A program made the translations under genes and the position numbers. 64,000 bases of DNA. Origin: Candidatus Cybelea sp. (GTDB taxonomy: Bacteria; Vulcanimicrobiota; Vulcanimicrobiia; Vulcanimicrobiales; Vulcanimicrobiaceae). The DNA is taken from contig DASXFZ010000060.1 of the NCBI GenBank assembly GCA_036489315.1, positions 1-64,000 of the forward strand, read 5' to 3'. How positions within the stretch are numbered: position 1 is the first letter of the stretch; each line of letters opens with the position of its first letter. Shown here piece by piece: positions 1-64,000 of this stretch. Under the pieces are notes generated by a model. The model saw nothing but the letters and a program-made list of their open reading frames with translations. It searched no databases and was not told where the DNA came from.

Positions 1-2
1 TG

Positions 3-668
3 ATTGAATACGCGCACGGAGGTACGCAGCCAATTCGAACCGTGCATATTCCGGGTGCAGAGATGGGTAATTGTGCGGTCGACCCAACCTCGGGCAATCT
101 TGCCGCGACGTTTTCCTGCCCGCCGTGCGGCTACCAGAATCTCGCGATCTTTCCGCCTGGCAGCGACGACGCGACCCGCTACGAAGCGCCGCTCGCCTCT
201 AAGGTCGGCTACGATAATAAGGGCAATCTCTTTCTTGCCGATTTCGACGTCGGGAACGAAATCGCGGAACTCCCCGGCGACAGCAGTCAGTTTCAAACGA
301 TCGCTCTCGACCAGAGCATCGGCGAAATCGGCTCAATTCAGTGGGACGGAAAATACATTACCGTGCAGGACCTCAGGGCGCCGGTGACGATTTCACGCAT
401 CGCGATCAGCGGCTCCGTGGGCACGGTTGTGAGCCGGTCAAAGTTCGGGCCGTACATGCGGGACGCGAGCTACTCGTGGATTGCCGGGGACGGAACGGTT
501 ACGTTTCCGTTTTCAACGCATGGCGATGAGCCAAACAAGCTTGGAATCTGGAAGTATCCTAAAGGTGCGCATCCGGCACACACGATAAAGAAATTCGGGG
601 TCGGTGGGCACTTTTTTGGCGCGGTTACCGTAAGTCTCGCTCCCAGCAGCGCTCAGCCGAGGCGTTAA
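3..668 (+). CDS. Beta-propeller (NHL/YncE-like) lipoprotein, 5' end cut by window edge
   Basis: The reading frame is open from base 3 and begins inside the protein (IEYAHGG), so the signal peptide and first blades lie to the left of the window. The visible part has the recurring blade phrases of this family: EYAHGG, a 'VDPTSGNLA' step, 'YDNKGNLF', 'QWDGKYI'. The same phrases occur in the lipoproteins at 4219, 9078, 29645, 30674, 31704 and 48147, so the family call is firm although the biochemical role is unknown. Such propellers usually act outside the membrane as binding or scaffold domains. Its stop codon overlaps the stop codon of the convergent gene at 665-1036. Confidence 0.85.
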   Translation: MEYAHGGTQPIRTVHIPGAEMGNCAVDPTSGNLAATFSCPPCGYQNLAIFPPGSDDATRYEAPLASKVGYDNKGNLFLADFDVGNEIAELPGDSSQFQTIALDQSIGEIGSIQWDGKYITVQDLRAPVTISRIAISGSVGTVVSRSKFGPYMRDASYSWIAGDGTVTFPFSTHGDEPNKLGIWKYPKGAHPAHTIKKFGVGGHFFGAVTVSLAPSSAQPRR

Positions 669-1036
669 CGTCGTAAGGCTATCAGCGATGTATCCTTCTG
701 CAGGCCGAATAACGCGAGGATCTCGTGAATCTCGGATGCCGGTAGCTGGGCTTGCAAATCGGCGTAACCGAACGTCGTTACGCCGCGCTGGTTGAAACGA
801 AGGCTCGCGAGAAATCGTTCTCTCGCATCCGCCGTGAGGTATCGAAGCGGCGAAGAGTTGTTCGGAGTGAGGCGCAGGTAGTTATTCAGCTCCGCTTGCG
901 AGCGGATGATATCGCGGGAGGGTATCTCTTGCCGCGTTAGCGGCACCGCGTGACTCAAGTGGTGCGTGGGTTGGGGATGCGCGCACGCCGCCAACGCCAT
1001 CGTGCCGCCTGCGAGCCAGCGACTGATTTTCTTCAT
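665..1036 (-). CDS. Small predicted lipoprotein of unknown function
   Basis: A 123-residue product with an N-terminal export signal (MKKISRWLAGG) and a lipobox ending in Cys at about residue 18 (ALAAC), so it is expected to be lipid-anchored. The rest has no domain I recognise; it is polar with a C-terminal segment rich in Leu and Ala. The gene converges on the propeller gene to its left and the two stop codons overlap (665-668). Start is the ATG at 1036, the only good one in front of the signal peptide. Confidence 0.7.
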   Translation of the reverse strand: MKKISRWLAGGTMALAACAHPQPTHHLSHAVPLTRQEIPSRDIIRSQAELNNYLRLTPNNSSPLRYLTADARERFLASLRFNQRGVTTFGYADLQAQLPASEIHEILALFGLQKDTSLIALRR

Positions 1037-1252
1037 GGTTTCCAGCCTCTACTTTCTTTCTCGGGCATATTTGGCCACGCCGCGAGCGCAAGCATCCCCA
1101 ACACGACGTAGATGCCGAGCGGGATCAAGCAAGGGAGTGAAATCGGCTAACGCGAGAGCGATTAAAAGCAAGCAGGCTCAGCATGACCGGGGAAGAGCGC
1201 CGCCGAAATCGCCGGGCAACGAGCAGTTCGTAGAAGAAGGGGCTTTTTTTTG

Positions 1253-2650
1253 ATGAAATCGGCCGGCCACCTCGCAGTATGTATGCTTGCTCTCGGCGCT
1301 GTTGCCGCGTGCGGCGGCGGGGCGAGCAACGGCGGCCTTGCGCTCCCGCGGACCGCGAACGTTCCCGTCGGAGAATCCGGTACTTCGCCGATCGAGCACA
1401 TCATCGTGATCGTGCAGGAGAATCGCAGCTTCAACAATCTCTTCGCGCAGTTTCCCGGCGCGACCGGTACGGTTACCGGTAAAGAGAAAATCGGGCAGGG
1501 CAAGAAGGCCAAGGTCCAGTCGATTGCGCTGACCCAAGTGCCGCTCGAGGACAAGCAGAACCTCAACCATCTCTACAAGTCGTACAAGATCGCCTATGAC
1601 GACGGCAAAATGGATGCCTTCAATCGGATCATCTTTCAAGCGAATGGACAGATGGAAGGCAGCAAGCCGTACGAATACGTACGGCAGTCCGACGTCAAAC
1701 CGTACTGGGACATGGCCTCGCAGTATGCGTTGGCGAATAAAATGTTCCAGACGCAGGGCAGCGGCAGCTTTACCGCTCATCAGGACCTCATTCGCGGTGG
1801 CACCGTCATCGACACGGAAGGCGATAGCCTGATCGACGATCCGGATAACTCAAAAGCGTGGGGATGCGATTCGCCAACCGGTACCGTGACCTCGCTAATC
1901 AACGGCCCGCAATACATGGCCAACTCCGGCCCTTTCCCGTGTACGAAAAACTTTCAGTCGTCGGGTTCGGCGTACTTAACGCTGCGCGATCTCTTAGATG
2001 CCAAAAGCGTCTCGTGGAAATACTACGTGCCGCAGCTGGCCTTTTATCAGCCGGGTGCCATCTGGAATGCGTTCGACGTGATCTCGCCCGTTCGCTACGG
2101 TTCGGAGTGGGGCACGAACGTCGACTGGCCCGAGAAGAACGTGCTCAAAGATATTCCCAACGGGCACCTGCCGGCCGTCTCGTGGGTGATTCCCGACGAG
2201 TCGAACTCCGATCACCCGGGCTACCCCAACGACACCGGGCCGTCGTGGGTCTCGAGCATCGTCAACGCCGTCGGAGAGAGCTCGTACTGGAACACGACCG
2301 CGATCGTCGTGCTTTGGGACGACTGGGGCGGTTTCTACGATCCGGTCGCGCCGCCCAAACACGATAAACAGGGTGGCCCGGGCTTTCGCGTGCCGGCGAT
2401 CGTGATCTCGCCGTATGCCGTTTCGGGCGACATCTCGCAGACGATCTACGGCTTCGGCAGCGTCGTGCGCTTCATCGAAGATACGTTCGCTCTCGGGCGG
2501 CTTGGAACGACCGATGCGACCTCAAAGAGCATTTCAAACATGCTGAACTACAGCCAGAAACCGCGAGCGTTCAAGCCGATCACGTCCAAGTATTCGCGCA
2601 ACTACTTCCTCCATCAGAAGCCGTCGGGGCTGCCGGTCGACACGGAATAG
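1253..2650 (+). CDS. Phosphoesterase-family lipoprotein (acid phosphatase / phospholipase C type), subfamily A
   Basis: About 465 residues. A signal peptide ends in a lipobox with Cys20 (AVAAC), so the enzyme is probably surface-anchored. The family signature H-I-I-V-I-V-Q-E-N-R-S-F lies at about residues 49-60; in characterised relatives (AcpA, PlcC/PlcH; Pfam Phosphoesterase) this Glu-Asn pair binds metal. A Ser in GSGSFTAHQ near residue 173 is the likely nucleophile, and WDDWGGFYD near residue 354 supplies the acidic ligands. Expected activity is hydrolysis of phosphate mono- or diesters, possibly phospholipids; the substrate is unknown. I use the ATG at 1253 rather than the TTG one codon earlier; AGAAGAAGGGG lies upstream. 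A second paralog follows 115 bases downstream in the same direction. Confidence 0.9.
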   Translation: MKSAGHLAVCMLALGAVAACGGGASNGGLALPRTANVPVGESGTSPIEHIIVIVQENRSFNNLFAQFPGATGTVTGKEKIGQGKKAKVQSIALTQVPLEDKQNLNHLYKSYKIAYDDGKMDAFNRIIFQANGQMEGSKPYEYVRQSDVKPYWDMASQYALANKMFQTQGSGSFTAHQDLIRGGTVIDTEGDSLIDDPDNSKAWGCDSPTGTVTSLINGPQYMANSGPFPCTKNFQSSGSAYLTLRDLLDAKSVSWKYYVPQLAFYQPGAIWNAFDVISPVRYGSEWGTNVDWPEKNVLKDIPNGHLPAVSWVIPDESNSDHPGYPNDTGPSWVSSIVNAVGESSYWNTTAIVVLWDDWGGFYDPVAPPKHDKQGGPGFRVPAIVISPYAVSGDISQTIYGFGSVVRFIEDTFALGRLGTTDATSKSISNMLNYSQKPRAFKPITSKYSRNYFLHQKPSGLPVDTE

Positions 2651-2765
2651 CGGCGCGTTAACAGCGCAAAAGCTCGTTCGGCGTGGGAGCGAGCGTGCGC
2701 GATGGTTGGCGCGGCGGACCGGCGAATAGTTTCTCCCTACGGCTACGCAGGGAGGAGCAATTGCG

Positions 2766-4205
2766 GTGAAGCCAAGAGCAGCGACCCTTTGGGTATGTGC
2801 GGTCGTCATTTTCAGCCTTGCAGCGTGCAGCGGCGGCGCGGCCCCCAACTCGATTCCAGCAAGCTCGATTTCAAAGCAGGCGAACCGATCTCACTCGGCC
2901 GCAACGCACGATTCGGGATCCTTCACGCCGATCCAACACATCGTCCTCATCGTGCAAGAGAACCGGACGATGAATAATCTTTTCGCTACGTTTCCAGGCG
3001 TGACGGGAACGACGATTGGGAAGCGGCTGGTCAACGTCAAAGGGAACCTGAAGGTCGAAAACATCAAGCTCAAAGAGACGAATCTTTTCGTCAAGTCGAA
3101 CCTCAATCACGCGTATTCCGGCTTTTTTACGGCTTGGGACAACGGCAAGATGGACAGCTTCAATAATATCAAACGCGCCTCGGGCGCACATCTTGAAGAC
3201 GCCGCACCGTACCAATACGTCAACCCGTCGGCCATCCAACCGTATTGGGATCTCGCCCGCGAGTGGGGACTCGCCAACGCGATGTTCACCACCCAGGGCA
3301 GCGCGAGCTTCACGGCACACCAGGCGCTGATTCGCGGCGGCACGATGATCGATGCCAAGGACAGTCTCATCGATAACCTGCGGTATTCAACCGACGCCTG
3401 GGGCTGTGACTCGCCCTCCGGATCGAAGACCTCGCTGATCACGACGCAGCTGGTGGTGAAGAAGGCCAAGGGCCCGTTCCCGTGCACCTCCGATTTTCCG
3501 GGATCGGGTACGAACTATCTGACGCTGCGCGACCTAATGGACGACGCCGGCGTGTCCTGGAAGTACTACGCGCCGCAAGTCGGCACGGCGGGCGGAATTT
3601 GGAGCGCGTTCGACGTGATCACTCCGGTCCGCTTCGGACCGGAGTGGGGCACCAATGTCTCGTGGCCCGAGACGAACATTCTCGAAGACATCGGTAACGG
3701 CCAGCTTCCAGCGATGTCGTGGGTAATTCCCAACTCGCAAAACTCCGATCACCCCGGCGAGGGCTCCGATACCGGACCGTCGTGGGTGGCTAGCGTCGTC
3801 AACGCCGTCGGCCAGAGCCAGTATTGGTCTTCGACGGCGATCATCATCACCTGGGACGATTGGGGCGGGTTCTACGATCCGGTTCCGCCGCCGCCGCGCG
3901 ACGATCAGGGAGGGCCCGGGTTCCGCGTCCCGATGATCTTGATCTCGCCATACGCGCGCACGACGTCGTCGAGCCAACCGGGCTATATCTCGCAGACCAC
4001 CTATGAGTTCGGCAGCATCGTGCGTTTCGTGGAAGACACCTTCAGCCTCGGGCGTCTCGGCACGACTGACAGCACCGCGAACAGCATCGACGACATGTTC
4101 GATTTCTATCAGTACCCACGCCAGTTTCAAAGCGTGGGCTCAAAGTATTCACGAAGGTACTTCATGCATCAGAAGCCCTCGCGCATGCCGGTAGACGATA
4201 TCTAG
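2766..4205 (+). CDS. Phosphoesterase-family lipoprotein, subfamily A
   Basis: 479 residues from a GTG start with a strong GGAGGAG site about 10 bases upstream. The signal peptide ends in a lipobox (SLAAC). The catalytic landmarks match the gene to the left: VQENRTMNNLF near residue 65, GSASFTAHQ near 180, WDDWGGFYDPVPPP near 362, and the C-terminal 'MHQKPSRMPVDD' seen across subfamily A. The two adjacent genes are clear tandem duplicates with the same direction. Likely a secreted, metal-dependent phosphoesterase of unknown substrate. Confidence 0.9.
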   Translation: MKPRAATLWVCAVVIFSLAACSGGAAPNSIPASSISKQANRSHSAATHDSGSFTPIQHIVLIVQENRTMNNLFATFPGVTGTTIGKRLVNVKGNLKVENIKLKETNLFVKSNLNHAYSGFFTAWDNGKMDSFNNIKRASGAHLEDAAPYQYVNPSAIQPYWDLAREWGLANAMFTTQGSASFTAHQALIRGGTMIDAKDSLIDNLRYSTDAWGCDSPSGSKTSLITTQLVVKKAKGPFPCTSDFPGSGTNYLTLRDLMDDAGVSWKYYAPQVGTAGGIWSAFDVITPVRFGPEWGTNVSWPETNILEDIGNGQLPAMSWVIPNSQNSDHPGEGSDTGPSWVASVVNAVGQSQYWSSTAIIITWDDWGGFYDPVPPPPRDDQGGPGFRVPMILISPYARTTSSSQPGYISQTTYEFGSIVRFVEDTFSLGRLGTTDSTANSIDDMFDFYQYPRQFQSVGSKYSRRYFMHQKPSRMPVDDI

Positions 4206-4218
4206 TGCGGAGCCTGTC

Positions 4219-5253
4219 CTAGGGACGGGTGCTTATCGCCGCCGCAACGGGGTATTGCAAATTGTCCACGGTCTTGAGGCTCGCGCCGCCGGCCGGGTAG
4301 GGGTAGAGGTTGCCATCGCCGGCGCAGACGTCCGGTGCGAAGACCTTACCGCTGAGGATGGCGAACTGATCGACGTCGCAGCTTCCATTAAGCGGCGTCG
4401 TCCCGGTGATCGTCGCCGTCGACCCCGAGACCGAGATTTGATCGATCGTCGAAGACTGTTGATCGCCGACGGCGATATCGGTTCCGTCCCATTCAATTCC
4501 GCCCGGGAAGGCGACTCCCGCGAGCGCGATGGTTTGGAAGTTTTGGACGCCGGCGGGAAGCTCGGCGAAGACGAAGTCGTACATGCTGTCGAGCCCGTCG
4601 ACCCAAAGATTCCCGCTCGAGTCGTAACCGCAGAAGTAGACGTAGCTCATCGCGGAGTCGGCGATCTTGTTAGCGGTGCCCTTCGCGCCGGTCCAGATGA
4701 AGACGTTGCCGCCGCCGCTCGGGCTCCCGAGGTTCGTCATCGCGAGATTACCGGTCGTGGGGTCGACCGAGCAGGCCAACGGGTATTCGGCGCCCGCGTC
4801 GCTGAGCGTTGCTTTCGGTTTGACGAGCCCGTGCGGATACTCGGTGATCTTCGGAAAGACGGATGGAACGACCCAAACATTGCCCTGGGGATCCGAGCAG
4901 ACGCCTTGCGTGTCACCGGTATTACTAATTGCGCCCAGCGGCTTGAGGGTGGGGTAGCCGTACATCAAGACGTTGCCGTTACCGCCATCGGTGACGTAGA
5001 GAAGATGCTTCATTCGCCTCGCTTTGGCCGACGCCCGTGTAACGCCGTGACCGTATTGTTGCCGAGCGCCCCGGCGCCGTTCGAAAAAGGTTTGGAGGCG
5101 CGCGCGGTTCGCTGCTTGCTGCGCCGTGAGTTGCGCCGCGTTTGCGTTCGGCGGCACGGCGAGCGGGCTCGCCGGCTGCGTGCTGCTGCAATCAGCGAGT
5201 AGGAGGAGCGCACTTCCGAGGGCGGCAGGGAGGAGTGCGTAGCGGACGATCAT
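4219..5253 (-). CDS. Beta-propeller (NHL/YncE-like) lipoprotein
   Basis: 344 residues. The signal peptide has a lipobox-like end at LLLADC, then a Pro/Ala-rich linker and a Gln/Arg-rich stretch before the propeller. Blade phrases include 'DGGNGNVLMYGYP', 'DPQGNVWV', 'EYPHG', 'VDPTTGNLAM' and 'EWDGTDIAV'. The initiator is the ATG at 5253, with GGAGAAAG upstream on the minus strand; a TTG just before it also keeps frame. It converges on the phosphoesterase gene to its left, 13 bases apart. Function unknown; probably an extracytoplasmic binding protein. Confidence 0.85.
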   Translation of the reverse strand: MIVRYALLPAALGSALLLLADCSSTQPASPLAVPPNANAAQLTAQQAANRARLQTFFERRRGARQQYGHGVTRASAKARRMKHLLYVTDGGNGNVLMYGYPTLKPLGAISNTGDTQGVCSDPQGNVWVVPSVFPKITEYPHGLVKPKATLSDAGAEYPLACSVDPTTGNLAMTNLGSPSGGGNVFIWTGAKGTANKIADSAMSYVYFCGYDSSGNLWVDGLDSMYDFVFAELPAGVQNFQTIALAGVAFPGGIEWDGTDIAVGDQQSSTIDQISVSGSTATITGTTPLNGSCDVDQFAILSGKVFAPDVCAGDGNLYPYPAGGASLKTVDNLQYPVAAAISTRP

Positions 5254-5372
5254 CAAGTCTTTCTCCGGCGGATAGCGGGTCCGCGACCTAGGTTCTGCCC
5301 GCGTTCGCCCGCCTCATTCCGAGGGCTTGGCGGGAGAGCGGGTAAGGCCGCCGCATCGCCAACCCTGCAAAG

Positions 5373-6326
5373 GTGAAACGCAACGAATTTATTTTTATCG
5401 CCGGGGCCGTCGGCGCGGCGGCGCTGACGGCGGCCGCCCGGTCGGCGGAGAGCGACTATAGCGTATCGACGCCGACCGGGACGATTTACGGCACGCTTAC
5501 ATTACCGCCGAAGATGCCGGCACCGGTCGTCTTGATCGTCGCGGGCTCCGGCCCGACCGATCGCAGCGGCAACTCCAGCATGGGGATCGCGCCTGAGACG
5601 TATCGCCTGCTGGCGGGCGACCTCGCGCAGCGCGGCGTGGCCTCGGTGCGCTACGACAAACGCGGAATCGGCGCGAGCGCAAGCGCGATGACCCAGGAGA
5701 GCGATCTGCGCTTCGATACCTATGTCGACGACGCCGTGGCGTGGCTAAAGCTGCTGGCGGGCGACGCGCGCTTTTCGCGGGTCGCGGTCGCCGGCCACAG
5801 CGAGGGGTCGCTGATTGGAATGATTGCGGTAAGGAAGGCGCCCGCGGCGGCGTTCGTCAGCCTCGAGGGCGCAGGGCGCCCCGCCGCAGCGGTCCTGCGC
5901 GAGCAACTCAAAGGCCGAGCTTCCCCACAAGAATACGCGACCGCGGACGCCATCATCACGCAACTGCAGCAAGGGCATATGGTCGCCAACACGCCGGCGG
6001 CCTTCGCCTCGTTGTTTCGTTCCTCGGTACAACCGTATCTAGTCTCGTGGTTCAAGTACGATCCGGCGGTCGAAATCGGCAAAATTCAAATTCCAGCGAC
6101 GATCGTTCAGGGGACGGCCGACGTGCAGGTCGGAATGGTGGACGCCGACGCGCTCAAGAAGGGCGACCCCACGGCCGCGCTGATCGTCATCAACGGCATG
6201 AATCACGTTCTGAAATACGCGCCCGATACGTCATCGGAGACGGCGATCGCCGCCGGCTATCAGAACGGCTCGCTGCCGGTCGACCTGCAGGCGGTTGAGG
6301 CGGTCTACTCGGCGGCGGTCACGTAA
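5373..6326 (+). CDS. Exported alpha/beta hydrolase
   Basis: 317 residues from a GTG start. The N-terminus (MKRNEFIFIAGAVGAAALTAA) looks like an export signal, Tat-like but with KR rather than RR. The fold is shown by the oxyanion region 'IVAGSGPTDRSG', the nucleophile elbow GHSEGS (Ser near residue 143), an Asp in the 'GTADVQV' segment and a late His in 'NGMNHVLKY'. Family members are serine esterases or peptidases; no substrate can be named. It is divergent from the propeller gene on its left. Confidence 0.85.
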   Translation: MKRNEFIFIAGAVGAAALTAAARSAESDYSVSTPTGTIYGTLTLPPKMPAPVVLIVAGSGPTDRSGNSSMGIAPETYRLLAGDLAQRGVASVRYDKRGIGASASAMTQESDLRFDTYVDDAVAWLKLLAGDARFSRVAVAGHSEGSLIGMIAVRKAPAAAFVSLEGAGRPAAAVLREQLKGRASPQEYATADAIITQLQQGHMVANTPAAFASLFRSSVQPYLVSWFKYDPAVEIGKIQIPATIVQGTADVQVGMVDADALKKGDPTAALIVINGMNHVLKYAPDTSSETAIAAGYQNGSLPVDLQAVEAVYSAAVT

Positions 6327-6412
6327 CGCAGAGGGGTTGCATGGCCGCGGCGTTCAACTGATTACGCCCGGGCTCTGCTATGAGTTCCGAATCTACAAGA
6401 AAGAGGATAGTG

Positions 6413-6688
6413 ATGCCTAGATATTTGGTCGAGCGAACCTTTTCCGAGGGTCTGCACGTTCCGACGAATCCCGACGGGGCGGAAGCCTGCCTGACGGTCG
6501 TCGGCCGCAACGCCGAGAGCGGCGTTACCTGGCTGCATTCCTACGTCTCGGCCGATAAGACGAAGACCTTTTGCATCTACGACGGGCCCAACGAGGCGGC
6601 GATTCGCGAGTCGGCGACGAAAAATGGCATCCCGGTCGATAGCGTGACGCAGGTTTCGGTTCTCGACCCTTATTTTTATCAAGATTAA
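6413..6688 (+). CDS. DUF4242-family small protein (nickel-binding SCO4226-like)
   Basis: 91 residues from the ATG at 6413, which has AAAGAGGA eight bases upstream; an earlier ATG at 6380 has no such site. The sequence has the family pattern: a start 'MPRYLVERTF', a central 'VTWLHSYVSADKTKTFCIYD', then 'EAAIRESATKNGIPVD'. It is a ferredoxin-like fold family; one member, SCO4226 of Streptomyces, binds nickel. A second copy of this domain occurs at the N-terminus of the cyclase at 42660. Confidence 0.8.
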   Translation: MPRYLVERTFSEGLHVPTNPDGAEACLTVVGRNAESGVTWLHSYVSADKTKTFCIYDGPNEAAIRESATKNGIPVDSVTQVSVLDPYFYQD

Positions 6689-6742
6689 ACTTTTTAACGG
6701 GGGCGGCTTGCAGCGACTGCGGGCCGCCAACGCAGGAGCACT

Positions 6743-8095
6743 ATGAGGAGACTCTCTTTTCTGAGCATCGCGGCGCTGATAACAGCGACCGCGGGCTGTT
6801 CATCCGGTACGCAATCATCCCTACCCTACATGCAGAGTTCCGCGGCGATGAAGGCGCTCGGCGGAACGGGCGCGGGCAAGATCAAGCACATCGTCTATAT
6901 CGTTCAAGAGAACCGCAGCTTCGACGATTTGTTTCAAGGCTATCCGGGTGCGGATACGGTTTCCAGCGGAAAGAACTCGAAAGGCCAAACGATCAAGCTG
7001 CAGCCGGTTCCGCTATCGCACCAGTACGACATCGATCACTCGGCGCAGGCGATGTTTTCGGCGTGCGACGCGCCCCCGGGCGATCTGCCTGGGACGCACT
7101 GCCGCATGGACAGCTTCGATAAGGAATTCGCCAGCGGAGGCCCTCCGAATCCCGAGTACGTCTACGTGCCGCATAGCGACAGCAAGCCGTACTTCGACAT
7201 GGCGCACGAAGGTGTGCTGGCCGACCGAATGTTCCAATCGCAGCTCGACGAGAGCTTCGTCGCGCATCAATACGTCATCGCGGCGCAGGCGGCGTGGAGC
7301 GTCAACCTGCCGAACGGCGAATGGGGCTGCGAGGGCGGAAAATCCGACGAAGTGGAGATCATCAGCCCCGACCGGACGATCAACCCGAACAACGTGCAGT
7401 CTCCGTGCTACGACTATCAGACCCTCGGCGACGAACTCGACAAGGCCGGGCTGACGTGGCGGTTCTACGCGGCCACATACGGCACCGTCAGTGACGGCGC
7501 CGAGTGGTCGAGCTATCAAGCGATCAACCACATCTATCACGGCCCCGACTGGAAGAAAGACGTCGTCTCACCGAACTGGCAGTTTCTCAAGGACGTGAAG
7601 GCCGGAACGCTTGAGAACTTTACGTGGGTTACGCCGGTCTGCGCCGAGTCCGATCACGTGAACTGTCCGGACGGCTATGGACCCTCGTGGGTGTCGGCGC
7701 TCGTCAATGCCGTCGGCCGCAGCAAGTTCTGGGACTCGACCGCGATCTTCATCCAGTGGGACGACTGGGGCGGCCTCTACGATCACGTCGCACCCCAGCA
7801 CCTCGATCGCGATAGCCTCGGGTTCCGCGTGCCGCTGGTCATCCTCTCACCCTATGCGATCGAGAATAAGGTTTCGCACGTTCCGTACGAAACCGCGAGC
7901 GTGCTGCGTTTCGCCGAAGATCTCTGGGGCTTACCGCAGATGGCGCCCGCGGACCGCCGCGCAAACTCGCCGGCCAAAGACTGCTTCGACTTCACGCAAA
8001 GCCCGCAGAAATTCATTCGCATCAAGGCGCCGCTGCCGCCGAAATTCTTTGAAAAGCGCTTTCCTTCGGACTACTGGGCGCCGGACTACGAATAA
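6743..8095 (+). CDS. Phosphoesterase-family lipoprotein, subfamily B
   Basis: 450 residues, ATG with CAGGAG upstream. The lipobox Cys is at about residue 19 (ATAGC). Motifs: VYIVQENRSFDDLF near residue 50, the nucleophile region SQLDESFVAHQ near 170, and WDDWGGLYDHVAP near 338. It differs from subfamily A by the 'LPYM' segment after the signal, the Cys-rich insert 'CDAPPGDLPGTHCRMDSF', the 'AAQAAWSV' segment and a C-terminus ending in 'APDYE'. Its close relatives are at 17680 and 33275. Likely a surface phosphoesterase. Confidence 0.9.
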   Translation: MRRLSFLSIAALITATAGCSSGTQSSLPYMQSSAAMKALGGTGAGKIKHIVYIVQENRSFDDLFQGYPGADTVSSGKNSKGQTIKLQPVPLSHQYDIDHSAQAMFSACDAPPGDLPGTHCRMDSFDKEFASGGPPNPEYVYVPHSDSKPYFDMAHEGVLADRMFQSQLDESFVAHQYVIAAQAAWSVNLPNGEWGCEGGKSDEVEIISPDRTINPNNVQSPCYDYQTLGDELDKAGLTWRFYAATYGTVSDGAEWSSYQAINHIYHGPDWKKDVVSPNWQFLKDVKAGTLENFTWVTPVCAESDHVNCPDGYGPSWVSALVNAVGRSKFWDSTAIFIQWDDWGGLYDHVAPQHLDRDSLGFRVPLVILSPYAIENKVSHVPYETASVLRFAEDLWGLPQMAPADRRANSPAKDCFDFTQSPQKFIRIKAPLPPKFFEKRFPSDYWAPDYE

Positions 8096-8099
8096 CGGC

Positions 8100-9026
8100 T
8101 CACGGGGCGGCGGGTTCGACGAGCGTCGTATCCGTCGGTTCGGGCGCGACGATCGGGCGATCGTAGATCGCTCCGCTCGGTTCGCGAATATCTTCGAAGG
8201 CGATCGTTGCATCGCGTACCAGGCGGCGGTGCCCGAGGTAGAGGTCGCTGCCGGCGCTCTCCTTGGAGAGAAACGGGGCGCCGTCGAGGACGGTGAAATC
8301 GACCGTCCAAGGTACGTCGGTGAGCGGACTGATCGTGAAGTTTCCGGCTGTGACGGCCCGGCGCGGTAGGTAATCGCTCGAGCCGACCCAGAGTTCGCGG
8401 AGGCGATTCTCTTTCGGCTTGCGCAGCGGCGTTAGGCGAAGGTGGTACGTCGGGATGCCGTCGAGATCGGGCCGATCGACGAGTTCGACGCGATAAACCG
8501 GCGCGCCGGTCGAGACGACCGCGATCGTGCGGAGTGTCGTCTGGACGTCTTGTTGAGACGTCGGTTTCTGCGGGATCGCATAGCGCAGGCCGAACATGTA
8601 GGTCGGCGCCAGCAGCGGTTCGCCGATGAGATCCTGATATGGTGCGGGGTGGCCGACGGGCTGGTCGATCACCCAGCAGTAACCCAAACAGATCGCCGCC
8701 TTGATACTGAAGCTGATGCCGTGGGGAACGGGCGGCGGCTTCGCAAGCTGTTCGTCGCTGATCGGAAAGATGCGAACCGAACCATCGCCGGTATCGGAAC
8801 TCGCGCGGTAGTGATCCGATGTTGGTGCTTGGCCGTCGAGTCAGGCAACCGCGATCGTATAGTCGAGGCGCGACGGGTACTGCGCGCTGGTTACCGCAGC
8901 GCGAGCATGGAGCCAGATCGCATAGGCGTCAAGCACGACGGCCCGGTTCCCGGTACGTCATACGACCGCTTTCGACACGACCACGAAGACCCTTTTGCAG
9001 GCGCGGCGGCGGAAATGGGTCGACAT
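8100..9026 (-). pseudogene. Decayed gene for a predicted secreted protein, two in-frame TGA codons
   Basis: The open part (ending at 8100) is continued upstream in the same frame by a sensible protein sequence to an ATG at 9026, but the frame is cut by TGA at 8958-8960 and at 8841-8843. Between the stops the translation 'DAYAIWLHARAAVTSAQYPSRLDYTIAV' has normal composition and runs smoothly into the downstream part, so I read one gene of roughly 306 codons with nonsense mutations. No canonical start lies between 8843 and the TTG at 8687. The product has no domain I can name. It converges on the phosphoesterase gene at 6743-8095. Confidence 0.6.
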
Positions 9027-9077
9027 ACCTTTGGCGGAAGCTAATGGCGGTGCGTCCACTTGTAAGGGAGCAACCCA

Positions 9078-10061
9078 ATGAATACGACTAGTCTAACGAG
9101 AAACGCCGGTGCTCTTGCTGCGCTTGCGATCTTCGCGGCGTGCGGGAGCGGCTCGGCGGTCGCGCCGTCAAACGCGGTGGGCCGGCCATCGACCGCAGCG
9201 CGCCCGAATCTGAGGGGGCTGCCCTATAGCCCGACGGTCGTTCCCGACCAAGCGGCGAAGTCGAAGTCGAAATACTTCGAGTACGTCATTAACAATTACG
9301 GCAGCTACGCCGGCATCTTCAACTATCCGAAGAGCACTAAGCAAATCGGTACGATCGATAACGTCGGCGGCCAGGGATGTACGAACGTTCTCTACGGCTA
9401 CGGCAAGAAAACCTTTTGGATCGTCGCCGGCTCCGACCAGATCACGGAATACCGGGTCCCCCAGAAGCCGATCAAGACGCTCTCGGTGCCTTCCAGCAGC
9501 ATGCCGTCGAGCTGCGCCATGAATACCAGCGGCGACCTTGCAGTCGGGATCTTGGCTGGGGCGAGTACGGGCGACGTCGCCATCTTCAAACACGCGGAGG
9601 GCTCCGGCACGTTCGTAAAGACGCCATTGGCCAACGAGTTCTTCGACGGATACGACGAGAAAGGGAATCTTTTTGCCGACGGCTTTGCTGCCAATCATGC
9701 CTTCATGCTCGTCGAGCTGCCGAAGGGCGGCAAGATCGTTAAAACGATCACGACGAGCAACTCTGTTGTGTTCCCCGGCTCCGTGCAATGGGACGGCAAG
9801 TACATTACCGTCTTCGATCAGCTAGCGAACAACCTGTATCAGTACTCGATCAGCGGAACGAAGGCGACGTTGAAAGGTACGGTATCCTTCACGGGTTCCA
9901 GCGATTGCGCGCAGACCTGGATCGCAACGGGAGTCATCTACTGCGGGGACGCAGGTAACGATAACGGCTCGGTTTTCAGATACCCGGCCGGCGGTAAGCA
10001 GCTGGCGGTCTTTACGGGAAGTTTCGACGAACCGCTCGGCGTGGTGGCAGTGAAGAAGTAA
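9078..10061 (+). CDS. Beta-propeller (NHL/YncE-like) lipoprotein
   Basis: 327 residues, ATG preceded by AAGGGAG at seven bases. The signal ends in a lipobox (AIFAAC). Blade phrases include 'YVINNYGSYAGIFNYP', 'ITEYRVPQKP', 'MNTSGDLAVG', 'YDEKGNLFADG' and 'QWDGKYITVFD'. The family is that of the partial gene at base 3. Role unknown, expected outside the cytoplasmic membrane. It converges with the NTF2-like gene and the 3' ends overlap by about 50 bases. Confidence 0.85.
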   Translation: MNTTSLTRNAGALAALAIFAACGSGSAVAPSNAVGRPSTAARPNLRGLPYSPTVVPDQAAKSKSKYFEYVINNYGSYAGIFNYPKSTKQIGTIDNVGGQGCTNVLYGYGKKTFWIVAGSDQITEYRVPQKPIKTLSVPSSSMPSSCAMNTSGDLAVGILAGASTGDVAIFKHAEGSGTFVKTPLANEFFDGYDEKGNLFADGFAANHAFMLVELPKGGKIVKTITTSNSVVFPGSVQWDGKYITVFDQLANNLYQYSISGTKATLKGTVSFTGSSDCAQTWIATGVIYCGDAGNDNGSVFRYPAGGKQLAVFTGSFDEPLGVVAVKK

Positions 10062-10425
10062 AGCCGGTTGGAGCGGCCTCATCTCCGAGCTCCATGGCGG
10101 CGATACGATCGCCGCTCATGGTAAAGACGTGGAAAACCTGGCTGTCCGAAAGAACGTCCCCTTCAAGGCCCTTTACGAGTTGGTGCACTCGGACGCGGAT
10201 CTTGCCTCCATCTTCCTCGGTCATCGCCAGCGGTTCGACATGGGGATCAAACTCAGCCCATTGTCGAGTCCAATACGCACGGATCTCTTCTTTTCCGATG
10301 ACCGTGCCGCCCTCCGAGGCTTTGGGCCAGCGTACGTCTTGCGCCATCAGCGCTAATGCAGCGTCGATGTCGCGCTCGTTGAATGCCGAATACGCCTTTT
10401 CGATTATAGTCTCCCGGTGTTTCAT
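10012..10425 (-). CDS. NTF2-like / SnoaL-fold protein
   Basis: 137 residues from the ATG at 10425 (MKHRETIIEKAYSAFNERD). The frame is open further upstream, but that part looks non-coding. The opening helix, 'AFNERDIDAALALMAQDVRW', a 'GKEEIRAYWTRQW' helix and the beta strands 'IRVRVHQLVKG' and 'SDSQVFHVFTMSGDRI' are the pattern of the ketosteroid-isomerase-like fold. These proteins are small hydrolases, isomerases or ligand carriers; the exact role cannot be told. The last 50 bases overlap the convergent propeller gene. Confidence 0.75.
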   Translation of the reverse strand: MKHRETIIEKAYSAFNERDIDAALALMAQDVRWPKASEGGTVIGKEEIRAYWTRQWAEFDPHVEPLAMTEEDGGKIRVRVHQLVKGLEGDVLSDSQVFHVFTMSGDRIAAMELGDEAAPTGFTSSLPPRRAVRRNFP

Positions 10426-10666
10426 CCCACCGGTTTCGACGCGACGATAAAAACCACTCCGTTCACGGGCGCCGCCGGGTCGAAGCTCGACGTTCAAGTC
10501 GGCAGCCGCCGCAGTTTGGCCTAGCGCCCGCTGTTTAGAGCGTGCTCTCGAGTGGCCGGCGGCCGCAGGCTGACCGTCGTTTGGTTTCGGATTGGTCGCG
10601 AGGGAGTGCGTCTTGGAGCGGGCGTCGAAGACTGCGTAAATTTCCTTTTTTCTTGGAGGTACCGGC

Positions 10667-11938
10667 GTGAAGCATTTGCGCACCCTATTTGGTATCATTT
10701 TGTCCGCGACAATTCTTGCCGCATGCGGCGGCTCGGGCGGGATGTTGAATCCGACCACGAGCAACGCCGCGGCGCAGTCGGCGCCGCATCGCGCGTCGTC
10801 GTCGGGCTATCAGCAACTCTACGCATTTAAGGGAGACCCCGACGGCGCTAGTCCGCTTGCTGGACTGGTTGCCATCAAGGGCAAGTTGTACGGCACCACG
10901 CTCAACGGTTCGAAAAACTATTGCGGCGGAAGCTGCAACAACGGCTGCTATCTCGGCTGCGGCACCGTCTTCTCCGTAAACGGTGGGAAAGAGCATGTAG
11001 TCTATAATTTCCGCGGCAATCTCAATAGCGCGGAGGACGGATCGTGGCCGTTTGCGCCGGTGACAAACGTGAAAGGCGTTATGTACGGCGTGGCGTCAAG
11101 CAACGGTGCGAACTCAGCCGGCATGGTCTTTCGTGTCACGCGAGGCGGCAAAGAAACGAATCTCTATAGCTTTAAGGGCGGTGCGGACGCGCAAGGCCCG
11201 GAGGGTGGTTTGATCTTCGACGCCGGGAAGCTGTACGGCACCAGCGTGTACGGCGGCGGCACTGGCTGCGGCGGCGCGGGCTGTGGAACGGTCTTCGAAA
11301 TTTCCACGACCGGCGCTGAGCACGTAATCTATAGTTTCAAGGGCGGTACGGATGGCGAGCGTGACTACTCAAACGTCATCGCGTTCCACGGCAAGCTGTA
11401 CGGCACGACGCTCTTCGGCGGCTCGGGTTGCGGCTCGCAGGGCTGCGGTACCGTATATGAACTCAAGAAAAGCGGCAAGAAAAAGATCCTTCATACCTTT
11501 GGCGGCGCTTCCGATGGGGCGTATCCGAACGGCCTCATCGCGGTAAAGGGCGTTCTGTACGGTACGACGGAAGGCGGCGGTTCGAAGAACTCGGGCGTGA
11601 TCTTCTCGATCACAAAAGGTGGTTCAGAGAAAACGCTCTATACGTTTACCGATATCCCCGACGGGAATCAGCCGACCGCGGATTTGCTTTATTATAACGG
11701 CGAACTCTACGGAACAACTAACGGAGGGGGAACGAACGGCGACGGAACCGTCTTCGAAGCACCAACCTCCGGAGGAAGCGAAACGGTCCTCTACAGTTTC
11801 GCCGGCGGTAGCGACGGGAGCGGCCCGCAGGCATCGGTTGTCGAGCTCGGTGGCGAGTTGTACGGCACGACGTATCTGGGTGGTGGAACCGGCTGCAGCG
11901 GCAGTGGCTGCGGTACGATTTTCGAAGTCACTCCGTAG
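10667..11938 (+). CDS. GloVer (TIGR03803-type) repeat lipoprotein
   Basis: 423 residues from a GTG start with TTGGAGGT upstream. A signal peptide ends in a lipobox (TILAAC). The mature protein is made of about eight repeats of roughly 45 residues with the core 'LYSFKGG.DG..P...L....GKLYGTT..GG', the tandem repeat known from Gloeobacter and Verrucomicrobia proteins. Several repeats carry paired cysteines (GCGGAGCGTVFEI), suggesting disulfides in an exported propeller-like fold. No catalytic residues are evident. A good terminator follows at 11957. Confidence 0.9.
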   Translation: MKHLRTLFGIILSATILAACGGSGGMLNPTTSNAAAQSAPHRASSSGYQQLYAFKGDPDGASPLAGLVAIKGKLYGTTLNGSKNYCGGSCNNGCYLGCGTVFSVNGGKEHVVYNFRGNLNSAEDGSWPFAPVTNVKGVMYGVASSNGANSAGMVFRVTRGGKETNLYSFKGGADAQGPEGGLIFDAGKLYGTSVYGGGTGCGGAGCGTVFEISTTGAEHVIYSFKGGTDGERDYSNVIAFHGKLYGTTLFGGSGCGSQGCGTVYELKKSGKKKILHTFGGASDGAYPNGLIAVKGVLYGTTEGGGSKNSGVIFSITKGGSEKTLYTFTDIPDGNQPTADLLYYNGELYGTTNGGGTNGDGTVFEAPTSGGSETVLYSFAGGSDGSGPQASVVELGGELYGTTYLGGGTGCSGSGCGTIFEVTP

Positions 11939-11956
11939 GCGTTGCGCGGTAGAAGG

Positions 11957-11984
11957 AGGGCGTTCCCGGTTGGGGACGCCCTTT
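11957..11984 (+). terminator. Rho-independent terminator after the GloVer gene
   Basis: The arms GGGCGTTCCC and GGGGACGCCC can pair across a short CGGTT loop and are followed by CTTTG. It lies 18 bases past the stop of the GloVer gene. The remainder of the interval to 12240 holds nothing else I recognise apart from the AAAGGAG site of the next gene. Confidence 0.7.
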
Positions 11985-12240
11985 GCGCCGTCACGCCGAG
12001 CGTTTCAACCGTTTAGACGTCAACAAGGGGCGACGAGATAGGCGACGCATTTGCGGGTCGCGCCGATCCAGTCGAAGCGGAAACGAGCCCCCCTGCCCAT
12101 TCTGGGCCGCCTGTCAGAGTTCGGATGACGTGAATTGCGTGAAGATGAGGAGAGAACGCTCAACTTTGCGAGGCTGTTTGACGTAAATAAAAATATAAGG
12201 CCCGGCCCCGGGTCGATCACCGAAAGGAGTTTCACGTTCC

Positions 12241-12591
12241 TTGGCACGTAAAAGCCTACCGCAATCCCGACCGAAAGTCGTTCAGCTTGCCGATTACCGT
12301 CGCCGCAACCGGCTTGCTGGTGCCGCGCTACCAGCGCGCTTGTGTGTGGGCTCACAGGAGCCCGAACCTGCGGGCCATATCGGGCAGATTGCTGCCTCGG
12401 CGCGCCGTGTGCTTTCGGAGCTTGCCGGCCACCGCGCCGGAATAGATCAAATAGAAGCATCAGATCATATCACGCGGGCCGCTTCCCTCTGCGAACTCGG
12501 GCTCGCCGGGCTCGAGGCGGCGGGGTATTCGGATTTTTCTCCAGGCTCCCCGGGTCGCCAATTGACCTCAAACAGCACGACCGCGAAGTAA
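12241..12591 (+). CDS. Hypothetical protein
   Basis: 116 residues from a TTG start with AAAGGAG about 12 bases upstream. The N-terminus is basic (MARKSLPQSRPKVVQLADYRRRNR), the middle is Ala-rich and helical. No domain is recognised. The ribosome binding site is the best argument that the gene is real; a 146-codon frame on the opposite strand across this region has no such support. Confidence 0.5.
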   Translation: MARKSLPQSRPKVVQLADYRRRNRLAGAALPARLCVGSQEPEPAGHIGQIAASARRVLSELAGHRAGIDQIEASDHITRAASLCELGLAGLEAAGYSDFSPGSPGRQLTSNSTTAK

Positions 12592-12625
12592 CCAGGTCAC
12601 AGAACCACGAGCGCGCTCCAACGTG

Positions 12626-13429
12626 CTAGTGGGCTGCGCCGTCTTCGTCGAACGCGCCCGTGCTTGCGCACACGCGCCACAATACAGCGGTGAGGACGAG
12701 GTTTAGCAGCAGCCCGAGAATCCCGACCTCCGGCCCGTACAACGCGGTGTTGGAGATGCCGAGCACGCCGGCGCGATCTCCGAAGCCAAAGAGCACGTAA
12801 GCCAGACCGTTCCAAACGCCGTGGCTGACGCTGGCAACAACGAGGGAGCCGGAAAGGAGGCGCAGCATGCCCCAGGTTGCGCCGAGCAGGACGGCGTTGA
12901 GCATGAAGACCGGGACTTGAGCGAGCGGCGGATTGAAACCCGTCGGCAGCATCACCGACGACCAGTGCCAAAGCGCGAAGGCCAGGCTGGTCAGGATCAC
13001 TATCGCGACCTTCCCTTGGCCCGTCCGCCGCAGCGATGCCCAAAGCCAGCCACGGAAGAAGCCCTCCTCGGTGAGCAGCGCTGCCGGGATCGTTGTGCCG
13101 CCGACAAGGAGAAGATTGAACCACCAGCTGTGTTTAACATGCGGCGCGCCGGCGGGATTCAGCGCACCGGCGAGCGCGGCAATGGCGGCGATCGCTCCCA
13201 TCACGACCAGCGGGTACGTGATCGCCAGGGCGTAGGATCGCAGCGCTTTCGCTCTACCCCAAGTAAAGCCGATCTCTCTTGCTGAGAATCGCTGAAGGTA
13301 GCAGAAGATCGCGAGCAGCGGAAGCAGCGGTAACGAACTGAACGCCGATAGGCCGGTGGCGTCCATGGCCGAGGTGACGGCGATAGCTGCGACCACGCCG
13401 GCGACAGGCCATCTCCAGGATCGGTTCAC
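12626..13429 (-). CDS. CPBP-family (CAAX/Abi) intramembrane metalloprotease
   Basis: 267 residues from a GTG start, with about seven hydrophobic segments. The three conserved CPBP motifs are visible: EEGFFRGW near residue 120 (Glu-Glu-x-x-x-Arg), FALWHWSSV near residue 152, and the HGVWN motif near 205. In characterised relatives these residues hold zinc in an intramembrane glutamic protease site. Roles in the family range from prenyl-protein processing to bacteriocin immunity; the substrate here is unknown. It runs in the same direction as nothing adjacent; the phosphoesterase at 13502 ends 72 bases upstream on the same strand. Confidence 0.85.
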   Translation of the reverse strand: MNRSWRWPVAGVVAAIAVTSAMDATGLSAFSSLPLLPLLAIFCYLQRFSAREIGFTWGRAKALRSYALAITYPLVVMGAIAAIAALAGALNPAGAPHVKHSWWFNLLLVGGTTIPAALLTEEGFFRGWLWASLRRTGQGKVAIVILTSLAFALWHWSSVMLPTGFNPPLAQVPVFMLNAVLLGATWGMLRLLSGSLVVASVSHGVWNGLAYVLFGFGDRAGVLGISNTALYGPEVGILGLLLNLVLTAVLWRVCASTGAFDEDGAAH

Positions 13430-13501
13430 GACGGTGATACGGTGCGCCGGCCGCCTGGGTTTCGCCGTTTATCGGCGGGTGTGGACCGGTCGAGCTACGT
13501 C

Positions 13502-15019
13502 TTACTCGTTATCGGCGGGAAGATCCGACGGGCGCTGACGTTCGAAAAAGTCGGCGGAAAGGCGGCTCCGTATCGGTATAAACGATCGCGGCTGCTGCTT
13601 GTAGTTGAATATGTCTCCAATACTATTAGCTCGCTGGTCGGTGGTGTTGAGCGAGCCGAGGTTCCAATTCGCTTCGACGTACTTTATGATGCTGCCGAAC
13701 TCGTACTGAGTATGACTGACGATGCCCTGAGGGACGTAGGGCGAGATCACAATCATTGGGACGCGGAACCCGAGGCCGCCCTGGTCGTCCCGGCCGCTGC
13801 CGCTCTTGCTGAGTGCCGGCGGCGCGACGTGATCGTACATGCCGCCCCAGTCGTCCCATACGACGACGATTGCCGACGAGCTCCAGTATGGGCTCTTGCC
13901 GACGGCATTGACGATGCTTGCGACCCATTCGGGCCCGTCATCGACGGTGTCGCCCGGATGATCGGAGTTGTTCTGATCGGGAATTACCCACGATACGGCG
14001 GGGAGGCGATTCTTTTTGACGTCGTTGAGAATGGTTTGTGACGGCATCGATACGTTCGTTCCCCATTCGGGACCGTTGCGCACCGGCGCGATCACGTCGA
14101 AAGCGTTGAGCTGGGCTCCGTCGCATTGGGTGCATTTGTTCCCCGCGCATTTTGGCGTATTGCTTTGAGGGTAGCACGGGGAATAGTACTTCCAGCTGAT
14201 GTCGTGCGCATCAAGCAGATCGCGCAGCGTCGTATAATTTGCACCCGATCCAGGGAACGCGCTCGTACACGGGAACGGGCCGGCGTTTTCCTCCCACTTG
14301 AGCGCGGTGGTAATCAAGTTCGTTCTTTCTTTTGGATCGGGGGCATCGCAGCCCCACGTGGTTCCCGTCGGCGTGTCGATTAAACTGGCGCTGGAGCCGT
14401 AGGCACCGCCGATGGCGGTCCCGCCGCGAATGAGATCTTGGTGCGCGGTGAAACTCGAACTGCCTTGCGTCTGGAACATCGCATCCGCCAACGCATACTG
14501 CTTGGCCATATCCCAATACGGGGCTATCTCTTGATGATTCACGTATTGGTACGGGAAGGTGTTCGCCGGAGGCCCCCCGGTGCCGCCGCCCCAACTTCGG
14601 GGGCAAAAATCTAGCGGCTCCTGATTAAAGCCGTCCATGGAGCCTTGATCCCACGCCTGGCTAAAGGCGTAGTAGCAATGGCCAATATCGTGATTGGTCC
14701 CCTTTGGCGGAACCAGCTTTCGCTCGGCCAGCGTCACCGGTTTATCGACGTACTTGCCGTCTTGCTTTACCCGTTCCATGCCGCGCTTCACGCACGCAGT
14801 GCCTTTAAAGCAGTCGAAGAAATTGTCGAAGCTGCGGTTCTCCTGGATGATGAGGACGACGTGCTGGATAGGCGAGCTGCCGGTCGCCGAACGGTGGTGC
14901 AACGCCGTCGCGGAGGTGCCCGCTGGTAACGGCGGAGCAGCTCCATTGCTGCACCCCGCAATCGCGATAAGGCCGGCGATAAAGCTTGTGAGAACACCGG
15001 CTCGAAAGGACGTCGACAT
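13502..15019 (-). CDS. Phosphoesterase-family lipoprotein, subfamily A, longest copy
   Basis: 505 residues, ATG with AGGAGGTT upstream on the minus strand. The signal ends in a lipobox (AIAGC). Landmarks: LIIQENRSFDNFFDCF near residue 57, GSSSFTAHQDLIRGG, a Cys-rich insert ('CYPQSNTPKCAGNKCTQC') not present in the other copies, and VWDDWGGMYDHVAPP. The C-terminus 'RQRPSDLPADNE' matches subfamily A. The extra cysteines could form disulfides in the exported enzyme. Expected to hydrolyse phosphate esters at the cell surface. Confidence 0.9.
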   Translation of the reverse strand: MSTSFRAGVLTSFIAGLIAIAGCSNGAAPPLPAGTSATALHHRSATGSSPIQHVVLIIQENRSFDNFFDCFKGTACVKRGMERVKQDGKYVDKPVTLAERKLVPPKGTNHDIGHCYYAFSQAWDQGSMDGFNQEPLDFCPRSWGGGTGGPPANTFPYQYVNHQEIAPYWDMAKQYALADAMFQTQGSSSFTAHQDLIRGGTAIGGAYGSSASLIDTPTGTTWGCDAPDPKERTNLITTALKWEENAGPFPCTSAFPGSGANYTTLRDLLDAHDISWKYYSPCYPQSNTPKCAGNKCTQCDGAQLNAFDVIAPVRNGPEWGTNVSMPSQTILNDVKKNRLPAVSWVIPDQNNSDHPGDTVDDGPEWVASIVNAVGKSPYWSSSAIVVVWDDWGGMYDHVAPPALSKSGSGRDDQGGLGFRVPMIVISPYVPQGIVSHTQYEFGSIIKYVEANWNLGSLNTTDQRANSIGDIFNYKQQPRSFIPIRSRLSADFFERQRPSDLPADNE

Positions 15020-15058
15020 TGAACCTCCTGCCGAAGGCAGAGCAGCAATCTCCGGCTT

Positions 15059-15868
15059 CTACACGGACTTCGCAGCGCTGAGAATTACTTCGACCACGCG
15101 GTCTGGTTGCGAGAGCATCGGGACGTGACTCGAATCGAGTTCGGTCGTCTTGGCTTTCATGCGCTTCGCAAGAAAACGCTCAAGATCCGGGTTGACGGTG
15201 TGATCGTTCTTTCCGACAATGTACCAACTCGGTTTGGTCTTCCACGCAACGCCCGGCGCATCGTGCGCGAAGATGTTGGCAGCCGGTGCGCCCTGCGTCG
15301 CCCACACGAGCTGCTGCTCGGTCGCCGAGAGATCGCCGCAAAAATACTGTAGGCCTTCTTTGGTCAGCCAGATACGTCCATCGACGACTTTGACGTGCTT
15401 GAGCACGTCGGTAGTGGGGAACTTCTGCTGTATGCTCTGCGATGTCTCGCCGGCAGCAGTATCGGGCGCAAGCGCGTTGATATAAACGAGGGCTTTCACA
15501 CGCGGACCGGTTCCGGCGGCCGTGATCACCGAGCCGCCATATGAATGTCCAACAAGCACGATAGGACCCTTCACCACGTCCATCGCCCACTTGGCAAAAG
15601 TGACGTCGTTTTCGGGTGTGCTGAGCGGATACTGGGCAGCAATGCAATCGTAGCCTTGCGCTTGCAGCGGCCCCATCACTTTGGTGAAGCACGACCCATC
15701 GGCCCAAAGACCATGACAGAAAACTATGCTCGGCTTGCCCGCGCCGCTCGTCGTCGCAGCCACTTCCGTTTGCGCCGATGCAACGGAGTAGCTCGCCGCG
15801 GCGGCACCGACCGCTGCCGCGCTCGTCGCCAGGAATCGACCGCGCTTCATGCTTGTTTTCGAACGCAT
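15059..15868 (-). CDS. Exported alpha/beta hydrolase
   Basis: 269 residues. The ATG at 15868 has GGGAG seven bases upstream; the ATG at 15850 (MKRGRFLATSAAAVG) would give a shorter signal. The N-terminus resembles a Tat or Sec signal ending near 'SVASAQ'. The core has 'IVFCHGLWADG', the nucleophile elbow GHSYGG, an Asp in 'GKNDHTVNP' and a His in 'SSHVPMLSQP', so the catalytic triad is complete. It resembles the plant-type methylesterase/hydroxynitrile-lyase branch. It sits 39 bases upstream of the phosphoesterase at 13502 on the same strand and may be co-transcribed. Confidence 0.85.
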   Translation of the reverse strand: MRSKTSMKRGRFLATSAAAVGAAAASYSVASAQTEVAATTSGAGKPSIVFCHGLWADGSCFTKVMGPLQAQGYDCIAAQYPLSTPENDVTFAKWAMDVVKGPIVLVGHSYGGSVITAAGTGPRVKALVYINALAPDTAAGETSQSIQQKFPTTDVLKHVKVVDGRIWLTKEGLQYFCGDLSATEQQLVWATQGAPAANIFAHDAPGVAWKTKPSWYIVGKNDHTVNPDLERFLAKRMKAKTTELDSSHVPMLSQPDRVVEVILSAAKSV

Positions 15869-16118
15869 AGTATCACTCCCATCGATGTAGTACAGAACTC
15901 GTTCAGTTCACAGGTGTTGAGAATGGTACCTCCTCGAAGACCTACTGCCAATGACGGACTCACGCGCTAAAGGATCGGTGGTGCTTCGATGAGTTCCCAT
16001 CTCAAATAAGGGGCCCAAAACGAGGCGCCCCAGCCGGCCGGGCAATGCGGCGAGCTACGAGACGCCGCAGAACGCCCCATTGTAGGAAGATAGAAGGACG
16101 GTTCGAACCCGGACATCG

Positions 16119-17537
16119 ATGCTTCCCCGCATTGCGCGCTGGTTGTTTGCCCCGGTCGCGGCTTTCATGTTGGCCTCGTGCGGCGCTGGTTCGTCGAGTC
16201 TGACGCCGGCTGTGCCGGCGGGTATAGGACGAGTCAAAGGCCTGACGCCGATCCAGCACGTGATCATCGTCGTTCAAGAGAATCGCAGCTTCGATAATCT
16301 CTTTGCGACCTTCCCGGGCGCCGATGGAACGACGACCGGCCAAGTCGCGGAGGTTCCGGTTTCGAAGCAGGGCCCAAAGTGTCCGATCTATCAAGCCGGG
16401 ACCGTTCCGCTCGCCAAGGGGAACCTCGCGGTCGGCGATGACTTCGGGCATCGATATTCGGACTTTCAGGTCGATTACGACAACGGGAAGATGGATGGCT
16501 TCGATATCGATCCGATTCCCGCGGGCGGCGGTCAGCTCGCGTGTCTGCATCCGTATCAGTATGTCGATCCGCTGCAGATCGGGCCGTACTGGCAGATGGC
16601 CCAGCGGTACGTACTCGCCGACCACATGTACCAGACGCAAGCCAGTGGGAGTTTTACCGCGCATCAGGATTTGATCGCCGGCGGAACGGCGATCGACTCG
16701 AGCGACAGCGTCATCGACGACCCAACAGGCTTTCCGTGGGGCTGCGACTCGCCCCCAGGCACGACGGTGCCGCTGATCACGACGGCGGGCAAATACATTT
16801 TAAAAGGACCGTTTCCGTGCTTCACGCAGTATCAGACGATGCGCGATCTCCTCGACCGCGCCCACATCCCCTGGAGGTTCTACACACAGAAGGTTAGCGG
16901 CGACAGCGCCGGCATTTGGAACGGCTTCGATGCGATCTCTGCGGTGCGCCACAGCAAGGAATGGGGAAACAAGGTTACGACTAGCGATCTGCAGTTCTTC
17001 AAGGACATGAAAGCCGGCTTTCTGCCGGCGGTCTGCTGGATTACGCCCAACGCCGTCAACTCCGACCACCCGCAAGAACTTCAAGGAAATAAAGACGTCG
17101 ATTTCGGGCCGTCCTGGGTTGCCTCGATCGTCAATACGGTCGGCCAGAGCCGCTTCTGGAAGAGCAGCGCGATCGTCGTTCTTTGGGACGACTGGGGCGG
17201 CTTTTACGATCACGAGCCGCCGGTCTTTTTCGACGATCAGGGTGGGCTGGGTTTTCGCGTGCCCATGATGATCGTCTCGCCGTACGCGCGCGAGAGGTCG
17301 CCCAGACGGCCGGGCTATGTTTCTCACACGCAGTACGAGACGGCCAGCATCCTCAAGTTCGTCGAGGAGAACTGGAATCTAAACCCAATGCAGCTGCCGG
17401 ATGGGCGGGCGACGAGCATCGGCGACTCGTTCAACTTTGCACAGAAACCCCGGAAGTTCAGCGTGATAACCTCGAAGAAATCGCTGAACTTTTTTCTGCA
17501 TCAGGAACAGTCGGGCAAGCCACCCGATACGGAGTAG
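16119..17537 (+). CDS. Phosphoesterase-family lipoprotein, subfamily A
   Basis: 472 residues. Lipobox Cys21 (MLASC). Landmarks: VIIVVQENRSFDNLF near residue 50, ASGSFTAHQDLIAGG near 176, and LWDDWGGFYDHEPP near 353. The C-terminus 'FLHQEQSGKPPDTE' is that of subfamily A. The ATG at 16119 starts the signal peptide but has only a weak, distant purine stretch upstream. A subfamily B paralog follows 142 bases downstream in the same direction. Confidence 0.9.
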   Translation: MLPRIARWLFAPVAAFMLASCGAGSSSLTPAVPAGIGRVKGLTPIQHVIIVVQENRSFDNLFATFPGADGTTTGQVAEVPVSKQGPKCPIYQAGTVPLAKGNLAVGDDFGHRYSDFQVDYDNGKMDGFDIDPIPAGGGQLACLHPYQYVDPLQIGPYWQMAQRYVLADHMYQTQASGSFTAHQDLIAGGTAIDSSDSVIDDPTGFPWGCDSPPGTTVPLITTAGKYILKGPFPCFTQYQTMRDLLDRAHIPWRFYTQKVSGDSAGIWNGFDAISAVRHSKEWGNKVTTSDLQFFKDMKAGFLPAVCWITPNAVNSDHPQELQGNKDVDFGPSWVASIVNTVGQSRFWKSSAIVVLWDDWGGFYDHEPPVFFDDQGGLGFRVPMMIVSPYARERSPRRPGYVSHTQYETASILKFVEENWNLNPMQLPDGRATSIGDSFNFAQKPRKFSVITSKKSLNFFLHQEQSGKPPDTE

Positions 17538-17679
17538 TGCGGGAGCGCCCGTATGGGAGCGACCGGTTGCCATGCGATGAGCTGAGCGAGACCGCGGTGA
17601 AGTACCCCGCCGTCGAGGGGTTCGCCGAACGGATTGGCCCCGCGGCGCGTTCCCGTTACAGAGGAGTGTTACGGTTGGT

Positions 17680-19035
17680 ATGCGAGTGATCGGTTTTCGG
17701 ATTGCATTGTTTCCCGCGGTGCTGGCGTTGGCACTCTCGGGTTGCGCGTCTTCTTCCATGCCTTATATGAACGGCAACGCGACCCTGGCCCATCTCAACT
17801 CGACGGGCGCGGGCAAGATCACCCACATCGTCTACATCGTTCAAGAGAACCGCAGCTTCGACAATCTGTTCTACGGTTATCCGGGCGCGGACACCGCGAC
17901 CTACGGATACACCTCGGACCAGCGGAAGGTGAAGCTGAAGCCGGTCGGCCTCGAGGCGTTCTACGTGATCGATCACTCGGCCGCGGCGATGTTCGCCGCG
18001 TGCGACGCTCCGCCGGGCGACCTGCCCGGAACGCACTGCCGCATGGACGGTTTCAACAAAGAGGGGAACGAAGACGGGCCGCCCGGCGTGCGATATCCCG
18101 AGTACGTGTACGTCCCGCACAAAGAGTCTGCGCCCTATTTCGACATGGCGCACGAGGGCGTGCTGGCGGATCGAATGTTCCAGTCGCAGCTCGACGAAAG
18201 CTTCGTCGCGCACCAATATATCATCGCGGCGCAGGCCAAGTGGTCCGTCGATCTGCCCTACGGGCTGTGGGGATGCGAGGAGAAGGGAGTGACGGTGTCG
18301 ACGATCACCACGCTGCGGACCTATGGACCGGCCGAGAGCGCGTGCTTCGACTATCAGACCCTGGGCGACGAGCTCGATAATGCGCACCTGTCGTGGCGCT
18401 TTTACGCAAGCCGCTATGGCAGCGCCTCGAGCGGCGACGGTGGAACGTGGTCGAGCTACCAGGCCGTCAACCACATTTACAATGGCCCAGACTGGAAGAA
18501 AGACGTCATCTCGCCGAATTGGAAATTCATCACCGATGTCAAGGCCGGGAAGCTGGCGAATTTCACCTGGATCACGCCGGTCTGCGATGACTCCGACCAC
18601 GTCAACTGCTACGGCGGCTACGGTCCGTCGTGGGTCGCGGCTCTGGTTAATACGGTCGGCCGGAGCAAGTTCTGGAAGTCGACCGCGATCTTCATTCAGT
18701 GGGACGATTGGGGCGGTCTCTACGATCACGTCGCGCCGGCCTATCTCGGTCGCGACAGCCTCGGCTTCCGCGTTCCGCTGATCGTCATGTCACCGTACGC
18801 AATCGCGGGCACCGTTTCGCATACGCACTACGAAACGGCGAGCGTGCTGCGCTTCGCCGAGGATCTCTGGGGGCTCGCGCAACTGGCTCCGGCGGACCGC
18901 CGCGCAAACTCGCCGGCGGATGCCTTCAACTTCAATCAGACCCCGCAGAAGTTCGTCAAGATCGCCGCACCCCTACCGCCGAAATTCTTCATGCGCCAGT
19001 TCCCCAGCGACTACTTTGCGCCGGACTACGAATAA
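17680..19035 (+). CDS. Phosphoesterase-family lipoprotein, subfamily B
   Basis: 451 residues, ATG with GAGGAG 13 bases upstream. The signal ends in a lipobox (ALSGC), followed by 'SMPYM'. Landmarks: VYIVQENRSFDNLF near 50, SQLDESFVAHQYIIAAQ near 172, WDDWGGLYDHVAP near 340, and a C-terminal 'DYFAPDYE'. It is very close to the copies at 6743 and 33275. Surface phosphoesterase of unknown substrate. Confidence 0.9.
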   Translation: MRVIGFRIALFPAVLALALSGCASSSMPYMNGNATLAHLNSTGAGKITHIVYIVQENRSFDNLFYGYPGADTATYGYTSDQRKVKLKPVGLEAFYVIDHSAAAMFAACDAPPGDLPGTHCRMDGFNKEGNEDGPPGVRYPEYVYVPHKESAPYFDMAHEGVLADRMFQSQLDESFVAHQYIIAAQAKWSVDLPYGLWGCEEKGVTVSTITTLRTYGPAESACFDYQTLGDELDNAHLSWRFYASRYGSASSGDGGTWSSYQAVNHIYNGPDWKKDVISPNWKFITDVKAGKLANFTWITPVCDDSDHVNCYGGYGPSWVAALVNTVGRSKFWKSTAIFIQWDDWGGLYDHVAPAYLGRDSLGFRVPLIVMSPYAIAGTVSHTHYETASVLRFAEDLWGLAQLAPADRRANSPADAFNFNQTPQKFVKIAAPLPPKFFMRQFPSDYFAPDYE

Positions 19036-19104
19036 GGGCCGTGGCGCATCGGCAGATGGGCATTGTATGCGAGATAGCGACCTAGCTCATCTTTGGTCCG
19101 ACAT

Positions 19105-19212
19105 CCTTCGACAGTCCTTCCACAGGCTCAGGATGACATTTCCTTCGACAGTCCTTCGACAGGCTCAGGATGACATTTCCTTCGACAGTCCTTCGACTGG
19201 CTCAGGATGACA
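19105..19212. repeat. Three tandem copies of a 37-base unit
   Basis: The units start at 19105, 19142 and 19179 and differ at only a few bases. Each contains two CCTTCGACAG-type steps followed by GGCTCAGGATGACA, and a fragment of a fourth copy follows at about 19223. From memory, this CCTTCGACAGGCTCAGGATG phrase is a common dispersed intergenic element in environmental genomes. The 346-base interval 19036-19381 holds this array and the AT-rich leader of the next gene, and no other gene I can support. Confidence 0.85.
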
Positions 19213-19381
19213 CGCGGGGAGTTTCCTTCGACACGCGCGGGAGTGGATGCTGTTTAGCGGTGCAAGCGGCTGGTGCTGGCCAGCATCAATAAGGTGACTT
19301 AATTTAACCTCGGAAGGTTACGTCCGCGGCGCCTCCTAAAGGGGATGACTACAGCTACAACTTACTTTATTGAGGGCGATA

Positions 19382-20563
19382 ATGTCGTTTAGAAACAGTC
19401 GCGCGTTAGTGGCCTTAGCCATCGCGTCCATGGCAATGACCGCCTGCGGCGGCGCGGGAATGAGCAGCGTTCCTGCAAGCCAACCGTTCATCGGTAATGC
19501 CCAGCACATCCTTGATTCCGGGGGTGCGATGCCCGCCGACACGACCTCCATCCTAAAGAACCTGACGAAGGACGTAACGATCGGTTCGACCGTGGATTCG
19601 AAAAACGGAGACAAGGGTCCGCGTGGGATCACGGTCATCCCCATTAATAACCAGAAACTGAAGAAGAATCAGATCCTCGTTTGCAACTTCGACAACTCGA
19701 GCGGCGCCGCCGGTAAAGGGACGACCATCGAGCAGTTCTCGCCGACCGCGAACTCCAAACCCACTACCTTCATTCAGAGTTCGAAACTTGAAGGTTGCGC
19801 CGGTACGACAACTACCTCCAGCGATGACATCTATGCCGCCGGCATGACCAGCAAGTTGCTGGTATGGATCACGCCGGCCGGCAAAATCAAAAAGTCGTAC
19901 TCGAAACCGGTCACGATGCCGATCGCCGTTGGAGAAGCGCCGCCGCTCTATCTCTACTCGCCCATTTACGTCTACGCCGGCAACGGCGACACGGGGACGG
20001 TCGACAGCCTCAGCCTCGGCGGTTATGGTACCGGCAAGCTGCTCGAAATCATCAATGGCTTCCCAGTCAACAAAGGCTCGGGCTGGAGCGCGGAGGGGCC
20101 CTCGGCCTTCGCCTATTCTTGCGGTCAGAAAGCGCCATCGCAGCAATGCAAGAATCACAACGATGACCTGTATGTTGCCGACGGGGACTGCAACGCGATC
20201 GTGGCGATCAACAACGCGAGCACGCTGCTGCTCAAAGACGAGATTACCGTCGGCGCGGGTTGCAAGACCTTTAAGTGCCTGTACCCGACCACGACCTGCG
20301 GCAAGCTCGTCAAGGCCGGCTCGCCGCTGAACAAACCGTTCGCGGCAACGATCCTGCCCAACGGCAACATGGTCGTCGCCAACACCGGAAACAACACGCT
20401 GGTCGAGTTGATGCCCACCGGCAAGGTGTTGGCTACGAAGGTGGTGGACAAGAGCAAGACCCCTGGGATATGGGGTCTCTATGCGATTGGCACGACCGAC
20501 GCCAATACGGCCATCTACTACACCGACACCAACAGCGACGAGCTTCACAAACTGGAGCAGTAG
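19382..20563 (+). CDS. Predicted lipoprotein, propeller-like, first of a tandem pair
   Basis: 393 residues from the ATG at 19382, which has GAGGG six bases upstream; a TTG four codons earlier is a poorer start. The signal ends in a lipobox (MAMTAC). The mature part has repeated segments such as 'QILVCNFDNSSGAAGKG', 'GNGDTGTVDSLSLGGYG', 'DDLYVADGDCNAIVAI' and 'LPNGNMVVANTGNNTLVEL', typical of an exported beta-propeller. No catalytic residues are apparent. The gene at 20590 is a tandem duplicate 26 bases downstream and probably shares its transcript. Confidence 0.85.
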   Translation: MSFRNSRALVALAIASMAMTACGGAGMSSVPASQPFIGNAQHILDSGGAMPADTTSILKNLTKDVTIGSTVDSKNGDKGPRGITVIPINNQKLKKNQILVCNFDNSSGAAGKGTTIEQFSPTANSKPTTFIQSSKLEGCAGTTTTSSDDIYAAGMTSKLLVWITPAGKIKKSYSKPVTMPIAVGEAPPLYLYSPIYVYAGNGDTGTVDSLSLGGYGTGKLLEIINGFPVNKGSGWSAEGPSAFAYSCGQKAPSQQCKNHNDDLYVADGDCNAIVAINNASTLLLKDEITVGAGCKTFKCLYPTTTCGKLVKAGSPLNKPFAATILPNGNMVVANTGNNTLVELMPTGKVLATKVVDKSKTPGIWGLYAIGTTDANTAIYYTDTNSDELHKLEQ

Positions 20564-20589
20564 CACTCACAAAGAGGGGAAATCGTGCC

Positions 20590-21777
20590 ATGGAGCTTCG
20601 TAACGCCGGCCGGTCCACGTTAGCCGCTTCCCTCGTTGCGTTCTCCGCGTGCGGCGGAGGCGCCGTCGCGCCGAACGGGACGACGCTCTCCTCCCTCCCG
20701 AATTCACAAAAGGCCTCAGCATCTGCCGATGCGAGGCCTTTTGACTCGACGTCGATCCTCAAGAGACTGACGAAGGACGTGACGATCGGCTCGACCGTGG
20801 ATCCGAGAAATGGAGACAAGGGTCCGCGCGCGATCAGCGTCGTGATGACGAGTAACGGGAAGCTGAAGCGGAATCAGATCCTCGTCTGCAACTTCGACGA
20901 CTCTAAAGGAAACGCGGGCAAGGGGACGACCATCGAACAGTTTTCCCCGACCCCAAACTCCAAGCCGGCCAGGTTCTTCCAAAACTCGAGGATCGAAGGC
21001 TGCGACGGTGACGCCATGACCGGCGGCGATCAGGTCTACGCGTCGGGGATGACCAGCGGCCTCCTGGCCTTGATAGACCAGAGCGGGAAGCTGAAGAAGA
21101 TCTACGGCAAGCCTCTCACGATGCCGATCGCGGATTTGGAAACGCCGCAGCTCTACGACTATTCGCCGGAGTTCATCTTCGCCGGCAACGGCGATACCGG
21201 AGCGGTCGATAGCTTGAGCCTCGGCGGCTACGGGACGCGCCATCCCATGGAAATCATCAACGGGTTCCCGGTGAACAAGGGCGCCGGCTGGAACGCACAA
21301 GGTCCGTCTGGTTTTGCCTACTGGTGCGGAGGGCTTCCCGGCGGATATCGTTGTACCCAAAGACACGGCGCGGCCGATACGCTGTACGTTGCCGACGGGG
21401 ACTGCAACGCGATCGTGGCGATCGATCACGTGAGCAGCCTGCTCCTCAAAGACGAGATCACGGTCGGGGCCGGCTGCAAGAGCTTCAAGTGCCTCTACCC
21501 GACCACGAGCTGCGGCAGGCTCGTGAAGGCGGGTTCCCCACTGAACAAGCCGTTTGCCGCAGCGATCCTCCCCAACGGCAATATGGTGGTTGCCAATACC
21601 GCAAACAACACGCTGGTCGAGCTGATGCCCACCGGCAAGGTCTTGGCGACGAAGGTCGTCGACAAGCGTAAGACCCCCGGGATATGGGGCCTCTTTGCGA
21701 TCGGCAAAGGCGACAGCAACACGGCCATCTACTATACCGACAAGAACAGTAACGAGCTTCACGAGCTAGAAGAGTAA
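20590..21777 (+). CDS. Predicted lipoprotein, propeller-like, second of a tandem pair
   Basis: 395 residues from the ATG at 20590 with AGAGGGG upstream. The frame is open far to the left into the neighbouring gene, but that part is a shadow. The lipobox lies at about residue 22 (VAFSAC). The sequence follows the preceding gene almost throughout (LTKDVTIGSTVD, GKGTTIEQFSPTPNSKP, ILPNGNMVVANTANNT), with divergence concentrated in the signal region and in the insert around residue 250. Recent tandem duplication is the simplest explanation. Confidence 0.85.
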   Translation: MELRNAGRSTLAASLVAFSACGGGAVAPNGTTLSSLPNSQKASASADARPFDSTSILKRLTKDVTIGSTVDPRNGDKGPRAISVVMTSNGKLKRNQILVCNFDDSKGNAGKGTTIEQFSPTPNSKPARFFQNSRIEGCDGDAMTGGDQVYASGMTSGLLALIDQSGKLKKIYGKPLTMPIADLETPQLYDYSPEFIFAGNGDTGAVDSLSLGGYGTRHPMEIINGFPVNKGAGWNAQGPSGFAYWCGGLPGGYRCTQRHGAADTLYVADGDCNAIVAIDHVSSLLLKDEITVGAGCKSFKCLYPTTSCGRLVKAGSPLNKPFAAAILPNGNMVVANTANNTLVELMPTGKVLATKVVDKRKTPGIWGLFAIGKGDSNTAIYYTDKNSNELHELEE

Positions 21778-21817
21778 TACGACTTTAAACGACGCTACGA
21801 TGTAAGGGGGATTGGCG

Positions 21818-23105
21818 ATGGAGCGTAGTCTTATGAGTTTTACGGCGGGAGCCTTGATTGCAGTGCTCTGCGGCTGCGCGGGCGTGCAGGGATCGAGCGG
21901 TACGCCGGGCGGTTTTCCCGGCGCAGCACCGGACCTATCCCGTAGCGCCAGTTCGGGGACTCCAATTCAGCATGTCGTTGTAATGGTGTAGGAGGCGCGC
22001 ACGTTCAACGCGCTCTTCGGTACGACAAAGACCGCGAAGGCGCGCGTCGGCCAGGGGCGGCAGGCGCACGTCATCACGATTCACCTCAAGGCCGTCGGTT
22101 TCGACGCACGGGGCCCGCGGAGCGATGACTACGCCGCGTTCATAAAATCGGTGGGCAGCGGTAGGATGGATGGCTTTTACGAGGTGAACGGCCGCGCGGC
22201 GTATACGTATCTTAAGCCCGGGCTGATTCGGCCGTACTTTGCCATTGCGACCGATTACGCCGTCGCCGATCATATGTTCCAAACGCAGGGCAGCGGCGAT
22301 TTTACCGCGCATCAGGATCTCATTCGCGGTGGGACGGAGATCAGCTCAAGAGCGAGCGTCATCGACAGTCCCGACGAGGTGCCTTGGGGCTGCGACGCGC
22401 CTCCGGGAACGCAGATCGGAATCATCCTCAAAAAATGGAAAAGTTCTCGATCCGCCCCACCGGAATCTGCCGTTTCCGTGCTTCACATACGATACGCTGC
22501 AGACGCGCTTGGACCCAAGCAACATCTCCTGGAAGTACTATGCGCCGGCGCCAAAAAGGGTCGCTGGTGGTTGGAACGCGTTCTCCGCGATCCAGGCGGT
22601 TGCCGAGAATCCAGGCGAGTGGAAGGCGCACATTTCGTCCCCTGAGACCAACGTGCTGAAGGATGTCGCGAATGGCACGCTGCCGGCGATGTCGTGGGTG
22701 ATCCCCTCGATCGAGAACTCCGACATCCCGGGCGATCCGCATGCCGGCGGCCCGGCATGGGTTGCCTCCGTCGTCAACGCGATCGGCCAGAGCCAGTATT
22801 GGGACTCGACCGCGATCGTGATCGTTTGGGATCAGTGGGCTGGTTTCTACGATCCTATTCCACCGCCGAATCGCGATAACCAAGGCGGCCCGGGACTCCG
22901 CGTGCCGATGCTGGTGGTTTCGCCCTACACGCCGCAGGGTTACGTTTCGCACACCGTCTACGGCTTCGGCAGCATCGTGCGTTTCGTCGAGGAGACGTTC
23001 GGCCTCAAGCCGCTCGGGACGACCGACGTGACGTCGAACAGCATGGAGAGTATGTTCGACTTCAAACAGTCGCCGCGGCCGTTCCAGCAGATTCCGTCGA
23101 GATAG
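21818..23105 (+). pseudogene. Decayed phosphoesterase-family lipoprotein gene, subfamily A
   Basis: The ATG at 21818 opens a lipoprotein signal (VLCGC), but the signature Q-E-N-R is broken: TAG at 21989-21991 replaces the CAG codon found in all paralogs and the next residues are EARTFN. Translation resumes in frame through GSGDFTAHQDLIRGG, then shifts frame in a run of six A at 22430-22435; one A fewer would restore it. In the last part the acidic motif reads WDQWAGFYD instead of WDDWGGFYD, and the gene stops at 'RPFQQIPSR' without the usual C-terminus. Four independent defects make this a true pseudogene. Confidence 0.85.
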
Positions 23106-23108
23106 CAG

Positions 23109-23912
23109 CTAGCGCAGCGACTTGCGCAGCGCGGCCGGCGTATTCCCCGAGAGGTGCCGAATGACGCGCGTCATATGGCTCTGATCGGAAAAGCCAACGG
23201 AGGTCGCGATCTCCTCGAGTGAGTGCCCGAGATCGGCGAGTTGACGGCACGCCTCTTGCACGCGCAGGCGGCTGAGAGACTCGCCGATCGTTCGGCCCCG
23301 AAATCGCATGAAGGTTCGCGCCAGGTGCGAGGGGTGAACGTGGACGTCACGCGCCAGCCGCTGCAGGCTGTAGGCTTCGCGAAAGTTACGGCGCAGCCAC
23401 GCTTCGACCGCCGTAAGCCATTGCGGCTCGGTTTGCGCAACGGCACCGGCATTGGGCAGGTAACCGCAAATCTCGAAGAGGGCCTCTTCGACCAATTCAT
23501 CGGAGAGCTCGCCCGAGATGAAAGCGTGGTACAGGCGCAGCATCGGCCAAGAGGCGCCCTCACCGTTGAGCTCGTGCACGTGGCCCGGAACGTTGCCGAA
23601 GCGCTCGATCGTGGCGCGCCACTCGGGGCCGAACTCGAGCAGGAAGAAGCGCGCGCCGCCTTCGCCGATCGTGTCGCTGTGAACCAGATCGCGGTCGTGA
23701 AAGACCGCGGTAAAAGGCGCGAAGACGACCTGCTTGCCGCTTACGCTTTCGTGGTACATCCCGCTAAGAAGAAGGCTGATATACGGCCACTCGTGGGAAT
23801 GCTCGGGTAACGAGCGCCCTTCCCAGTGCACGACGTCGCTCAGAATAGCGTCTGCGAAGCGCTTCGAGGTCGACTCGCCGATGAACGTACCCGGTTCCAG
23901 CCGCGTGGCCAC
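23109..23912 (-). CDS. AraC-family transcriptional regulator
   Basis: 267 residues from a GTG start. The N-terminal half is a cupin-like sensing domain ('LPEHSHEWPYISLLLSGMY', 'FTAVFHDRDLVHSD'), and the C-terminal 100 residues form the AraC double helix-turn-helix ('YSLQRLARDVHVHPSHLARTF', 'SLEEIATSVGFSDQSHMTRV'). It is the last of three closely spaced minus-strand genes (25576 to 23109) and may regulate that operon. The ligand is unknown. Confidence 0.88.
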   Translation of the reverse strand: MATRLEPGTFIGESTSKRFADAILSDVVHWEGRSLPEHSHEWPYISLLLSGMYHESVSGKQVVFAPFTAVFHDRDLVHSDTIGEGGARFFLLEFGPEWRATIERFGNVPGHVHELNGEGASWPMLRLYHAFISGELSDELVEEALFEICGYLPNAGAVAQTEPQWLTAVEAWLRRNFREAYSLQRLARDVHVHPSHLARTFMRFRGRTIGESLSRLRVQEACRQLADLGHSLEEIATSVGFSDQSHMTRVIRHLSGNTPAALRKSLR

Positions 23913-23922
23913 TAGCGGGTAT

Positions 23923-24835
23923 TCATTCTGCGGTGAGGAGATGAAAGGCCGAGCCGTCGGGGTGAATCAGGGCGATGCGGTAGCCGCGCGCGGTCTTAAC
24001 TTGCAGCGCGATCCACGTGCCGTCAGGCGACCAGGCCGGCGTCTCGTTGAGCGCGCATCCGCTGTTGGTGCTGATGGTGCGTTCCGCTCCGGTTCGTACG
24101 CTGCGGACGACGATCTCGCCGCTGGTATAGTTGTTGGCGTCCCTTTGAAAAGCGATCTGCGTTCCGTCAGGCGACCACGTTACCCATTCGGCGGCGCCGT
24201 TTTCGTTTGCCCAGCAGGTGACGATCGGTGCCATCGGCGTTCGTGACGCAGATGGCAGAGCGTGCGATCGCCGGCGACGGTGAAAAATTGCAGCCGAAGG
24301 CGATCTGCTTACCATCGGGAGACCACGCGGCTTCGGTGTCCCACGTTCCCGAGGCGGGCCGGCTGAGAACGGTCACGCTGCCCGTTTTCAGATCGAGCCG
24401 TGCGACTTCCCACGCTCTGGTCAGGAAGAGAAGCCGCGATCCGTCGGGACTGAGGCTGCGACCCCGCGCGCCGGCGGGCGCGAGCGCTTGCGGCGGACCG
24501 CCTTCGGATGGAATCTCGAAAAACGAGCCGCTCGGGTAATCCGACGTCGCGTCGGTGGTCGTGTAGAGAACGTGACGTCCGTCGGGAAACCAGGCGGGGC
24601 TCATCGCGAGCACGCCGGGCGAGGCGTGGGTTAGACGGCGCACTACGCGACCGTCTAGGCTCACGACGTAGATGTCCATCGACATTCCTTGCGAGCGCTG
24701 GAACGCGATCGAGCGGCCGTCCGGGGCGAAGGCCGGCCAACGGTCGTGCACGTTCGGCACCGCCGGCGTCTTCAACGGCAGGAGTGCGACCGTGAGAAGC
24801 GCGATCGCGGCGACGAAACGCAGGCGGGTCGGCAC
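23923..24835 (-). pseudogene. TolB/PD40-type beta-propeller protein, split by a frameshift
   Basis: A GTG start at 24835 opens an exported protein with a signal peptide (FVAAIALLTVALLPL) and WD40-like repeats 'PAFAPDGRSIAFQR', 'PAWFPDGRHVLYTT', 'AAWSPDGKQIAFGC'. After 'DGTDRHLL' the frame is lost and the next repeats ('VTWSPDGTQIAFQRD', 'PAWSPDGTWIALQ') continue in another frame to 23923. An extra G in the GGG at 24210-24212 (minus strand) would explain it. Either a sequencing error or a recently broken gene. It lies 6 bases after the gene at 24842 and 10 bases before the AraC gene. Confidence 0.75.
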
Positions 24836-24841
24836 GCTTGT

Positions 24842-25576
24842 TTACGCCGGCTTCAGGGGTCTGGTCGAAGAGCGAGTGTACTCCATCAGGTAGGCAGTCC
24901 GTTCGGCTTCGGCTTCGCCAAAATAGCGCTCGACGACCCGCAAGGCGAGTTCGATGCCCGAAGCGAGGCCGCCGGCGGTGCACAGTCTTCCGCCGTCGTT
25001 CTCGACGTATCGCGGTCCCCGGACGAGGGTAACGTTGGGGAATTTCGCCGCGAACTTATCGTAGTAGTCGTGGTGCGTCGTCGCGCGGAGACCGTCGAGC
25101 AGGCCGGTCTGCGCTAGGAGAAAGGCCCCGGTGCAGACCGACATCGTGACGTCGGCGTGCGCGCCGGCAGCACGGATCCAGCCGATCTTCGCGGGAGTGT
25201 GTTCGCCCTGCGCGCCGATGACGATTACGTTGGGCTGCGGCATTTTTGGGTCGCCGTACGCGTACCGCGGGATGATCTGCATTCCCGCGGTGGCCGCAAG
25301 CGTTTCGCGACGGTCTGAGACCATGAACAGCTCAAAGCCCATCGTGGCGCTCTGGGACATCGCATCCTGAAAGACTTCCCAGGGGCCGGCGAAGTCGATG
25401 ACCGTGGCGCCCTTTCCAACGACGACTGCAACCTGCACGACGCCGTTGTTCGGCAGCGCGAGCCTCTGCTGCGTTTGTGCGGCGCGCCCGGTCGCTCGTT
25501 CGGCACCGGCGAGAGCTCCGGCGGCAAGGGAGGCGGCGGTGGCGAGAATGGCTTGACGGCGTTTCACGCAGGTCAC
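24842..25576 (-). CDS. DJ-1/PfpI (GlxA-like amidase) family protein, exported
   Basis: 244 residues. The N-terminus 'VKRRQAILATAASLAAGALAG' resembles a Tat signal; the GTG at 25567 in front of it is as plausible as the one at 25576. The GATase1-like fold is shown by 'GATVIDFAGPWEVFQDA' and the nucleophile elbow 'VCTGAFLLAQTGLLDG' with its Cys near residue 145, followed by 'ATTHHDYYDKF'. This is the branch that includes isonitrile hydratases and the sensor part of GlxA regulators. It is first in an apparent operon with the TolB-like and AraC genes. Confidence 0.82.
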   Translation of the reverse strand: MTCVKRRQAILATAASLAAGALAGAERATGRAAQTQQRLALPNNGVVQVAVVVGKGATVIDFAGPWEVFQDAMSQSATMGFELFMVSDRRETLAATAGMQIIPRYAYGDPKMPQPNVIVIGAQGEHTPAKIGWIRAAGAHADVTMSVCTGAFLLAQTGLLDGLRATTHHDYYDKFAAKFPNVTLVRGPRYVENDGGRLCTAGGLASGIELALRVVERYFGEAEAERTAYLMEYTRSSTRPLKPA

Positions 25577-25669
25577 TATACCGGTGCAGCGAGAGCGAGT
25601 CCATCAAACGCCATCAAAGACGGCGCAAGACGCAACTGTCGTTATAAGCGGTGCGATGGACGGTTACCG

Positions 25670-26266
25670 CTAGAGGACTTGGTAGATTTGTCCGGTCTGG
25701 TGCCCTTCGATGCTCTTCGAAAATGCGAGGCCGACACGTTTCACCGGCACCGGTTCGTAGCCGCGGAAGTAGGGGCCGTAGCCTTCCATCGCCTCTTCCA
25801 GGACGGTCGGGCTGACGGCGTTGATACGATGATCGGGCAGCTCGATGGCCGCGGCGCGGACGAAGCTTTCGAGTGCACCGTTGACCGTCGAGGCGGAGGA
25901 TCCGAAGCGAATCGGATCGTCGGTGAGCACGCCGCTGATCAGGGTGAAGGAACCGCCGCGTTTAAGAGCCTCGCGGCCGGCGAGGACGAGGTTCACCTGG
26001 CCCATCAACTTATCGCGCAACCCGGCGTCGAAATCTTCGGCCGCCATGCTTTCAAGGGGACCAAATTTGACGTTTCCGGCGGCACAAGCAACGGCGTCGA
26101 GCTCACCCGCCGCAGCGTAGAGTTCGCGAACGCTCTTCGGATCGGCGATATCGACGCGGAAGTCCCCGCCGGAGCGGCCTGCGGTTACGATTTCGTGGCG
26201 CGGCTGCAGTTCGGCAACGATCGCCCGGCCGATCATTCCATTGCCTCCGACGACGAGTATCCTCAT
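25670..26266 (-). CDS. Short-chain dehydrogenase/reductase family protein
   Basis: 198 residues, shorter than the usual 250. The N-terminus 'MRILVVGGNGMIGRAIVAEL' is a nucleotide-binding beta-alpha turn, followed by 'ADPKSVRELY', 'CAAGNVKFGPL' and 'SFTLISGVLTDD'. The segment 'NGALESFVRAAAIELP' is where the catalytic YxxxK is expected, but the Tyr and Lys are absent, so it may be an atypical reductase or a binding protein. Not part of the operon to its left: 93 bases separate them. Confidence 0.75.
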   Translation of the reverse strand: MRILVVGGNGMIGRAIVAELQPRHEIVTAGRSGGDFRVDIADPKSVRELYAAAGELDAVACAAGNVKFGPLESMAAEDFDAGLRDKLMGQVNLVLAGREALKRGGSFTLISGVLTDDPIRFGSSASTVNGALESFVRAAAIELPDHRINAVSPTVLEEAMEGYGPYFRGYEPVPVKRVGLAFSKSIEGHQTGQIYQVL

Positions 26267-26474
26267 AGACGGTTCGACCCCCGCGCGCCGGCGGAAGTTG
26301 CGCGAGGATGCCGATGAAAAAAGGGACGCCCTCTCGAGTCGTCCGGGTCAGTTGTCCGGGTGTCGGTTAAAAACTAATCGCGCGAAGCAATGATAATTGA
26401 GTATGGGTACGCACGCCATTTCTCGTCATGAGCTCTGAGTCGTATGGGGTAGCCGTTCCTGCCGGGACCTAGCA

Positions 26475-26554
26475 AGGCGCGAAGTCATCCACTCGGGGAT
26501 GAAAACGCGCCTCGACCAAGCGCCCTGCCTTAGCTGAAAAGAGCAGGGCGCTTG
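26475..26554. other. Two consecutive strong stem-loops, possible structured RNA or terminator
   Basis: The first hairpin pairs AGGCGCG (26475) with CGCGCCT (26506) and, inside a symmetric AAG/AAA bulge, TCATCC with GGATGA. Four bases later CAAGCGCCCTGC (26517) pairs perfectly over 12 bases with GCAGGGCGCTTG (26543). No U-tract follows on the minus strand, and only ACTTT on the plus strand. The pair sits just past the stop of the isomerase gene at 26564 (minus) and upstream of the SDR gene. The rest of the interval 26267-26563 holds nothing else recognised. Confidence 0.6.
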
Positions 26555-26563
26555 ACTTTACGG

Positions 26564-27058
26564 CTAGGCCGAGCCTTTCGGCTCGACCTTCACGCTGGTC
26601 ATCGCATCGCCGCGCCGGATCGCGTCGAGCGCCTCGAAGCCTTCACTCATCTGGCCGAAGACGGTGTATTGATTATCGAGAAAGCGCGCGTCGTCGAGGC
26701 AGATGTAGAACTGTGAGCCGGCGGAATCGGGCGGCGTCGCGCGCGCCATCGCGACCGTTCCGCGCACGTGCGGGCGCGCGTTGAATTCGGCCTTCAAACG
26801 ATAGCCGGGGCCACCGGTGCCGTCGCCTTTGGGATCGCCGCCCTGCACGACGAACCCGGGCTCGACGCGATGAAACAACAGACCATCGTAAAATCCCGCG
26901 TCGGCGAGCTTGATGAAGGCGGCCGCGTGAAGCGGCGCGTCGTCCGGGAACAGCGTGAAGACGATATCACCGTGCTTGGTGGCAATTCGCACTTGCGAGT
27001 TGCGCGCGCGCTCGGTCAGCTCGGAGAGCTCTTCATCATGCGGTAGAGCGTAGTTCAT
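26564..27058 (-). CDS. Cyclophilin-type peptidyl-prolyl cis-trans isomerase
   Basis: 164 residues from the ATG at 27058; the open frame extends further upstream, but that part is shadow of the acetyltransferase on the other strand. The cyclophilin core is complete: 'TKHGDIVFTLFPDDAP', 'LLFHRVEPGFVVQGGDP' with the catalytic Arg, 'GTVAMARATPPDSAGSQFYI' and 'FLDNQYTVFGQMSEGFEALD'. No signal peptide, so cytoplasmic. It catalyses proline isomerisation during protein folding. Confidence 0.93.
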   Translation of the reverse strand: MNYALPHDEELSELTERARNSQVRIATKHGDIVFTLFPDDAPLHAAAFIKLADAGFYDGLLFHRVEPGFVVQGGDPKGDGTGGPGYRLKAEFNARPHVRGTVAMARATPPDSAGSQFYICLDDARFLDNQYTVFGQMSEGFEALDAIRRGDAMTSVKVEPKGSA

Positions 27059-27137
27059 CGAGGACTCGTTGCCAAACCAGCGCCGATTCCCTGCGCACGA
27101 TAGCCGGAAAGGAGCGCGCCCCGGAGAAAAGCAAGCG

Positions 27138-27668
27138 ATGGCTCTCGAGTTGCGCCGGCCCTGCACCGAACTTGCGATTTCATTTGCGGCGATGCGCGAT
27201 GCATATCGTCGCGCGGGCGAAGATCCATGGTCGCCCGAGAACAATCTGCGGGCAACCGCGATCGCGCACACCGACGTGCTCGCGTATATCGAGCTGCTCG
27301 AGCACTGGGCGCGCGGCGAACGGCTCCCCGAGGGTTGGGTGCCGTCGCACGAGTTTTGGATCGTCAACGACGGCACCGTCGTCGGGGCGATCAGCATTCG
27401 GCCGGCGCTCAACGAATGGCTGCACAAGGTCGGCGGCCACATCGGCTACGATGTCCACCCCGAGCAGCGCAACCGGGGCATCGCGACCTTTGCGTTGCGC
27501 GAGGCGCTGAAGTTCTTAGCGTCGCGTGGCGTGACGGAGGCGCTGGTGACCTGCCGCGACGACAACGCCGCGTCAGCGCGGGTTATCGAAAAATGCGGGG
27601 GACGGCGGATCGGCGATTCACGCGTCCTCGATCCGAAGCGCCGCCGCTATCTGCTTTCAACTGGCTAG
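27138..27668 (+). CDS. GNAT-family N-acetyltransferase
   Basis: 176 residues from the ATG at 27138, which has GGAGAA upstream. The acetyl-CoA binding motif is 'IGYDVHPEQRNRGIATFAL', preceded by the strand 'VVGAISIRPALN' and followed by 'CRDDNAASARVIEKCGG', the usual end of the fold. Closest in style to YedL/RimJ-like acetyltransferases; substrate unknown. Its stop overlaps by four bases the stop of the convergent acetyltransferase. Confidence 0.88.
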   Translation: MALELRRPCTELAISFAAMRDAYRRAGEDPWSPENNLRATAIAHTDVLAYIELLEHWARGERLPEGWVPSHEFWIVNDGTVVGAISIRPALNEWLHKVGGHIGYDVHPEQRNRGIATFALREALKFLASRGVTEALVTCRDDNAASARVIEKCGGRRIGDSRVLDPKRRRYLLSTG

Positions 27669-28111
27669 CCTCTGCGCGAGCCCAGTTCCAACAACACCTT
27701 ATGCTCGCTTTCGCCGATCGCGCGAAAGCCGAGGCGCTCGTAAAGACGCAGGGCGGGATTGATTTTCGCGGTGCTCAGGCGCAGCGGAATGCCGGCCGCG
27801 GCGGCTTCGGCGATGAGGCCGGAGAGAAGCTGCGTTCCGATGCCGCGATTGCGCCACTTCGCGGCGATATAGACCTGCTCGACCGTAATCACGCCCGAAC
27901 GGCGATCGACGGAGAGCCATCCGGTATCTTCACCCTCGATCGCGACGATCGTGGTCTGCGCCTCTTTGTAGTGCTGGGCGAAGCGCGCGTGCTCGACCTC
28001 ATCACCACGCCACCCGAAGAGGCGTTCGATGAGCCAGCGGTGCGACTCGAAATAGACGGACTCGACGAATTCCCGGTCACCGGTCGTCGCCGGCCGCAGG
28101 GTGAAATTCAT
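27665..28111 (-). CDS. GNAT-family N-acetyltransferase
   Basis: 148 residues. The CoA-binding motif 'VYIAAKWRNRGIGTQLLSGL' and the terminal 'NPALRLYERLGFRAIGE' are both clear. A single-domain cytoplasmic enzyme; the acceptor substrate cannot be deduced. It converges on the acetyltransferase to its left. Confidence 0.88.
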   Translation of the reverse strand: MNFTLRPATTGDREFVESVYFESHRWLIERLFGWRGDEVEHARFAQHYKEAQTTIVAIEGEDTGWLSVDRRSGVITVEQVYIAAKWRNRGIGTQLLSGLIAEAAAAGIPLRLSTAKINPALRLYERLGFRAIGESEHKVLLELGSRRG

Positions 28112-28193
28112 GTAGGCGGATGCTTTCGCGCCGGTCCCGTGGTTCGGCTGCGGGATCCGCAGGATATTGCGTGAAACGCCCTAGCACGCGACC

Positions 28194-28850
28194 ATGCTGT
28201 TTTCGAGCCGCGACCCGGAGCACCGCTCGCACGCCATCCACCTCGTTCGCGACGTGGTCGAGATCGTCGCGATCGTTCTGGCGGGCGCATGGGCGTTCTA
28301 CGTTTTCATTTACGAGAACCGGATCGTCCCGTCGTTCACCGACATGCAGACGGAGGTCTCCGCAACGCTCCAAAAGACGAGCCAGCGCGACGGCGCGACG
28401 GGAATTTCGCTGAAGACCGCCTTTAAGAACTCCGGAGCGGTGCGCTTCTATTTTGTCGGCTACGCCGTAACGGTGCTGGGGACGAAGATGACGCTCTCGC
28501 CGCAACCGACCAACGATCCACACCTTCGCGACAGCCTGCACACGTACTTCACGTTGTCGAAGCCGACGCCGGTGTACGGCTTCGGCTTCATTACGGACAT
28601 CGGGGACCCGTCATCGGCCCACGAGAGCGAACTGGAACCGGGGGGCAACTTCAGCCAGGAGCACACGTTTTATATTCCGGCAAACCGCTTCGACTTGCTC
28701 ACCGTCCGTGTCAGCGCGTGTATTACGAAATCGGCGGATAGGCCAATTCCCTCGAAGTTCAAGCTCGGCATCGAAGGTGCGACCGATGTGACCTGTGCTA
28801 CCGCCGACCACATCACCTATGACGTCGGTTCGCTCGACCTACGGAAGTAA
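28194..28850 (+). CDS. Membrane-anchored hypothetical protein
   Basis: 218 residues with one transmembrane helix near residues 20-42 ('VVEIVAIVLAGAWAFYVFIY') and a C-terminal domain expected outside the membrane. That domain is beta-rich ('TGISLKTAFKNSGAVRFYFVG', shortened here) and ends in 'YDVGSLDLRK'. I do not recognise the family. No strong ribosome binding site precedes the ATG at 28194, so the start is tentative. Confidence 0.7.
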   Translation: MLFSSRDPEHRSHAIHLVRDVVEIVAIVLAGAWAFYVFIYENRIVPSFTDMQTEVSATLQKTSQRDGATGISLKTAFKNSGAVRFYFVGYAVTVLGTKMTLSPQPTNDPHLRDSLHTYFTLSKPTPVYGFGFITDIGDPSSAHESELEPGGNFSQEHTFYIPANRFDLLTVRVSACITKSADRPIPSKFKLGIEGATDVTCATADHITYDVGSLDLRK

Positions 28851-29050
28851 AGTCGGAGTAGTCGCCGCGACTCACGTACCGGCTTCGCTGTGGTCTTTGC
28901 TACGATGCTCTTTTTTCGAAGGCCGATAGATCGAGCAACGCAGGGCGCGGGCGCCTAACGCGGAGAGCGGAACCCTCGGGGCTGGGAAAGGCGTGCGCCC
29001 TGCCGAATCGGTCTGCCATTGCGTGGATACCCGCAAAAGGGAGGACTCTC

Positions 29051-29524
29051 TTGAACATCCGTGTTGCAGCCGCTGCCTTCTTCGTATCGCTGCTTTTCGC
29101 GGCCGTTCCATCGAGCGCCGCGTCGACCGCGCTCACCGGGAAGATGAGCGTATATAACTATCTGCTCGAGGGCAAGTGGAACTGCAAGGGCGGTGGAAGC
29201 GCGTATTCTGCCGAGTACGCGGTAGCGCCGGGAAACAGGCTGCACGGGCACCTGTATTCACCGCAAGGCTCGGAGGACGCGTACTTCGGCTACGACGATA
29301 CGGCGCATCGATTCTGGACGGTCAGCGCCGATTCTAACGGCGCGAGCGAGTCGCAAAGGTCGGTCGACGGTGTCACCTACACCGGCAAGCTCAACGACGG
29401 TAAAATGACGTCGAACGCAACGAACGTCATTACAATGGTGAGTTCCAAACAATGGACGGTGCACGCTCGCGGCACGGAGGATCACCAACCATACGATCTC
29501 ATCGTCACGTGCGCGCGAGCGTAG
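29051..29524 (+). CDS. Secreted hypothetical protein
   Basis: 157 residues from a TTG start with GGGAGGAC upstream. A cleavable signal peptide (FFVSLLFAAVPSSAAS) precedes a beta-rich domain ('LLEGKWNCKGGG', 'YDDTAHRFWTVSADSNG', 'VTYTGKLNDGK') resembling the lipocalin-like DUF1579 style, although I would not assign it. Two Cys residues (near 47 and 154) could form a disulfide. Role unknown. Confidence 0.72.
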   Translation: MNIRVAAAAFFVSLLFAAVPSSAASTALTGKMSVYNYLLEGKWNCKGGGSAYSAEYAVAPGNRLHGHLYSPQGSEDAYFGYDDTAHRFWTVSADSNGASESQRSVDGVTYTGKLNDGKMTSNATNVITMVSSKQWTVHARGTEDHQPYDLIVTCARA

Positions 29525-29644
29525 CCCGGACCGAAGGATTTTGGGCCGCGTTGGCGTCCGTTTTTCGGCTGCCGGAAAAGTCGATCGGGCATCGAGTCGA
29601 AGAGAAGCGTGCCCGGTTTACCGTGGTAAAGGAGCAAGCTTTTT

Positions 29645-30677
29645 ATGAAGACGTTTAGTCAACTTCGCCTGGGGTTCTTCGCCGGCACGGCGGCGCTCGT
29701 CGCGGGATGCGCAGGCAACGGCGGCTTCGCGCCTGCGCCGTCACTTCTTGCGGCGGCGCCCTCGGCACGGCAGGGCGCCGGCGACTCGTGGGCCGCCGCC
29801 GGCCTTGGGCCCCAGAATCTCCTCTATGTCTCCAACGGCAACGGACTCGTTAATATTTATCGTTACTGGCAGCGCAATCTCGTCGGAGTGCTGACGGATC
29901 TCACGAAGCCGATGGGCATGTGCGCCGACAACGCGCAGAACATTTACGTAACGGACTCCGGTACGGAGAGGATCGTCGAGTACCCACACGGCGGTACGAA
30001 AAAAGATCAGAACCTTCGACGACTCGCCGTACAAGCCGTACGACTGCGCCGTCGATTCGACGACCGGCAATCTTGCGGTTGCGAACTACGCAATCGATAA
30101 CCATTCCTACTATGGCAATACCGGCAACATCGCGATCTACAAGAAAGGCGCGGCGAAGGCGACATTCTACGGCAAGGGCGCGGGCGGGTTTACCAGCCTC
30201 GCGTACGACAATCACGGCGACTTGCTGACGACGGATCAGAACAACTACTCCTACTACTATTCCTATTACGATATCGAGTTCTATTACCTTCCGAACAAGA
30301 GCAAGTCGCTGCTCAGCATCATGCTGCCCAACCCTTACTCCAGGTCCGACGGTTGGCCCGCTGTGCAGTGCATCGCGTACGACGGCAAATACTGGGTAGT
30401 CGACAGCTACGGTAACCTCTATCGCTACAAGATCAACATCAAGGCGGTGCTGGTCGACACGCTCCACCTCTCGGGCGAATACGGCCGTCCTACAGGAATC
30501 GCGCTCTATCGCCTCGGGAAGGCGCAGGCGACGCATATTGTCGCCGGCGGCGAGAGCGACAGCGGCAAGAGTTTCGTGGCCTACTGGAGGTACCCGTCGC
30601 TCGGCGCTCCCGTCCACCAACTCACCGCCGATCTCGACGACCCGGTCGGCGAAGCCGTAAGCCTGCGCACGCGATGA
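29645..30677 (+). pseudogene. Beta-propeller lipoprotein, frame interrupted in an A6 run
   Basis: The ATG at 29645 (AAAGGAG upstream) opens a lipoprotein (ALVAGC) with the propeller phrases 'LLYVSNGNGLVNIYRYW' and 'VEYPHGGTKK'. At 29999-30004 a run of six A throws the frame; with five A it continues as 'SPYKPYDCAVDSTTGNLAVAN', which matches the next-but-one gene closely, and runs to the TGA at 30675-30677. A Tyr-rich stretch (NNYSYYYSYYDIEFYY) is unusual. Its end overlaps the next start in ATGA. Whether the shift is a sequencing error, slippage or decay is open. Confidence 0.8.
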
Positions 30678-31707
30678 CGCCGACGAAGTTCATCGCAACG
30701 GCGCCGGCGCTGCTCGCAATCGTTGCGGCCTCTGCGTGCGGCAGCGGCGGCTCCGTTCCGAACGGCATACCTCTCGACAGGTTTGGCCCGTCGATCGCGC
30801 ACCGGCTTCCGGTCGCTCATCCCGATCGGCGCCCATCGTGGTTCTCGAAGCGCCTCGCGAAGAAGAAAGCTCCGGCCCTGTTCGTCTCCGATGCGGAAAC
30901 GGAATCGGTTTATATCTACGACCTCGCTACGCTGGCAGTGCAAGGAACGATTACCGGGCTCGCGCAGCCGCAAGGTTTGTGCTCCGACAACAAGGGAAAC
31001 GTGTGGATCACCGACGCCGCCGCGCAAACCGTCTACGAGGTGACCCACGCGGGACGCCTAGAGAACGAGCTTAAGGTCGCCGGCGGTTCGCCCGACGCCT
31101 GTGCGTGGGACCCCGCGACCGGAAACCTGGCGGTGATGGTGCTCTTCGATGGAAGCTCGGCAGGCGATGTCCTCGTCTACAAGCATGGTTCCGGCGAAGC
31201 GTCTTCGCACCAGAACCCGAAACAGTACTACTACGGCTTCGGGGGTACGACGCAACGGGCGATCTCTATTTCGACGGCAGCGACGCCGACGGAAACTTCA
31301 TGCTTTCGTTGCTTGCGAAAGGCGCCTCGTCGGCGAAAACGATCGCCGTGACAGGCGGGACGATCTATTATCCCGGCATGGTGCAGTGGGACGCAGCGGC
31401 AAATCGGCTGATCGTAGGCGATCAATCGTGCGGCAACCGATACGCGAGTTGCCTCTACGTGCTCGCTCCGGCAAAATCCAGTGCCCGCATTACGAGTACG
31501 GTGAATCTGGAAGACTCCGGTGGCGGCCAAGTGTGCGATCTCGTGCAGGCCGTGGTGTATAAGGGCTCGATCGCCGGTTCGGATTACGACTTTTGCAGGT
31601 CGTTGCCGAGCACGACGTACGTCTGGCCCTTCCCGAGCGGCGGCGCGCCGTCATTGAACAATAGCAGCGTCGATCAGGCGCCCGTTGGCGCGGCGGTGAG
31701 CATATGA
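30674..31707 (+). pseudogene. Beta-propeller lipoprotein, frame interrupted in a G5 run
   Basis: Starts at the ATG at 30674 inside the stop of the previous gene. Signal and lipobox (AASAC), then 'LFVSDAETESVYIYDLATL', 'DNKGNVWITDAAAQTVYEV' and 'DPATGNLAVMV'. The frame is lost at GGGGG 31241-31245; one more G would continue as 'GFGGYDATGDLYFDGSD' and on to 'VQWDAAANRLIVGDQSCG' and the TGA at 31705-31707. The stop overlaps the next ATG in ATGA. Same options as for its neighbour: error, slippage or decay. Confidence 0.8.
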
Positions 31708-32696
31708 GAGTTCCTATCGTCATCGCAGCGTGCGCCGCGAGCGCGCTCTTTGCCGGCTGCGGCGCCGCGACGACCGGCGGCGGCGCGCTGCCCGCGGCGA
31801 TCGCGAGCAAAGGGATCGTTTCGTGGATGAATAGCGCTGCCTCTAGCGGTGACTTGCTTTATGTCAGCGACTCCGACAACGAAGTCACCGTCTACACCTA
31901 TAAGAGTCAACAGCTCGTTGGGGTGTTGACGGGCTTTACGCAGCCGATGGGCGGCTGCGCGGACTCACGCGGGAACGTCTACATCTCCGACTACGCCGCG
32001 CAAACGCTTGTCGAATACGCGCACGGCAAGGGTAAGCCGGTGCGCAGCTTGAGCGACGCCCCGGACTCGCCCTACGGCTGCGCTGTCGATCCAACGACCG
32101 GTAATCTCGCCGTGGCGAACGACGACGGCATGCACGAGGGCAATATCGCGATCTGGACCAACGCAAGCGGCGAGCCGGTGCGCTATACAGACCCGACACT
32201 CGGGGCTTTCCGAAGCTGCGCTTACGATCCACACGGCAATCTGCTGGTGACCAACGGCATTCAGGGATATCCGTACGACTCGGATTTCGCGTGGCTGCCA
32301 AGCGGCGGAACAAAGCTCGTCGATTTGTCGATTCCGCGCTCCGGAACGACTTCGGACTGGAGCGGAGTCTACGGCGTGGCCTGGGACGGCAAGGATTTTG
32401 CCATATCGGACAACGCTGTTTACCGTGTTGCGTTGCTGCACGGCCAAGCCTATTACGTAGGCGCCACGCCGCTGCAGTATCCAGAAGAGGGGCGCCCGGA
32501 CGGGCCGTATACCTTGTATTTTCCCGGCGGACGAGGGCAAGCGACGCAAGCTTTTGTCGGAGCCGACGTCGGGATCAGCGGCGCCGTTCTAATGTGGGAG
32601 TATCCGGCCGGCGGACAAGTAAGCGGAGAGATCACGCACGGCATCGACTACCCTTACGCAATCACGATTAGTTATCAGAAGGACAGGGGTGTGTAG
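31704..32696 (+). CDS. Beta-propeller (NHL/YncE-like) lipoprotein
   Basis: 330 residues, intact third member of a run of three. The ATG overlaps the previous TGA by four bases, so translation is probably coupled. Lipobox Cys at about residue 19 (LFAGC). Blade phrases: 'LLYVSDSDNEVTVYTYKSQ', 'DSRGNVYISDYAAQTLVEY', 'VDPTTGNLAVANDDG' and 'AWDGKDFAISDN'. Likely a surface binding protein of unknown ligand. Confidence 0.88.
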   Translation: MRVPIVIAACAASALFAGCGAATTGGGALPAAIASKGIVSWMNSAASSGDLLYVSDSDNEVTVYTYKSQQLVGVLTGFTQPMGGCADSRGNVYISDYAAQTLVEYAHGKGKPVRSLSDAPDSPYGCAVDPTTGNLAVANDDGMHEGNIAIWTNASGEPVRYTDPTLGAFRSCAYDPHGNLLVTNGIQGYPYDSDFAWLPSGGTKLVDLSIPRSGTTSDWSGVYGVAWDGKDFAISDNAVYRVALLHGQAYYVGATPLQYPEEGRPDGPYTLYFPGGRGQATQAFVGADVGISGAVLMWEYPAGGQVSGEITHGIDYPYAITISYQKDRGV

Positions 32697-32780
32697 TCAT
32701 GCTGACGTGCGACGCGGCCGGCTCGATCGCGGCGACGAGCTGCGGCCGCGTGCTATTTACGGCAAAACGTACGGCGTAGA

Positions 32781-33041
32781 TTACACCGTTCGCGTGCGAG
32801 TGAACGCGCGGATGAGCGCGAGCAGAATCACGGCGCCGATGATCGCGCAAATGATGCTGCCGATATTGAACCCGGTGACGCCTGCGTGGCCGAAGAGCCC
32901 GTAGACGAAGCCTCCGATCAGCGCGCCGACGATCCCGACGATGATGTCGCCGAGAATTCCGCCGGGCCCTTCCCCCGGTACGAAAGCCTTTGCGATGGCG
33001 CCTGCGATTAAACCAAGAACGATCCATGCGAGAATGCCCAT
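32781..33041 (-). CDS. GlsB/YeaQ/YmgE-family stress-response membrane protein
   Basis: 86 residues with three hydrophobic segments and the Gly-rich pattern of the family: 'IVLGLIAGAIAKAFVPG', 'GGILGDIIVGIVGALIGGFV' and 'IICAIIGAVILLALIRAF'. GAGGAGGT stands nine bases before the ATG. These small membrane proteins (transglycosylase-associated) are usually induced by stress; the molecular role is unknown. Confidence 0.9.
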   Translation of the reverse strand: MGILAWIVLGLIAGAIAKAFVPGEGPGGILGDIIVGIVGALIGGFVYGLFGHAGVTGFNIGSIICAIIGAVILLALIRAFTRTRTV

Positions 33042-33109
33042 GTTGCGCTATACCTCCTCGTGCGACGTTGGCGTTGTGATTCCCAAACGAGCAGGCTGCC
33101 AAACGCAAG

Positions 33110-33156
33110 AAGGCCCGGACGGATACCCCAGGTTTGGGATCCCGCCGGGCCTTTTT
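33110..33156 (+). terminator. Rho-independent terminator-like hairpin
   Basis: AAGGCCCGG (33110) pairs with CCGGGCC (33145) and is followed by TTTTT; an inner GGAT-CCC/GGG-ATCC helix extends it. The U-tract is on the plus strand. The nearest plus-strand stop is over 400 bases to the left, so it may end a long transcript, protect the gene at 33275 from read-through, or end a short RNA starting between 33045 and 33100. Confidence 0.7.
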
Positions 33157-33274
33157 GTCTGTCGCTAGGTTCTGAAATGACGACCATTCAACCCAGACCT
33201 TTGCTAGTTTTCCTAGCGACATCCTAGAAACGTAGCAGCGGGCTCATTCGTTCGCAGTTCGAAGGGAGCGCTTC

Positions 33275-34630
33275 ATGAAGAGAAGATGGCCGCCGGGCTT
33301 TGCGGTTCCGGCACTGGTGCTGGCAGGCTGCGGCATGGGCAATCCGGCGCTGCCGTACATGCGCGGCGACGCGATGATGGCTGGCCTGAACGAGACGGGC
33401 GCGGGGAAGATCACCCACATCGTCTACATCGTTCAGGAGAATCGCAGCTTCGACAATCTCTTCCACAATTATCCGGGCGCAGATACCGTTTCGAGCGGGA
33501 AAAATTCGCACGGACAAACGATCGTGCTTCACCCGGTCGACCTCAACGCGCACTACGATATCGATCATTCGGCCGACGCGATGTTCGCCGCCTGCAACGC
33601 GCCGCCGGGCGACCTTCCGGGCACGCACTGCCGGATGAACGGTTTCGACCGCGAGCAGTACTACAACGCCCACGGGATCCTACATCCTCAGTACACGTAC
33701 ACGCCGGCGGGCGAATCGAAGCCCTACTTCGCAATGGCGCGCGAGGGGGCGCTGGCCGACCATATGTTCCAGTCGCAGATCGACGAGAGTTTTGTGGCGC
33801 ATCAGTACATCATCGCCGCGCAGGCGCAGTGGGCAGTGAACCTTCCCACTAGCTTCTACTGGGGCTGCGAGGTCAGCGACAACCGCGTCGGGACGATCAC
33901 GGTGCAGCGCACGTACGGCTTGTCGATTTCCGCCTGTTTCAACTACACGACCTTGGGCGATGAGCTCGACCACGCGCGTCGCACCTGGCGATTCTATGCC
34001 ATCCGATACGGCAGCGCGTCGAGCGGCGACGGCGGGACGTGGTCGAGCTATCAGGCGATCGATCACATCTACAACGGACCGGACTGGACGCAAGACGTCA
34101 TTTCGCCGAACTGGCGATTTATCACCGACGTGCGCGCGGGCAAGCTTGCGAACTTCACGTGGATAACGCCGGTCTGCGACGACTCCGACCACGTGAACTG
34201 TCCCGGCGGGTACGGGCCGTCGTGGGTGGCGGCGCTGGTGAACACCGTCGGTCAGAGCAAGTTCTGGAACTCGACTGCGATCTTCATTCAGTGGGACGAC
34301 TGGGGCGGTCTCTACGATCACGTCGCGCCGCCGTACCTCAATCGCGACAGCCTCGGTTTCCGCGTGCCGCTCGTCATGCTTTCACCCTACATCAAGCGCG
34401 GCCACATCTCACACGTGCGGTTCGAAACCGCGAGCGTGCTGCGCTTCGCCGAGGACCTCTGGGGCTTACCGCAGATGGCTGCGGCCGACCGGCGCGCGGC
34501 CTCACCCGCCAAAGATAACTTCGATTTCATGCAAAAGCCGCTGCCGTTCATCCCCATCGCGGCGCCGCACCCGCCGAAGTTCTTCATGCATCATTCGGCG
34601 GACGACTATGTCGCGCCGGACGAGCAGTAG
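33275..34630 (+). CDS. Phosphoesterase-family lipoprotein, subfamily B
   Basis: 451 residues. Lipobox Cys near residue 19 (LVLAGC), then 'LPYM'. Landmarks: VYIVQENRSFDNLF near residue 50, SQIDESFVAHQYIIAAQ near 168, FIQWDDWGGLYDHVAPP near 338, and a C-terminus 'DYVAPDEQ'. GAAGGGAG lies upstream of the ATG. It is the last phosphoesterase of the cluster. Likely surface-exposed phosphoesterase; substrate unknown. Confidence 0.9.
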   Translation: MKRRWPPGFAVPALVLAGCGMGNPALPYMRGDAMMAGLNETGAGKITHIVYIVQENRSFDNLFHNYPGADTVSSGKNSHGQTIVLHPVDLNAHYDIDHSADAMFAACNAPPGDLPGTHCRMNGFDREQYYNAHGILHPQYTYTPAGESKPYFAMAREGALADHMFQSQIDESFVAHQYIIAAQAQWAVNLPTSFYWGCEVSDNRVGTITVQRTYGLSISACFNYTTLGDELDHARRTWRFYAIRYGSASSGDGGTWSSYQAIDHIYNGPDWTQDVISPNWRFITDVRAGKLANFTWITPVCDDSDHVNCPGGYGPSWVAALVNTVGQSKFWNSTAIFIQWDDWGGLYDHVAPPYLNRDSLGFRVPLVMLSPYIKRGHISHVRFETASVLRFAEDLWGLPQMAAADRRAASPAKDNFDFMQKPLPFIPIAAPHPPKFFMHHSADDYVAPDEQ

Positions 34631-34691
34631 GGAGCCCGCTGACCTGGTGCGCCCAGCCGGGCGCTTTTCCAAATTCTCCGCCGAGAGCCGT

Positions 34692-34964
34692 TTAGAGCGG
34701 CGGGACGTTGGCAACGACGCCGAGCGCGAATCGCAGGCGCAGAATCTGATCGAGGACGGCGGCGATCTCTTGGGGCGTAAAGAGCGTCAGCAATCGCTGA
34801 TTCACGGCGGCGAGTGAAAGGACTTCGGACTCTTGGCCGGCTTTGCCCAACCCTTGTGGATCTCGAAAGCCCAGCGCGTCAACAATCAATGTTGAGGCGC
34901 GTTTGGGTTCGGCGTCACCTTCGCGCTGGTCGGCAATCTCGATTATTGCGGTTAGGGGCGGCAT
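34692..34964 (-). CDS. Hypothetical small protein
   Basis: 90 residues, 'MPPLTAIIEIADQREGD' at the start and a helical C-terminal half ('LFTPQEIAAVLDQILRLRFAL'). No signal peptide and no recognised domain. Composition is that of a real cytoplasmic protein, but there is no clear Shine-Dalgarno, so the call is moderate. Confidence 0.5.
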   Translation of the reverse strand: MPPLTAIIEIADQREGDAEPKRASTLIVDALGFRDPQGLGKAGQESEVLSLAAVNQRLLTLFTPQEIAAVLDQILRLRFALGVVANVPPL

Positions 34965-35139
34965 AGTTTAGTCCAGATACCACCCAGAAGGACAAGTGAA
35001 ACGCTTGGCTCGGAGGGCGGTCAAGCGCCGGCGCCAAGTAAGAAATGCCGCCTACCAGATGCGAAAAAGAAGCGCTGCCGGATGGATTTCGTGCTGCGAT
35101 GTGCGCAGGATTTTAGCCGAACGTTTAGGAGCATGCTGG

Positions 35140-35748
35140 ATGGACGACACGCCGCTCACCTCGCCGGGGTTCGTCGGGAAGCGACGCCGTACCAGCGGCG
35201 CGCTGCCGCCGGGTCAGTACCTCACCCAGGATTTTCCCGTCCTGTCGGCCGGGCCGACGCCGTCGGTTTCGCCGGAGGCTTGGGAGTTCTCCGTCGTCAC
35301 GGAGACCGGCGCGACGCGGGCCTGGAGCTGGTCGCAGTTTCGCGCGTTGCCCAGCGAAGAGATTCATACGGACATTCACTGTGTCACCCGTTGGTCGAAG
35401 TTCGGCACGCGCTGGGAAGGCGTATCGATCGATACGCTGCTTGGCGAGATTGAGACCGCGGCCGGCTTTACGATGGCCCACTCGTACGGGGGATACAGCA
35501 CGAACGTGCCGCTCGCGGATTTGCGCGGCGGTAAGGCGTGGATTGCGTTTGCCTTCGATGGTAAGGAGCTCGAGCCCGAACACGGCGGCCCCGCGCGCCT
35601 GCTCGTGCCGCATCTTTATTTTTGGAAGAGCGCGAAGTGGGTGCGCGGATTGACGTTGATGCGCGCGGACGAGCCGGGCTTTTGGGAGCGGCTGGGCTAC
35701 AACATGTACGGAGATCCGTGGCGGGAACAGCGATACACGGGCGACTGA
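35140..35748 (+). CDS. Molybdopterin-dependent oxidoreductase (sulfite-oxidase fold, YuiH-like)
   Basis: 202 residues from the ATG at 35140 with AGGAG eight bases upstream; the open frame extends left without coding character. The Cys that ligands molybdenum is in 'DIHCVTRWSKFGTRWEG' near residue 86, followed by 'HSYGGYSTNVPLADL' and 'HLYFWKSAKWVRGLTL'. Single-domain, cytoplasmic, no signal peptide. Physiological substrate is unknown for this branch. The next gene overlaps and supplies a flavin reductase, a pair that recurs in many bacteria. Confidence 0.9.
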   Translation: MDDTPLTSPGFVGKRRRTSGALPPGQYLTQDFPVLSAGPTPSVSPEAWEFSVVTETGATRAWSWSQFRALPSEEIHTDIHCVTRWSKFGTRWEGVSIDTLLGEIETAAGFTMAHSYGGYSTNVPLADLRGGKAWIAFAFDGKELEPEHGGPARLLVPHLYFWKSAKWVRGLTLMRADEPGFWERLGYNMYGDPWREQRYTGD

Positions 35749-36473
35749 GCTGGTACGTCGCGAAGCTGGTCGAACGGCGGAAGGAGACGCCGACGGCGAG
35801 TTCGCTGGTGTTCGACGTTCCCGGATGGCCCGGCCACGATGCCGGTCAGCACGTCGACGTACGCCTCCGTGCTGCAGATGGTTACACGGCGGTGCGAACG
35901 TATTCGATCGCGAGCGCAGCCATGGGCGAGCGGCTCGAACTGACGGTCGAGCTGATGCCCGAGGGCGAAGTTTCGCCCTATCTCGTCGAGGCCATCGCGG
36001 CGGGAAACCCGCTCGAGATACTCGGACCCATCGGCGGATGGTTCGTGTGGAAGCCCGATCAGCGCGAGCCGGCACAACTGATCGCCGGCGGATCGGGGAT
36101 CGTCCCGCTGATGGCGATGATTCGCAGCCGACGCCAGGCGGGGGCGAGCGCGCCCTTTCGCTTGCTCTACTCCGTGCGCTCGCCCGAAGCGATCTACTAC
36201 GCGGACGAGCTGCGCGCGCTAGCGGCCGCTAACGATGGCCTCGCGGTTACGTTCGCTTACACGAGAGCGGCGCCCGTGGATTCGACGCGAGGGCCGCAGC
36301 GCATCGATGCGCCGCTTATCGCGGCCAATGCCTTTGCCGTATCAGAGAACCCGATAGCGCACGTATGCGGGCCGACCGGGTTCGTTGAGGCGGCAACGGG
36401 TTTCCTAACGCAGGCGGGCTATGCGGCGGCGCGTATCAAGACGGAACGGTTCGGTCCAACCGGCACATCCTAA
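35718..36473 (+). CDS. FAD/NAD(P)-binding ferredoxin-reductase-like oxidoreductase
   Basis: 251 residues from a GTG at 35718 with GGAG five bases upstream, overlapping the molybdoenzyme gene by 31 bases. FAD-binding 'VRTYSIASA' near residue 58, NAD(P)-binding 'IAGGSGIVPLMAMIR', and the terminal 'HVCGPTGFVEAA'. There is no C-terminal iron-sulfur domain. It probably passes electrons from NAD(P)H to the molybdopterin protein encoded just upstream. Confidence 0.9.
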   Translation: MAGTAIHGRLSWYVAKLVERRKETPTASSLVFDVPGWPGHDAGQHVDVRLRAADGYTAVRTYSIASAAMGERLELTVELMPEGEVSPYLVEAIAAGNPLEILGPIGGWFVWKPDQREPAQLIAGGSGIVPLMAMIRSRRQAGASAPFRLLYSVRSPEAIYYADELRALAAANDGLAVTFAYTRAAPVDSTRGPQRIDAPLIAANAFAVSENPIAHVCGPTGFVEAATGFLTQAGYAAARIKTERFGPTGTS

Positions 36474-36601
36474 ACGCCCTCGTCATCTTCATCGTCGTCG
36501 TCGTCATCATCGTCGTCGGGATCCAGGACGGGGTCGGGGCCCGGGTTCGGACGTTCTTCACCGGGCTGCGGGGTCGGAATCGGTGTCGGTACCTCACTCA
36601 T
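36470..36601 (-). CDS. Tiny acidic protein with a run of nine aspartates
   Basis: A 43-residue frame from ATG 36601 to TAG 36470: a Pro-rich first half (MSEVPTPIPTPQPGEERP) and an acidic tail of nine consecutive Asp followed by E-D-D-E-G-V. GGAGA stands eight bases before the ATG. Its stop overlaps the stop of the convergent reductase gene. Small proteins of this kind could bind cations; the function is unknown. The coding call rests on start context and biased composition. Confidence 0.55.
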   Translation of the reverse strand: MSEVPTPIPTPQPGEERPNPGPDPVLDPDDDDDDDDDEDDEGV

Positions 36602-36727
36602 TTTACTGGTCTCCGTTTTGGCTGCGCGCGGCTCCTACGCGCTGCTTTACCCCGATGCGCCGGCATTCTATAAAGGGAGCGAGCGCCGAAAGCGGTTCGG
36701 TCCGCGCGGCCCGGGAATAACGAGTGG

Positions 36728-37027
36728 ATGAGAACGAAGCGCATCGTCACGATCGTGGTTGCGAGTGCCGTCGCGGCCGCGCTGGCGCGTCTTGCAATGA
36801 GCGTAGCCAAAGATGTGGGACGCTACAACCATTTGCGGGAGATCTCGGGTGAGGGGCCCATTTGGAGCGAGCTGCCCGCGATGCTGCGCGAGATCGTTCG
36901 TCGCGAATGCGCGGCACCGCTCAATCTCGGGGACGTCATCGCGGGCCTTCCCGCGGATCTCGAACGCTATGCGAACATCAAGGCGATGTCGTCGCCGCTG
37001 TACGTACCGCCGCCGACGCCGCGGTAG
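36728..37027 (+). CDS. Hypothetical protein with N-terminal membrane anchor
   Basis: 99 residues: a hydrophobic start (IVTIVVASAVAAALARLAM), a helical middle and a Pro-rich end (PLYVPPPTPR). The layout recalls the small DUF6893-type proteins, but I cannot confirm this. No strong ribosome binding site. Confidence 0.55.
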   Translation: MRTKRIVTIVVASAVAAALARLAMSVAKDVGRYNHLREISGEGPIWSELPAMLREIVRRECAAPLNLGDVIAGLPADLERYANIKAMSSPLYVPPPTPR

Positions 37028-37149
37028 GCGTTGCCTGGACGCCGGGAGTTCGAGCGGGCCAGGGCCCCGCAGCCATGCGAGGAAATCGGGAAGAAGGCGA
37101 CCGCTCGGTGGCTAATGCTGGGGCGTCGTCGTTGGGATGTGAAAGCGAT

Positions 37150-38133
37150 TCAGGTTCCGGGCGGAACGAAGGCATCACGTTTTTTAAAGTAACCGCTGGG
37201 CCACGCAACGATCAAGTTGTGCGGATAGTCGTAGACAATATTAAAGCGTTTCAAGACGCCCGTCCCGATGCTCGCGCTGTCGGCCGTACTCGCAAAGACG
37301 CCGCCCGTTTGTCTTGACGCACGGGTCACAACGTTCACGAGATGCGAGCCGAAAACGTCGAGGCTGGGAAGCTCGAAGACGTCGGCGTAAACGGGGCCCC
37401 CAAGGCCGTATCCCGTGACGATGTTCTTCTTCGAAGGATAGCGGCTGAAGAACCCATTGTGCTTCGCAAACGGACCGAAGAGCGTCAAAGAGGAGCGATC
37501 GCCCGAGTCGACGAGCAGCTTGCCGGCGACGCCGTCGATCTCGCCGGAAATCTGAGGGAGGACCCCTTCGAAGTGCGTTGCCGTGGCGTTCGAAGGCCGC
37601 GGCGGCTCGTCGCGCGAGAAGGCGATCGTCATCGTATCAACGTCGACGAACGTGGCGAACTGCTTTAGCACGGGATAGCCGATGATGCCGTCCAGGCGCG
37701 GAAAACGCAGCTTCGTCCGGATCTCGGTGAGATCGAGCACGTCGGCGTCCATTTTCGTGAACGTCAGGTCTCCGAGCGAGAGCGTCGCAATGATTGCCCG
37801 CCCGTTTTTTGCAGCGCGGTTTCCGGCGCCCGCCACGGTACCCGCATTCTGTACGGCGACCCCGAGTTTAGCGGCCGCTTGCGGCGTTATGGCGATCGAC
37901 GGCGAGCCGGTATCGAGGATCATTGCGAACGGCCCTTGACCGTCGATCCTGCACTCTATGACGATGCGGTTGTCGACGAATTGAAATGGAATGGTCGACC
38001 GCCCCGGATGGTGCGATGAGAGTGCGCCGACGAGTGCAAGGCTTAACATCCGCATTGCATTAACGGCGGCTAACTGCATTCCTTTGGCGGACGAATCGAG
38101 AGTTATCAAGGGGGGCCAAGTGCGTTTTGACAT
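37150..38133 (-). CDS. Retropepsin-like aspartyl protease, exported
   Basis: 327 residues. A hydrophobic signal-like segment (MRMLSLALVGALSSH) lies near residue 28, so the true start may be an internal ATG rather than 38133. Two active-site triads are visible, 'MILDTGSPSIAI' and 'LLVDSGDRSSLTL', each opening a half of the barrel as in the clan AA proteases. 'LDGIIGYPVLKQFATFVD' is the conserved segment between them. Probably a periplasmic or surface protease. A larger relative lies at 38981 beyond a broken AraC gene. Confidence 0.82.
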   Translation of the reverse strand: MSKRTWPPLITLDSSAKGMQLAAVNAMRMLSLALVGALSSHHPGRSTIPFQFVDNRIVIECRIDGQGPFAMILDTGSPSIAITPQAAAKLGVAVQNAGTVAGAGNRAAKNGRAIIATLSLGDLTFTKMDADVLDLTEIRTKLRFPRLDGIIGYPVLKQFATFVDVDTMTIAFSRDEPPRPSNATATHFEGVLPQISGEIDGVAGKLLVDSGDRSSLTLFGPFAKHNGFFSRYPSKKNIVTGYGLGGPVYADVFELPSLDVFGSHLVNVVTRASRQTGGVFASTADSASIGTGVLKRFNIVYDYPHNLIVAWPSGYFKKRDAFVPPGT

Positions 38134-38197
38134 TTGTTGATCCGATATCCGTCTGCAGAGGGTCGTACGGCAACGGGGATCAAGCGCGTACCGCCGA

Positions 38198-38937
38198 ATG
38201 CAGCCCTCGATGGAGTGCCTGACCGATGCCGGCGCCGTTTTCGAAACGGACCATCGTTGCCGCGGGATGCTCCACGGTCATCGACACGAATCGGCATTTG
38301 TAACGATCGTTCTCAGCGGGTCGTACGTGGAGGTCTGTGAGACCGTCCCGGATGGCTGCCGAGCCGGCATGATCGTGGTGCACGATGCAGCCGAGAATCA
38401 CGCCGATGCTTTCACGCGGGACACGCGCTGTTTAACGTAGAGCTTCCGCCGGCGCGAACACGGTATCCTCGCACGAGCATTACACTCGACGACTCTCCGG
38501 TTGCTGAGCTGGTACGAAGAGTGGTGCGATCGTTCTTTTCTTGCCGGAACGAACTGCTGCCGGCGGTGCAGCGACTCCAGGCGGCTCTTCTCGATCGCCC
38601 TCCGGGGGAGCCGGCTGACGGACCGCGCTGGCTGCCGTACGTCATCGAAAAGTTTCCATGGCTGCAGCCGATGCCGCTGCGCAATGCGGCCGTTATCGGC
38701 GGCGTGCACGAGACGCACTTCAGCCGCGCCTTCCGCCGGCACGTGGGTATGACGGCAAACGCGTATCGTTTGCGCGTTCGTATCCGCCATGCTTCAAAGC
38801 TGCTCTTAACGACAAATGCCTCCGTTGCCCGCATTGCGCTAGCCTGCGGATTTAGCGATCAGAGCCATCTGACACGCGCGTTTAGCCAGGAGCTCGGGCT
38901 GGGGCCCGCCGGCTACCGGCGCGTCTTCACGCGCTAA
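38198..38937 (+). pseudogene. AraC-family regulator, frame interrupted in a T3 run
   Basis: The N-terminal sensing part (MECLTDAGAVFETDHRCRGML, shortened; 'HGHRHESAFVTIVLSGSY') is open to a TAG just after 'DTRCLT'. In the next frame the protein goes on as 'FNVELPPARTRYPRTSITL' and then the DNA-binding domain ('HETHFSRAFRRHVGMTANAY', 'VARIALACGFSDQSHLTRAF'). One extra T in the TTT at 38431-38433 would join them. Either an error or a recently inactivated regulator of the flanking protease genes. Confidence 0.78.
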
Positions 38938-38980
38938 GAATCTTCAAGACGGCGTTTTGCCGAGGGCTTATGCTAAGGCC

Positions 38981-40840
38981 ATGGCCGCTGCTCTTTGTCG
39001 GACCGTTCTCACCGTGCTCGCCGGGAGCGTGGCCGGCTATCCGGTAGCCGCTTCACCTGGGAGCGGATTCTGCAGTGCTGCGGCATTGCTCGCGCGTGTG
39101 CGCGCGGCATCGGGAGGCGCGTCTTGGAATCCCGTCGGAGAGGTCGTCGCCTCCGGCCCGGCCGTGAGCTCCGGACTGCGCGGAGTGGGCGAAACCCGTT
39201 ACGACGTGCGCGGCGGCCGCTACGCCGTGCGCCTTTCTCTCCCGGTCGCGGGTGCCAGCGTCGAGGTGTTCGACGGGCGGACCGTTTGGTCGCGCGACAT
39301 CTCCGGGGGCGTACATCCCTACGACTCGTGGTATCCCCGAGCGCGTGCCATTACAGAATCGTACATCGCGCGGCGCGGTTATCTCGACCCGAGCACGACG
39401 GCGATTCTTTCCTGCGCGGCGCCTTCGAGTGGCGCGAAGGGGGGCGTATCACTCGTTCGAATTCAACCTCCCGGCGGCATACCTGCGGTCCTATCGATCG
39501 ATAAGGAAAGTAGTCTCATCAGCACAATCGCTATTCGGACGCCGACGTCGACCGATGTTACCACCTTTGGCGACTATCGGATGGTTAGCGGTCTGGCGCT
39601 GCCATTTTCAATATCCTCCGGCACGGTATTCGAGCCGGCCGATGGTTACAAAATTGACGTCCGGCGTTACCAGGTCTTGAGGCGGAGCGCTTCGGCCGAT
39701 TTCAAGAAGCCCACTGCGCTCGATAATGCGCGCATGCTCGACAATGCCAGCTCAACCGTCGTGCCGCTGACGCTCGAAGGGTATCAGCTCTTGGTGTGGG
39801 CTTCGATCAACGGTCGCTCGCCGATGCCGTTTATTCTCGATACCGGGGGCCATGCGATTCTCGATGCCGTCGCCGCGCGTACCCTCGGCTTAGGCGGGGT
39901 TGGAGCCGGCGTCAGCGGCGGCGCCGGCGCCGGAACTATCGCGCTCCAGTATACGCGGGTAGCGAACGTGCGGATCGGTAACGCCGAGCTTACGGATCAG
40001 CCTTTTTTGATTATTCCCTATCCCTATTCATTCTACGAACGCGGGCAAAGAGTGCCCCTCGCCGGGATCCTTGGGCTCGAATGGTTTGAGCGCTACGCGA
40101 TTCGCGTCGACTACACCCGAAGACTCTTGACGCTGACCTCGCTGCGAAACTTCAGCTATCGCGGCCGTGGGGCCGCCGTCCCAATCCGTTTTCAAGAGGA
40201 CATGCCGCTCGCCCGCGCCGCGGCCGACGGTCGCGCCGGGTCGTTTGGCGTCGATACCGGAAATGCCGGAATGGTGATCTTATACGGCGACTTTCTCCGC
40301 AACTCGGGGCTCCTGGCAAAATACGCAAAGGGTGATGTGGTGCACGGTCAGGGCACGGGGGGCTCAAACACGGGTCAAAAGCAAACGCTATCGAGCTTCG
40401 CCATCGGCGATCGCGATATCAAGAACCTCAAGGCGGACTTCACCCAGATGAAGACGGGTGCGTTTTCATCGTGGACGGAGGCCGGGGACCTGGGGCTCAC
40501 CGTGCTGTCGCGATTCATTCCGACGTTCGATTACAAAGCGCGCGTGCTCTATCTCGATCCCGCTTTGCATCCGCTCGCATTCCCGCCAAACCGCTCGGGC
40601 CTGGGCTTTGATAAAAACGAGCCAGCCTACTTCGAGGTCGTGTCCGTTCGGAAAAACTCTCCCGCCGCCGCGATGGGGATCGTCGTTGGAGATAGGATTT
40701 CGACCGTCAATGGGGAGCGCGCAGAGGAGCTCTCCAGCGCCGACCTGTTGAAATTGGTAACGGCTCGCGCCGGAACGGTTCTGCATCTAATCGTTCGGCA
40801 CGGAACGACTTCAAGAAGCGTTGAACTCCGCTTACGATGA
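38981..40840 (+). CDS. Exported aspartyl protease with C-terminal PDZ domain
   Basis: 619 residues from ATG 38981, which opens a signal peptide (LTVLAGSVAGYPVAAS). The first 200 residues are a beta-rich domain of unknown type. Two clan AA protease halves follow, 'FILDTGGHAILDAV' near residue 283 and 'GVDTGNAGMVILYG' near 425, and a PDZ domain closes the protein ('VVSVRKNSPAAAMGIVVGDRI', shortened). The architecture suggests regulated proteolysis outside the membrane. It follows the AraC remnant by 43 bases. Confidence 0.85.
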   Translation: MAAALCRTVLTVLAGSVAGYPVAASPGSGFCSAAALLARVRAASGGASWNPVGEVVASGPAVSSGLRGVGETRYDVRGGRYAVRLSLPVAGASVEVFDGRTVWSRDISGGVHPYDSWYPRARAITESYIARRGYLDPSTTAILSCAAPSSGAKGGVSLVRIQPPGGIPAVLSIDKESSLISTIAIRTPTSTDVTTFGDYRMVSGLALPFSISSGTVFEPADGYKIDVRRYQVLRRSASADFKKPTALDNARMLDNASSTVVPLTLEGYQLLVWASINGRSPMPFILDTGGHAILDAVAARTLGLGGVGAGVSGGAGAGTIALQYTRVANVRIGNAELTDQPFLIIPYPYSFYERGQRVPLAGILGLEWFERYAIRVDYTRRLLTLTSLRNFSYRGRGAAVPIRFQEDMPLARAAADGRAGSFGVDTGNAGMVILYGDFLRNSGLLAKYAKGDVVHGQGTGGSNTGQKQTLSSFAIGDRDIKNLKADFTQMKTGAFSSWTEAGDLGLTVLSRFIPTFDYKARVLYLDPALHPLAFPPNRSGLGFDKNEPAYFEVVSVRKNSPAAAMGIVVGDRISTVNGERAEELSSADLLKLVTARAGTVLHLIVRHGTTSRSVELRLR

Positions 40841-41104
40841 ACTGTGGGAAGGACGCCGCCAGATAAAGCGGCCTGCGCCAACGGTCGGTCACGCCGAGGG
40901 CGTTGCAAGGCGTTCAACGATCGTACGCGCCGGCTATGCTGCGGGCAAGCCGCGTGATCGAGTGCGACTCGTTCCGGCGTACGCTTCCGCTCGAAGAGCT
41001 CGTTGCGCTTCATATGCTGAATAGCCAGAACGCTCGCCCGTGTAGCAAGCAGAGGTCGCGGCTTTCGAAAAGCCGAAACGGCCGCAGCACTAGGAGGGTA
41101 CTTC

Positions 41105-41347
41105 ATGTACGAATCGCCTTGGTTGGAAGGTTCGCTGATTTTGTTGCCATACGACTACACACCCGAAGGCTTTGATAAGAGCGACGGCCAGCTTTTGCCG
41201 GTTAAAGGCTCCGAGCTTTTCAAATTGCTCGGAACGCAATTCGGAGGCGACGGAGTAACGGACTTTGCGCTGCCCGACCTTCGAGAGAAAGAGCCTATCA
41301 AAGATGTGAAATACTACATCGTGACAAACGGGGCTCCGCCCTCATGA
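41105..41347 (+). CDS. Phage tail collar domain protein (microcystin-dependent-protein-like), small
   Basis: 80 residues with AGGAGGG upstream. One collar repeat: 'LLPYDYTPEGFDKSDGQLLP', 'LFKLLGTQFGGDGVTDFALP' and 'DLREKEPI'. No signal peptide. The TGA overlaps the ATG of the next, longer collar protein (ATGA), so the two are translationally coupled. The domain occurs in phage tails and in exported bacterial proteins; here the context is chromosomal. Confidence 0.85.
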   Translation: MYESPWLEGSLILLPYDYTPEGFDKSDGQLLPVKGSELFKLLGTQFGGDGVTDFALPDLREKEPIKDVKYYIVTNGAPPS

Positions 41348-41994
41348 AGCGCCAAGCGTTCGTACTAAGCGGCGCAAGCGCGGCACTTGCCGGCTGTGCG
41401 AGTTCAACTTTGGTACCGGCTTCGGTCGGCGGCGCTGCCTTGACGGCCGCGCCGGATAAGGCTTCGGCAGAAACCGACGATCAGCTGCTCGGCTCGATCA
41501 TGTTAGCTCCCTACGACTACGTCCCCGTACACTTCGAAAAGTGCGCCGGACAAATTTTGCCGATCAAGGTAAACGTTATCCTCTTCTCGCTTCTCGGCGT
41601 GCGGTTCGGCGGCGACGGCCAAACGACGTACGGGCTTCCGGATCTGCGCGGGCACGAACCGCTCAAAGGCCTCTCATATCTCATAGCAACGCGAGGGATC
41701 TATCCTAGACGAAAAGATTTCGAACGCCCGAACCGCGCGATCAATCCTCTGATCGGCCAGCTCTCGCTCGTCGCCTACCTTCCGAAGTACCTACCGCCCC
41801 GCGGGTGGGAAAAGTGCGCTGGTCAGCTCCTCAAGATCAACGGCAATGTCGCGCTTTACTCGCTGTTAGGCACGAAGTTTGGCGGCGACGGCATAACCAC
41901 TTTCGGTCTTCCCGACTTACGTGAAAAAGAGCTGCTAACCGGAATAACGTACGTGATCGCCACCAACGGAAGGTTCCCGCTCTCGCAGAACTGA
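41344..41994 (+). CDS. Lipoprotein with two phage tail collar domains
   Basis: 216 residues. A signal peptide ends in a lipobox (ALAGC). Two collar repeats follow, the first 'FEKCAGQILPIKVNVILFSL' with 'VRFGGDGQTTYGLPDLRG', the second 'WEKCAGQLLKINGNVALYSL' with 'TKFGGDGITTFGLPDLRE'. Coupled to the single-domain gene before it. Surface anchoring of collar domains suggests an attachment or contractile-system relic, but no other tail gene is nearby. Confidence 0.87.
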   Translation: MKRQAFVLSGASAALAGCASSTLVPASVGGAALTAAPDKASAETDDQLLGSIMLAPYDYVPVHFEKCAGQILPIKVNVILFSLLGVRFGGDGQTTYGLPDLRGHEPLKGLSYLIATRGIYPRRKDFERPNRAINPLIGQLSLVAYLPKYLPPRGWEKCAGQLLKINGNVALYSLLGTKFGGDGITTFGLPDLREKELLTGITYVIATNGRFPLSQN

Positions 41995-42144
41995 CGCTCA
42001 ACGCCAAACGTCTTGCAAAAAAGCCCGAGTACAGCGAAAAACAGCGAAGGGGAACTCGCATTCGGACGAGCTCAGTGAGGCTTTGAGGAATCGGCTGCCG
42101 AGGAAACGCTCGCCAGCCCGCCGAACCGATCACCAGCCAGTTTT

Positions 42145-42648
42145 ATGAATGCTGATGAACTTCGCGCTCTGCAAGCGCCAATAAAAGAACGGTATAAGCG
42201 GTCGCCCGAATCGGCCGTCGTGACTCTCAAGGCCGAGGGTCGTCTTGGCGAGGGCGTGACGTGCAGCGTACAGACAGGCAAGGCGCTCGTCTCAGCCGGA
42301 CTGCATCCGGCAAGCGGCGGAGACGGCTTGAGCGCGTGTTCGGGCGACATGCTGCTCGAGGCGCTCGCTGCGTGCGCCGGCGTAACGCTTGGCGCCGTTG
42401 CAACAGCCATTGGAGTTGACCTTCGAAACGGCGTCGTACGCGTCGAGGGAGACCTCGACTTTCGCGGCACGCTGGGCGTCGCCAAAGAGGTCCCGGTCGG
42501 GTTTACGCAGATCAGACTTCACTTCGACTTGGATTCCGATGCGACCGAGGAACAGCTGAACACGCTAGTTCGACTGACAGAGCGTTATTGCGTCGTTTAT
42601 CAGAGCCTACGTCAGCCTCCGGAAATCTTCGTATCCAGAAGCAATTGA
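42145..42648 (+). CDS. OsmC/Ohr-family protein
   Basis: 167 residues. The family core is clear: 'LSACSGDMLLEALAACAGVTL' (trimmed) holds the first reactive Cys, and 'RLTERYCVVYQSLRQP' the second near residue 152. Members reduce organic hydroperoxides with these two thiols. Cytoplasmic. It lies 11 bases upstream of the cyclase gene and may be in one operon with it. Confidence 0.88.
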   Translation: MNADELRALQAPIKERYKRSPESAVVTLKAEGRLGEGVTCSVQTGKALVSAGLHPASGGDGLSACSGDMLLEALAACAGVTLGAVATAIGVDLRNGVVRVEGDLDFRGTLGVAKEVPVGFTQIRLHFDLDSDATEEQLNTLVRLTERYCVVYQSLRQPPEIFVSRSN

Positions 42649-42659
42649 CTTAAAGCCGC

Positions 42660-43484
42660 ATGCCGATGTACATGGACATCCACGAGGTTCCCGGAGCAAC
42701 GGCGGAAGCGGTCGCCGAGGCGCATCTTGCCGACTTACACGTCCAAGCGAAGTACGGCGTCGAGTATCACAAGTATTGGCTAAACGAAGGCCAAGGCAAG
42801 ATTTTTTGTCTCTGCACCGCGCCGAACAGTGAGGCCGCCGCGCAAGTGCATCGCGAAGCGCACGGTTTAATGGCGCAGAAGATTATTGAGGTAGCCCCCG
42901 AGATAGCAAACGGTTTCCTAGGCGGGTGCGAGGTGGATGAGGGCGGCGCGGCTCTCGTGCCTGGAGGGCGCAAGGGGGAGCGCGATTCTGGGGTGCGCGT
43001 TATTCTCTTCACCGACATCGCCGAATCGACGTCGTTAACGCAACGTTTTGGCGATGAGGCTTGCATGGAGCTTTTAGAGATTCACGACCCAGTGGTGCGA
43101 AACGCTCTGGCGGCTAATGCTGGGCATGAGATCAAGCATACCGGCGATGGCATCATGGCTGCCTTTACATCGGCAGTCTCCGCCGTGCGGTGCGCATCGC
43201 AAATTCAGGCGGGTTTGGCCGAACATCCGGCACAAAGGACCGATTGCGCGGTCACGGTTCGAATCGGCGCCGCAGCGGGGGAACCTGTCGAAAACAGCAA
43301 CGATCTCTTTGGATCGACCGTGCAATTAGCCGAGCGCATTTGCTCGCACGCGAAACCCGAGCAGACCTTAGTCTCGGACGCGATCGCTGAGCTATGCATG
43401 GGCAAAGGCCTCGCATTTGTGGACCTGGGCAAAGTTCGGCTCAAAGGCTTCGAGCGCACGATCCGCGTTCACTTGGTTCAATAA
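42660..43484 (+). CDS. DUF4242 domain fused to a class III adenylate/guanylate cyclase
   Basis: 274 residues. Residues 1-85 are a DUF4242 domain ('MYMDIHEVPGATAEAVAEAH', 'VEYHKYWLNEGQGKIFCLCT'), like the protein at 6413. Residues 110-274 are a cyclase catalytic domain: metal-binding 'VILFTDIAESTSLTQRFGD', the second Asp in 'IKHTGDGIMAAF', and the loop 'DLFGSTVQLAERI'. It should make cyclic nucleotide in response to whatever the N-terminal domain senses, possibly a metal. Last gene before the tRNA fragment. Confidence 0.88.
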   Translation: MPMYMDIHEVPGATAEAVAEAHLADLHVQAKYGVEYHKYWLNEGQGKIFCLCTAPNSEAAAQVHREAHGLMAQKIIEVAPEIANGFLGGCEVDEGGAALVPGGRKGERDSGVRVILFTDIAESTSLTQRFGDEACMELLEIHDPVVRNALAANAGHEIKHTGDGIMAAFTSAVSAVRCASQIQAGLAEHPAQRTDCAVTVRIGAAAGEPVENSNDLFGSTVQLAERICSHAKPEQTLVSDAIAELCMGKGLAFVDLGKVRLKGFERTIRVHLVQ

Positions 43485-43541
43485 CCAGTTTCCGGCGTAC
43501 TACACGCGGCAAACTTCGACTCGCAAAAAGCTATATAAATA

Positions 43542-43588
43542 TGGTGGGCGGTATAAGGATTGAACTTATGACCTCTTCCGTGTCAAGG
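43542..43588 (-). other. 3' fragment of tRNA-Val(GAC), likely attachment site (att)
   Basis: Read on the minus strand, this holds an anticodon loop TTGACAC, the 3' anticodon stem GGAAG, variable loop AGGTC, T-arm ATAAG-TTCAATC-CTTAT, 3' acceptor strand ACCGCCC, discriminator A and an encoded CCA. The matching 5' half (GGGCGGT..., D-arm) is missing: upstream bases do not pair. Integration at the 3' end of a tRNA gene leaves just such a fragment at the boundary facing host DNA. Gene content changes here, with a mobile-element-like region to the right. Confidence 0.75.
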
Positions 43589-44108
43589 ATTTTTGGGGTG
43601 AGCCCGACAGGTTCCTTTTCGACCACTTAACGCGCCGAAAAAGCCCATAAAATAAGACTTTCTCGCGTAGGGGGCGGAAGACCCGAGCGTGTATTCTAAC
43701 GAGCCTCCTCGTGAAAATAAGTGGTCAATAAGTGGTCATCCCGCTGAGGGGCGAGCCGGTCTGCAGTTCGTGCTCAACGGGGACCGCGCAATGGCGGACT
43801 ACCTTCAGTGCGTAAACGAGGGTCAGGATTCGAGCACAAGACCTTAAAAGCCGCGAGAGCCTCGGCACGTCTACCGAAGCTCTCGTCAGAACAATCGCCG
43901 AGGCGGAGAAGAATCTTACTAGATTTTTCGGCCTTCTGGCTTACACTCCATCGACCCAACGTCATCCGTTTCCTACCGCATTGGATTGCGGGTTCGGCGG
44001 CGTGGTTGGCTCCATGGTACGGGAGAACCACCACACCGATTGTAGCCTGCAGGAGCGCGTCCGTCAAACCCTTGGTTTACGATTGGCCCCTGTATAGATG
44101 ACCGCCTG
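43589..44108. other. Interval with no supported gene
   Basis: Frames exist on both strands but none has a credible start, ribosome site or protein-like pattern. It contains AAGTGGTC twice in tandem (43723-43738) and its complement GACCACTT near 43620. This is the element end adjacent to the tRNA fragment, where recombination arm sites could lie. Confidence 0.5.
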
Positions 44109-45191
44109 TCATCGAAGGTCAAACCTCGATTCATCGAGTCGAGCGAACAGTGATTCTACCGCCTCGTGAAAGCCTTCCGCCATTTCCGCAAACGCAGGGC
44201 CTACGTTCGGGTTAATGCTTTGCGTACCGGCCACGTAAATCGAACAGTAGCCGAAGGCTTCTCGAATCTCTTGTGCGCTTGGTAGAGCGCCTTGGCCGGG
44301 ACGCTGGCTAGTAAGCAGGTATTGCGTCAGAGCAATCTGCGCACTCATTGCGCACATTGCGAAGTCGGCCACGTCTCCCGCAGTAAGTTGTTCTCGGACC
44401 AGCACGTCGGACTTAATCATGCCTTCCACTTGCTCCGCTCGGGCGGCGAAGTCCGACAGTGGAGTTTTCGACTTCTCGGCGCTGCCCGCCGCGACCGCAG
44501 CAAGCCTTAGGATGCGCAATAACGTCTGCAACGTCCCTCGCATCTTTGCAACGCCCGCAGGCTCGTGGTCCTTCGGCCTCGGGGTATTCGTGAGCTTCGC
44601 AAGCGCCTTCAGCGGTTCGTTAATCCCGACAAGGCCAGGCTCGCGGCGCTGCGCTTCCGAAATGTCGGCTTGCGCAGCCGCGTAATCCCCCAGGGCAAAG
44701 AACGCAAAGCCGCGGACGCGAAGCGCCTCAGCGCCGCCCTTTTCGTTAGCGATTGAGACGACGTGGCTCGCGACTTTAACGCATTCCTCGAACCGCAGTG
44801 CATACCATAGTCGGATAGCCAAAAGCGCACCGACCATCACTGAGAGGGCGCTAAGCTCAGGATATTCGCCCGTAAGGATTAGGTCGCGAGTTCTTTCCGC
44901 AGCGTCGATTAGGCGACCGTCCTTGGTCTTAGCCTCATAGTCTTTGAACAAATACCCGCCGTCTACTAGGTTCGTCAGGTGTCCCGCGATAATGTCCGCT
45001 TCGGTTTTCGAAAAGGCGTTTCCAGACGCCACGCTGATAACATCGGACTCGACTAGCCCTTTGAAGAGCGTGACGTTTGCTCTTTCTTGCGTCTGACCGA
45101 GAAGGTCAACGTCATTGTTCCAGAGCCACTTGCCAAGTGTCTTTAGCTCTGGTGGCCTTCTCTTGAAGAAGCCTAGAAAGCCGCTACTCAT
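44109..45191 (-). CDS. Hypothetical protein with a TPR-like segment
   Basis: 360 residues, ATG at 45191. Mostly helical. The segment 'ALRVRGFAFFALGDYAAAQA' is a tetratricopeptide-like repeat near residue 160. The N-terminus 'GFLGFFKRRPPELKTLGKWL' is amphipathic and cytoplasmic. No catalytic motif is visible. A perfect TATAAT lies only six bases before the start, so the transcript may be leaderless. Confidence 0.75.
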   Translation of the reverse strand: MSSGFLGFFKRRPPELKTLGKWLWNNDVDLLGQTQERANVTLFKGLVESDVISVASGNAFSKTEADIIAGHLTNLVDGGYLFKDYEAKTKDGRLIDAAERTRDLILTGEYPELSALSVMVGALLAIRLWYALRFEECVKVASHVVSIANEKGGAEALRVRGFAFFALGDYAAAQADISEAQRREPGLVGINEPLKALAKLTNTPRPKDHEPAGVAKMRGTLQTLLRILRLAAVAAGSAEKSKTPLSDFAARAEQVEGMIKSDVLVREQLTAGDVADFAMCAMSAQIALTQYLLTSQRPGQGALPSAQEIREAFGYCSIYVAGTQSINPNVGPAFAEMAEGFHEAVESLFARLDESRFDLR

Positions 45192-45197
45192 GTTCAG

Positions 45198-45203
45198 ATT
45201 ATA
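45198..45203 (-). promoter_or_regulatory. Candidate -10 box (TATAAT) directly before the gene at 44109-45191
   Basis: On the minus strand TATAAT is separated from the ATG at 45191 by the six bases CTGAAC. At that spacing transcription would begin at or within a base or two of the start codon. A TTGACG lies upstream with a 13-base spacer, shorter than the usual 17, so the -35 is doubtful. Confidence 0.5.
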
Positions 45204-45305
45204 CCATGAAGGCTACCGTCAAAAACCGATACTTCTTGAAGTTTCTTCTTCGAGCGCGGCTTCACTGTTGTGTCGAGCCTTTCAGGATTCTGAATGGCAA
45301 CAGAC

Positions 45306-45734
45306 CTAGACGATTCGTTCGACCCGTTGGTCTGGGTGAATGACGTATGCCCATATTGAAAGCGTTTTAAGGGCGTCTGCGGCCGCTGTTATGTGACGGC
45401 GATGGCTTGGCGTATCGGGAAAGGCAATCGCCACTTGCGACTTGGGTTCACTCGAATGCAACTTCAATGCTGTTAATAGAGCATTGGCAACATGGTCTCG
45501 CTGCTGATTGGTAGTAAAACCCTTACCGTAACGGCCGGTTCCCTCTTTCCTTGACGTTCCGCCCTTCGCCTCCAAGACGAATCCCTCGTTGCCGCGTTCG
45601 GCTTTAAGGTCAATGCCGGTTTGCTTTTCAGTGCAGGTGCTTTTAATGGTCCACCCGTCAGCCTCCAGATGTTTGACAACGGCACGAATCACATCACTCT
45701 CAGTCATTCGCAGAGCATCGCCGCGCTCTTTCAT
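45306..45734 (-). CDS. PD-(D/E)XK nuclease-fold protein
   Basis: 142 residues (133 if the second ATG at 45707 is used). The nuclease core is 'EKQTGIDLKAERGNEGFVLEAKGG': an Asp in GIDLKA and the E-A-K triad of the second strand (shown in pieces), followed by a helix with 'TTNQQRDHVANALLTAL' and a conserved-looking 'SQVAIAFPDTPSHRR'. It resembles stand-alone restriction-endonuclease-like or Holliday-junction-type proteins of mobile elements. No methylase partner is nearby. Confidence 0.7.
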   Translation of the reverse strand: MKERGDALRMTESDVIRAVVKHLEADGWTIKSTCTEKQTGIDLKAERGNEGFVLEAKGGTSRKEGTGRYGKGFTTNQQRDHVANALLTALKLHSSEPKSQVAIAFPDTPSHRRHITAAADALKTLSIWAYVIHPDQRVERIV

Positions 45735-46271
45735 TTGACTCGCGTTCTAGCGGGACGCTCCACAATCATCTCAGCCTCGCATGGTAAAGCATCGAGCGTA
45801 CACCCGAAAGCCACGAGCTTCGCGGGCAACGCGGCGCATGGTACTGACTATTTCGGCGCATACATTGCATGGCAGATACTCGTCGTCGTTCTGTGGTCGT
45901 TAGTGTTTGCAGTTTGCCGGGCCAAGAATCGCTATGCGCCGACGTGGCTTATCGCGACGTTTTTCTTCGGGCCGATTCCGCTGGTCATTCTCGCGTTCAT
46001 GCCACGGCCCGAATACCGAGATGATGAACTCCACAAATGCCCATACTGCCTTTCCTCGATACCGCTTCGCGCCTCAGTTTGTCGCTTTTGTCAGAGAGAG
46101 ATTCCATCAGCCGCGATGACACCCGCCGCCGTAAGGGTAGAAGACCAGAGCGCGCCCGAAGCTCAAGGGAAGGCCACTTGCAAGTATTGCGGCGGTGCAG
46201 ACGCCGAGGTTCGCGGCCTCTACGGAAACTCGTATCACCGTGCCTGCCATGCTCAAGCTCTGGCATCATAA
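45735..46271 (+). CDS. Membrane protein with C-terminal zinc-ribbon motifs
   Basis: About 178 residues. Two hydrophobic segments ('YIAWQILVVVLWSLVFAVC', 'TWLIATFFFGPIPLVILAFM') are followed by two Cys-pair units, 'CPYCLSSIPLRASVCRFC' and 'CKYCGGADAEV' with a later 'YHRACH'. The latter look like metal-binding ribbons. The start is uncertain: the frame is open to 45621, and the TTG at 45735 is a guess that avoids overlapping the divergent nuclease gene. Confidence 0.6.
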   Translation: MTRVLAGRSTIISASHGKASSVHPKATSFAGNAAHGTDYFGAYIAWQILVVVLWSLVFAVCRAKNRYAPTWLIATFFFGPIPLVILAFMPRPEYRDDELHKCPYCLSSIPLRASVCRFCQREIPSAAMTPAAVRVEDQSAPEAQGKATCKYCGGADAEVRGLYGNSYHRACHAQALAS

Positions 46272-46473
46272 AGAAGTTACTTTCGTTTGGAACGAAGGGG
46301 TCTACTTGCCTGCAACTTGCTCACCCGCCGGGAGACCCCATGGTGCAGATGATAGAAGGCTTCTATAGCGTATCCCAAAATGGGGTACACTAGGACGGGG
46401 TGGAAGAGGTGGAGGGGGCGCGCTTTTGTGAGCGTCACGCCTGCGAAGCGTGTCTACTTTGAGGAGTTACGGA

Positions 46474-46983
46474 TTGACTAAGATTGCTGTTCTTGTCTCT
46501 TTCGGTTTGGTGCTGTCCTTAACGGCTCATGCCAAGGCTGCTTGCGACGGTACCGACAAGCTAGGTGTCGTCCTCACAAGTGCCACGGCGATAGCAAAAA
46601 TGCCAAGTGATACGCCTGCTCAGGTCCGCGAGCGTGAGCGAGTCTTGGGAAACACGTCCGCACTCTTGAATAAGGCGCAATACGACATCAACTTTTGCCT
46701 CAAGCTCGGAACTCTTACCGGCACCGACGCGAGCGATATAATAGGTCAGCAAGCGATTTGGCAAGCTGAAGTATTGCTGGGAGTTCTTGCTGCGCCGGAT
46801 GTCTTCGCCGTTAGCTCTTTCGTAGCTGACCCAACGTGCAAGAAGTACGCGCGAGACGTAGGCAGTTACATCCTTTCAAATGTTAGTTCAGATAATCGAA
46901 CTGGAGCTGACCCGCTTTCGCGGACGGTTTTTGATTGGACATCAGGCGGCTTGACTCCGCCGTTGTTGCCGTTGCAAGAATAA
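46474..46983 (+). CDS. Secreted hypothetical protein
   Basis: 169 residues from a TTG at 46474 with GAGGAG eight bases upstream; an ATG-free upstream extension to 46450 is less likely. Signal peptide 'VLVSFGLVLSLTAHAKA' followed by a helical domain with three Cys. No family recognised. The last 118 bases overlap the convergent tailspike-like gene. The 200 bases upstream (46272-46473) contain a small GTATCCC/GGGGTAC hairpin and no gene. Confidence 0.65.
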   Translation: MTKIAVLVSFGLVLSLTAHAKAACDGTDKLGVVLTSATAIAKMPSDTPAQVRERERVLGNTSALLNKAQYDINFCLKLGTLTGTDASDIIGQQAIWQAEVLLGVLAAPDVFAVSSFVADPTCKKYARDVGSYILSNVSSDNRTGADPLSRTVFDWTSGGLTPPLLPLQE

Positions 46984-48083
46984 TGGCCGCCGAGAACCTC
47001 GATACTCGTCCCGCCGTCTATTTGAAGGCCGGGGCCAGGCCATTGGCACGAAAAGCAATCAACAAACCGCACCGTGTCAATGATGTTATAATCGTCTACG
47101 GGACCCACCACGATACCTGCGGGATTGTCGTCTCCAACGTTGCTTCCCGGCCCGAACTCACACTGGGCAAACCAAACTTGCGTGACATACACCGTCTTCG
47201 TATCAGAAGCGCCGCCGTTTGGGATGATTTGCAGCGCAACCTCTGAGGAGAAGCAGCTTACATTTCCGAAGTACAACTTTCGAACGCCGTCCGTGTTGTT
47301 GTTGGGCTCGATTTTGATTGAGTTCGTCCAGCCTTCGAGACGGGTGTTGACCATGCGAAGATGCTCCGCGCCGTATATCTCTATCCCAGTCCCGCCGGTT
47401 TTATAGCATCCGAAAGTGGTTCCCGCAACGTACGTTTCAATAGCCGAATGCTTTTCATCAGGGTCACCAAGGCGCAGTCCGACTCCACCGCTGACCTGTT
47501 CAACGCGGATGTCGGAATCAATGATGCTGCAGTGCAAGCTTTGTACAAAGTGAACCGCCGCATCAGGAACCTCATCCAAGGTTACGCGCAAAAGGCGGAC
47601 GTTGCCGTGTGCTGCGACGACGCCTCGCCCGCCTCCCGCGCCTTCCGCATTCACGAAAGAAATCATCAGGTCCTGAAAGACGACTCCGGCGATATTGTCG
47701 TTACCTGGAGCACCCATTGCATCGGAATGATTGTTAACGAGGAAAAAGTCCTGGGCGCTATCAGTCATCTGCAAAATAGGGTTTCCGCGGTCCTGAGCGC
47801 CGGTGCCGCGAAGGATGATATTGGCGGGATAGAAATGCGCGCCGACCGGCCCGATGCTTATCGTTGAACTGAAAGCATAAGTCGAGCCACCAGAGGGGTC
47901 GCCGGTCGATGGGAACTCCAAGGTACCTCCTTGCCCTTTCGTTATACCTGAGGGGTTCAGAAGGGACTCTATCATGGCCTGTAGATTGGCGCTATTGTCG
48001 GTGCTGCCGTCCGGGACCAAGGCGTTTCCTGCACCCCACACAGTGGTGTCTGTTACATTGAAGAGGCCGTTCAAAACTGACAT
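46866..48083 (-). CDS. Right-handed beta-helix (tailspike / pectate-lyase-fold) protein
   Basis: 405 residues, ATG with AAAGGA upstream. The N-terminus 'FNVTDTTVWGAGNALVPDGS' with 'DNSANLQAMIESLL' is the opening of the pectate-lyase superfamily in phage tailspikes. Short parallel-helix rungs follow ('IILRGTG', 'GVVFQDLMISF', 'VRLLRVTLDEV', 'LRMVNTRLEGW', 'VRFVDCFSCQW'). It ends without a distinct C-terminal domain and overlaps a convergent gene by 118 bases, so it may have been cut short. No signal peptide; probably a receptor-binding or glycan-cleaving tail protein. Confidence 0.8.
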   Translation of the reverse strand: MSVLNGLFNVTDTTVWGAGNALVPDGSTDNSANLQAMIESLLNPSGITKGQGGTLEFPSTGDPSGGSTYAFSSTISIGPVGAHFYPANIILRGTGAQDRGNPILQMTDSAQDFFLVNNHSDAMGAPGNDNIAGVVFQDLMISFVNAEGAGGGRGVVAAHGNVRLLRVTLDEVPDAAVHFVQSLHCSIIDSDIRVEQVSGGVGLRLGDPDEKHSAIETYVAGTTFGCYKTGGTGIEIYGAEHLRMVNTRLEGWTNSIKIEPNNNTDGVRKLYFGNVSCFSSEVALQIIPNGGASDTKTVYVTQVWFAQCEFGPGSNVGDDNPAGIVVGPVDDYNIIDTVRFVDCFSCQWPGPGLQIDGGTSIEVLGGHYSCNGNNGGVKPPDVQSKTVRESGSAPVRLSELTFERM

Positions 48084-48146
48084 TGCTTTCTTATCCTTTC
48101 CGTGTTCTAGAGTTTTAAATGAAGATGAGGAAAGTCCAAGCGCGGG

Positions 48147-49109
48147 TTAGGACGCTGCGCGACTTACAGCAACGGCACGAGCACCGCCACTTCCTGAAAG
48201 TGTAAACGTCGGCGCGCCGCCTTCAGGGTATCTGTAATAGAGCACGTTGCTTTGAGTAGTGCTCAGAAGATTTGGAACGATAACGGTCTTGCCGTCAATA
48301 ACGTACTGAAGCACGATGTACGCTGGTGCGCCAAGAGGTGTCGCGCCCACCTTGTGGGCTTTTGTTCCGCTAATCTGAAACTGATAGATATTGACCTTTT
48401 TAGTATTAGAAATCGCCGTTAAAAGCCCATCATTCCATTGAAGGCCGCCCTCAACGTAAATAGACGCATCGGCTTTCACGTTTACAAAGTGCGAGGAGCC
48501 ACTCCGCAACTCGGAAAGCTGCTGCTGTTGGGCCGTTCCAGGCTTTATGCCGAGAAAGAAGAGGTCCCCTTTGTCGTCGTACGTAACAAGTGTCCCGTAT
48601 TGCATGCGTTTATCGCGGAAGGTTATCGGTTTGCCTTTCGCCGCTCTGTAGATTTCAAGATAGCTTGCGGAGCCGCAGATTGCTAAGTCTCCTGTTGTCG
48701 GACTGATGGCACAGGATAGAGGAATCGCATCTGCTGGAAAAAGGGCGATTCGCTTGGTCCGTCCGTGACCATATTCATTAGCTCCCCGAGGTTTGAAGCT
48801 TGTAATAAAAACATTGCCTTTGCTATCGACGCACTCACCGGCAGCCGAAGTGAAGCCCTTGAGGTCGCCAACCTGCTTTCCACCAGGATAAGTAAAGACG
48901 AGTACGTCCGAATACGCCGAAACGTATAGCAGATTCTGGCTTTTTGCTTCTGGCACCATCCATGAGCCAGTGCGGCCGTCCACTTGCGCTCGCTGAGGGA
49001 CCGCGCTATTCGCACTGGGTGCATTACTCGGCGCAAAAGAGCCGCAACCTGAAAGAAACACAGCAATAGCGATGGCGTAGGTAGCCTGACGCCAGAATCG
49101 TCCGTTCAT
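48147..49109 (-). CDS. Beta-propeller lipoprotein of the host family, inside the mobile region
   Basis: 320 residues from the ATG at 49109 with GGAAGG upstream; an upstream start at 49169 is weaker. Lipobox Cys near residue 22 (VFLSGC). Blade phrases match the chromosomal family: 'LLYVSAYSDVLVFTYPGG', 'DSKGNVFITSFK', 'SPTTGDLAICG', 'YDDKGDLFFLG' and 'LYYRYPEGG'. Its presence 5.6 kb into the element suggests capture from the host lineage. It lies 64 bases from the tailspike-like gene on the same strand. Confidence 0.85.
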   Translation of the reverse strand: MNGRFWRQATYAIAIAVFLSGCGSFAPSNAPSANSAVPQRAQVDGRTGSWMVPEAKSQNLLYVSAYSDVLVFTYPGGKQVGDLKGFTSAAGECVDSKGNVFITSFKPRGANEYGHGRTKRIALFPADAIPLSCAISPTTGDLAICGSASYLEIYRAAKGKPITFRDKRMQYGTLVTYDDKGDLFFLGIKPGTAQQQQLSELRSGSSHFVNVKADASIYVEGGLQWNDGLLTAISNTKKVNIYQFQISGTKAHKVGATPLGAPAYIVLQYVIDGKTVIVPNLLSTTQSNVLYYRYPEGGAPTFTLSGSGGARAVAVSRAAS

Positions 49110-49395
49110 CGTTAGCCTTCCATAAGTCTCGTGTCGCTCGGTTTTTCCGCTTGGGGTTTCGCGCACCAAACAGGTGGCTCCGCTCGCTCAACTAACGCGA
49201 TTTGGCTAGAAAACGTGGCGGGCTGACTACGAAAAACTAAGCTAGGTTAACCTTTATGGGTTGACATTTGCTGATGTATCCAAGTTTGACGAGGAGGCCA
49301 ACTTGTGGCGAGAGGTGGCCTCGGATAATCGAACAGCCGTCTAAGTGATGACTTCGCTCCATCGAAGGCGAAACAGCCTTCAGAAGGAGCATCTC

Positions 49396-49617
49396 GTGAC
49401 ACGACAGGAGCATCTCGTGACACGACGTTCTCGCCGGAACCACTCCCCGGCCTTCAAGGCAAAAGTGGCGCTGCTCGCCGTACACGGCGAGCTCACGATG
49501 GCCGAGCTCTCCAAGAAGTTCGACATCCACGCTAACCTCATCACGTAATGGAAGACCCAACTGCTCCAAAACGCCGTGACGGCGTTCGACGGCAGCAGCG
49601 TCAAGGCCGAAGAGGGC
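49396..49617 (+). pseudogene. IS3-type transposase OrfA remnant
   Basis: From the GTG at 49396 or 49417 the translation 'TRRSRRNHSPAFKAKVALLA' and 'AELSKKFDIHANLIT' is the N-terminal helix-turn-helix of IS3-family OrfA. A TAA at 49546 then replaces the usual Gln codon before 'WKTQLLQNAV', and similarity ends near 49617 against the neighbouring gene. The 21 bases holding the start codon (AGGAGCATCTCGTGACACGAC plus flank) are duplicated in tandem at 49385-49426. No OrfB or clear terminal repeats remain. The stretch 49110-49395 has no gene. Confidence 0.7.
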
Positions 49618-49626
49618 CGGGAACTC

Positions 49627-50157
49627 CTATTTCTTGGTTCGGGAAGACGTGCGCGCTATCCAGCCTTCGCAGAGGGTCTTGAGCCGAGTCAGCCGCTCAA
49701 GCGAATCAGGCGTAACTGCTTGTATTACGTCATTGAGCTTTGGCATCGCCTCGCACAGCGACAGCAGTTGCGGCGAAAACCTATTGGCGAACATTCGCTT
49801 ATCTAGGACATCTTCGGAGTAAAGTTGCTCGGCATGCATGTAGAAGTTCAAGATGGTAGGAAAGCATTCGACCAAGGCACGGTACTGTTTACGCCGGTTT
49901 TCATCGGCGAGGTTGTCTTGACGCTGTTTGTTGTAAAACTCTTTGAGGACGCGAGCCTCCGCAGGGCGGTCGGCATATAGCAATATTTGGCAGAAGGCAT
50001 TGTAAGGCGTAATCGCTACATCACTATTCAGTTGTAAGGGAAGCTGAAAGTATTGAGTGATTAAATCAATGGTTTGAGCTTTTTGAAAGTTCGACGCTTG
50101 ATTTTGGAGGATAGCCTGCGTGGTTCTAACAGAGGCGGAAGTGTACCACGCCAGCAA
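49627..50157 (-). CDS. Hypothetical protein, probable N-terminal membrane anchor
   Basis: 176 residues from the annotated start, but the frame is open upstream to about 50220 and codes a convincing hydrophobic helix ('FASLFSAFASLLVAGGTLLL') with no ATG, GTG or TTG before it. Either a rare start such as CTG is used or the 5' end has been lost. The soluble part is helical ('TQYFQLPLQLNSDVAITPYN'). No family recognised. The interval to 50389 holds nothing else. Confidence 0.6.
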   Translation of the reverse strand: MLAWYTSASVRTTQAILQNQASNFQKAQTIDLITQYFQLPLQLNSDVAITPYNAFCQILLYADRPAEARVLKEFYNKQRQDNLADENRRKQYRALVECFPTILNFYMHAEQLYSEDVLDKRMFANRFSPQLLSLCEAMPKLNDVIQAVTPDSLERLTRLKTLCEGWIARTSSRTKK

Positions 50158-50389
50158 AAGAGTCCCGCCCGCAACAAGAAGACTTGCAAACGCAGAAAAG
50201 AGAGACGCGAACGCGAGTATGTCAAGGCCTCTTAGCAGACTTTATGCAAACACCGCACCACACGCGCCGCAGGTGATGAAGGCAACTGGGTAGAGCCATG
50301 CAACCCAGCGACTTAAGTTCTGCACGGTAGCAACCGCTGGGGGTCTCGGCGCGCACGCTCTGTTGGCCGTTCAGACGGCAGCGTCAACG

Positions 50390-50743
50390 TTAAACCCCTT
50401 GCTCTACTGGCTCGGCAGCGTCAATCTCACTCGTCTTCCAGTTTGGATGAAATCGAAAAGCCGTCGGAAAGAGATGCGACACGACGCGCAGCACGGGAGG
50501 CGCAATCGTCTGCCGCTTACAGTATCGACAGGTATAGGAGTCGCGAGCAAAGACCGCCACGCGCCGCTTCATAGACCAGGCCATCCGGGTCGAAGGCTCC
50601 AGAGCCCCAGGATTAGCCAGAAGCTCGACTAGCTCACTCAACTCCGAAGAATCGCCCGCCGCGATAGCCTTAGCTAAAGCCCCGAAGCGGGACGTATACG
50701 CATCATCGAATGGGGCAAAGGAAGGGCCGTCCGAATCGCTCAC
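50390..50743 (-). pseudogene. HNH endonuclease, truncated after the first Cys pair
   Basis: 117 residues from a GTG. 'RRVAVFARDSYTCRYCKRQT' followed by 'PPVLRVVSHLFPTAFRFHPN' and 'WKTSE' is the first half of a common HNH family. The catalytic His-containing half that should follow is missing; the protein ends 'IDAAEPVEQGV' instead. The upstream sequence 50744-50949 holds only the leader of the next gene. Likely a non-functional remnant of a mobile HNH gene. Confidence 0.7.
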
Positions 50744-50949
50744 GCAAGGACTCCGCCTGCTCTAAAGGCCGTCAACACGGAACAAACCCAAAGCTCGCAT
50801 AGATGCAGCATTCGACTAGCTAGGTTTAGATGGAGCGACCGAACGGCCTCCAGGTCGGGGGACCATCCTCGCGAGTCGCTGAGCAGAAGGAAATGGCACC
50901 TTACTCACAATAGAGTCGGGTCCGACTTCAACGGGCCGGGAGGAGTAAA

Positions 50950-51291
50950 ATGAGTCAACCGCTCGTCATCCGTTTCGAAGAGCCAGAATGGGACATCGCG
51001 TCGGCCGCCGAGTTTGAGCGCCTGCTCGCCCCCGCCCTGAACTGTCCCACCGTCATCATCGACCTCAGCGCCGTGACCTATATAGACTCGACGTGCCTCT
51101 CGAAGCTCGCCAAGCTGTACGCAGACAGAGTCGTCAACACGGGCTATCCGCCGAGCCATCTCGTAATCAACACATATGCAGTAACGCGACTTTTCAGTAT
51201 CGCAAAGTTCGAGCGCCTGTGGCCGATTCACAAGACTATAGACGAGGCCCTCGCAGCCCTGGGAGCAGAAGCAACTCATCCCAGGACGTAG
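50950..51291 (+). CDS. STAS-domain protein (anti-sigma factor antagonist-like)
   Basis: 113 residues with GGGAGGAG before the ATG. The STAS fold is visible: 'PEWDIASAAEFERLLAPAL', the strand 'TVIIDLSAVTYIDSTCLSKL' with the Ser of the phosphorylation loop (DST), and 'ITRLF'-like helix ending 'FERLWPIHKTIDEAL'. In the SpoIIAA family this Ser is phosphorylated by an anti-sigma kinase; no kinase is in the window. A paralog is at 53443. Confidence 0.82.
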   Translation: MSQPLVIRFEEPEWDIASAAEFERLLAPALNCPTVIIDLSAVTYIDSTCLSKLAKLYADRVVNTGYPPSHLVINTYAVTRLFSIAKFERLWPIHKTIDEALAALGAEATHPRT

Positions 51292-51706
51292 CCTTACCGG
51301 GCACAAGCCTACTGGCAAAAAGGGTGTATCAAAAGGGTCCCGATTTCCGACTCCGAGTCTTATTTCGTTGCAGTCTATAGCAACGCAATGCGATTTGAAG
51401 CCACGTCGGCGGCTGAAAGACCTGAAGAAGGAGTGCGCGATTGCGACGATGCGAGACTTTCCCAGGCCGCTCATTCACGCGCGCATTTCTGACGGAATCC
51501 GGGCGTTCTAAGCGACGGTAGCCGGTCCCGAGTACCAGAACACTCCGGCCAGTGCTGGAACGCAGCCACAGTACCGTAAAACAGGTGCCAAAGGCAAAGA
51601 AGAAGGCTCCGGTCTTTTCACCAGAGTCCTTGCTCCAAAATCACGCCGCCTAGGCCTCCGAATACCTCTCCCAGTGTCTGAGTCGAGAGACACTTCTAAG
51701 GCGCAG
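51292..51706. other. Interval with no supported gene
   Basis: No convincing gene. A short frame ending at 51510 reads 'RRLKDLKKECAIATMRDFPR', protein-like but lacking a start, so perhaps the tail of a lost gene. Confidence 0.4.
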
Positions 51707-52081
51707 CTACGCGGCCTCTCGACGTATGGCAGCCGCCTCGAACTCCGACATGGCCGGTAAAGCGTGAGCGATGATGTCGTCAAGGTCTTCTATAGTGAAG
51801 GTCATCGGATGCTGCGCTCTCAATAGGATTCCGATTTCCTGTTCGACTCCTGCGAGACAGGCCGCCTCCAAAAGGTTCGGAGTGTGCCCTGCGGCTTTGC
51901 ATTCCAGTAGCACAGCTACGACTCGTCCGAGGACTCTGGCTTGCTGTAGAAAATCTACGACCTCTGCGCCTAGTTCGGCTCGAATATCGTCGAGCATTAC
52001 GGAAACTACTTCGGGCGGATTCTCAAGAACTAACAGAGGAAAATATTCTGCCTCCGAATCGACAGTCTCAAAATCGCTCAA
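51707..52081 (-). CDS. Hypothetical acidic protein
   Basis: 124 residues from a TTG start preceded by AAGGAGA at six bases. Helical and acidic ('MSDFETVDSEAEYFPLLVLE', 'VVSVMLDDIRAELGAEVVDF'), no domain known. The ribosome binding site lies next to one arm of the inverted repeat that flanks the recombinase gene. Confidence 0.6.
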   Translation of the reverse strand: MSDFETVDSEAEYFPLLVLENPPEVVSVMLDDIRAELGAEVVDFLQQARVLGRVVAVLLECKAAGHTPNLLEAACLAGVEQEIGILLRAQHPMTFTIEDLDDIIAHALPAMSEFEAAAIRREAA

Positions 52082-52087
52082 GGTGTC

Positions 52088-52105
52088 TCCTTATATGAAG
52101 TGTCG
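52088..52105 (+). repeat. Left arm of an inverted repeat around the recombinase gene
   Basis: TCCTTATATGAAGTGTCG on the plus strand; the minus strand carries the right arm at 53013-53030 with one mismatch (17 of 18). Read inward the arm contains ATGAAGTGTCG, the first codons of the recombinase gene at the other arm. Read outward it is close to the ribosome binding site of the gene at 51707. Confidence 0.75.
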
Positions 52106-52321
52106 CCTCGTCTCAATAGACGTGCGCCGGTGGGTATTTCCGAGCATGTTAGCATGCATTCGTTAGCTTGAAAACCTCAAATAAAATAATGGCTATAGGC
52201 TGCGGCAGGGTGCTAACAGACTACAGGCAGGTTTCGTGCTCAAACGCCAAACTAAGCGACGATTATTAGAAAATACTCTCGGGACTCCAAAGGGCCTGGC
52301 AGGGCTAAAAATCCCCGACAG

Positions 52322-53023
52322 TTACTCCAGCCCGAGCCGCTCGAAAACACGGGTGACCTGGACGGCTGTCCACTGCCTACCGTTGAGCGTTTGATGACCT
52401 TCGTCGTTAAGCGCGCGAGCGATTGCACGAAGTGACAGGTTACGACGCGCGAGAGCTTTGACGCGCGGATAGACTTCCTCGGCGTAGGCTTCGTCGGCGC
52501 GCTTGGCATGCATGGCTGCAGCGGCCTTCCCGCCCATCAGGCGCGCTTTGTAGGTCAAGTTCCGGCACTGCGGCAAGCTTGCACCGAGACGGCCGCCACG
52601 GGCCTTGTATGCCGCAAGGGCGGCCCTAGTACGCGCAGAGATGGCCTCGGCCTCGTGTTCTGCTACAGCGGCTAAGATTTGGATGGTCAGCCGGTTCGCG
52701 GTTGGATTGTCGCAAGCTACGAACTCGACACCGGACTTCATAAGCTCGGCGGTGACGTAGACACTGCGCGTCAGGCGGTCGAGCTTGGCGATGACGAGTG
52801 TGGCCTTCGTCCGCTTCGCATGCCGGATGGCCTTCCGTAGCTCAGGGCGGTTGTCGAGGTCGTCGCGATGGCTGGACTCGACCTCAGTGTATTCACCGAT
52901 TAGTTCACAGCCTGTGGACTGGACGTGCTGCTTGACTGCGGCCTCCTGACCCTCAAGACCGAGACGAGAACGACCTTGTCTCTCCGTCGAACAGCGGTAG
53001 TATGCGACCAATCGACACTTCAT
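52322..53023 (-). CDS. Serine recombinase (resolvase/invertase family)
   Basis: 233 residues from the ATG at 53023, which begins directly with the catalytic domain: 'AYYRCSTERQGRSRLGLEGQ' with the nucleophile Ser in RCST near residue 11, 'IAKLDRLTRSV' and 'EHEAEAISARTRAAL'. The C-terminal part has a short helix-turn-helix ('SLRAIARALNDEGHQTLNGR', 'WTAVQVTRVFERLGLE'). This size is that of resolvases and invertases, not large phage integrases. The start codon lies inside the right arm of an inverted repeat. Confidence 0.92.
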   Translation of the reverse strand: MKCRLVAYYRCSTERQGRSRLGLEGQEAAVKQHVQSTGCELIGEYTEVESSHRDDLDNRPELRKAIRHAKRTKATLVIAKLDRLTRSVYVTAELMKSGVEFVACDNPTANRLTIQILAAVAEHEAEAISARTRAALAAYKARGGRLGASLPQCRNLTYKARLMGGKAAAAMHAKRADEAYAEEVYPRVKALARRNLSLRAIARALNDEGHQTLNGRQWTAVQVTRVFERLGLE

Positions 53024-53030
53024 AGAAGGA
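53013..53030 (-). repeat. Right arm of an inverted repeat around the recombinase gene
   Basis: TCCTTCTATGAAGTGTCG on the minus strand, the partner of 52088-52105. It covers the recombinase start codon. The pair encloses about 940 bases holding only the recombinase gene. Confidence 0.75.
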
Positions 53031-53137
53031 CTGTAACAAATCATAGACGTTCGGTCAAGGTTTGTTTCGGCACTGAAACCGGCTAAATCCAGTCTAAAGT
53101 CCCGCGCCACCTACTTGTGTCGCGAGTCGAGAGCTAG

Positions 53138-53238
53138 ACCGGGGGATGGGATGCAACAGCAAAGGAATCCGGCTCGCCGACGCGCCAGCACACACCCACC
53201 ATCACGTCTCATTTCTAGATTCGATACCGGGGGATGGG
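53138..53238. repeat. Direct repeat ACCGGGGGATGGG, two copies
   Basis: Copies at 53138-53150 and 53226-53238, 88 bases apart, in the otherwise gene-free interval 53031-53442 upstream of the recombinase. The position next to a recombinase makes a binding-site role conceivable. Nothing else was recognised in the interval. Confidence 0.4.
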
Positions 53239-53442
53239 TCCCTAATAGAAATGCCTCGGCAATCCGTGATTCTCGATTCTCGAAAATATAGGCGGCGTTT
53301 TTGCGGGTAAGCCGTTGCCGCCCACCGAAGTAATAAACCTCCGCCCTCTACGCTGTCCCCGATAGCGCTGCCTAGGGATTTAGTCTGGAGTTCAAAGCCT
53401 CGTAACATCTACGAGCATCGTAACCCAGTTCGAAAGGCCCTT

Positions 53443-53793
53443 ATGGCAGACCTCGACCCCGTAGTCGTCACATTTGTGCGGAGTGAATGGGACCTTAGTT
53501 CGCGCGATGAGTTGGCGAAGCTTCTAGAACCTGCGCTGACCCACCAGAACGTCGTACTTGATATGACGGGAGTAACTTACACTGACTCTACTGTTTTGGG
53601 TGCACTCGTTAACGTGCAGCAGGAAAGAATGCGCCATGAACTCGGGTACTCACGCATCGTCCCTTCACGTCAGATGCGCCGCCTTTTGAACCTATCCGGC
53701 TTGGGCGCAATATGGCCACTGCACGAAAGCGTTGATGCTGCTCGTTCCGAGGCTCAAGTGGCGGCAGCACCCTCGGAAGAGTTTCAAAGGTGA
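53443..53793 (+). CDS. STAS-domain protein (anti-sigma factor antagonist-like)
   Basis: 116 residues. 'VRSEWDLSSRDELAKLLEPA', 'NVVLDMTGVTYTDSTVLGAL' with the phosphoacceptor Ser/Thr in DST, and 'LLNLSGLGAIWPLHESVDAA' parallel the STAS protein at 50950 over the full length. The next gene starts in its stop codon (GTGA), so they are coupled. It may act in a partner-switching pathway whose kinase is elsewhere. Confidence 0.82.
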   Translation: MADLDPVVVTFVRSEWDLSSRDELAKLLEPALTHQNVVLDMTGVTYTDSTVLGALVNVQQERMRHELGYSRIVPSRQMRRLLNLSGLGAIWPLHESVDAARSEAQVAAAPSEEFQR

Positions 53794-54071
53794 CCGCTCA
53801 GACACTGACGGAAGCTGACCGTCTTTCGAGTTCCATTCGGCGAGCCGCTGATTCGTACGCTAATCGTCCTGCGATGCTCAGCGTACGAGAAGCAAAGCTC
53901 CGCGTTCAATGCATCTGTACCTCCGAAAAACTTGAACGGAAGTCCGACGAAGACTTAGAATCGCTTGCGCATGAAATGGTGCAGCTTACCCTCGACGGCA
54001 AGATGCGCGGGGGCAGAATAAAACGATTGCAGAAACTATCCGACTCATCTTCCGCGACTTTCCGGCCGTGA
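53790..54071 (+). CDS. Hypothetical protein coupled to the STAS gene
   Basis: 93 residues from a GTG overlapping the STAS stop by four bases. Helical, charged ('AADSYANRPAMLSVREAKLR', 'LESLAHEMVQLTLDG'); no domain known. The coupling suggests a partner of the STAS protein. Confidence 0.6.
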   Translation: MTAQTLTEADRLSSSIRRAADSYANRPAMLSVREAKLRVQCICTSEKLERKSDEDLESLAHEMVQLTLDGKMRGGRIKRLQKLSDSSSATFRP

Positions 54072-54453
54072 TGCTCGTCCTCGCCTTGCGACCTTCATTA
54101 CGAGAGGGTCTCTCCTGAGCGATACTTGTCGTGGCTCCTCCCGATAGGCCTTATTGGGCTTTGGGCCTCGCGAGGTAGGAATCGCCAGTCCTGACGTGCA
54201 GTTATGAGGCTCGGCCTCGGTGGCCGTATCTTCTGGAAGCCGAGGCCCCGGCGCGAAAGTGTGACGCAGTCGAATCAGAGCCTCAGGGTCGAGCGAGAGT
54301 TCCCAACCGTTATTTTCTTACCCGGAACTCGTTAAAGCGTAACCACAAAAGTGACCCGGTTATGGGAAATCGGCAATCTACGTCTCTTTGGGCTGCAATC
54401 CGTTTGAAGTCTCCCGAATATCGGAACTCTCCAGTACGAGGGGGCGCATCACA
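54072..54453. other. Gene-free interval with a stem-loop
   Basis: GGCCTCGG (54213-54220) and CCGAGGCC (54240-54247) form a perfect 8-base stem with a 19-base loop, without a U-tract. The rest holds no supported gene. AGGGGG near 54439 serves the next gene. Confidence 0.45.
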
Positions 54454-54621
54454 ATGGCTCAAACTTACAAGCCCGGCGAAATCGTACCGAAGACCAGCAA
54501 GGTACAGTGCGTCGAACATGACTATATCGAAGACCACGTCGAGGCGGGAACGCGCTTCGCGCCGTGTCACCATTTCAACGAGAAGGGGTCGGCGAAGGGC
54601 TGCGCTTGGCAATACGTCTAG
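54454..54621 (+). CDS. Small Cys/His protein, probable metal-binding knuckle
   Basis: 55 residues from the ATG at 54454 with AGGGGG upstream. 'MAQTYKPGEIVPKTSKVQCV', then 'EHDYIEDHVEAGTRFAPCHH' and a late Cys in 'GCAWQYV'. Three Cys and four His in a short protein suggest zinc binding. Its opening resembles the YjzC-like small proteins of Firmicutes. It directly precedes a PNPOx-like gene, as does a similar small protein at 56084. Confidence 0.65.
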   Translation: MAQTYKPGEIVPKTSKVQCVEHDYIEDHVEAGTRFAPCHHFNEKGSAKGCAWQYV

Positions 54622-54698
54622 CATAGGTGGATTCGGAAACGGGGCCGCTGGAAGAAAAGTAAGCGGGACTTTTTCAAACTGACGGTAACCGCTTGACG

Positions 54699-55136
54699 GT
54701 GATAGTCGAGCAAAGCGGCAAGCCTTTCGACCTTGACGTGTTTCTGGCGCGTCCAATGATGGCGCACCTGGCTACCGCTTCGGCAGATGGACCCCGCGAG
54801 TCTCCGGTCTGGTTTCTTTGGGAAGATGGCGCAGTTTGGCTCGTCGGTACGTCGAGCGATAGCTTTCCTAGGCGGATTCGGGACGATACACGATGCGCTA
54901 TCGGCTTTGTAGACTTTCAACTTGAGCGCGGCCTCTTATTGCACGTCGGAATGCGCGGGACGGCGACTGTAGAACCTTTAGATACCGCGCGGCTGCATCG
55001 TCTGCTTCAACGGTACCTCGGCGCAGAGGAGAAGTGGAACCCGGAGTTCGCGCGGGCCGTTATCTATCCGCTCGACCTCATGGTTCGCTTCGTTCCGCAC
55101 TCTGTTGTCGCGAGAGACCAATCCTACTTCCTATGA
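54699..55136 (+). CDS. PNPOx-like (split-barrel flavin-binding) protein, copy 1
   Basis: 145 residues from a GTG at 54699 that aligns with the ATG of the near-identical copy at 56282; a TTG two codons upstream is possible. The split-barrel pattern is 'LARPMMAHLATASADGPRES', 'PVWFLWEDGAVWLVGTSSDS' and 'RCAIGFVDFQLERGLLLHVG'. Members bind FMN or F420 and oxidise or reduce small molecules; the substrate is not known. Confidence 0.85.
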   Translation: MIVEQSGKPFDLDVFLARPMMAHLATASADGPRESPVWFLWEDGAVWLVGTSSDSFPRRIRDDTRCAIGFVDFQLERGLLLHVGMRGTATVEPLDTARLHRLLQRYLGAEEKWNPEFARAVIYPLDLMVRFVPHSVVARDQSYFL

Positions 55137-55287
55137 ATGTCAGAGCAGTGCGCGGTCTGTTCCGTTTATCCGTGGGATTGGCCCGTTAGCATGAGCCGTG
55201 GGTTGTGCTCACGATTTCATTGCCAGCCCTCCACGAGGTATGTTTCTAGCAAGGAGTTTCGGCCAAAACGTGTTCTCAGTTGCTTCC

Positions 55288-55779
55288 CTAGGTCTCGACG
55301 TTATGAGCACGTTCTGCCTGCGTCCTTTGCGCCGTAGTCAGCGGATAGATTCGCGACAACAGCGACTCGATAAATCTCACGTCGGCCTTTGTAAAGCCTG
55401 CAGCACTCATCCGTTCGACGATGGACTCGCCGAACGAGCGCCCGAGAAGGGCAAAGGCTACGGGGTTGACTGTCTCTGTCAATGCTTCAAGGCCGGGCTT
55501 CCAAGGTTCGCCACTTTGAATGCGAGAGCCGTTCGTTGCGATATGGTGCGCTACGGTCTGCCGTTTCTGTTCGATAGTCTGATGACCGGAGTTCTTCTGG
55601 TATGTACCGCGCTTAGGTTTGATGAGGAAGCCATCTTTGAGCATCTGCTGAAGATGATAGTTAAGAGTGACCATTTTTACGTCGGTATGGTGGTTCGCTA
55701 TTGCGGCAACCGTAAGAGGTTTGGCGTGCTTATCAAAGTAGCCCCGTAAGCGAGTACGAATAAGAGAAGCTTTTTTCAT
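55288..55779 (-). CDS. Winged-helix-like putative DNA-binding protein
   Basis: 163 residues with AAAGAGA before the ATG. The first 60 residues look like a winged helix: 'PLTVAAIANHHTDVKMVTLN', 'YHLQQMLKDGFLIKPKRGTY' (the wing). The remainder is helical and basic. It lies between the two PNPOx-like genes on the other strand and could regulate them. Confidence 0.65.
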   Translation of the reverse strand: MKKASLIRTRLRGYFDKHAKPLTVAAIANHHTDVKMVTLNYHLQQMLKDGFLIKPKRGTYQKNSGHQTIEQKRQTVAHHIATNGSRIQSGEPWKPGLEALTETVNPVAFALLGRSFGESIVERMSAAGFTKADVRFIESLLSRIYPLTTAQRTQAERAHNVET

Positions 55780-55871
55780 TCATTCTCTTTATAGTTAGTC
55801 GCACCAGGACCCCTCTGTTTGCGGAAAGCCATTAGTCCTTACTTCGTGACCTCGCAGACTGCGTCGAGTAG

Positions 55872-56066
55872 GTGCTCAGCCTCGATGGTCGAACCTCACT
55901 CGTCGTGAAGAAGGTACTGCTTGGAGCGGCGGTCCTCGGCTCCATTATTGTGTTAGCGGTTCTGTTGAAAGGCATTTGCCCGATGAGTATCTTCAGTAAC
56001 CTCTGCCCAGCTTCGATTTCTAGCGCAAGCACTAGCAGCAGCACAAGTACGAGTACCATTCCTTAA
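55872..56066 (+). CDS. Possible small single-pass membrane protein
   Basis: 64 residues or fewer. A hydrophobic helix 'VLLGAAVLGSIIVLAVLL' is followed by two Cys and a Ser/Thr-rich tail. A GTG at 55905 is a tighter start than the ATG at 55872; neither has a clear ribosome site. Confidence 0.35.
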   Translation: MLSLDGRTSLVVKKVLLGAAVLGSIIVLAVLLKGICPMSIFSNLCPASISSASTSSSTSTSTIP

Positions 56067-56083
56067 CCTACGAGGTAAATCGT

Positions 56084-56254
56084 GTGAGCACAGCATCAAA
56101 ATCAGCCGACTATCGTTGCGCGGACGGTCACGAGTTCCACAGTACGGGGTGGGAGGACGGAGCGCCGGAGACTCTCCCGTGTACTCAACTCCTTGAAGGT
56201 AGTCAAGACCGCTGCCGGAAAGAAGCGCGACGCTTTCACGGACGCAGCGCCTAA
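56084..56254 (+). CDS. Small Cys/His protein before the second PNPOx-like gene
   Basis: 56 residues from a GTG at 56084. 'YRCADGHEFHSTGWEDGAPE', then Cys at about 33 and 'DRCRKEARRFHGRSA'. Spacing of Cys and His suggests a metal site. Order and distance to the following PNPOx-like gene match the pair at 54454/54699. Confidence 0.5.
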   Translation: MSTASKSADYRCADGHEFHSTGWEDGAPETLPCTQLLEGSQDRCRKEARRFHGRSA

Positions 56255-56281
56255 CTCTTTACGCGCCATTACCCCTCCTAT

Positions 56282-56767
56282 ATGATTCTCGAACGAAGCG
56301 GCGAGCCATTTGACCTCGATGCCTTTCTAGCGCGGCCGTTAATGGCGCACCTCGCAACGGCATCGGCGGACGGCCCGCGTGAGTCTCCGGTGTGGTTTCT
56401 TTGGGAGGACGGTGCTGTCTGGCTAGTCGGTACGTCGAGCGATAGCTTCCCGAAACGGGTTAAAGATGAACCGCGCTGCGCTCTTGGCTTCGTTGACTTC
56501 CATCTTGACCGGGGCGTCTTGCTGCATGTCGGAATGCGGGGAACCGCGACCGTAGAGAAGCTGGACGAGGCTCGCCTATATCGGCTGCTTGGGCGTTACC
56601 TCGGGGAAGAAAAGGACTGGAATCCGGCATTTGTGCGGAGCGTAATCGAGAACCTCGACCTCATGGTACGCTTTACACCGCAGTCTGTGGTGATGAGGGA
56701 CCAATCCTACTTTCTACGGACGATGAGCTACCCTGGGCAGGTGGCGTCCCCTGAAGCGTCCGAGTAA
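56282..56767 (+). CDS. PNPOx-like (split-barrel flavin-binding) protein, copy 2
   Basis: 161 residues. Nearly identical to the protein at 54699 over 145 residues ('LMAHLATASADGPRESPVWF', 'RLYRLLGRYLGEEKDWNPAF') with a short extra tail 'MSYPGQVASPEASE'. Probable flavin- or deazaflavin-dependent oxidoreductase. Divergence from copy 1 at many synonymous-looking sites shows that the duplication is not very recent. Confidence 0.87.
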   Translation: MILERSGEPFDLDAFLARPLMAHLATASADGPRESPVWFLWEDGAVWLVGTSSDSFPKRVKDEPRCALGFVDFHLDRGVLLHVGMRGTATVEKLDEARLYRLLGRYLGEEKDWNPAFVRSVIENLDLMVRFTPQSVVMRDQSYFLRTMSYPGQVASPEASE

Positions 56768-56777
56768 GAGGCCATCT

Positions 56778-56864
56778 ATGGCTCGTCGCACGAACTTCGA
56801 AACTGGAGCAGCATACGTCGTCGCCTTCGGAACTGTTGTTCTCGCCGCGGTCACGGCGTGTTAG
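56778..56864 (+). CDS. Very small membrane peptide
   Basis: 28 residues from ATG to TAG: 'MARRTNFETGAAYVVAFGTV' then 'VLAAVTAC'. A single hydrophobic helix. The next gene starts inside its end (GTG at 56858, a different frame). It may be the detached N-terminal anchor of that gene. Confidence 0.4.
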   Translation: MARRTNFETGAAYVVAFGTVVLAAVTAC

Positions 56865-57415
56865 CTTACGATACGCACAAGGTCGCCCAACTTACCTACG
56901 AGGAAACGTCCTTGGAGCGGAAGGTCGTTATCGTCCGGTTGTGTGACACGGCGTCGAGAGAAGAAGCGAAGGACGGGGACGGAGTCATCGACTTTCAGCC
57001 CCACTCTCCTGACGGTTTCGAATCTAGCGACCGTTTGAGCAGAGACATTCTCGTCGGTCAGTACCTTCGCTCGAAGGCCGATGACTTCTTGAGGTGCGAG
57101 GTGCTCAACTTCGGGAGTTTACCCCTCTTGGAAGTCCAACTTGCGATGACCGGCGTCACGAAGACGCGCACCATTGGCATAGAGACAAGCCCGTTTCTTT
57201 CGGTTCCGGCCGGTGGTCTGGGTACATTTTGGTTCGTCAACAACAGCGACGTAACGGCGACGGTCCATTCACCGAACCCAGCGCGGTATCAAATCTACGA
57301 GACAGGCGAGACTGTAGTAGCACCCGCGCAGCCTATACTAAACGACCAATGGGTGATTAAGCAAAATCGACCAGTCATGGAGTATCTAGACCAAAGGTCG
57401 ATGTCTCCGTTCTAG
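56858..57415 (+). CDS. Hypothetical protein
   Basis: 185 residues from a GTG overlapping the small peptide gene. Beta-rich middle ('VLNFGSLPLLEVQLAMTGVT', 'AGGLGTFWFVNNSDVTATVH'), ending in 'QWVIKQNRPVMEYLDQRS'. No signal of its own; a frameshift fusion with the preceding peptide would give a membrane-anchored exported domain. Family unknown. Confidence 0.6.
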   Translation: MLAYDTHKVAQLTYEETSLERKVVIVRLCDTASREEAKDGDGVIDFQPHSPDGFESSDRLSRDILVGQYLRSKADDFLRCEVLNFGSLPLLEVQLAMTGVTKTRTIGIETSPFLSVPAGGLGTFWFVNNSDVTATVHSPNPARYQIYETGETVVAPAQPILNDQWVIKQNRPVMEYLDQRSMSPF

Positions 57416-57417
57416 GG

Positions 57418-58317
57418 CTACGAGGACAGTTGCGGAGGCACGTACTCGTTGTGCCAAACAGCGCCGACGTTGTCCTTGAAAGCGGCTTTCCCTGATGCGT
57501 CGCCGTGAATCTCTTCAAAGGAGGCGAGCAACTCTAATACGTGGTCAAGAGCGGTAAATAGGATGACGTTTGGGCTTGCCGGTCCAATTTCGATTATGTT
57601 ACCCGTCCTCTTGCCGTCACCATCAAACTCGATTACATCGCTGATGATAACCTGGTCCCCGTGCAAGAAGGCACTTTGCATCCTCCAGTTCGCCCGCATG
57701 CTGGAGTATCGGTCATGCATAGGTGCCGCGTAATAGGAAATCACTTGGCGCACTCTGACTTCATGCTTGAGCAAAAATGCCACCATGTCAGCAAAAGCCG
57801 AGCCGCGTTCCTTCTCTTCAGATTTCATAAGCTTGGTCAGGCTCTCGCGAACCTCTTCAGGCCAAACGGAGGGGTCGTAGAGATTTAGCACTTTCCCGAG
57901 CTTGTAGTTCCAGTTATCCCAGTCACGAGCGGTCTCCATTTTATCCTTTAGCATAACATGCGCTTTATTCTTGTACTTGTCGCGCACGTTCATGTATTGA
58001 ACGACGTAATAACGCAAGCGAATGTCATAATCCACGAGGGCGCGGCTGAGCATGTTCGCGCCACGAAGCTGCCCAGCGTTTAAGAGAATGACGGTTGAAT
58101 CGAACACGTCGCGCGCAAGCACTCCCAAGACGATTGCCCAGTCCCGTAGGTACTGCTCCGGCTCACTCTTGGCAATGCCCTCTTTTAGCTTCTGTATGTT
58201 CTTTTTGAGCAGGTTGCTCGCTTCGACGCATAAGGTGTTCGCGGCCGGGGTTAGCGCACTTCTTACGTTGTCCACCGTTCGCTTATCTTTCAATCCCTTT
58301 GATGTCGTGCTGTCCAA
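57418..58317 (-). CDS. Hypothetical helical protein (DUF5677-like pattern)
   Basis: 299 residues from a TTG. Helical throughout: 'FDSTVILLNAGQLRGANMLS', 'RALVDYDIRLRYYVVQYMN' and 'ANWRMQSAFLHGDQVIISDV', a pattern I associate with DUF5677-type proteins, function unknown. The 5' end overlaps the upstream gene by 35 bases; shorter starts are possible. Confidence 0.65.
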   Translation of the reverse strand: MDSTTSKGLKDKRTVDNVRSALTPAANTLCVEASNLLKKNIQKLKEGIAKSEPEQYLRDWAIVLGVLARDVFDSTVILLNAGQLRGANMLSRALVDYDIRLRYYVVQYMNVRDKYKNKAHVMLKDKMETARDWDNWNYKLGKVLNLYDPSVWPEEVRESLTKLMKSEEKERGSAFADMVAFLLKHEVRVRQVISYYAAPMHDRYSSMRANWRMQSAFLHGDQVIISDVIEFDGDGKRTGNIIEIGPASPNVILFTALDHVLELLASFEEIHGDASGKAAFKDNVGAVWHNEYVPPQLSS

Positions 58318-58975
58318 GACTGAAGTGCTGGCCGGTTTGGAAACTGCCGCCCTCAGACGTGCCGCTGACTGTTATGTCGATATGGACTTGTTTCGTAGGT
58401 TCGTCGCGGTCAAAAAACGCTCGGACAACATCGGCGACCTTACCTTCAAGGAGCTTATTCAAATATATATCGTCTCTGATTGAGCGGGCTCTTAGTTCAA
58501 GCGCTGCAGAAAGGATTAACTCAGTGGTTGGTTGTGAGAACCAGACCACGGCTTTTAGGTGAGTGACCTCAACGTCGTAGAGCGAAAGGTTCGTAAGGCG
58601 AAGGGTGAGGCTTATTTGTGGTACTTGGGTCGTGAACAGGACGATAAGCGGAGCAATGCTGCGTAAGCTTATATCAATGTCCTTGCCTCGAGGCTGCGGT
58701 GCCACCGTGATGGGGCCTAAGTTCCCAAAGTGCAGTCTTTCGGGCTGTGACAATGCAATCACTCGCTGAACAATGCTGATTAGGCCGAGTAGAGCAAGGA
58801 ACGTCACCGGGAAGGAAATCCACAAAGGTATGTTTGAGGCGACTTTACCAAATATGTCCGCGATGCCGACAGCTTTAGGAACGACGATTAGGATAGCTGT
58901 AGCCGTTAGGGACCCTAACACACTCCAAAGATAGCTCCAGGCATGAAATGAACGCGCATCTTGTTGTCCGGTCAT
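58283..58975 (-). CDS. Membrane protein of unknown function
   Basis: 230 residues. Two transmembrane helices near residues 15-35 and 48-70 ('IPLWISFPVTFLALLGLISI') followed by a cytoplasmic or external beta-rich domain ('LIVLFTTQVPQISLTLRLTN'). Overlaps the next gene on the same strand, so probably one operon with it. Confidence 0.65.
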   Translation of the reverse strand: MTGQQDARSFHAWSYLWSVLGSLTATAILIVVPKAVGIADIFGKVASNIPLWISFPVTFLALLGLISIVQRVIALSQPERLHFGNLGPITVAPQPRGKDIDISLRSIAPLIVLFTTQVPQISLTLRLTNLSLYDVEVTHLKAVVWFSQPTTELILSAALELRARSIRDDIYLNKLLEGKVADVVRAFFDRDEPTKQVHIDITVSGTSEGGSFQTGQHFSLGQHDIKGIER

Positions 58976-59131
58976 ACTTGTGAGTTTAGCACTTTCGCGG
59001 GTACAGGTGCCTCGCTTCTACTCAGCCGACTACATGATTGAAACGTGTCAACTGTCGAACGATAAATGAGTTACGCCGTCGGTTATTGAGGATGCGAGAC
59101 GTTCTAGGGGCACAAGAGACGCATTCTTGCG

Positions 59132-59464
59132 TCACTTTGTGGGAATCTTTACGAGCCAGTACGATTCTTCATCAACAACAACGCGCTTGCGGCGCTGCGT
59201 GTAAGACGGTGTGAACATCATCCCCGAGTCGCCGTAGAACTTCACGAACCATGCCATTAGAAAGGCCCGTGCCTCAGGCGAAAGCTGCTTGATTGTCTCC
59301 TTCGCCTTCGCGACCGCGAACGAGTCGGGGTCGTCTGACTCGGAGCCCGGCCTGCGCGCCATAGCGAACAGGTGTTCGATAAACGCCATCGTGCGGCCTT
59401 CGCAGCGTGGCAGGTTCCGGGAGGAGGCTCTTTTTAAGGTGAGAGCCGCGTTTGTGGTGTTCAC
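59132..59464 (-). CDS. Hypothetical small protein
   Basis: 110 residues, or 85 from the internal ATG at 59389 (MAFIEHLFAMARRPGSE), which looks the better start. 'KAKETIKQLSPEARAFLMAW' is helical; the end 'VVVDEESYWLVKIPTK' is beta. No family recognised. Confidence 0.5.
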   Translation of the reverse strand: MNTTNAALTLKRASSRNLPRCEGRTMAFIEHLFAMARRPGSESDDPDSFAVAKAKETIKQLSPEARAFLMAWFVKFYGDSGMMFTPSYTQRRKRVVVDEESYWLVKIPTK

Positions 59465-59984
59465 CTTAGGCCTAACGGCGTGCGAAGGCGCGCGGTTGAC
59501 AGAAGCATTCGAATCACGTATGATTTTTGGCTGATTCCTTGACTTTCTATCGAAAGTATGAGACGATTATTGTGGAGGGGCTAATCGGGCTAGAGCCCAA
59601 CCGACTTTTGTCGCACCCCTATAATCGAAGGTCCCAAGTCGAGCAGCAGTGCCCGGCTTTGTTTGTTGCTCAGGAGCAATGCACTTGAGGTGTAACGTTT
59701 GCTCGTGCTCGCGAACGAAGCCGGTTGCAACTCCTTACTGGCCTGCCCTTTGATTCGGCTCAAGGGTAGAGAGAGCGCCGCGCAACCGTTAAGACTTGCG
59801 CGAAGGACCAGCTGGAACGGGGCCGATGTTCCCTCCACTCATCGGGGCGAGTCAGAAGCGGAACTGGAGGCGTGTCGGGTTTTAGGCCCTTCGGTTCCGC
59901 TCACAGCAACACTACGACGCCGTTAGTTACGGACGTTCGTTCCTTCCTATTTACCACGCGCAAAGCGCGAGGGGTTCATGCTAA
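59465..59984. other. Interval with no supported gene
   Basis: Open frames occur on both strands, but none has a start signal or protein-like pattern. GAGGGG near 59970 belongs to the next gene. Confidence 0.4.
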
Positions 59985-60257
59985 ATGATTGACGACTTCC
60001 AGAAGTACACCGGATACACCAAGACGCTGGAGCTAGTTTCTCTATTCCTAGAGCGACGAGGCTATTCGTTCGTAGGAGTGCCGACGCAGCACAGTTACCA
60101 CAAGAACTTCATCGCCACGGACGGCGTCGCTTCGGTCATCGTCAGCATCTATAACACCGGCGCGCTCGACGTTCCCGGCTCTAGCGGCGGAAGACTTCGG
60201 ACAATCCTTGAGAGCTTCCGTTCTATCGTCGGTCCAAAACCCAAAGGTGCGAAGTAA
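59985..60257 (+). CDS. Hypothetical protein, start of the replication-type operon
   Basis: 90 residues with GAGGGG about ten bases upstream. 'TKTLELVSLFLERRGYSFVG' and 'FIATDGVASVIVSIYNTGAL'. No domain known. The following two genes are packed closely, at 3-base spacing and then overlapping. Confidence 0.6.
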   Translation: MIDDFQKYTGYTKTLELVSLFLERRGYSFVGVPTQHSYHKNFIATDGVASVIVSIYNTGALDVPGSSGGRLRTILESFRSIVGPKPKGAK

Positions 60258-60260
60258 AGC

Positions 60261-60455
60261 ATGGACTCAAAAGAGGCGTTCTTCGCCAGGCTCGACCATG
60301 CGATTCTTTCAGGAGAAGGTTCAGGGAACATCGGAAAGCGGTTCGGCGTGAATCCCACGATGGTACGCCGCCGTCGCTCTACCCTTCGCAAGTCCGGTTA
60401 CCTCATCAATATTCGCTGCAATGAGGCGCGAAACAACAATGCCAACAAAAGCTAA
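60261..60455 (+). CDS. Small helix-turn-helix protein
   Basis: 64 residues. 'SGNIGKRFGVNPTMVRRRRS' is a helix-turn-helix followed by 'TLRKSGYLINIRC'. Probably a DNA-binding regulator. The 3' end overlaps the next gene by 17 bases. Confidence 0.6.
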   Translation: MDSKEAFFARLDHAILSGEGSGNIGKRFGVNPTMVRRRRSTLRKSGYLINIRCNEARNNNANKS

Positions 60456-60855
60456 GTTTACACCCCGGCACTTCATCTACGCAGTCGCTCCGGCGCTGTG
60501 GCAGCACCCCAGCTTGGACCTCAATGCAAGAGGGGTCGCTACCGTGCTGCTTATGCATCGCAATGCCGAGAACGGCGGCTGCTTTCCTGAGTACGAAACC
60601 ATCGCGCTCGAAGTCGGCCTGTCGAAGAGTTCCCGGCATACAGTCAAGGAGGCACTTCAGGAGCTAAAGGAGGCGGGACTCATAGACTGGGTGCGGCACG
60701 GTCGCGCGAACCGCTACGACCTTAGCGGTCTGCTGGCTTTGTGTGACCAGAAGCTTTTGTCGGCCGCAGAGGTCGAGAAGGCCGTTGAGGCCGCCAAAGC
60801 CGACCCGAGACATACGAAGGTAAAGGCCCCTAAGTCTCTTCCAAGGGCTGCGTGA
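60439..60855 (+). CDS. Winged-helix replication-initiator-like protein
   Basis: 138 residues from the ATG at 60439. 'MPTKAKFTPRHFIYAVAPAL' then a winged helix: 'NGGCFPEYETIALEVGLSKS', 'SRHTVKEALQELKEAGLIDW', wing 'VRHGRANRYDL'. The same fold is used by plasmid and phage replication or helix-turn-helix proteins. Its stop codon runs into the first of a series of 22-base palindromes, which it may bind. Confidence 0.72.
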   Translation: MPTKAKFTPRHFIYAVAPALWQHPSLDLNARGVATVLLMHRNAENGGCFPEYETIALEVGLSKSSRHTVKEALQELKEAGLIDWVRHGRANRYDLSGLLALCDQKLLSAAEVEKAVEAAKADPRHTKVKAPKSLPRAA

Positions 60856-61146
60856 TGTGTCTCCAGAGACACATCTTCGATGTGCTCCACCAGACACATC
60901 TGATGTGTCTCGGCAGACACGCTAACAGAAGAACACTTAAGAACACTTAACACAGAGCAACAGTTTTCTAAATATATTTATTATACGTCTTGGAGCCTGA
61001 GAGAACTCAGGCGAGGATGACTTAGATTTAGAGACTGTGATTCTGTTCAGGCCTGTCGGCCTGGGATGTTTAGGTGTTGGTACTGTCCGGCTAAGGCCGG
61101 ACAACATAAAGAAACAGAAGTGGCGATGTGTCTCTCCAGGCACATC
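60854..61146. repeat. Palindromic 22-base repeats and AT-rich segment: candidate origin or operator
   Basis: Copies at 60854, 60879, 60902 and 61125. The first is perfect (GATGTGTCTC and GAGACACATC about a CA centre); the others keep GATGTG and CACATC or part of it. Between them lie an AT-rich stretch (60960-60988) and three small hairpins (CCTGAG/CTCAGG near 60998; GGCC/GGCC near 61050; GTCCGGC/GCCGGAC at 61085-61102). The set follows a winged-helix gene and precedes the gene at 61169. Confidence 0.65.
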
Positions 61147-61168
61147 AGCACCAAACAGAAGGAACAGC

Positions 61169-61771
61169 ATGAACAATCTCATCAACGTCAGCAACTACTC
61201 CAGCGAGGAGCTTCTCAAGCGCCGCATCGGCCCGGACGGGACCCCCTGGCAAAGCGAAGACGGCGCAGAACTCGATGAGAACGACGCCTGGTTAGCTGCA
61301 GCAGAAGCCTTGCGCCGAGTTGGCGGCGACCCCCCGAATAACGGTGCGTTAGACAAGCTCGTCGAGGAGCACGGCCCGGCAAAGGTCTGGTTTCACGCAG
61401 TCTGGTTCCGGCCCCGAGTCGCATCAATGAAGAAGCCGCCGGAGAATCCCGTTGGTACCTTCACCGCGAGTGTACGTCAGGACTATTCTATCAGTACACG
61501 ATGGGCGAGATTACCCTTTAGTCGTATCCGGCACGGCTGCTTCAATGAGGCGCAGCGAGCGCAAATCCCCACGACAACCTCTGCGTCAGACTGGATTGCA
61601 TGGCTCAAGTCATTCGAAGGAACTCCTGACGACGTACCCGACGATGTACGCGCGGACGTAAAGGCGGAGATACTTGCTGCGGACTTTGGGCTGGTTCCAA
61701 AGCGGCTCGACTCCCGCGAACAGACTAGCAACGTCTTCGAAGATGGCCTCGACGATGACATACCGTTTTAA
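61169..61771 (+). CDS. Hypothetical protein after the palindrome cluster
   Basis: 200 residues from the ATG at 61169 with AAGGAA upstream; the frame is open further left without coding character. 'SEELLKRRIGPDGTPWQSED', 'LVEEHGPAKVWFHAVWFRPR' and an acidic C-terminus 'NVFEDGLDDDIPF' that resembles the tails of single-strand-binding proteins. This last point is only a resemblance. Likely an element-encoded accessory replication protein. Confidence 0.6.
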   Translation: MNNLINVSNYSSEELLKRRIGPDGTPWQSEDGAELDENDAWLAAAEALRRVGGDPPNNGALDKLVEEHGPAKVWFHAVWFRPRVASMKKPPENPVGTFTASVRQDYSISTRWARLPFSRIRHGCFNEAQRAQIPTTTSASDWIAWLKSFEGTPDDVPDDVRADVKAEILAADFGLVPKRLDSREQTSNVFEDGLDDDIPF

Positions 61772-61934
61772 AGGCCTCTCGACCGCCGAAATCGTTAAGG
61801 AGCTTGAGGTTCAACGATGTCTCGACGACCGCGTTGCGGCCGAGCTAGAGGTGGAACTGTTTCGGCGCTGCGGGACTCTGTTTGCGGAACCGGGGCTGAG
61901 TGACCTCGAACTGATTTTCGGTAAGTCGGGTTAG
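61743..61934 (+). CDS. Hypothetical small protein
   Basis: 63 residues from the ATG at 61743, or 59 from that at 61755. 'LSTAEIVKELEVQRCLDDRV' is helical. It overlaps the end of the previous gene by 29 bases, as expected in an operon. Function unknown. Confidence 0.5.
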   Translation: MASTMTYRFKGLSTAEIVKELEVQRCLDDRVAAELEVELFRRCGTLFAEPGLSDLELIFGKSG

Positions 61935-62129
61935 CTCGATTCCCTCCTGCGCGACTAGACCAGACTTCCGACCGTGGCCGCGTAGCCACACGACGAGGAT
62001 ACCGATTCCGTACCCTTTGCGGCCGCTGGGGCGCTTCAAGACGGTTCGCGGTGCTTATCTCAAGCGAACTAGTAAAAAACACCTGTGGCTTGTTTTACCA
62101 GTAACTACCGAAATGACCAAGGACTAAAT

Positions 62130-62627
62130 ATGAAATCCAAAACCATCCCCCCGATGGTCCGATGCGCCTATCGCTCTCGCCGAACGGGGCAGTGCATCAA
62201 GACTTTCCCGGCTCGCGGTCCGAAGCAGTACTGCCGTCCGGGTCACCGAGTCCGGGCCTCTCACGAGCGGAACAGGCGTCACCTAAAAACCGATGCCTTC
62301 CGCCACAGCGTTATCGAGCGAGATGGCGGCTGTGTCAGAAAGCGACCGTCGCAGGACGATTGGGACAATGGTGGCGACTGCGCTGGAAAGCTTTTCGTCC
62401 GAATCGTAGACCCCAAAAGGGGTCGAACATTGGAAAACGTCGAGACGCTCTGCGCTCGCCACTTCGGAATGAAAAGCAACGAGCAGTTTCGCGACCGGGT
62501 CGGCCCCGAGGTTCACCGTGCGAAAAAGAGAGTCCAAGGCAGCAACTACCTTACGATGAAACTCCTTCGCCTAAAGATGTCCCGCATTTATCATCGCGAC
62601 AAGAAGAATCCCATAGACTATTTGTAA
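62130..62627 (+). CDS. HNH-like zinc protein, probably degenerate nuclease
   Basis: 165 residues from ATG 62130 with AAGGA upstream. Cys residues in 'RCAYRSRRTGQCIKTFP' and 'KQYCRPGHRVRASHERNRRH' suggest zinc ligands, and 'VIERDGGCVRKRPS' then 'VDPKRGRTLENVETLCARH' have the outline of an HNH fold. The catalytic His pair usual in the middle is replaced by 'FVRIVDP', so nuclease activity is doubtful. Confidence 0.6.
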   Translation: MKSKTIPPMVRCAYRSRRTGQCIKTFPARGPKQYCRPGHRVRASHERNRRHLKTDAFRHSVIERDGGCVRKRPSQDDWDNGGDCAGKLFVRIVDPKRGRTLENVETLCARHFGMKSNEQFRDRVGPEVHRAKKRVQGSNYLTMKLLRLKMSRIYHRDKKNPIDYL

Positions 62628-62710
62628 AAGTGTATACAGGAGTGTCCCTTTCTTTGAGAGGGTTTAAACTCTCATATCAAGACACGGCGACCTTTGTCGC
62701 AATCCATTCC

Positions 62711-62740
62711 GAAAACGCTCAGCCGGGCGTTTTCTCTTTT
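62711..62740 (+). terminator. Rho-independent terminator
   Basis: GAAAACGC (62711) pairs with GCGTTTTC (62727) across a TCAGCCGG loop, and TCTTTT follows. It separates the HNH-like gene from the gene at 62754. Confidence 0.7.
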
Positions 62741-62753
62741 CTAGGAGGCCTGA

Positions 62754-63059
62754 GTGGTCACGGTTACACTACAGTCCGCCGAAGGTTGTGAAGCGGAGTT
62801 CGCCTGCACCGACGCACTCACGAGTCTGCTCGTCAGTGCGACAGGTGGTAACGTCGAAGTCAGTTTACAGGCGACGCGAGACGGCCTGACGTGGGGAAGC
62901 CCAGTCGCTAACGCTCGTGTCTGCGAAGAGTCGAAGGTGCTGAGGTTTGAGCTTCCAGAACGAACTCGTGCGATACGAGCCATATTGCAAAATAATAGTC
63001 GTAAGTTAGCGACGGTTCGACTTGGCGAAGAGCCCGTCGCGCAAAAGACCAAAATCTAG
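62754..63059 (+). CDS. Hypothetical beta-rich protein
   Basis: 101 residues from a GTG with AGGAGG seven bases upstream. 'VTLQSAEGCEAEFACTDALT' and 'NVEVSLQATRDGLTWGSPVA' look like a small beta-sandwich. Similar proteins are found among phage structural or decoration proteins, but the resemblance is general. Confidence 0.6.
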   Translation: MVTVTLQSAEGCEAEFACTDALTSLLVSATGGNVEVSLQATRDGLTWGSPVANARVCEESKVLRFELPERTRAIRAILQNNSRKLATVRLGEEPVAQKTKI

Positions 63060-63579
63060 CCAAAAGAGTTTCGAGTGCTTCGCCAATAAGAACCAATCTT
63101 GGGAGGTTGCTAACAGCCGCCCCTCCTGTCTCGAACTGACACTTTCCACGCTTTACGAAGAAGGCGTGGGAAATGCAACTCGTGGTGAGCGATTGAGTTG
63201 CCTGCTGAGTACACTGCCTCCCTGCTTTGCAGGGCGCGACGGTCATCGCGAGGCTCGCAGCGGCTTCAGCAAGACGTATGCAGGTCGAATGGTTAGCCTC
63301 GGCTTCCTTCGACCTCGCGGCGTCACCTGTAGCGGCAGCAGCTACTCTCCTTTTCCGTGTGCGACGCACGCGGGAACCGGGCTCACTGTATTCCTTGGCA
63401 ACAAGGCGTGACTGTCACTCACGAGTCTCCGCAGTGAAGTCAGACGCATGCGAGCCTGGAGCCTTTTGGTCGAGGCTTCGGGCTCGTGGTGTCGCGGTCA
63501 ATCAGGAGTACATTTACGTTTTTTGTCCCTGCTCGTTCGTAACGTGCAGTCCTTCAACTATTCGTTATGGGAGTAACCT
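63060..63579. other. Interval with no supported gene
   Basis: Open frames up to 150 codons occur on both strands but they lack start signals and have frameshadow-like composition. A degraded gene or untranslated RNA cannot be excluded. Confidence 0.4.
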
Positions 63580-63858
63580 ATGAAAACACAGACCCTTTTC
63601 CGGGCACTTGTCAGTCTTGTGGGAAAGCCACAGTATGAACTGGCCTCGGATTTCAAAATCTCGACGGCATCGCTCAGTCGCCACGCAGACGGACTGCTAC
63701 GACGGCCATCGGTGCTTCGGAAAGCAGTCGAGTTTTTTTCCGCTCAGATGCCCGAGAGTGTCGTAGATGCGGACCTCATCTCTACGAAGATACGCGGCCA
63801 GGACCTGGTTCGCTTAGCCCAAGTCCTCAGGAAAGAATCCTTGAAAGGTTCCAAATAA
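63580..63858 (+). CDS. Putative helix-turn-helix protein
   Basis: 92 residues with GGGAGT before the ATG. 'YELASDFKISTASLSRHADG' and 'LLRRPSVLRKAVEFFSAQMP' suggest a Cro/repressor-like helix-turn-helix. The stop overlaps the next ATG in TAATG. Confidence 0.6.
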   Translation: MKTQTLFRALVSLVGKPQYELASDFKISTASLSRHADGLLRRPSVLRKAVEFFSAQMPESVVDADLISTKIRGQDLVRLAQVLRKESLKGSK

Positions 63859-64000
63859 TGCAATCACTTGTGCTATCGGAAGATGCAACCTCGGCAGCCG
63901 ACGAGTTCGTCAAGTTAGGTTTCGAGTACACAGTGCTTCCCATCTTTCAAGCGCCATACCATTCCACCGTCGATTGGACGAGGGAACCTGACAACGGGTT
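63858..64000 (+). CDS. Start of a gene cut by the right window edge
   Basis: The ATG at 63858 shares a base with the previous stop. The 47 visible codons read 'MQSLVLSEDATSAADEFVKL' and 'GFEYTVLPIFQAPYHSTVDW'. The opening helix and 'VLPIF' strand could fit several folds. I do not assign a function. Confidence 0.6.
   Translation, partial: MQSLVLSEDATSAADEFVKLGFEYTVLPIFQAPYHSTVDWTREPDNG

Follow-up and report, generated by a model that had tools for sequence, protein, structure and literature searches.

An integrative island in the 3′ part of tRNA-Val(GAC)

A 23.6-kb integrative genomic island almost certainly occupies the tRNA-Val(GAC) gene of this genome, by insertion into the 3′ part of the tRNA. 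Its left end lies in the 64,000-base stretch of DNA that was analysed, i.e., the window, which comprises bases 1-64000 of a 147,856-base contig in a draft metagenome assembly (3.09 Mb, 64 contigs). Coordinates greater than 64000 refer to the contig, past the end of the window (contig position equals the position in locus L003 plus 59,999).

The left end is marked by a 48-nt 3′ part of tRNA-Val(GAC) with its CCA, at 43542-43589 on the minus strand. Its sequence, TCCTTGACACGGAAGAGGTCATAAGTTCAATCCTTATACCGCCCACCA, starts with the final three bases of the 5′ anticodon stem, followed by the loop TTGACAC (anticodon GAC), the 3′ anticodon stem, the T arm, the 3′ strand of the acceptor stem and the encoded CCA. 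The initial annotation had placed a tRNA-Val(GAC) 3′ half at 43542-43588; the fragment is real, and only this right coordinate fell short, by a single base. As had also been claimed, the 5′ half is missing. Neither ARAGORN nor Rfam finds a tRNA in the 64,000-base window, so that the window has the fragment without a complete tRNA gene.

From the orientation of the fragment, the intact tRNA had been predicted to lie past the right end of the element. A whole-genome search with the 45-base core, allowing up to 3 mismatches, returns exactly two sites, each a perfect match on the minus strand, at 43545-43589 and 67176-67220. The second copy, whose absence was to count against the prediction, is thus present past base 64000, 23.6 kb away and in the predicted orientation. 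It lies within a complete tRNA-Val(GAC) gene (contig 67173-67247, minus strand), regenerated at the integrase end of the element; the integrase gene had likewise been anticipated beside the intact tRNA. In full, the perfect direct repeat is 49 bp long (43541-43589 and 67172-67220), with a chance expectation of ~1e-20 and a copy-to-copy distance of 23,631 bp. The features that define the ends are as follows.

43541..43589, minus strand: displaced 3′ part of tRNA-Val(GAC); 49-bp repeat, the left attachment site, which bounds the element on that side
43541..64000, no strand: portion of the 23.6-kb element inside the window; it runs on to contig 67220
43621-43629: GACCACTTA, a single inverted copy of the arm-type repeat, left end
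43719..43738, plus strand: AAGTGGTCAATAAGTGGTCA double repeat, putative integrase arm-type sites, left end
contig 65810-67033, minus strand: tyrosine integrase, 407 aa (Pfam Phage_integrase 7.1e-21; PHROG integrase 3.3e-62)
contig 67079-67098, plus strand: putative right-hand arm-type repeats

Aligned with solved tyrosine recombinases, the integrase has the arginine, RHT, LGH and C-terminal tyrosine motifs in place, with the first histidine of HxxR replaced by tyrosine; it is ~31% identical to mycobacteriophage and Thermus phage integrases over 91-93%. With 3 mismatches allowed, the genome has only two copies of AAGTGGTCAATAAGTGGTCA, one slightly inward of each element end (43719 and 67079), and paired AAGTGGTCA repeats are confined, genome-wide, to these two ends. 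This position is as expected of integrase arm-type sites, and the repeats probably function as such. Base composition also changes at the ends: G+C is 0.550 in the element, 0.610 in the left flank and 0.647 in the right flank.

We propose that the circular form of the element would carry an attP with the tRNA 3′ half. Upon integration, this copy would have been substituted for the host's 3′ half of tRNA-Val(GAC), so that an undamaged tRNA gene would remain beside the integrase, and the 3′ half that the host had before would have moved to the far end, at 43541-43589. The recombination chemistry, and that the island was once mobile and may still be able to excise, we infer from the sequence.

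Cargo and class of the element

Between its ends the element carries the following features.

44109..45191, minus strand: 360-aa ORF with a weak TPR match
45306..45734, minus strand: 142-aa ORF of no assigned family, possibly PD-(D/E)XK nuclease-like as judged by eye
46866..48083, minus strand: 405-aa ORF, beta-helix-like by eye, with relatives within the same genus
46901-46964: IS3-type insertion-sequence end, joined in frame to the 405-aa ORF at its 3′ end
48147..49169, minus strand: lipoprotein-like ORF of 340 aa, of which the genus has many chromosomal paralogues
50950..51291, plus strand: STAS-domain protein (Pfam STAS 1.3e-8)
52322..53110, minus strand: serine recombinase of the resolvase family (Pfam Resolvase 9.5e-25), the element's second recombinase
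53443..53793, plus strand: STAS-domain protein, anti-sigma antagonist-like
54693-55136 and 56282-56767, plus strand: two related PPOX-type flavoprotein genes, 73-78% identical as DNA
55288-55779, minus strand: HTH ORF between the flavoprotein genes
57418-58317 (299 aa) and 58283-58975 (230 aa), minus strand: two ORFs of no family
60421..60855, plus strand: replication-initiator-like winged-helix protein (HTH_36; Pfam 2.4e-8; PHROG replication initiation 4.1e-13)
60854..61146, no strand: four palindromic 22-bp repeats, GATGTGTCTCcagaGACACATC, directly after the replication-initiator-like gene
61037..61771, plus strand: 244-aa ORF with a relative, 49% identical over 164 aa, in the related element described below

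Part of the cargo has decayed, since it is an IS3-type end that terminates the 405-aa ORF. In another genus, this 64-bp sequence stands directly after one that reads, by eye, as the C-terminus of an IS3-type transposase, and near-identical copies occur in many genomes of the class, ending transposase-like genes or at contig ends. An attachment or diversification sequence, another reading of this block (97% identical across genera), was rejected in favor of the IS3-type end. The four GATGTGTCTCcagaGACACATC repeats might constitute a replication origin. Inverted repeats of 28 nt (82%), at 52088-53030, stand on both sides of the serine recombinase gene and may be recombination or operator sites belonging to that gene. 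PADLOC, applied to ten cargo proteins, gave one weak match to defence systems.

The interval could also be a defective or cargo-laden prophage, or a phage satellite, instead of a plain genomic island; we regard this as possible, though unlikely. The integrase is of phage type, small HTH genes are present at the integrase end, and the replication-initiator-like gene resembles those of phages. However, capsid, terminase, portal, tail and lysis genes were not recognised above noise among the ORFs scanned (~40 against Pfam and ~30 against PHROGs), the one structural PHROG match, to the ORF at 45306-45734, having an E-value of only 0.005. Searches of IMG/VR and INPHARED gave no close relative; in these viral collections the 405-aa cargo protein has no match, and the integrases are only distant ones. 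Relaxase genes, expected of an ICE or IME, and type IV secretion genes, expected of an ICE, were absent from the Pfam scans of the element's ORFs. An integrase and a replication-initiator-like gene with palindromic repeats are present, with no recognised helper-hijacking gene. Because it has a replication-initiator-like gene without recognised phage structural or conjugation genes, the element is best called a genomic island, perhaps a satellite-like one; we claim neither a prophage nor an ICE.

A related element at the same tRNA

A second member of the family is found at the same tRNA site in a congener, Candidatus Eremiobacterota isolate palsa_1485 (G014). On contig PMUK01000053.1 (17,006 bases) of this genome, an integrase 84% identical to that of the island lies directly at tRNA-Val(GAC), and another contig (C229, locus L102) carries the other end of the same G014 element. 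The left end of the island is 92% identical to the latter over 124 bp, including the repeat pair AAGTGGTCAATAAGTGGTCA; past these 124 bp, the G014 contig has a two-base assembly gap and then the 3′ end of the tRNA, flanked by chromosomal DNA that differs from that beside the island. Common to both elements are the ends, the integrase and a short part of the DNA near the integrase, with no other shared DNA in the end portions of the G014 element that were compared. Where they are comparable, the two elements are mostly different DNA.

Flanking DNA and an integration hot spot

To the right of the island, tRNA-Val(CAC)-Asp-Phe and the genes that follow are conserved in congeners, which supports the island model. 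On the other side of tRNA-Val(GAC), the DNA is different in each congener examined, and the cyclase-containing left flank was beside this tRNA in none of the five genomes where the flank was traced (G010, G007, G002, G004 and G019). Because of this variability, no congener examined provides a strict empty site with the same left flank, which counts against the model; the claim that the fragment is the edge of an integrated element is nonetheless supported. The left flank also includes, at 1250-23105, a series of paralogous ORFs of ~450-500 aa that all match one G007 gene, i.e., an expanded family (for example 1250-2650, 2766-4205, 13502-15019 and 16119-17537).

Detached tRNA 3′ stubs with the same 5′ boundary, TCCTTGACAC, are present in two further congeners, G016 and G013, and tRNA-Val(GAC) is thus an integration hot spot. 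Their positions are listed here, locus L100 being G013:C3:281000-300500.

G016, C55:33131-33175: detached stub
G013, L100:10867 and 14344: two detached stubs
G013, L100:18777-18848: intact tRNA-Val(GAC)

In G013, two small elements of 3.48 and 4.43 kb are stacked behind tRNA-Val(GAC), at L100 10867-18848. They have end sequences in common, with GTTGCTACC repeats, and differ in cargo, with a pentapeptide-repeat protein in one and a DUF4760 protein in the other. None of the eight ORFs scanned in these intervals encodes a recognised recombinase, and the two elements are possibly passengers moved in trans. The outermost G013 stub ends in CCA and the intact gene (L100:18774-18848) in AAGT; integration therefore seems to have cost the gene its encoded CCA. 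In G016 (L055:9129-9176), it is the stub that is without CCA, and the intact gene has it. A serine recombinase gene (L055:9283-10068) directly adjoins the G016 stub; its product is only 35% identical, over 147 aa, to that of 52322-53110.

Given such stacking in G013, the left flank of the island might itself be an older element behind the same tRNA, in which case 43541 would be an inner boundary of an array and not that between chromosome and element. The flank shows no synteny with what other genomes have at tRNA-Val(GAC), and a gene 77% identical to window 37150-38133 is close to the G016 stub. We nevertheless consider this reading improbable: no further copies of the tRNA 3′ part are detected left of 43541 with up to 12 mismatches in 45, the G+C content of the flank is near chromosome values, and the gene pair at 42145-43484 has its conserved counterpart, likewise as a pair, in four congeners.

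It is extremely improbable that the 49-bp fragment resembles a tRNA by chance or results from faulty assembly, for although misjoins can arise from identical repeats in a draft genome of 64 contigs, the chance expectation is that given above, the outer flanks of the two copies differ, element-specific repeats stand at both ends, and both ends have a counterpart in G014. A misjoin at the 49-bp repeat keeps a small residual probability, since the assembly is a draft from a metagenome; the G014 assembly is broken and gapped at this same repeat. An intron in the tRNA is not supported, as the adjoining DNA belongs to an element end that is conserved in G014 too, and Rfam gives no hit anywhere in the window.

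Beyond the single island, we would speculate, with rather low confidence, that tRNA-Val(GAC) is a shared docking site in this Eremiobacterota genus. Integrase-bearing islands with conserved ends would swap cargo there, recombinase-less passengers (3.5 and 4.4 kb, with GTTGCTACC arm-like repeats) would be moved in trans, and each integration would rewrite the tRNA 3′ end.

Comparison with known systems

The host is an uncultured soil bacterium (Candidatus Eremiobacterota), and the boundaries of the element are now exact; 23.6 kb of cargo can therefore be separated from the core genome. A full-text search of the literature returned only passing mentions of prophages and integrases in this phylum. 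As a hot spot across the genus, the tRNA-Val(GAC) site could serve in finding further islands.

The element has its integrase family in common with temperate phages that use tyrosine integrases, from which it differs in having no recognised virion, packaging or lysis genes. Phage satellites and the hitcher elements called tycheposons (on which see PMC10803314 and PMC11389934) resemble it in being anchored at a tRNA, in combining an integrase with a replication-type gene, and in carrying exchangeable cargo and no structural genes; the element differs in that no hijacking module is recognised in it.

The closest correspondence is with the tDNA islands of Islander, 3760 of 3919 of which leave a 3′ fragment and 2083 of which use the anticodon sub-site (PMC4383910). 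As in that scheme, the interval has the intact tRNA gene on one side and a piece of that tRNA on the other; the two share the minus strand, and the piece is at the lower coordinate, i.e., downstream of the tRNA. A tyrosine integrase gene lies within the interval (contig 65810-67033), whose length of 23,631 bp falls in the 2-200 kb range. Islands of the 3′-fragment, anticodon sub-site class have the same layout, with a tyrosine integrase inside, the intact tRNA at the integrase end and, at the far end, a displaced 3′ fragment that points the same way. The 23.6-kb element shows no structural difference from them, and is set apart by a little-studied host phylum and by cargo that is in part of no known family. 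That is, its layout and mechanism are those of an ordinary textbook tDNA island, and only the host and the cargo are new.

Follow-up and report, generated by a model that had tools for sequence, protein, structure and literature searches.

The initiator O of phage lambda is split into domains, of which the N-terminal one binds DNA. The lambda origin is described as a series of nearly palindromic iterons followed by an A+T-rich tract, and it lies in the middle of the initiator gene (PMC5043065, PMC7466680). For the Rep protein of the staphylococcal plasmid pSK41 it is reported that the N-terminal domain (NTD) binds boxes inside the rep gene, that the origin encodes a linker which can be dispensed with, and that the C-terminal domain (CTD) interacts with the primase DnaG (PMC5703833). 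The NTD of the staphylococcal hybrid initiator of pPR9 belongs to the helix-turn-helix family pfam13730 and differs from that of pSK41 together with the origin (PMC5703833). PLE, a phage satellite of Vibrio cholerae, is described as an integrative element with its own RepA_N initiator and semi-palindromic iterons in a non-coding region (PMC7145576).

The locus studied here is located in a stretch of 64,000 nt, called the window, from the MAG of an uncultured soil bacterium (assembly of 3.09 Mb). Judged from its sequence and by analogy with the systems above, the region 60854-61168 is probably a lambda-O/RepA_N-style iteron origin of a 23.7-kb integrative element; this origin would be flanked by the two parts of a split initiator and contains a strongly folding segment. 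The origin type itself is already known.

The integrative element

The element extends from 43541 to 67220 between 49-bp attachment (att) repeats. Direct repeats at a tRNA gene and a tyrosine integrase, as expected for a tRNA-targeted element, were both found: the gene for tRNA-Val(gac) is located at L011:3173-3247 (minus strand), and the integrase gene adjoins the tRNA end (L011:1813-3033, minus strand; phrog_1, E 3e-62). The G+C content of the element is 55.0%, compared to 61.0% and 64.3% in the flanks. An 84% identical integrase was identified at the same tRNA in G014:C114, with syntenic chromosome beyond it. The following features delimit the element and surround the putative replication genes:

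43541-43589, no strand: left attachment repeat, copy of the 3' part of tRNA-Val (exact 49-nt direct repeat)
67172-67220 (L011:3172-3220), outside the window: right attachment repeat (exact 49-nt direct repeat)
59985-60257, plus strand: small conserved gene preceding the replication slot (homologs in G016 and G014:C135)
60261-60455, plus strand: small basic ORF (from the ORF list; a similar-looking short ORF before the G003 initiator, by eye)
62130-62627, plus strand: conserved gene downstream of the putative initiator (G029 has a 45% identical homolog behind its fused initiator)

The small basic ORF had no match in Pfam or PHROGs. A PHROGs scan of 19 of the 28 listed element ORFs revealed no phage structural or capsid-hijacking genes. 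Further genes of the element encode a STAS protein, a small serine recombinase (52322-53110) and, in two similar copies (54693-55136 and 56282-56767), a small protein; both copies resemble the same G016 gene. Outside the element, the left part of the window (1250-34630) contains at least seven large ORFs that are related and have repeated motifs in common; by eye, they are phosphoesterase-like.

Iterons, A+T-rich tract and folded segment behind a winged-helix gene

A replication-type winged-helix (wHTH) gene had been predicted directly before the repeats, and the profile searches agree with this. The protein encoded by 60439-60855 matches HTH_36 (PF13730) with E 2e-8 and 34.2 bits, above the curated cut-off of 25, and its best PHROGs matches are phage replication initiators. 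The match to phrog_270 (replication initiation, E 9e-13) covers only the N-terminal part of the family (positions 23-123 of 383), and the protein, which has about 40 residues after the wing, ends where long initiators would continue. Neither Phage_rep_O (PF04492) nor RepA_N (PF06970) was detected in it at E up to 1, and its profile retrieved mostly generic winged-helix regulators among the solved structures. The features of the locus are:

60439-60855, plus strand: N-terminal half of the split initiator, presumed iteron reader (PF13730, phrog_270)
60854-60875: iteron 1, near-perfect palindrome GATGTGTCTCCAGAGACACATC, starting within the wHTH stop codon (repeat search, symmetry count)
60879-60900: iteron 2 (repeat search, symmetry count)
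60902-60923: iteron 3 (repeat search, symmetry count)
60945-60986: A+T-rich tract, presumed unwinding element (40-mer A+T scan)
60953-61048: nested hairpin enclosing the A+T-rich tract, with a 7-bp inner stem at 60995-61012 (RNA and DNA folds)
61048-61064: second hairpin, CAGGCC/GGCCTG (fold, sequence)
61085-61102: third hairpin, GTCCGGC/GCCGGAC (fold, sequence)
61125-61146: iteron 4, separated from the start of gene X by 22 nt (repeat search, symmetry count)
61169-61771, plus strand: gene X, C-terminal part of the split initiator and presumed recruiter of the replication machinery (profile, hhalign, BLASTP)

Iteron origins have at least three repeats adjoining the gene of a DNA-binding domain, and here four candidate iterons were found directly after the HTH_36 gene. 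The repeat search recovered exactly the four 22-base copies named in the original prediction, each 22 bp long and with a spacing of 25, 23 and 223. Iteron 1 consists of 10-bp arms around CA and starts at the second base of the stop codon (60853-60855). The copy that had been called perfect is in fact near-perfect, with 10 of 11 symmetric pairs, and iterons 2, 3 and 4 have 6, 6 and 8 of 11, respectively, so that one of the iterons is near-perfect, one is good and two are half-degenerate. The poor symmetry of iterons 2 and 3 counts against the origin interpretation.

With up to three mismatches, the palindrome consensus was found at two sites in the 64-kb window (60854 and 61125; 0.00 expected), and these remained the only sites in the whole 3.09-Mb assembly. 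In a combined palindrome-plus-repeat statistic, restricted to even-length palindromes, the region 60439-61771 contained four copies, and three copies were never reached in 200 dinucleotide shuffles. DnaA boxes (TTWTNCACA) were absent from the 64-kb window.

An A+T-rich tract adjoins the iterons, as in known iteron origins. The three top A+T 40-mers of the entire 23.7-kb element start at 60945-60947, and the predicted AT-rich segment is therefore real. The wHTH gene and X are separated by 313 non-coding bases, of which 60924-61168 fold with z-scores of -5.56 as RNA and -5.98 as DNA; none of 200 shuffles folded as well, which bears out the several hairpins that had been expected here. The main feature of the fold is the nested hairpin, the outer arms of which enclose the A+T-rich tract and the inner stem. 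A hairpin with a CGGCTAAGGCCG core is located before X in the window (61085-61102) and before the next gene in G003 (L008 ~1352-1367).

Gene X and its fused single-gene relatives

The reading frame of X differs from that of the wHTH gene, and an origin inside one continuous initiator gene was thus not found in the window; in the three genomes G003, G016 and G029 the putative origin does lie inside one such gene. Searches of X against Pfam, PHROGs and NCBIfam gave no match. Among 98 related genomes, X identified a gene in G014 (E 9e-53) and, in G003, an open frame of 440 aa (E 5e-6), which encodes one protein with a winged helix, a long linker and an X-like C-terminus (BLASTP of X, E 4e-8 over 113 aa). 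A profile of X and the G014 and G003 sequences also retrieved G016 and G029, where the homologues are long single genes, giving a total of five genomes out of the 149 of this phylum. The relationship was checked independently with a profile of the three fused C-termini only (G029, G003 and G016), which was run against the 149 genomes. It recovered X of the window (E 6.5e-8) and of G014 (E 1.3e-9), with G129:C345 as a sixth match (E 0.0096). An hhalign comparison of X with the fused C-termini resulted in a probability of 95.7, and by these profile comparisons X and the C-terminal domain of the putative fused initiators in G003, G016 and G029 are homologous. That the gene behind the repeats would be the second half of the initiator was no part of the original prediction.

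By eye, the fused C-termini have a YxxxAVxxxW-like stretch in common, the window version of which is FTASVRQDY and which is reminiscent of the YxxxIxxxW motif of DnaD-type domains. X contains about 75 residues beyond the domain common to the fused proteins. Structures predicted for the X domain had pLDDT values of 51 and 47, and the C-terminal profile gave only a chance match (E 7.1) against solved structures. No viral or phage relatives were found in IMG/VR with wHTH, X, A2 and A6 as queries, nor were relatives of the G029 C-terminus found in phage records.

The N-terminal parts are more loosely related. The HTH_36 cut-off was passed by the window, G003 and G029, and the N-terminus of G016 had no Pfam match and was recognized by phrog_270 only (4e-4). 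PF04492 was detected in G029 alone, as a weak match (E 0.084). BLASTP of the window wHTH protein against the fused G003 protein gave no match, and hhalign against the fused N-termini gave a weak probability of 41.6. This weak similarity counts against the interpretation as a split initiator with its origin.

Iterons were identified right after the winged-helix part in all three fused genes, with three copies of TGTCGGAAAATCCGACA in G003 (spacing 24/24), five copies in G016 (spacing 23/22/24/36) and four copies in G029 (spacing 23/23/46). The search for the motif near homologs, which had been proposed as a check, therefore showed that the repeats recur in the same place in the fused relatives while their sequence is specific to each element, the window, G003, G016 and G029 each having their own version. 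Symmetric pairs amounted to 7 of 8 in G003 and 8 of 9 in G029; the 3 of 9 in G016 count against an origin of this type. Since the copies in G016 and G029 lie in differing reading frames, the repeated unit is DNA and not peptide, which points to selection on the DNA.

G003 and G016 were scored by the repeat statistic without the palindrome filter. The observed repeat score was reached by none of 200 shuffles for the window, likewise with the unfiltered statistic, by one of 200 for G003 and by none of 200 each for G016 and G029. Two of four further, more distant HTH_36 loci also have four such copies each (0/200 shuffles each): G028, with the repeats in L004, and G053, where GTGGGGG/CCCCCAC palindromes are located just downstream of the HTH_36 gene (L005 2254-2346). 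The loci G003:C42 and G014:C17 had no repeat excess (score reached by 131 and 110 of 200 shuffles, respectively). When 107 tiles of 1300 nt, including the targets, were ranked by their repeats, the four targets took ranks 1, 3, 7 and 9. Repeats by themselves are therefore not rare, and the case for an origin rests on place, form and homology jointly. The second rank was taken by a repeat family in L025 (6525-6758).

The top A+T 40-mers were also located relative to the iterons. In locus coordinates, the top 40-mer of the window starts at 509, with iteron 3 ending near 485, and those of G003 and G016 start at 361 and 483, with the iterons ending near 359 and 484, respectively. In G029 the top 40-mer starts at 492, ~90 nt past the iterons (end near 403), and the second-ranked one, starting at 385, adjoins them. 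The presence of three to five iterons of their own sequence after the wHTH part in the three fused relatives, followed by an A+T-rich tract, supports the predicted iteron origin. The G003 element is found in G003:C13 (L026 3574-15341); since its 21-bp repeat occurs at 3626 and 15321 and starts in tRNA-Glu, this element is ~11.7 kb long and has a different integrase and site.

G014 is the only other genome found in which X stands alone. The G014 X has its own start and is 49% identical to X of the window, and the DNA upstream of it shows a similar layout of A+T-rich tract and nested hairpin (z -2.79, 2 of 200 shuffles as good). A different palindrome, GAACTGTCCCACAGACAGTTC (L007:157-177), with a single copy in the bin, is located just upstream of X at the place aligned with iteron 4. 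Because the contig begins at this palindrome, the winged-helix gene and further iterons are not visible. Searches by contig overlap and with HTH_36, the 59985 gene and the element's own palindrome did not recover the left half of G014:C114 from the bin, and the window is therefore the single complete split case. G014:C135 (L049 6460-9254) was considered as the missing left half and rejected: it is a second G014 element with the same upstream genes, in which a primase-like gene replaces the initiator. The match of the latter to primases is weak (phrog_5362, E 4e-4; AEP-TOTE, E 0.0097, below cut-off).

The 59985-type gene is found upstream of the fused initiator in G016 (74% identity), and a 72% homolog precedes the primase-like gene in G014:C135. 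The DNA after this primase-like gene resembles, by eye, the start of the small gene after X in G014:C114. As an initiator in one case and a primase-like gene in the other occupy it, the slot, which extends from the 59985-type gene to the small-gene block, holds different replication-like modules, which suggests that replication modules are exchanged between elements.

Proposed mechanism and comparison with known systems

Palindromic sites suit a dimeric wHTH protein, and 22 nt separate copy 4 from the start of X. This would also fit an operator, with no origin at this place, through which the winged-helix protein would repress either its own transcript or transcription into X. Such a role is unlikely, as none of the copies lies upstream of the wHTH gene and three are located at its 3' end or beyond, the repeats of three relatives are inside the coding frame, and in every case the repeats are followed by an A+T-rich tract; as weak evidence, no sigma-70-like site was found in 59900-62700. 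The autoregulatory operator, which the original prediction had named beside an iteron origin, is thus unsupported as the main role of copies that lie downstream of the wHTH gene and, in three relatives, within the coding frame. Copy 4 could nevertheless act as an operator.

An initiator gene broken by insertion and decayed, leaving two ORFs around an old and non-functional origin, would be in line with the fused homologs and with the low number of relatives (5 of 149 genomes). However, X is also standalone in G014, with its own start and at 49% identity, so this form has persisted through divergence. Moreover, a ribosome-binding-like sequence precedes the ATG of both X genes (by eye) and the DNA between the two ORFs is folded far more strongly than its shuffles, making decay very unlikely. 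The strong folding (z -5.56 as RNA), together with the different frames of wHTH and X, could instead mean that the segment between the halves functions chiefly as RNA and in this way joins or regulates the halves, be it as an intron or bypass element or as an antisense RNA for copy control. X has its own start, however, most of the segment is accounted for by the iterons and the A+T-rich tract, and no Rfam family was found in it at the gathering score, with chance-level matches only (E >= 0.3), which leaves an RNA function highly improbable.

The repeats, the tract, the folding, the homology of X, the iterons in the relatives and the boundaries of the element were computed from the sequence. 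For the iteron origin that is preferred here, a mechanism can be proposed by analogy. The winged-helix protein (60439-60855), probably as a dimer, would bind the palindromic iterons, and several bound copies would bend the DNA and cause the A+T-rich tract (around 60945-60986) to open. The host helicase or primase would then be recruited by protein X (61169-61771), and the element would be replicated after excision. In the related elements, one polypeptide would combine these activities, with the iterons within the DNA coding for its linker; in the window, the gene would have been divided into two cistrons and the linker dropped, by which the origin became non-coding and gained hairpins. The two halves would have to meet at the origin, and the ~40 residues after the wing of the wHTH protein or the ~75 residues of X after the common domain may provide the contact. 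More tentatively, the initiator might consist of two subunits, with its DNA-reading and machinery-recruiting halves as separate proteins flanking the origin; once melted, the structured segment with its nested hairpin might offer primase or helicase an additional place to load, and the C-terminal half might represent a new recruiter family in integrative elements of Eremiobacterota. This combination is regarded as possible rather than probable.

No described case of the split arrangement or of the C-terminal family was found in the literature, mostly at the level of listings, and no study of an origin or of element replication in this phylum was found among titles and abstract openings. If true, the locus would be a natural split in which a covalent link between origin binding and recruitment of the machinery is not needed, and wHTH and X would be a ready pair for testing the need for this link. 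The locus is also a candidate replicon for the phylum and points to a C-terminal family that has no match in Pfam, PHROGs and NCBIfam.

Like the element in the window, PLE is described as an integrative element with its own initiator and semi-palindromic iterons in non-coding DNA, but its initiator is a single protein, its integrase is a large serine integrase and it requires a helper phage, whereas no helper is known for the window element. Compared to RepA_N initiators such as that of pSK41, the window has two genes instead of one, no RepA_N match and an X that is not matched to a solved structure by sequence. The NTD of pPR9, as described, and the wHTH protein of the window belong to the same Pfam family (pfam13730). 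Unlike in lambda O, the gene is split and the putative origin is intergenic, the wHTH protein has no Phage_rep_O match, no lambda P gene was recognized, and the C-terminal half (X) belongs to no known family by sequence. The two have in common an N-terminal DNA-binding part and, as far as the lambda origin is described in the sources cited, several nearly palindromic iterons and an adjacent A+T-rich tract.
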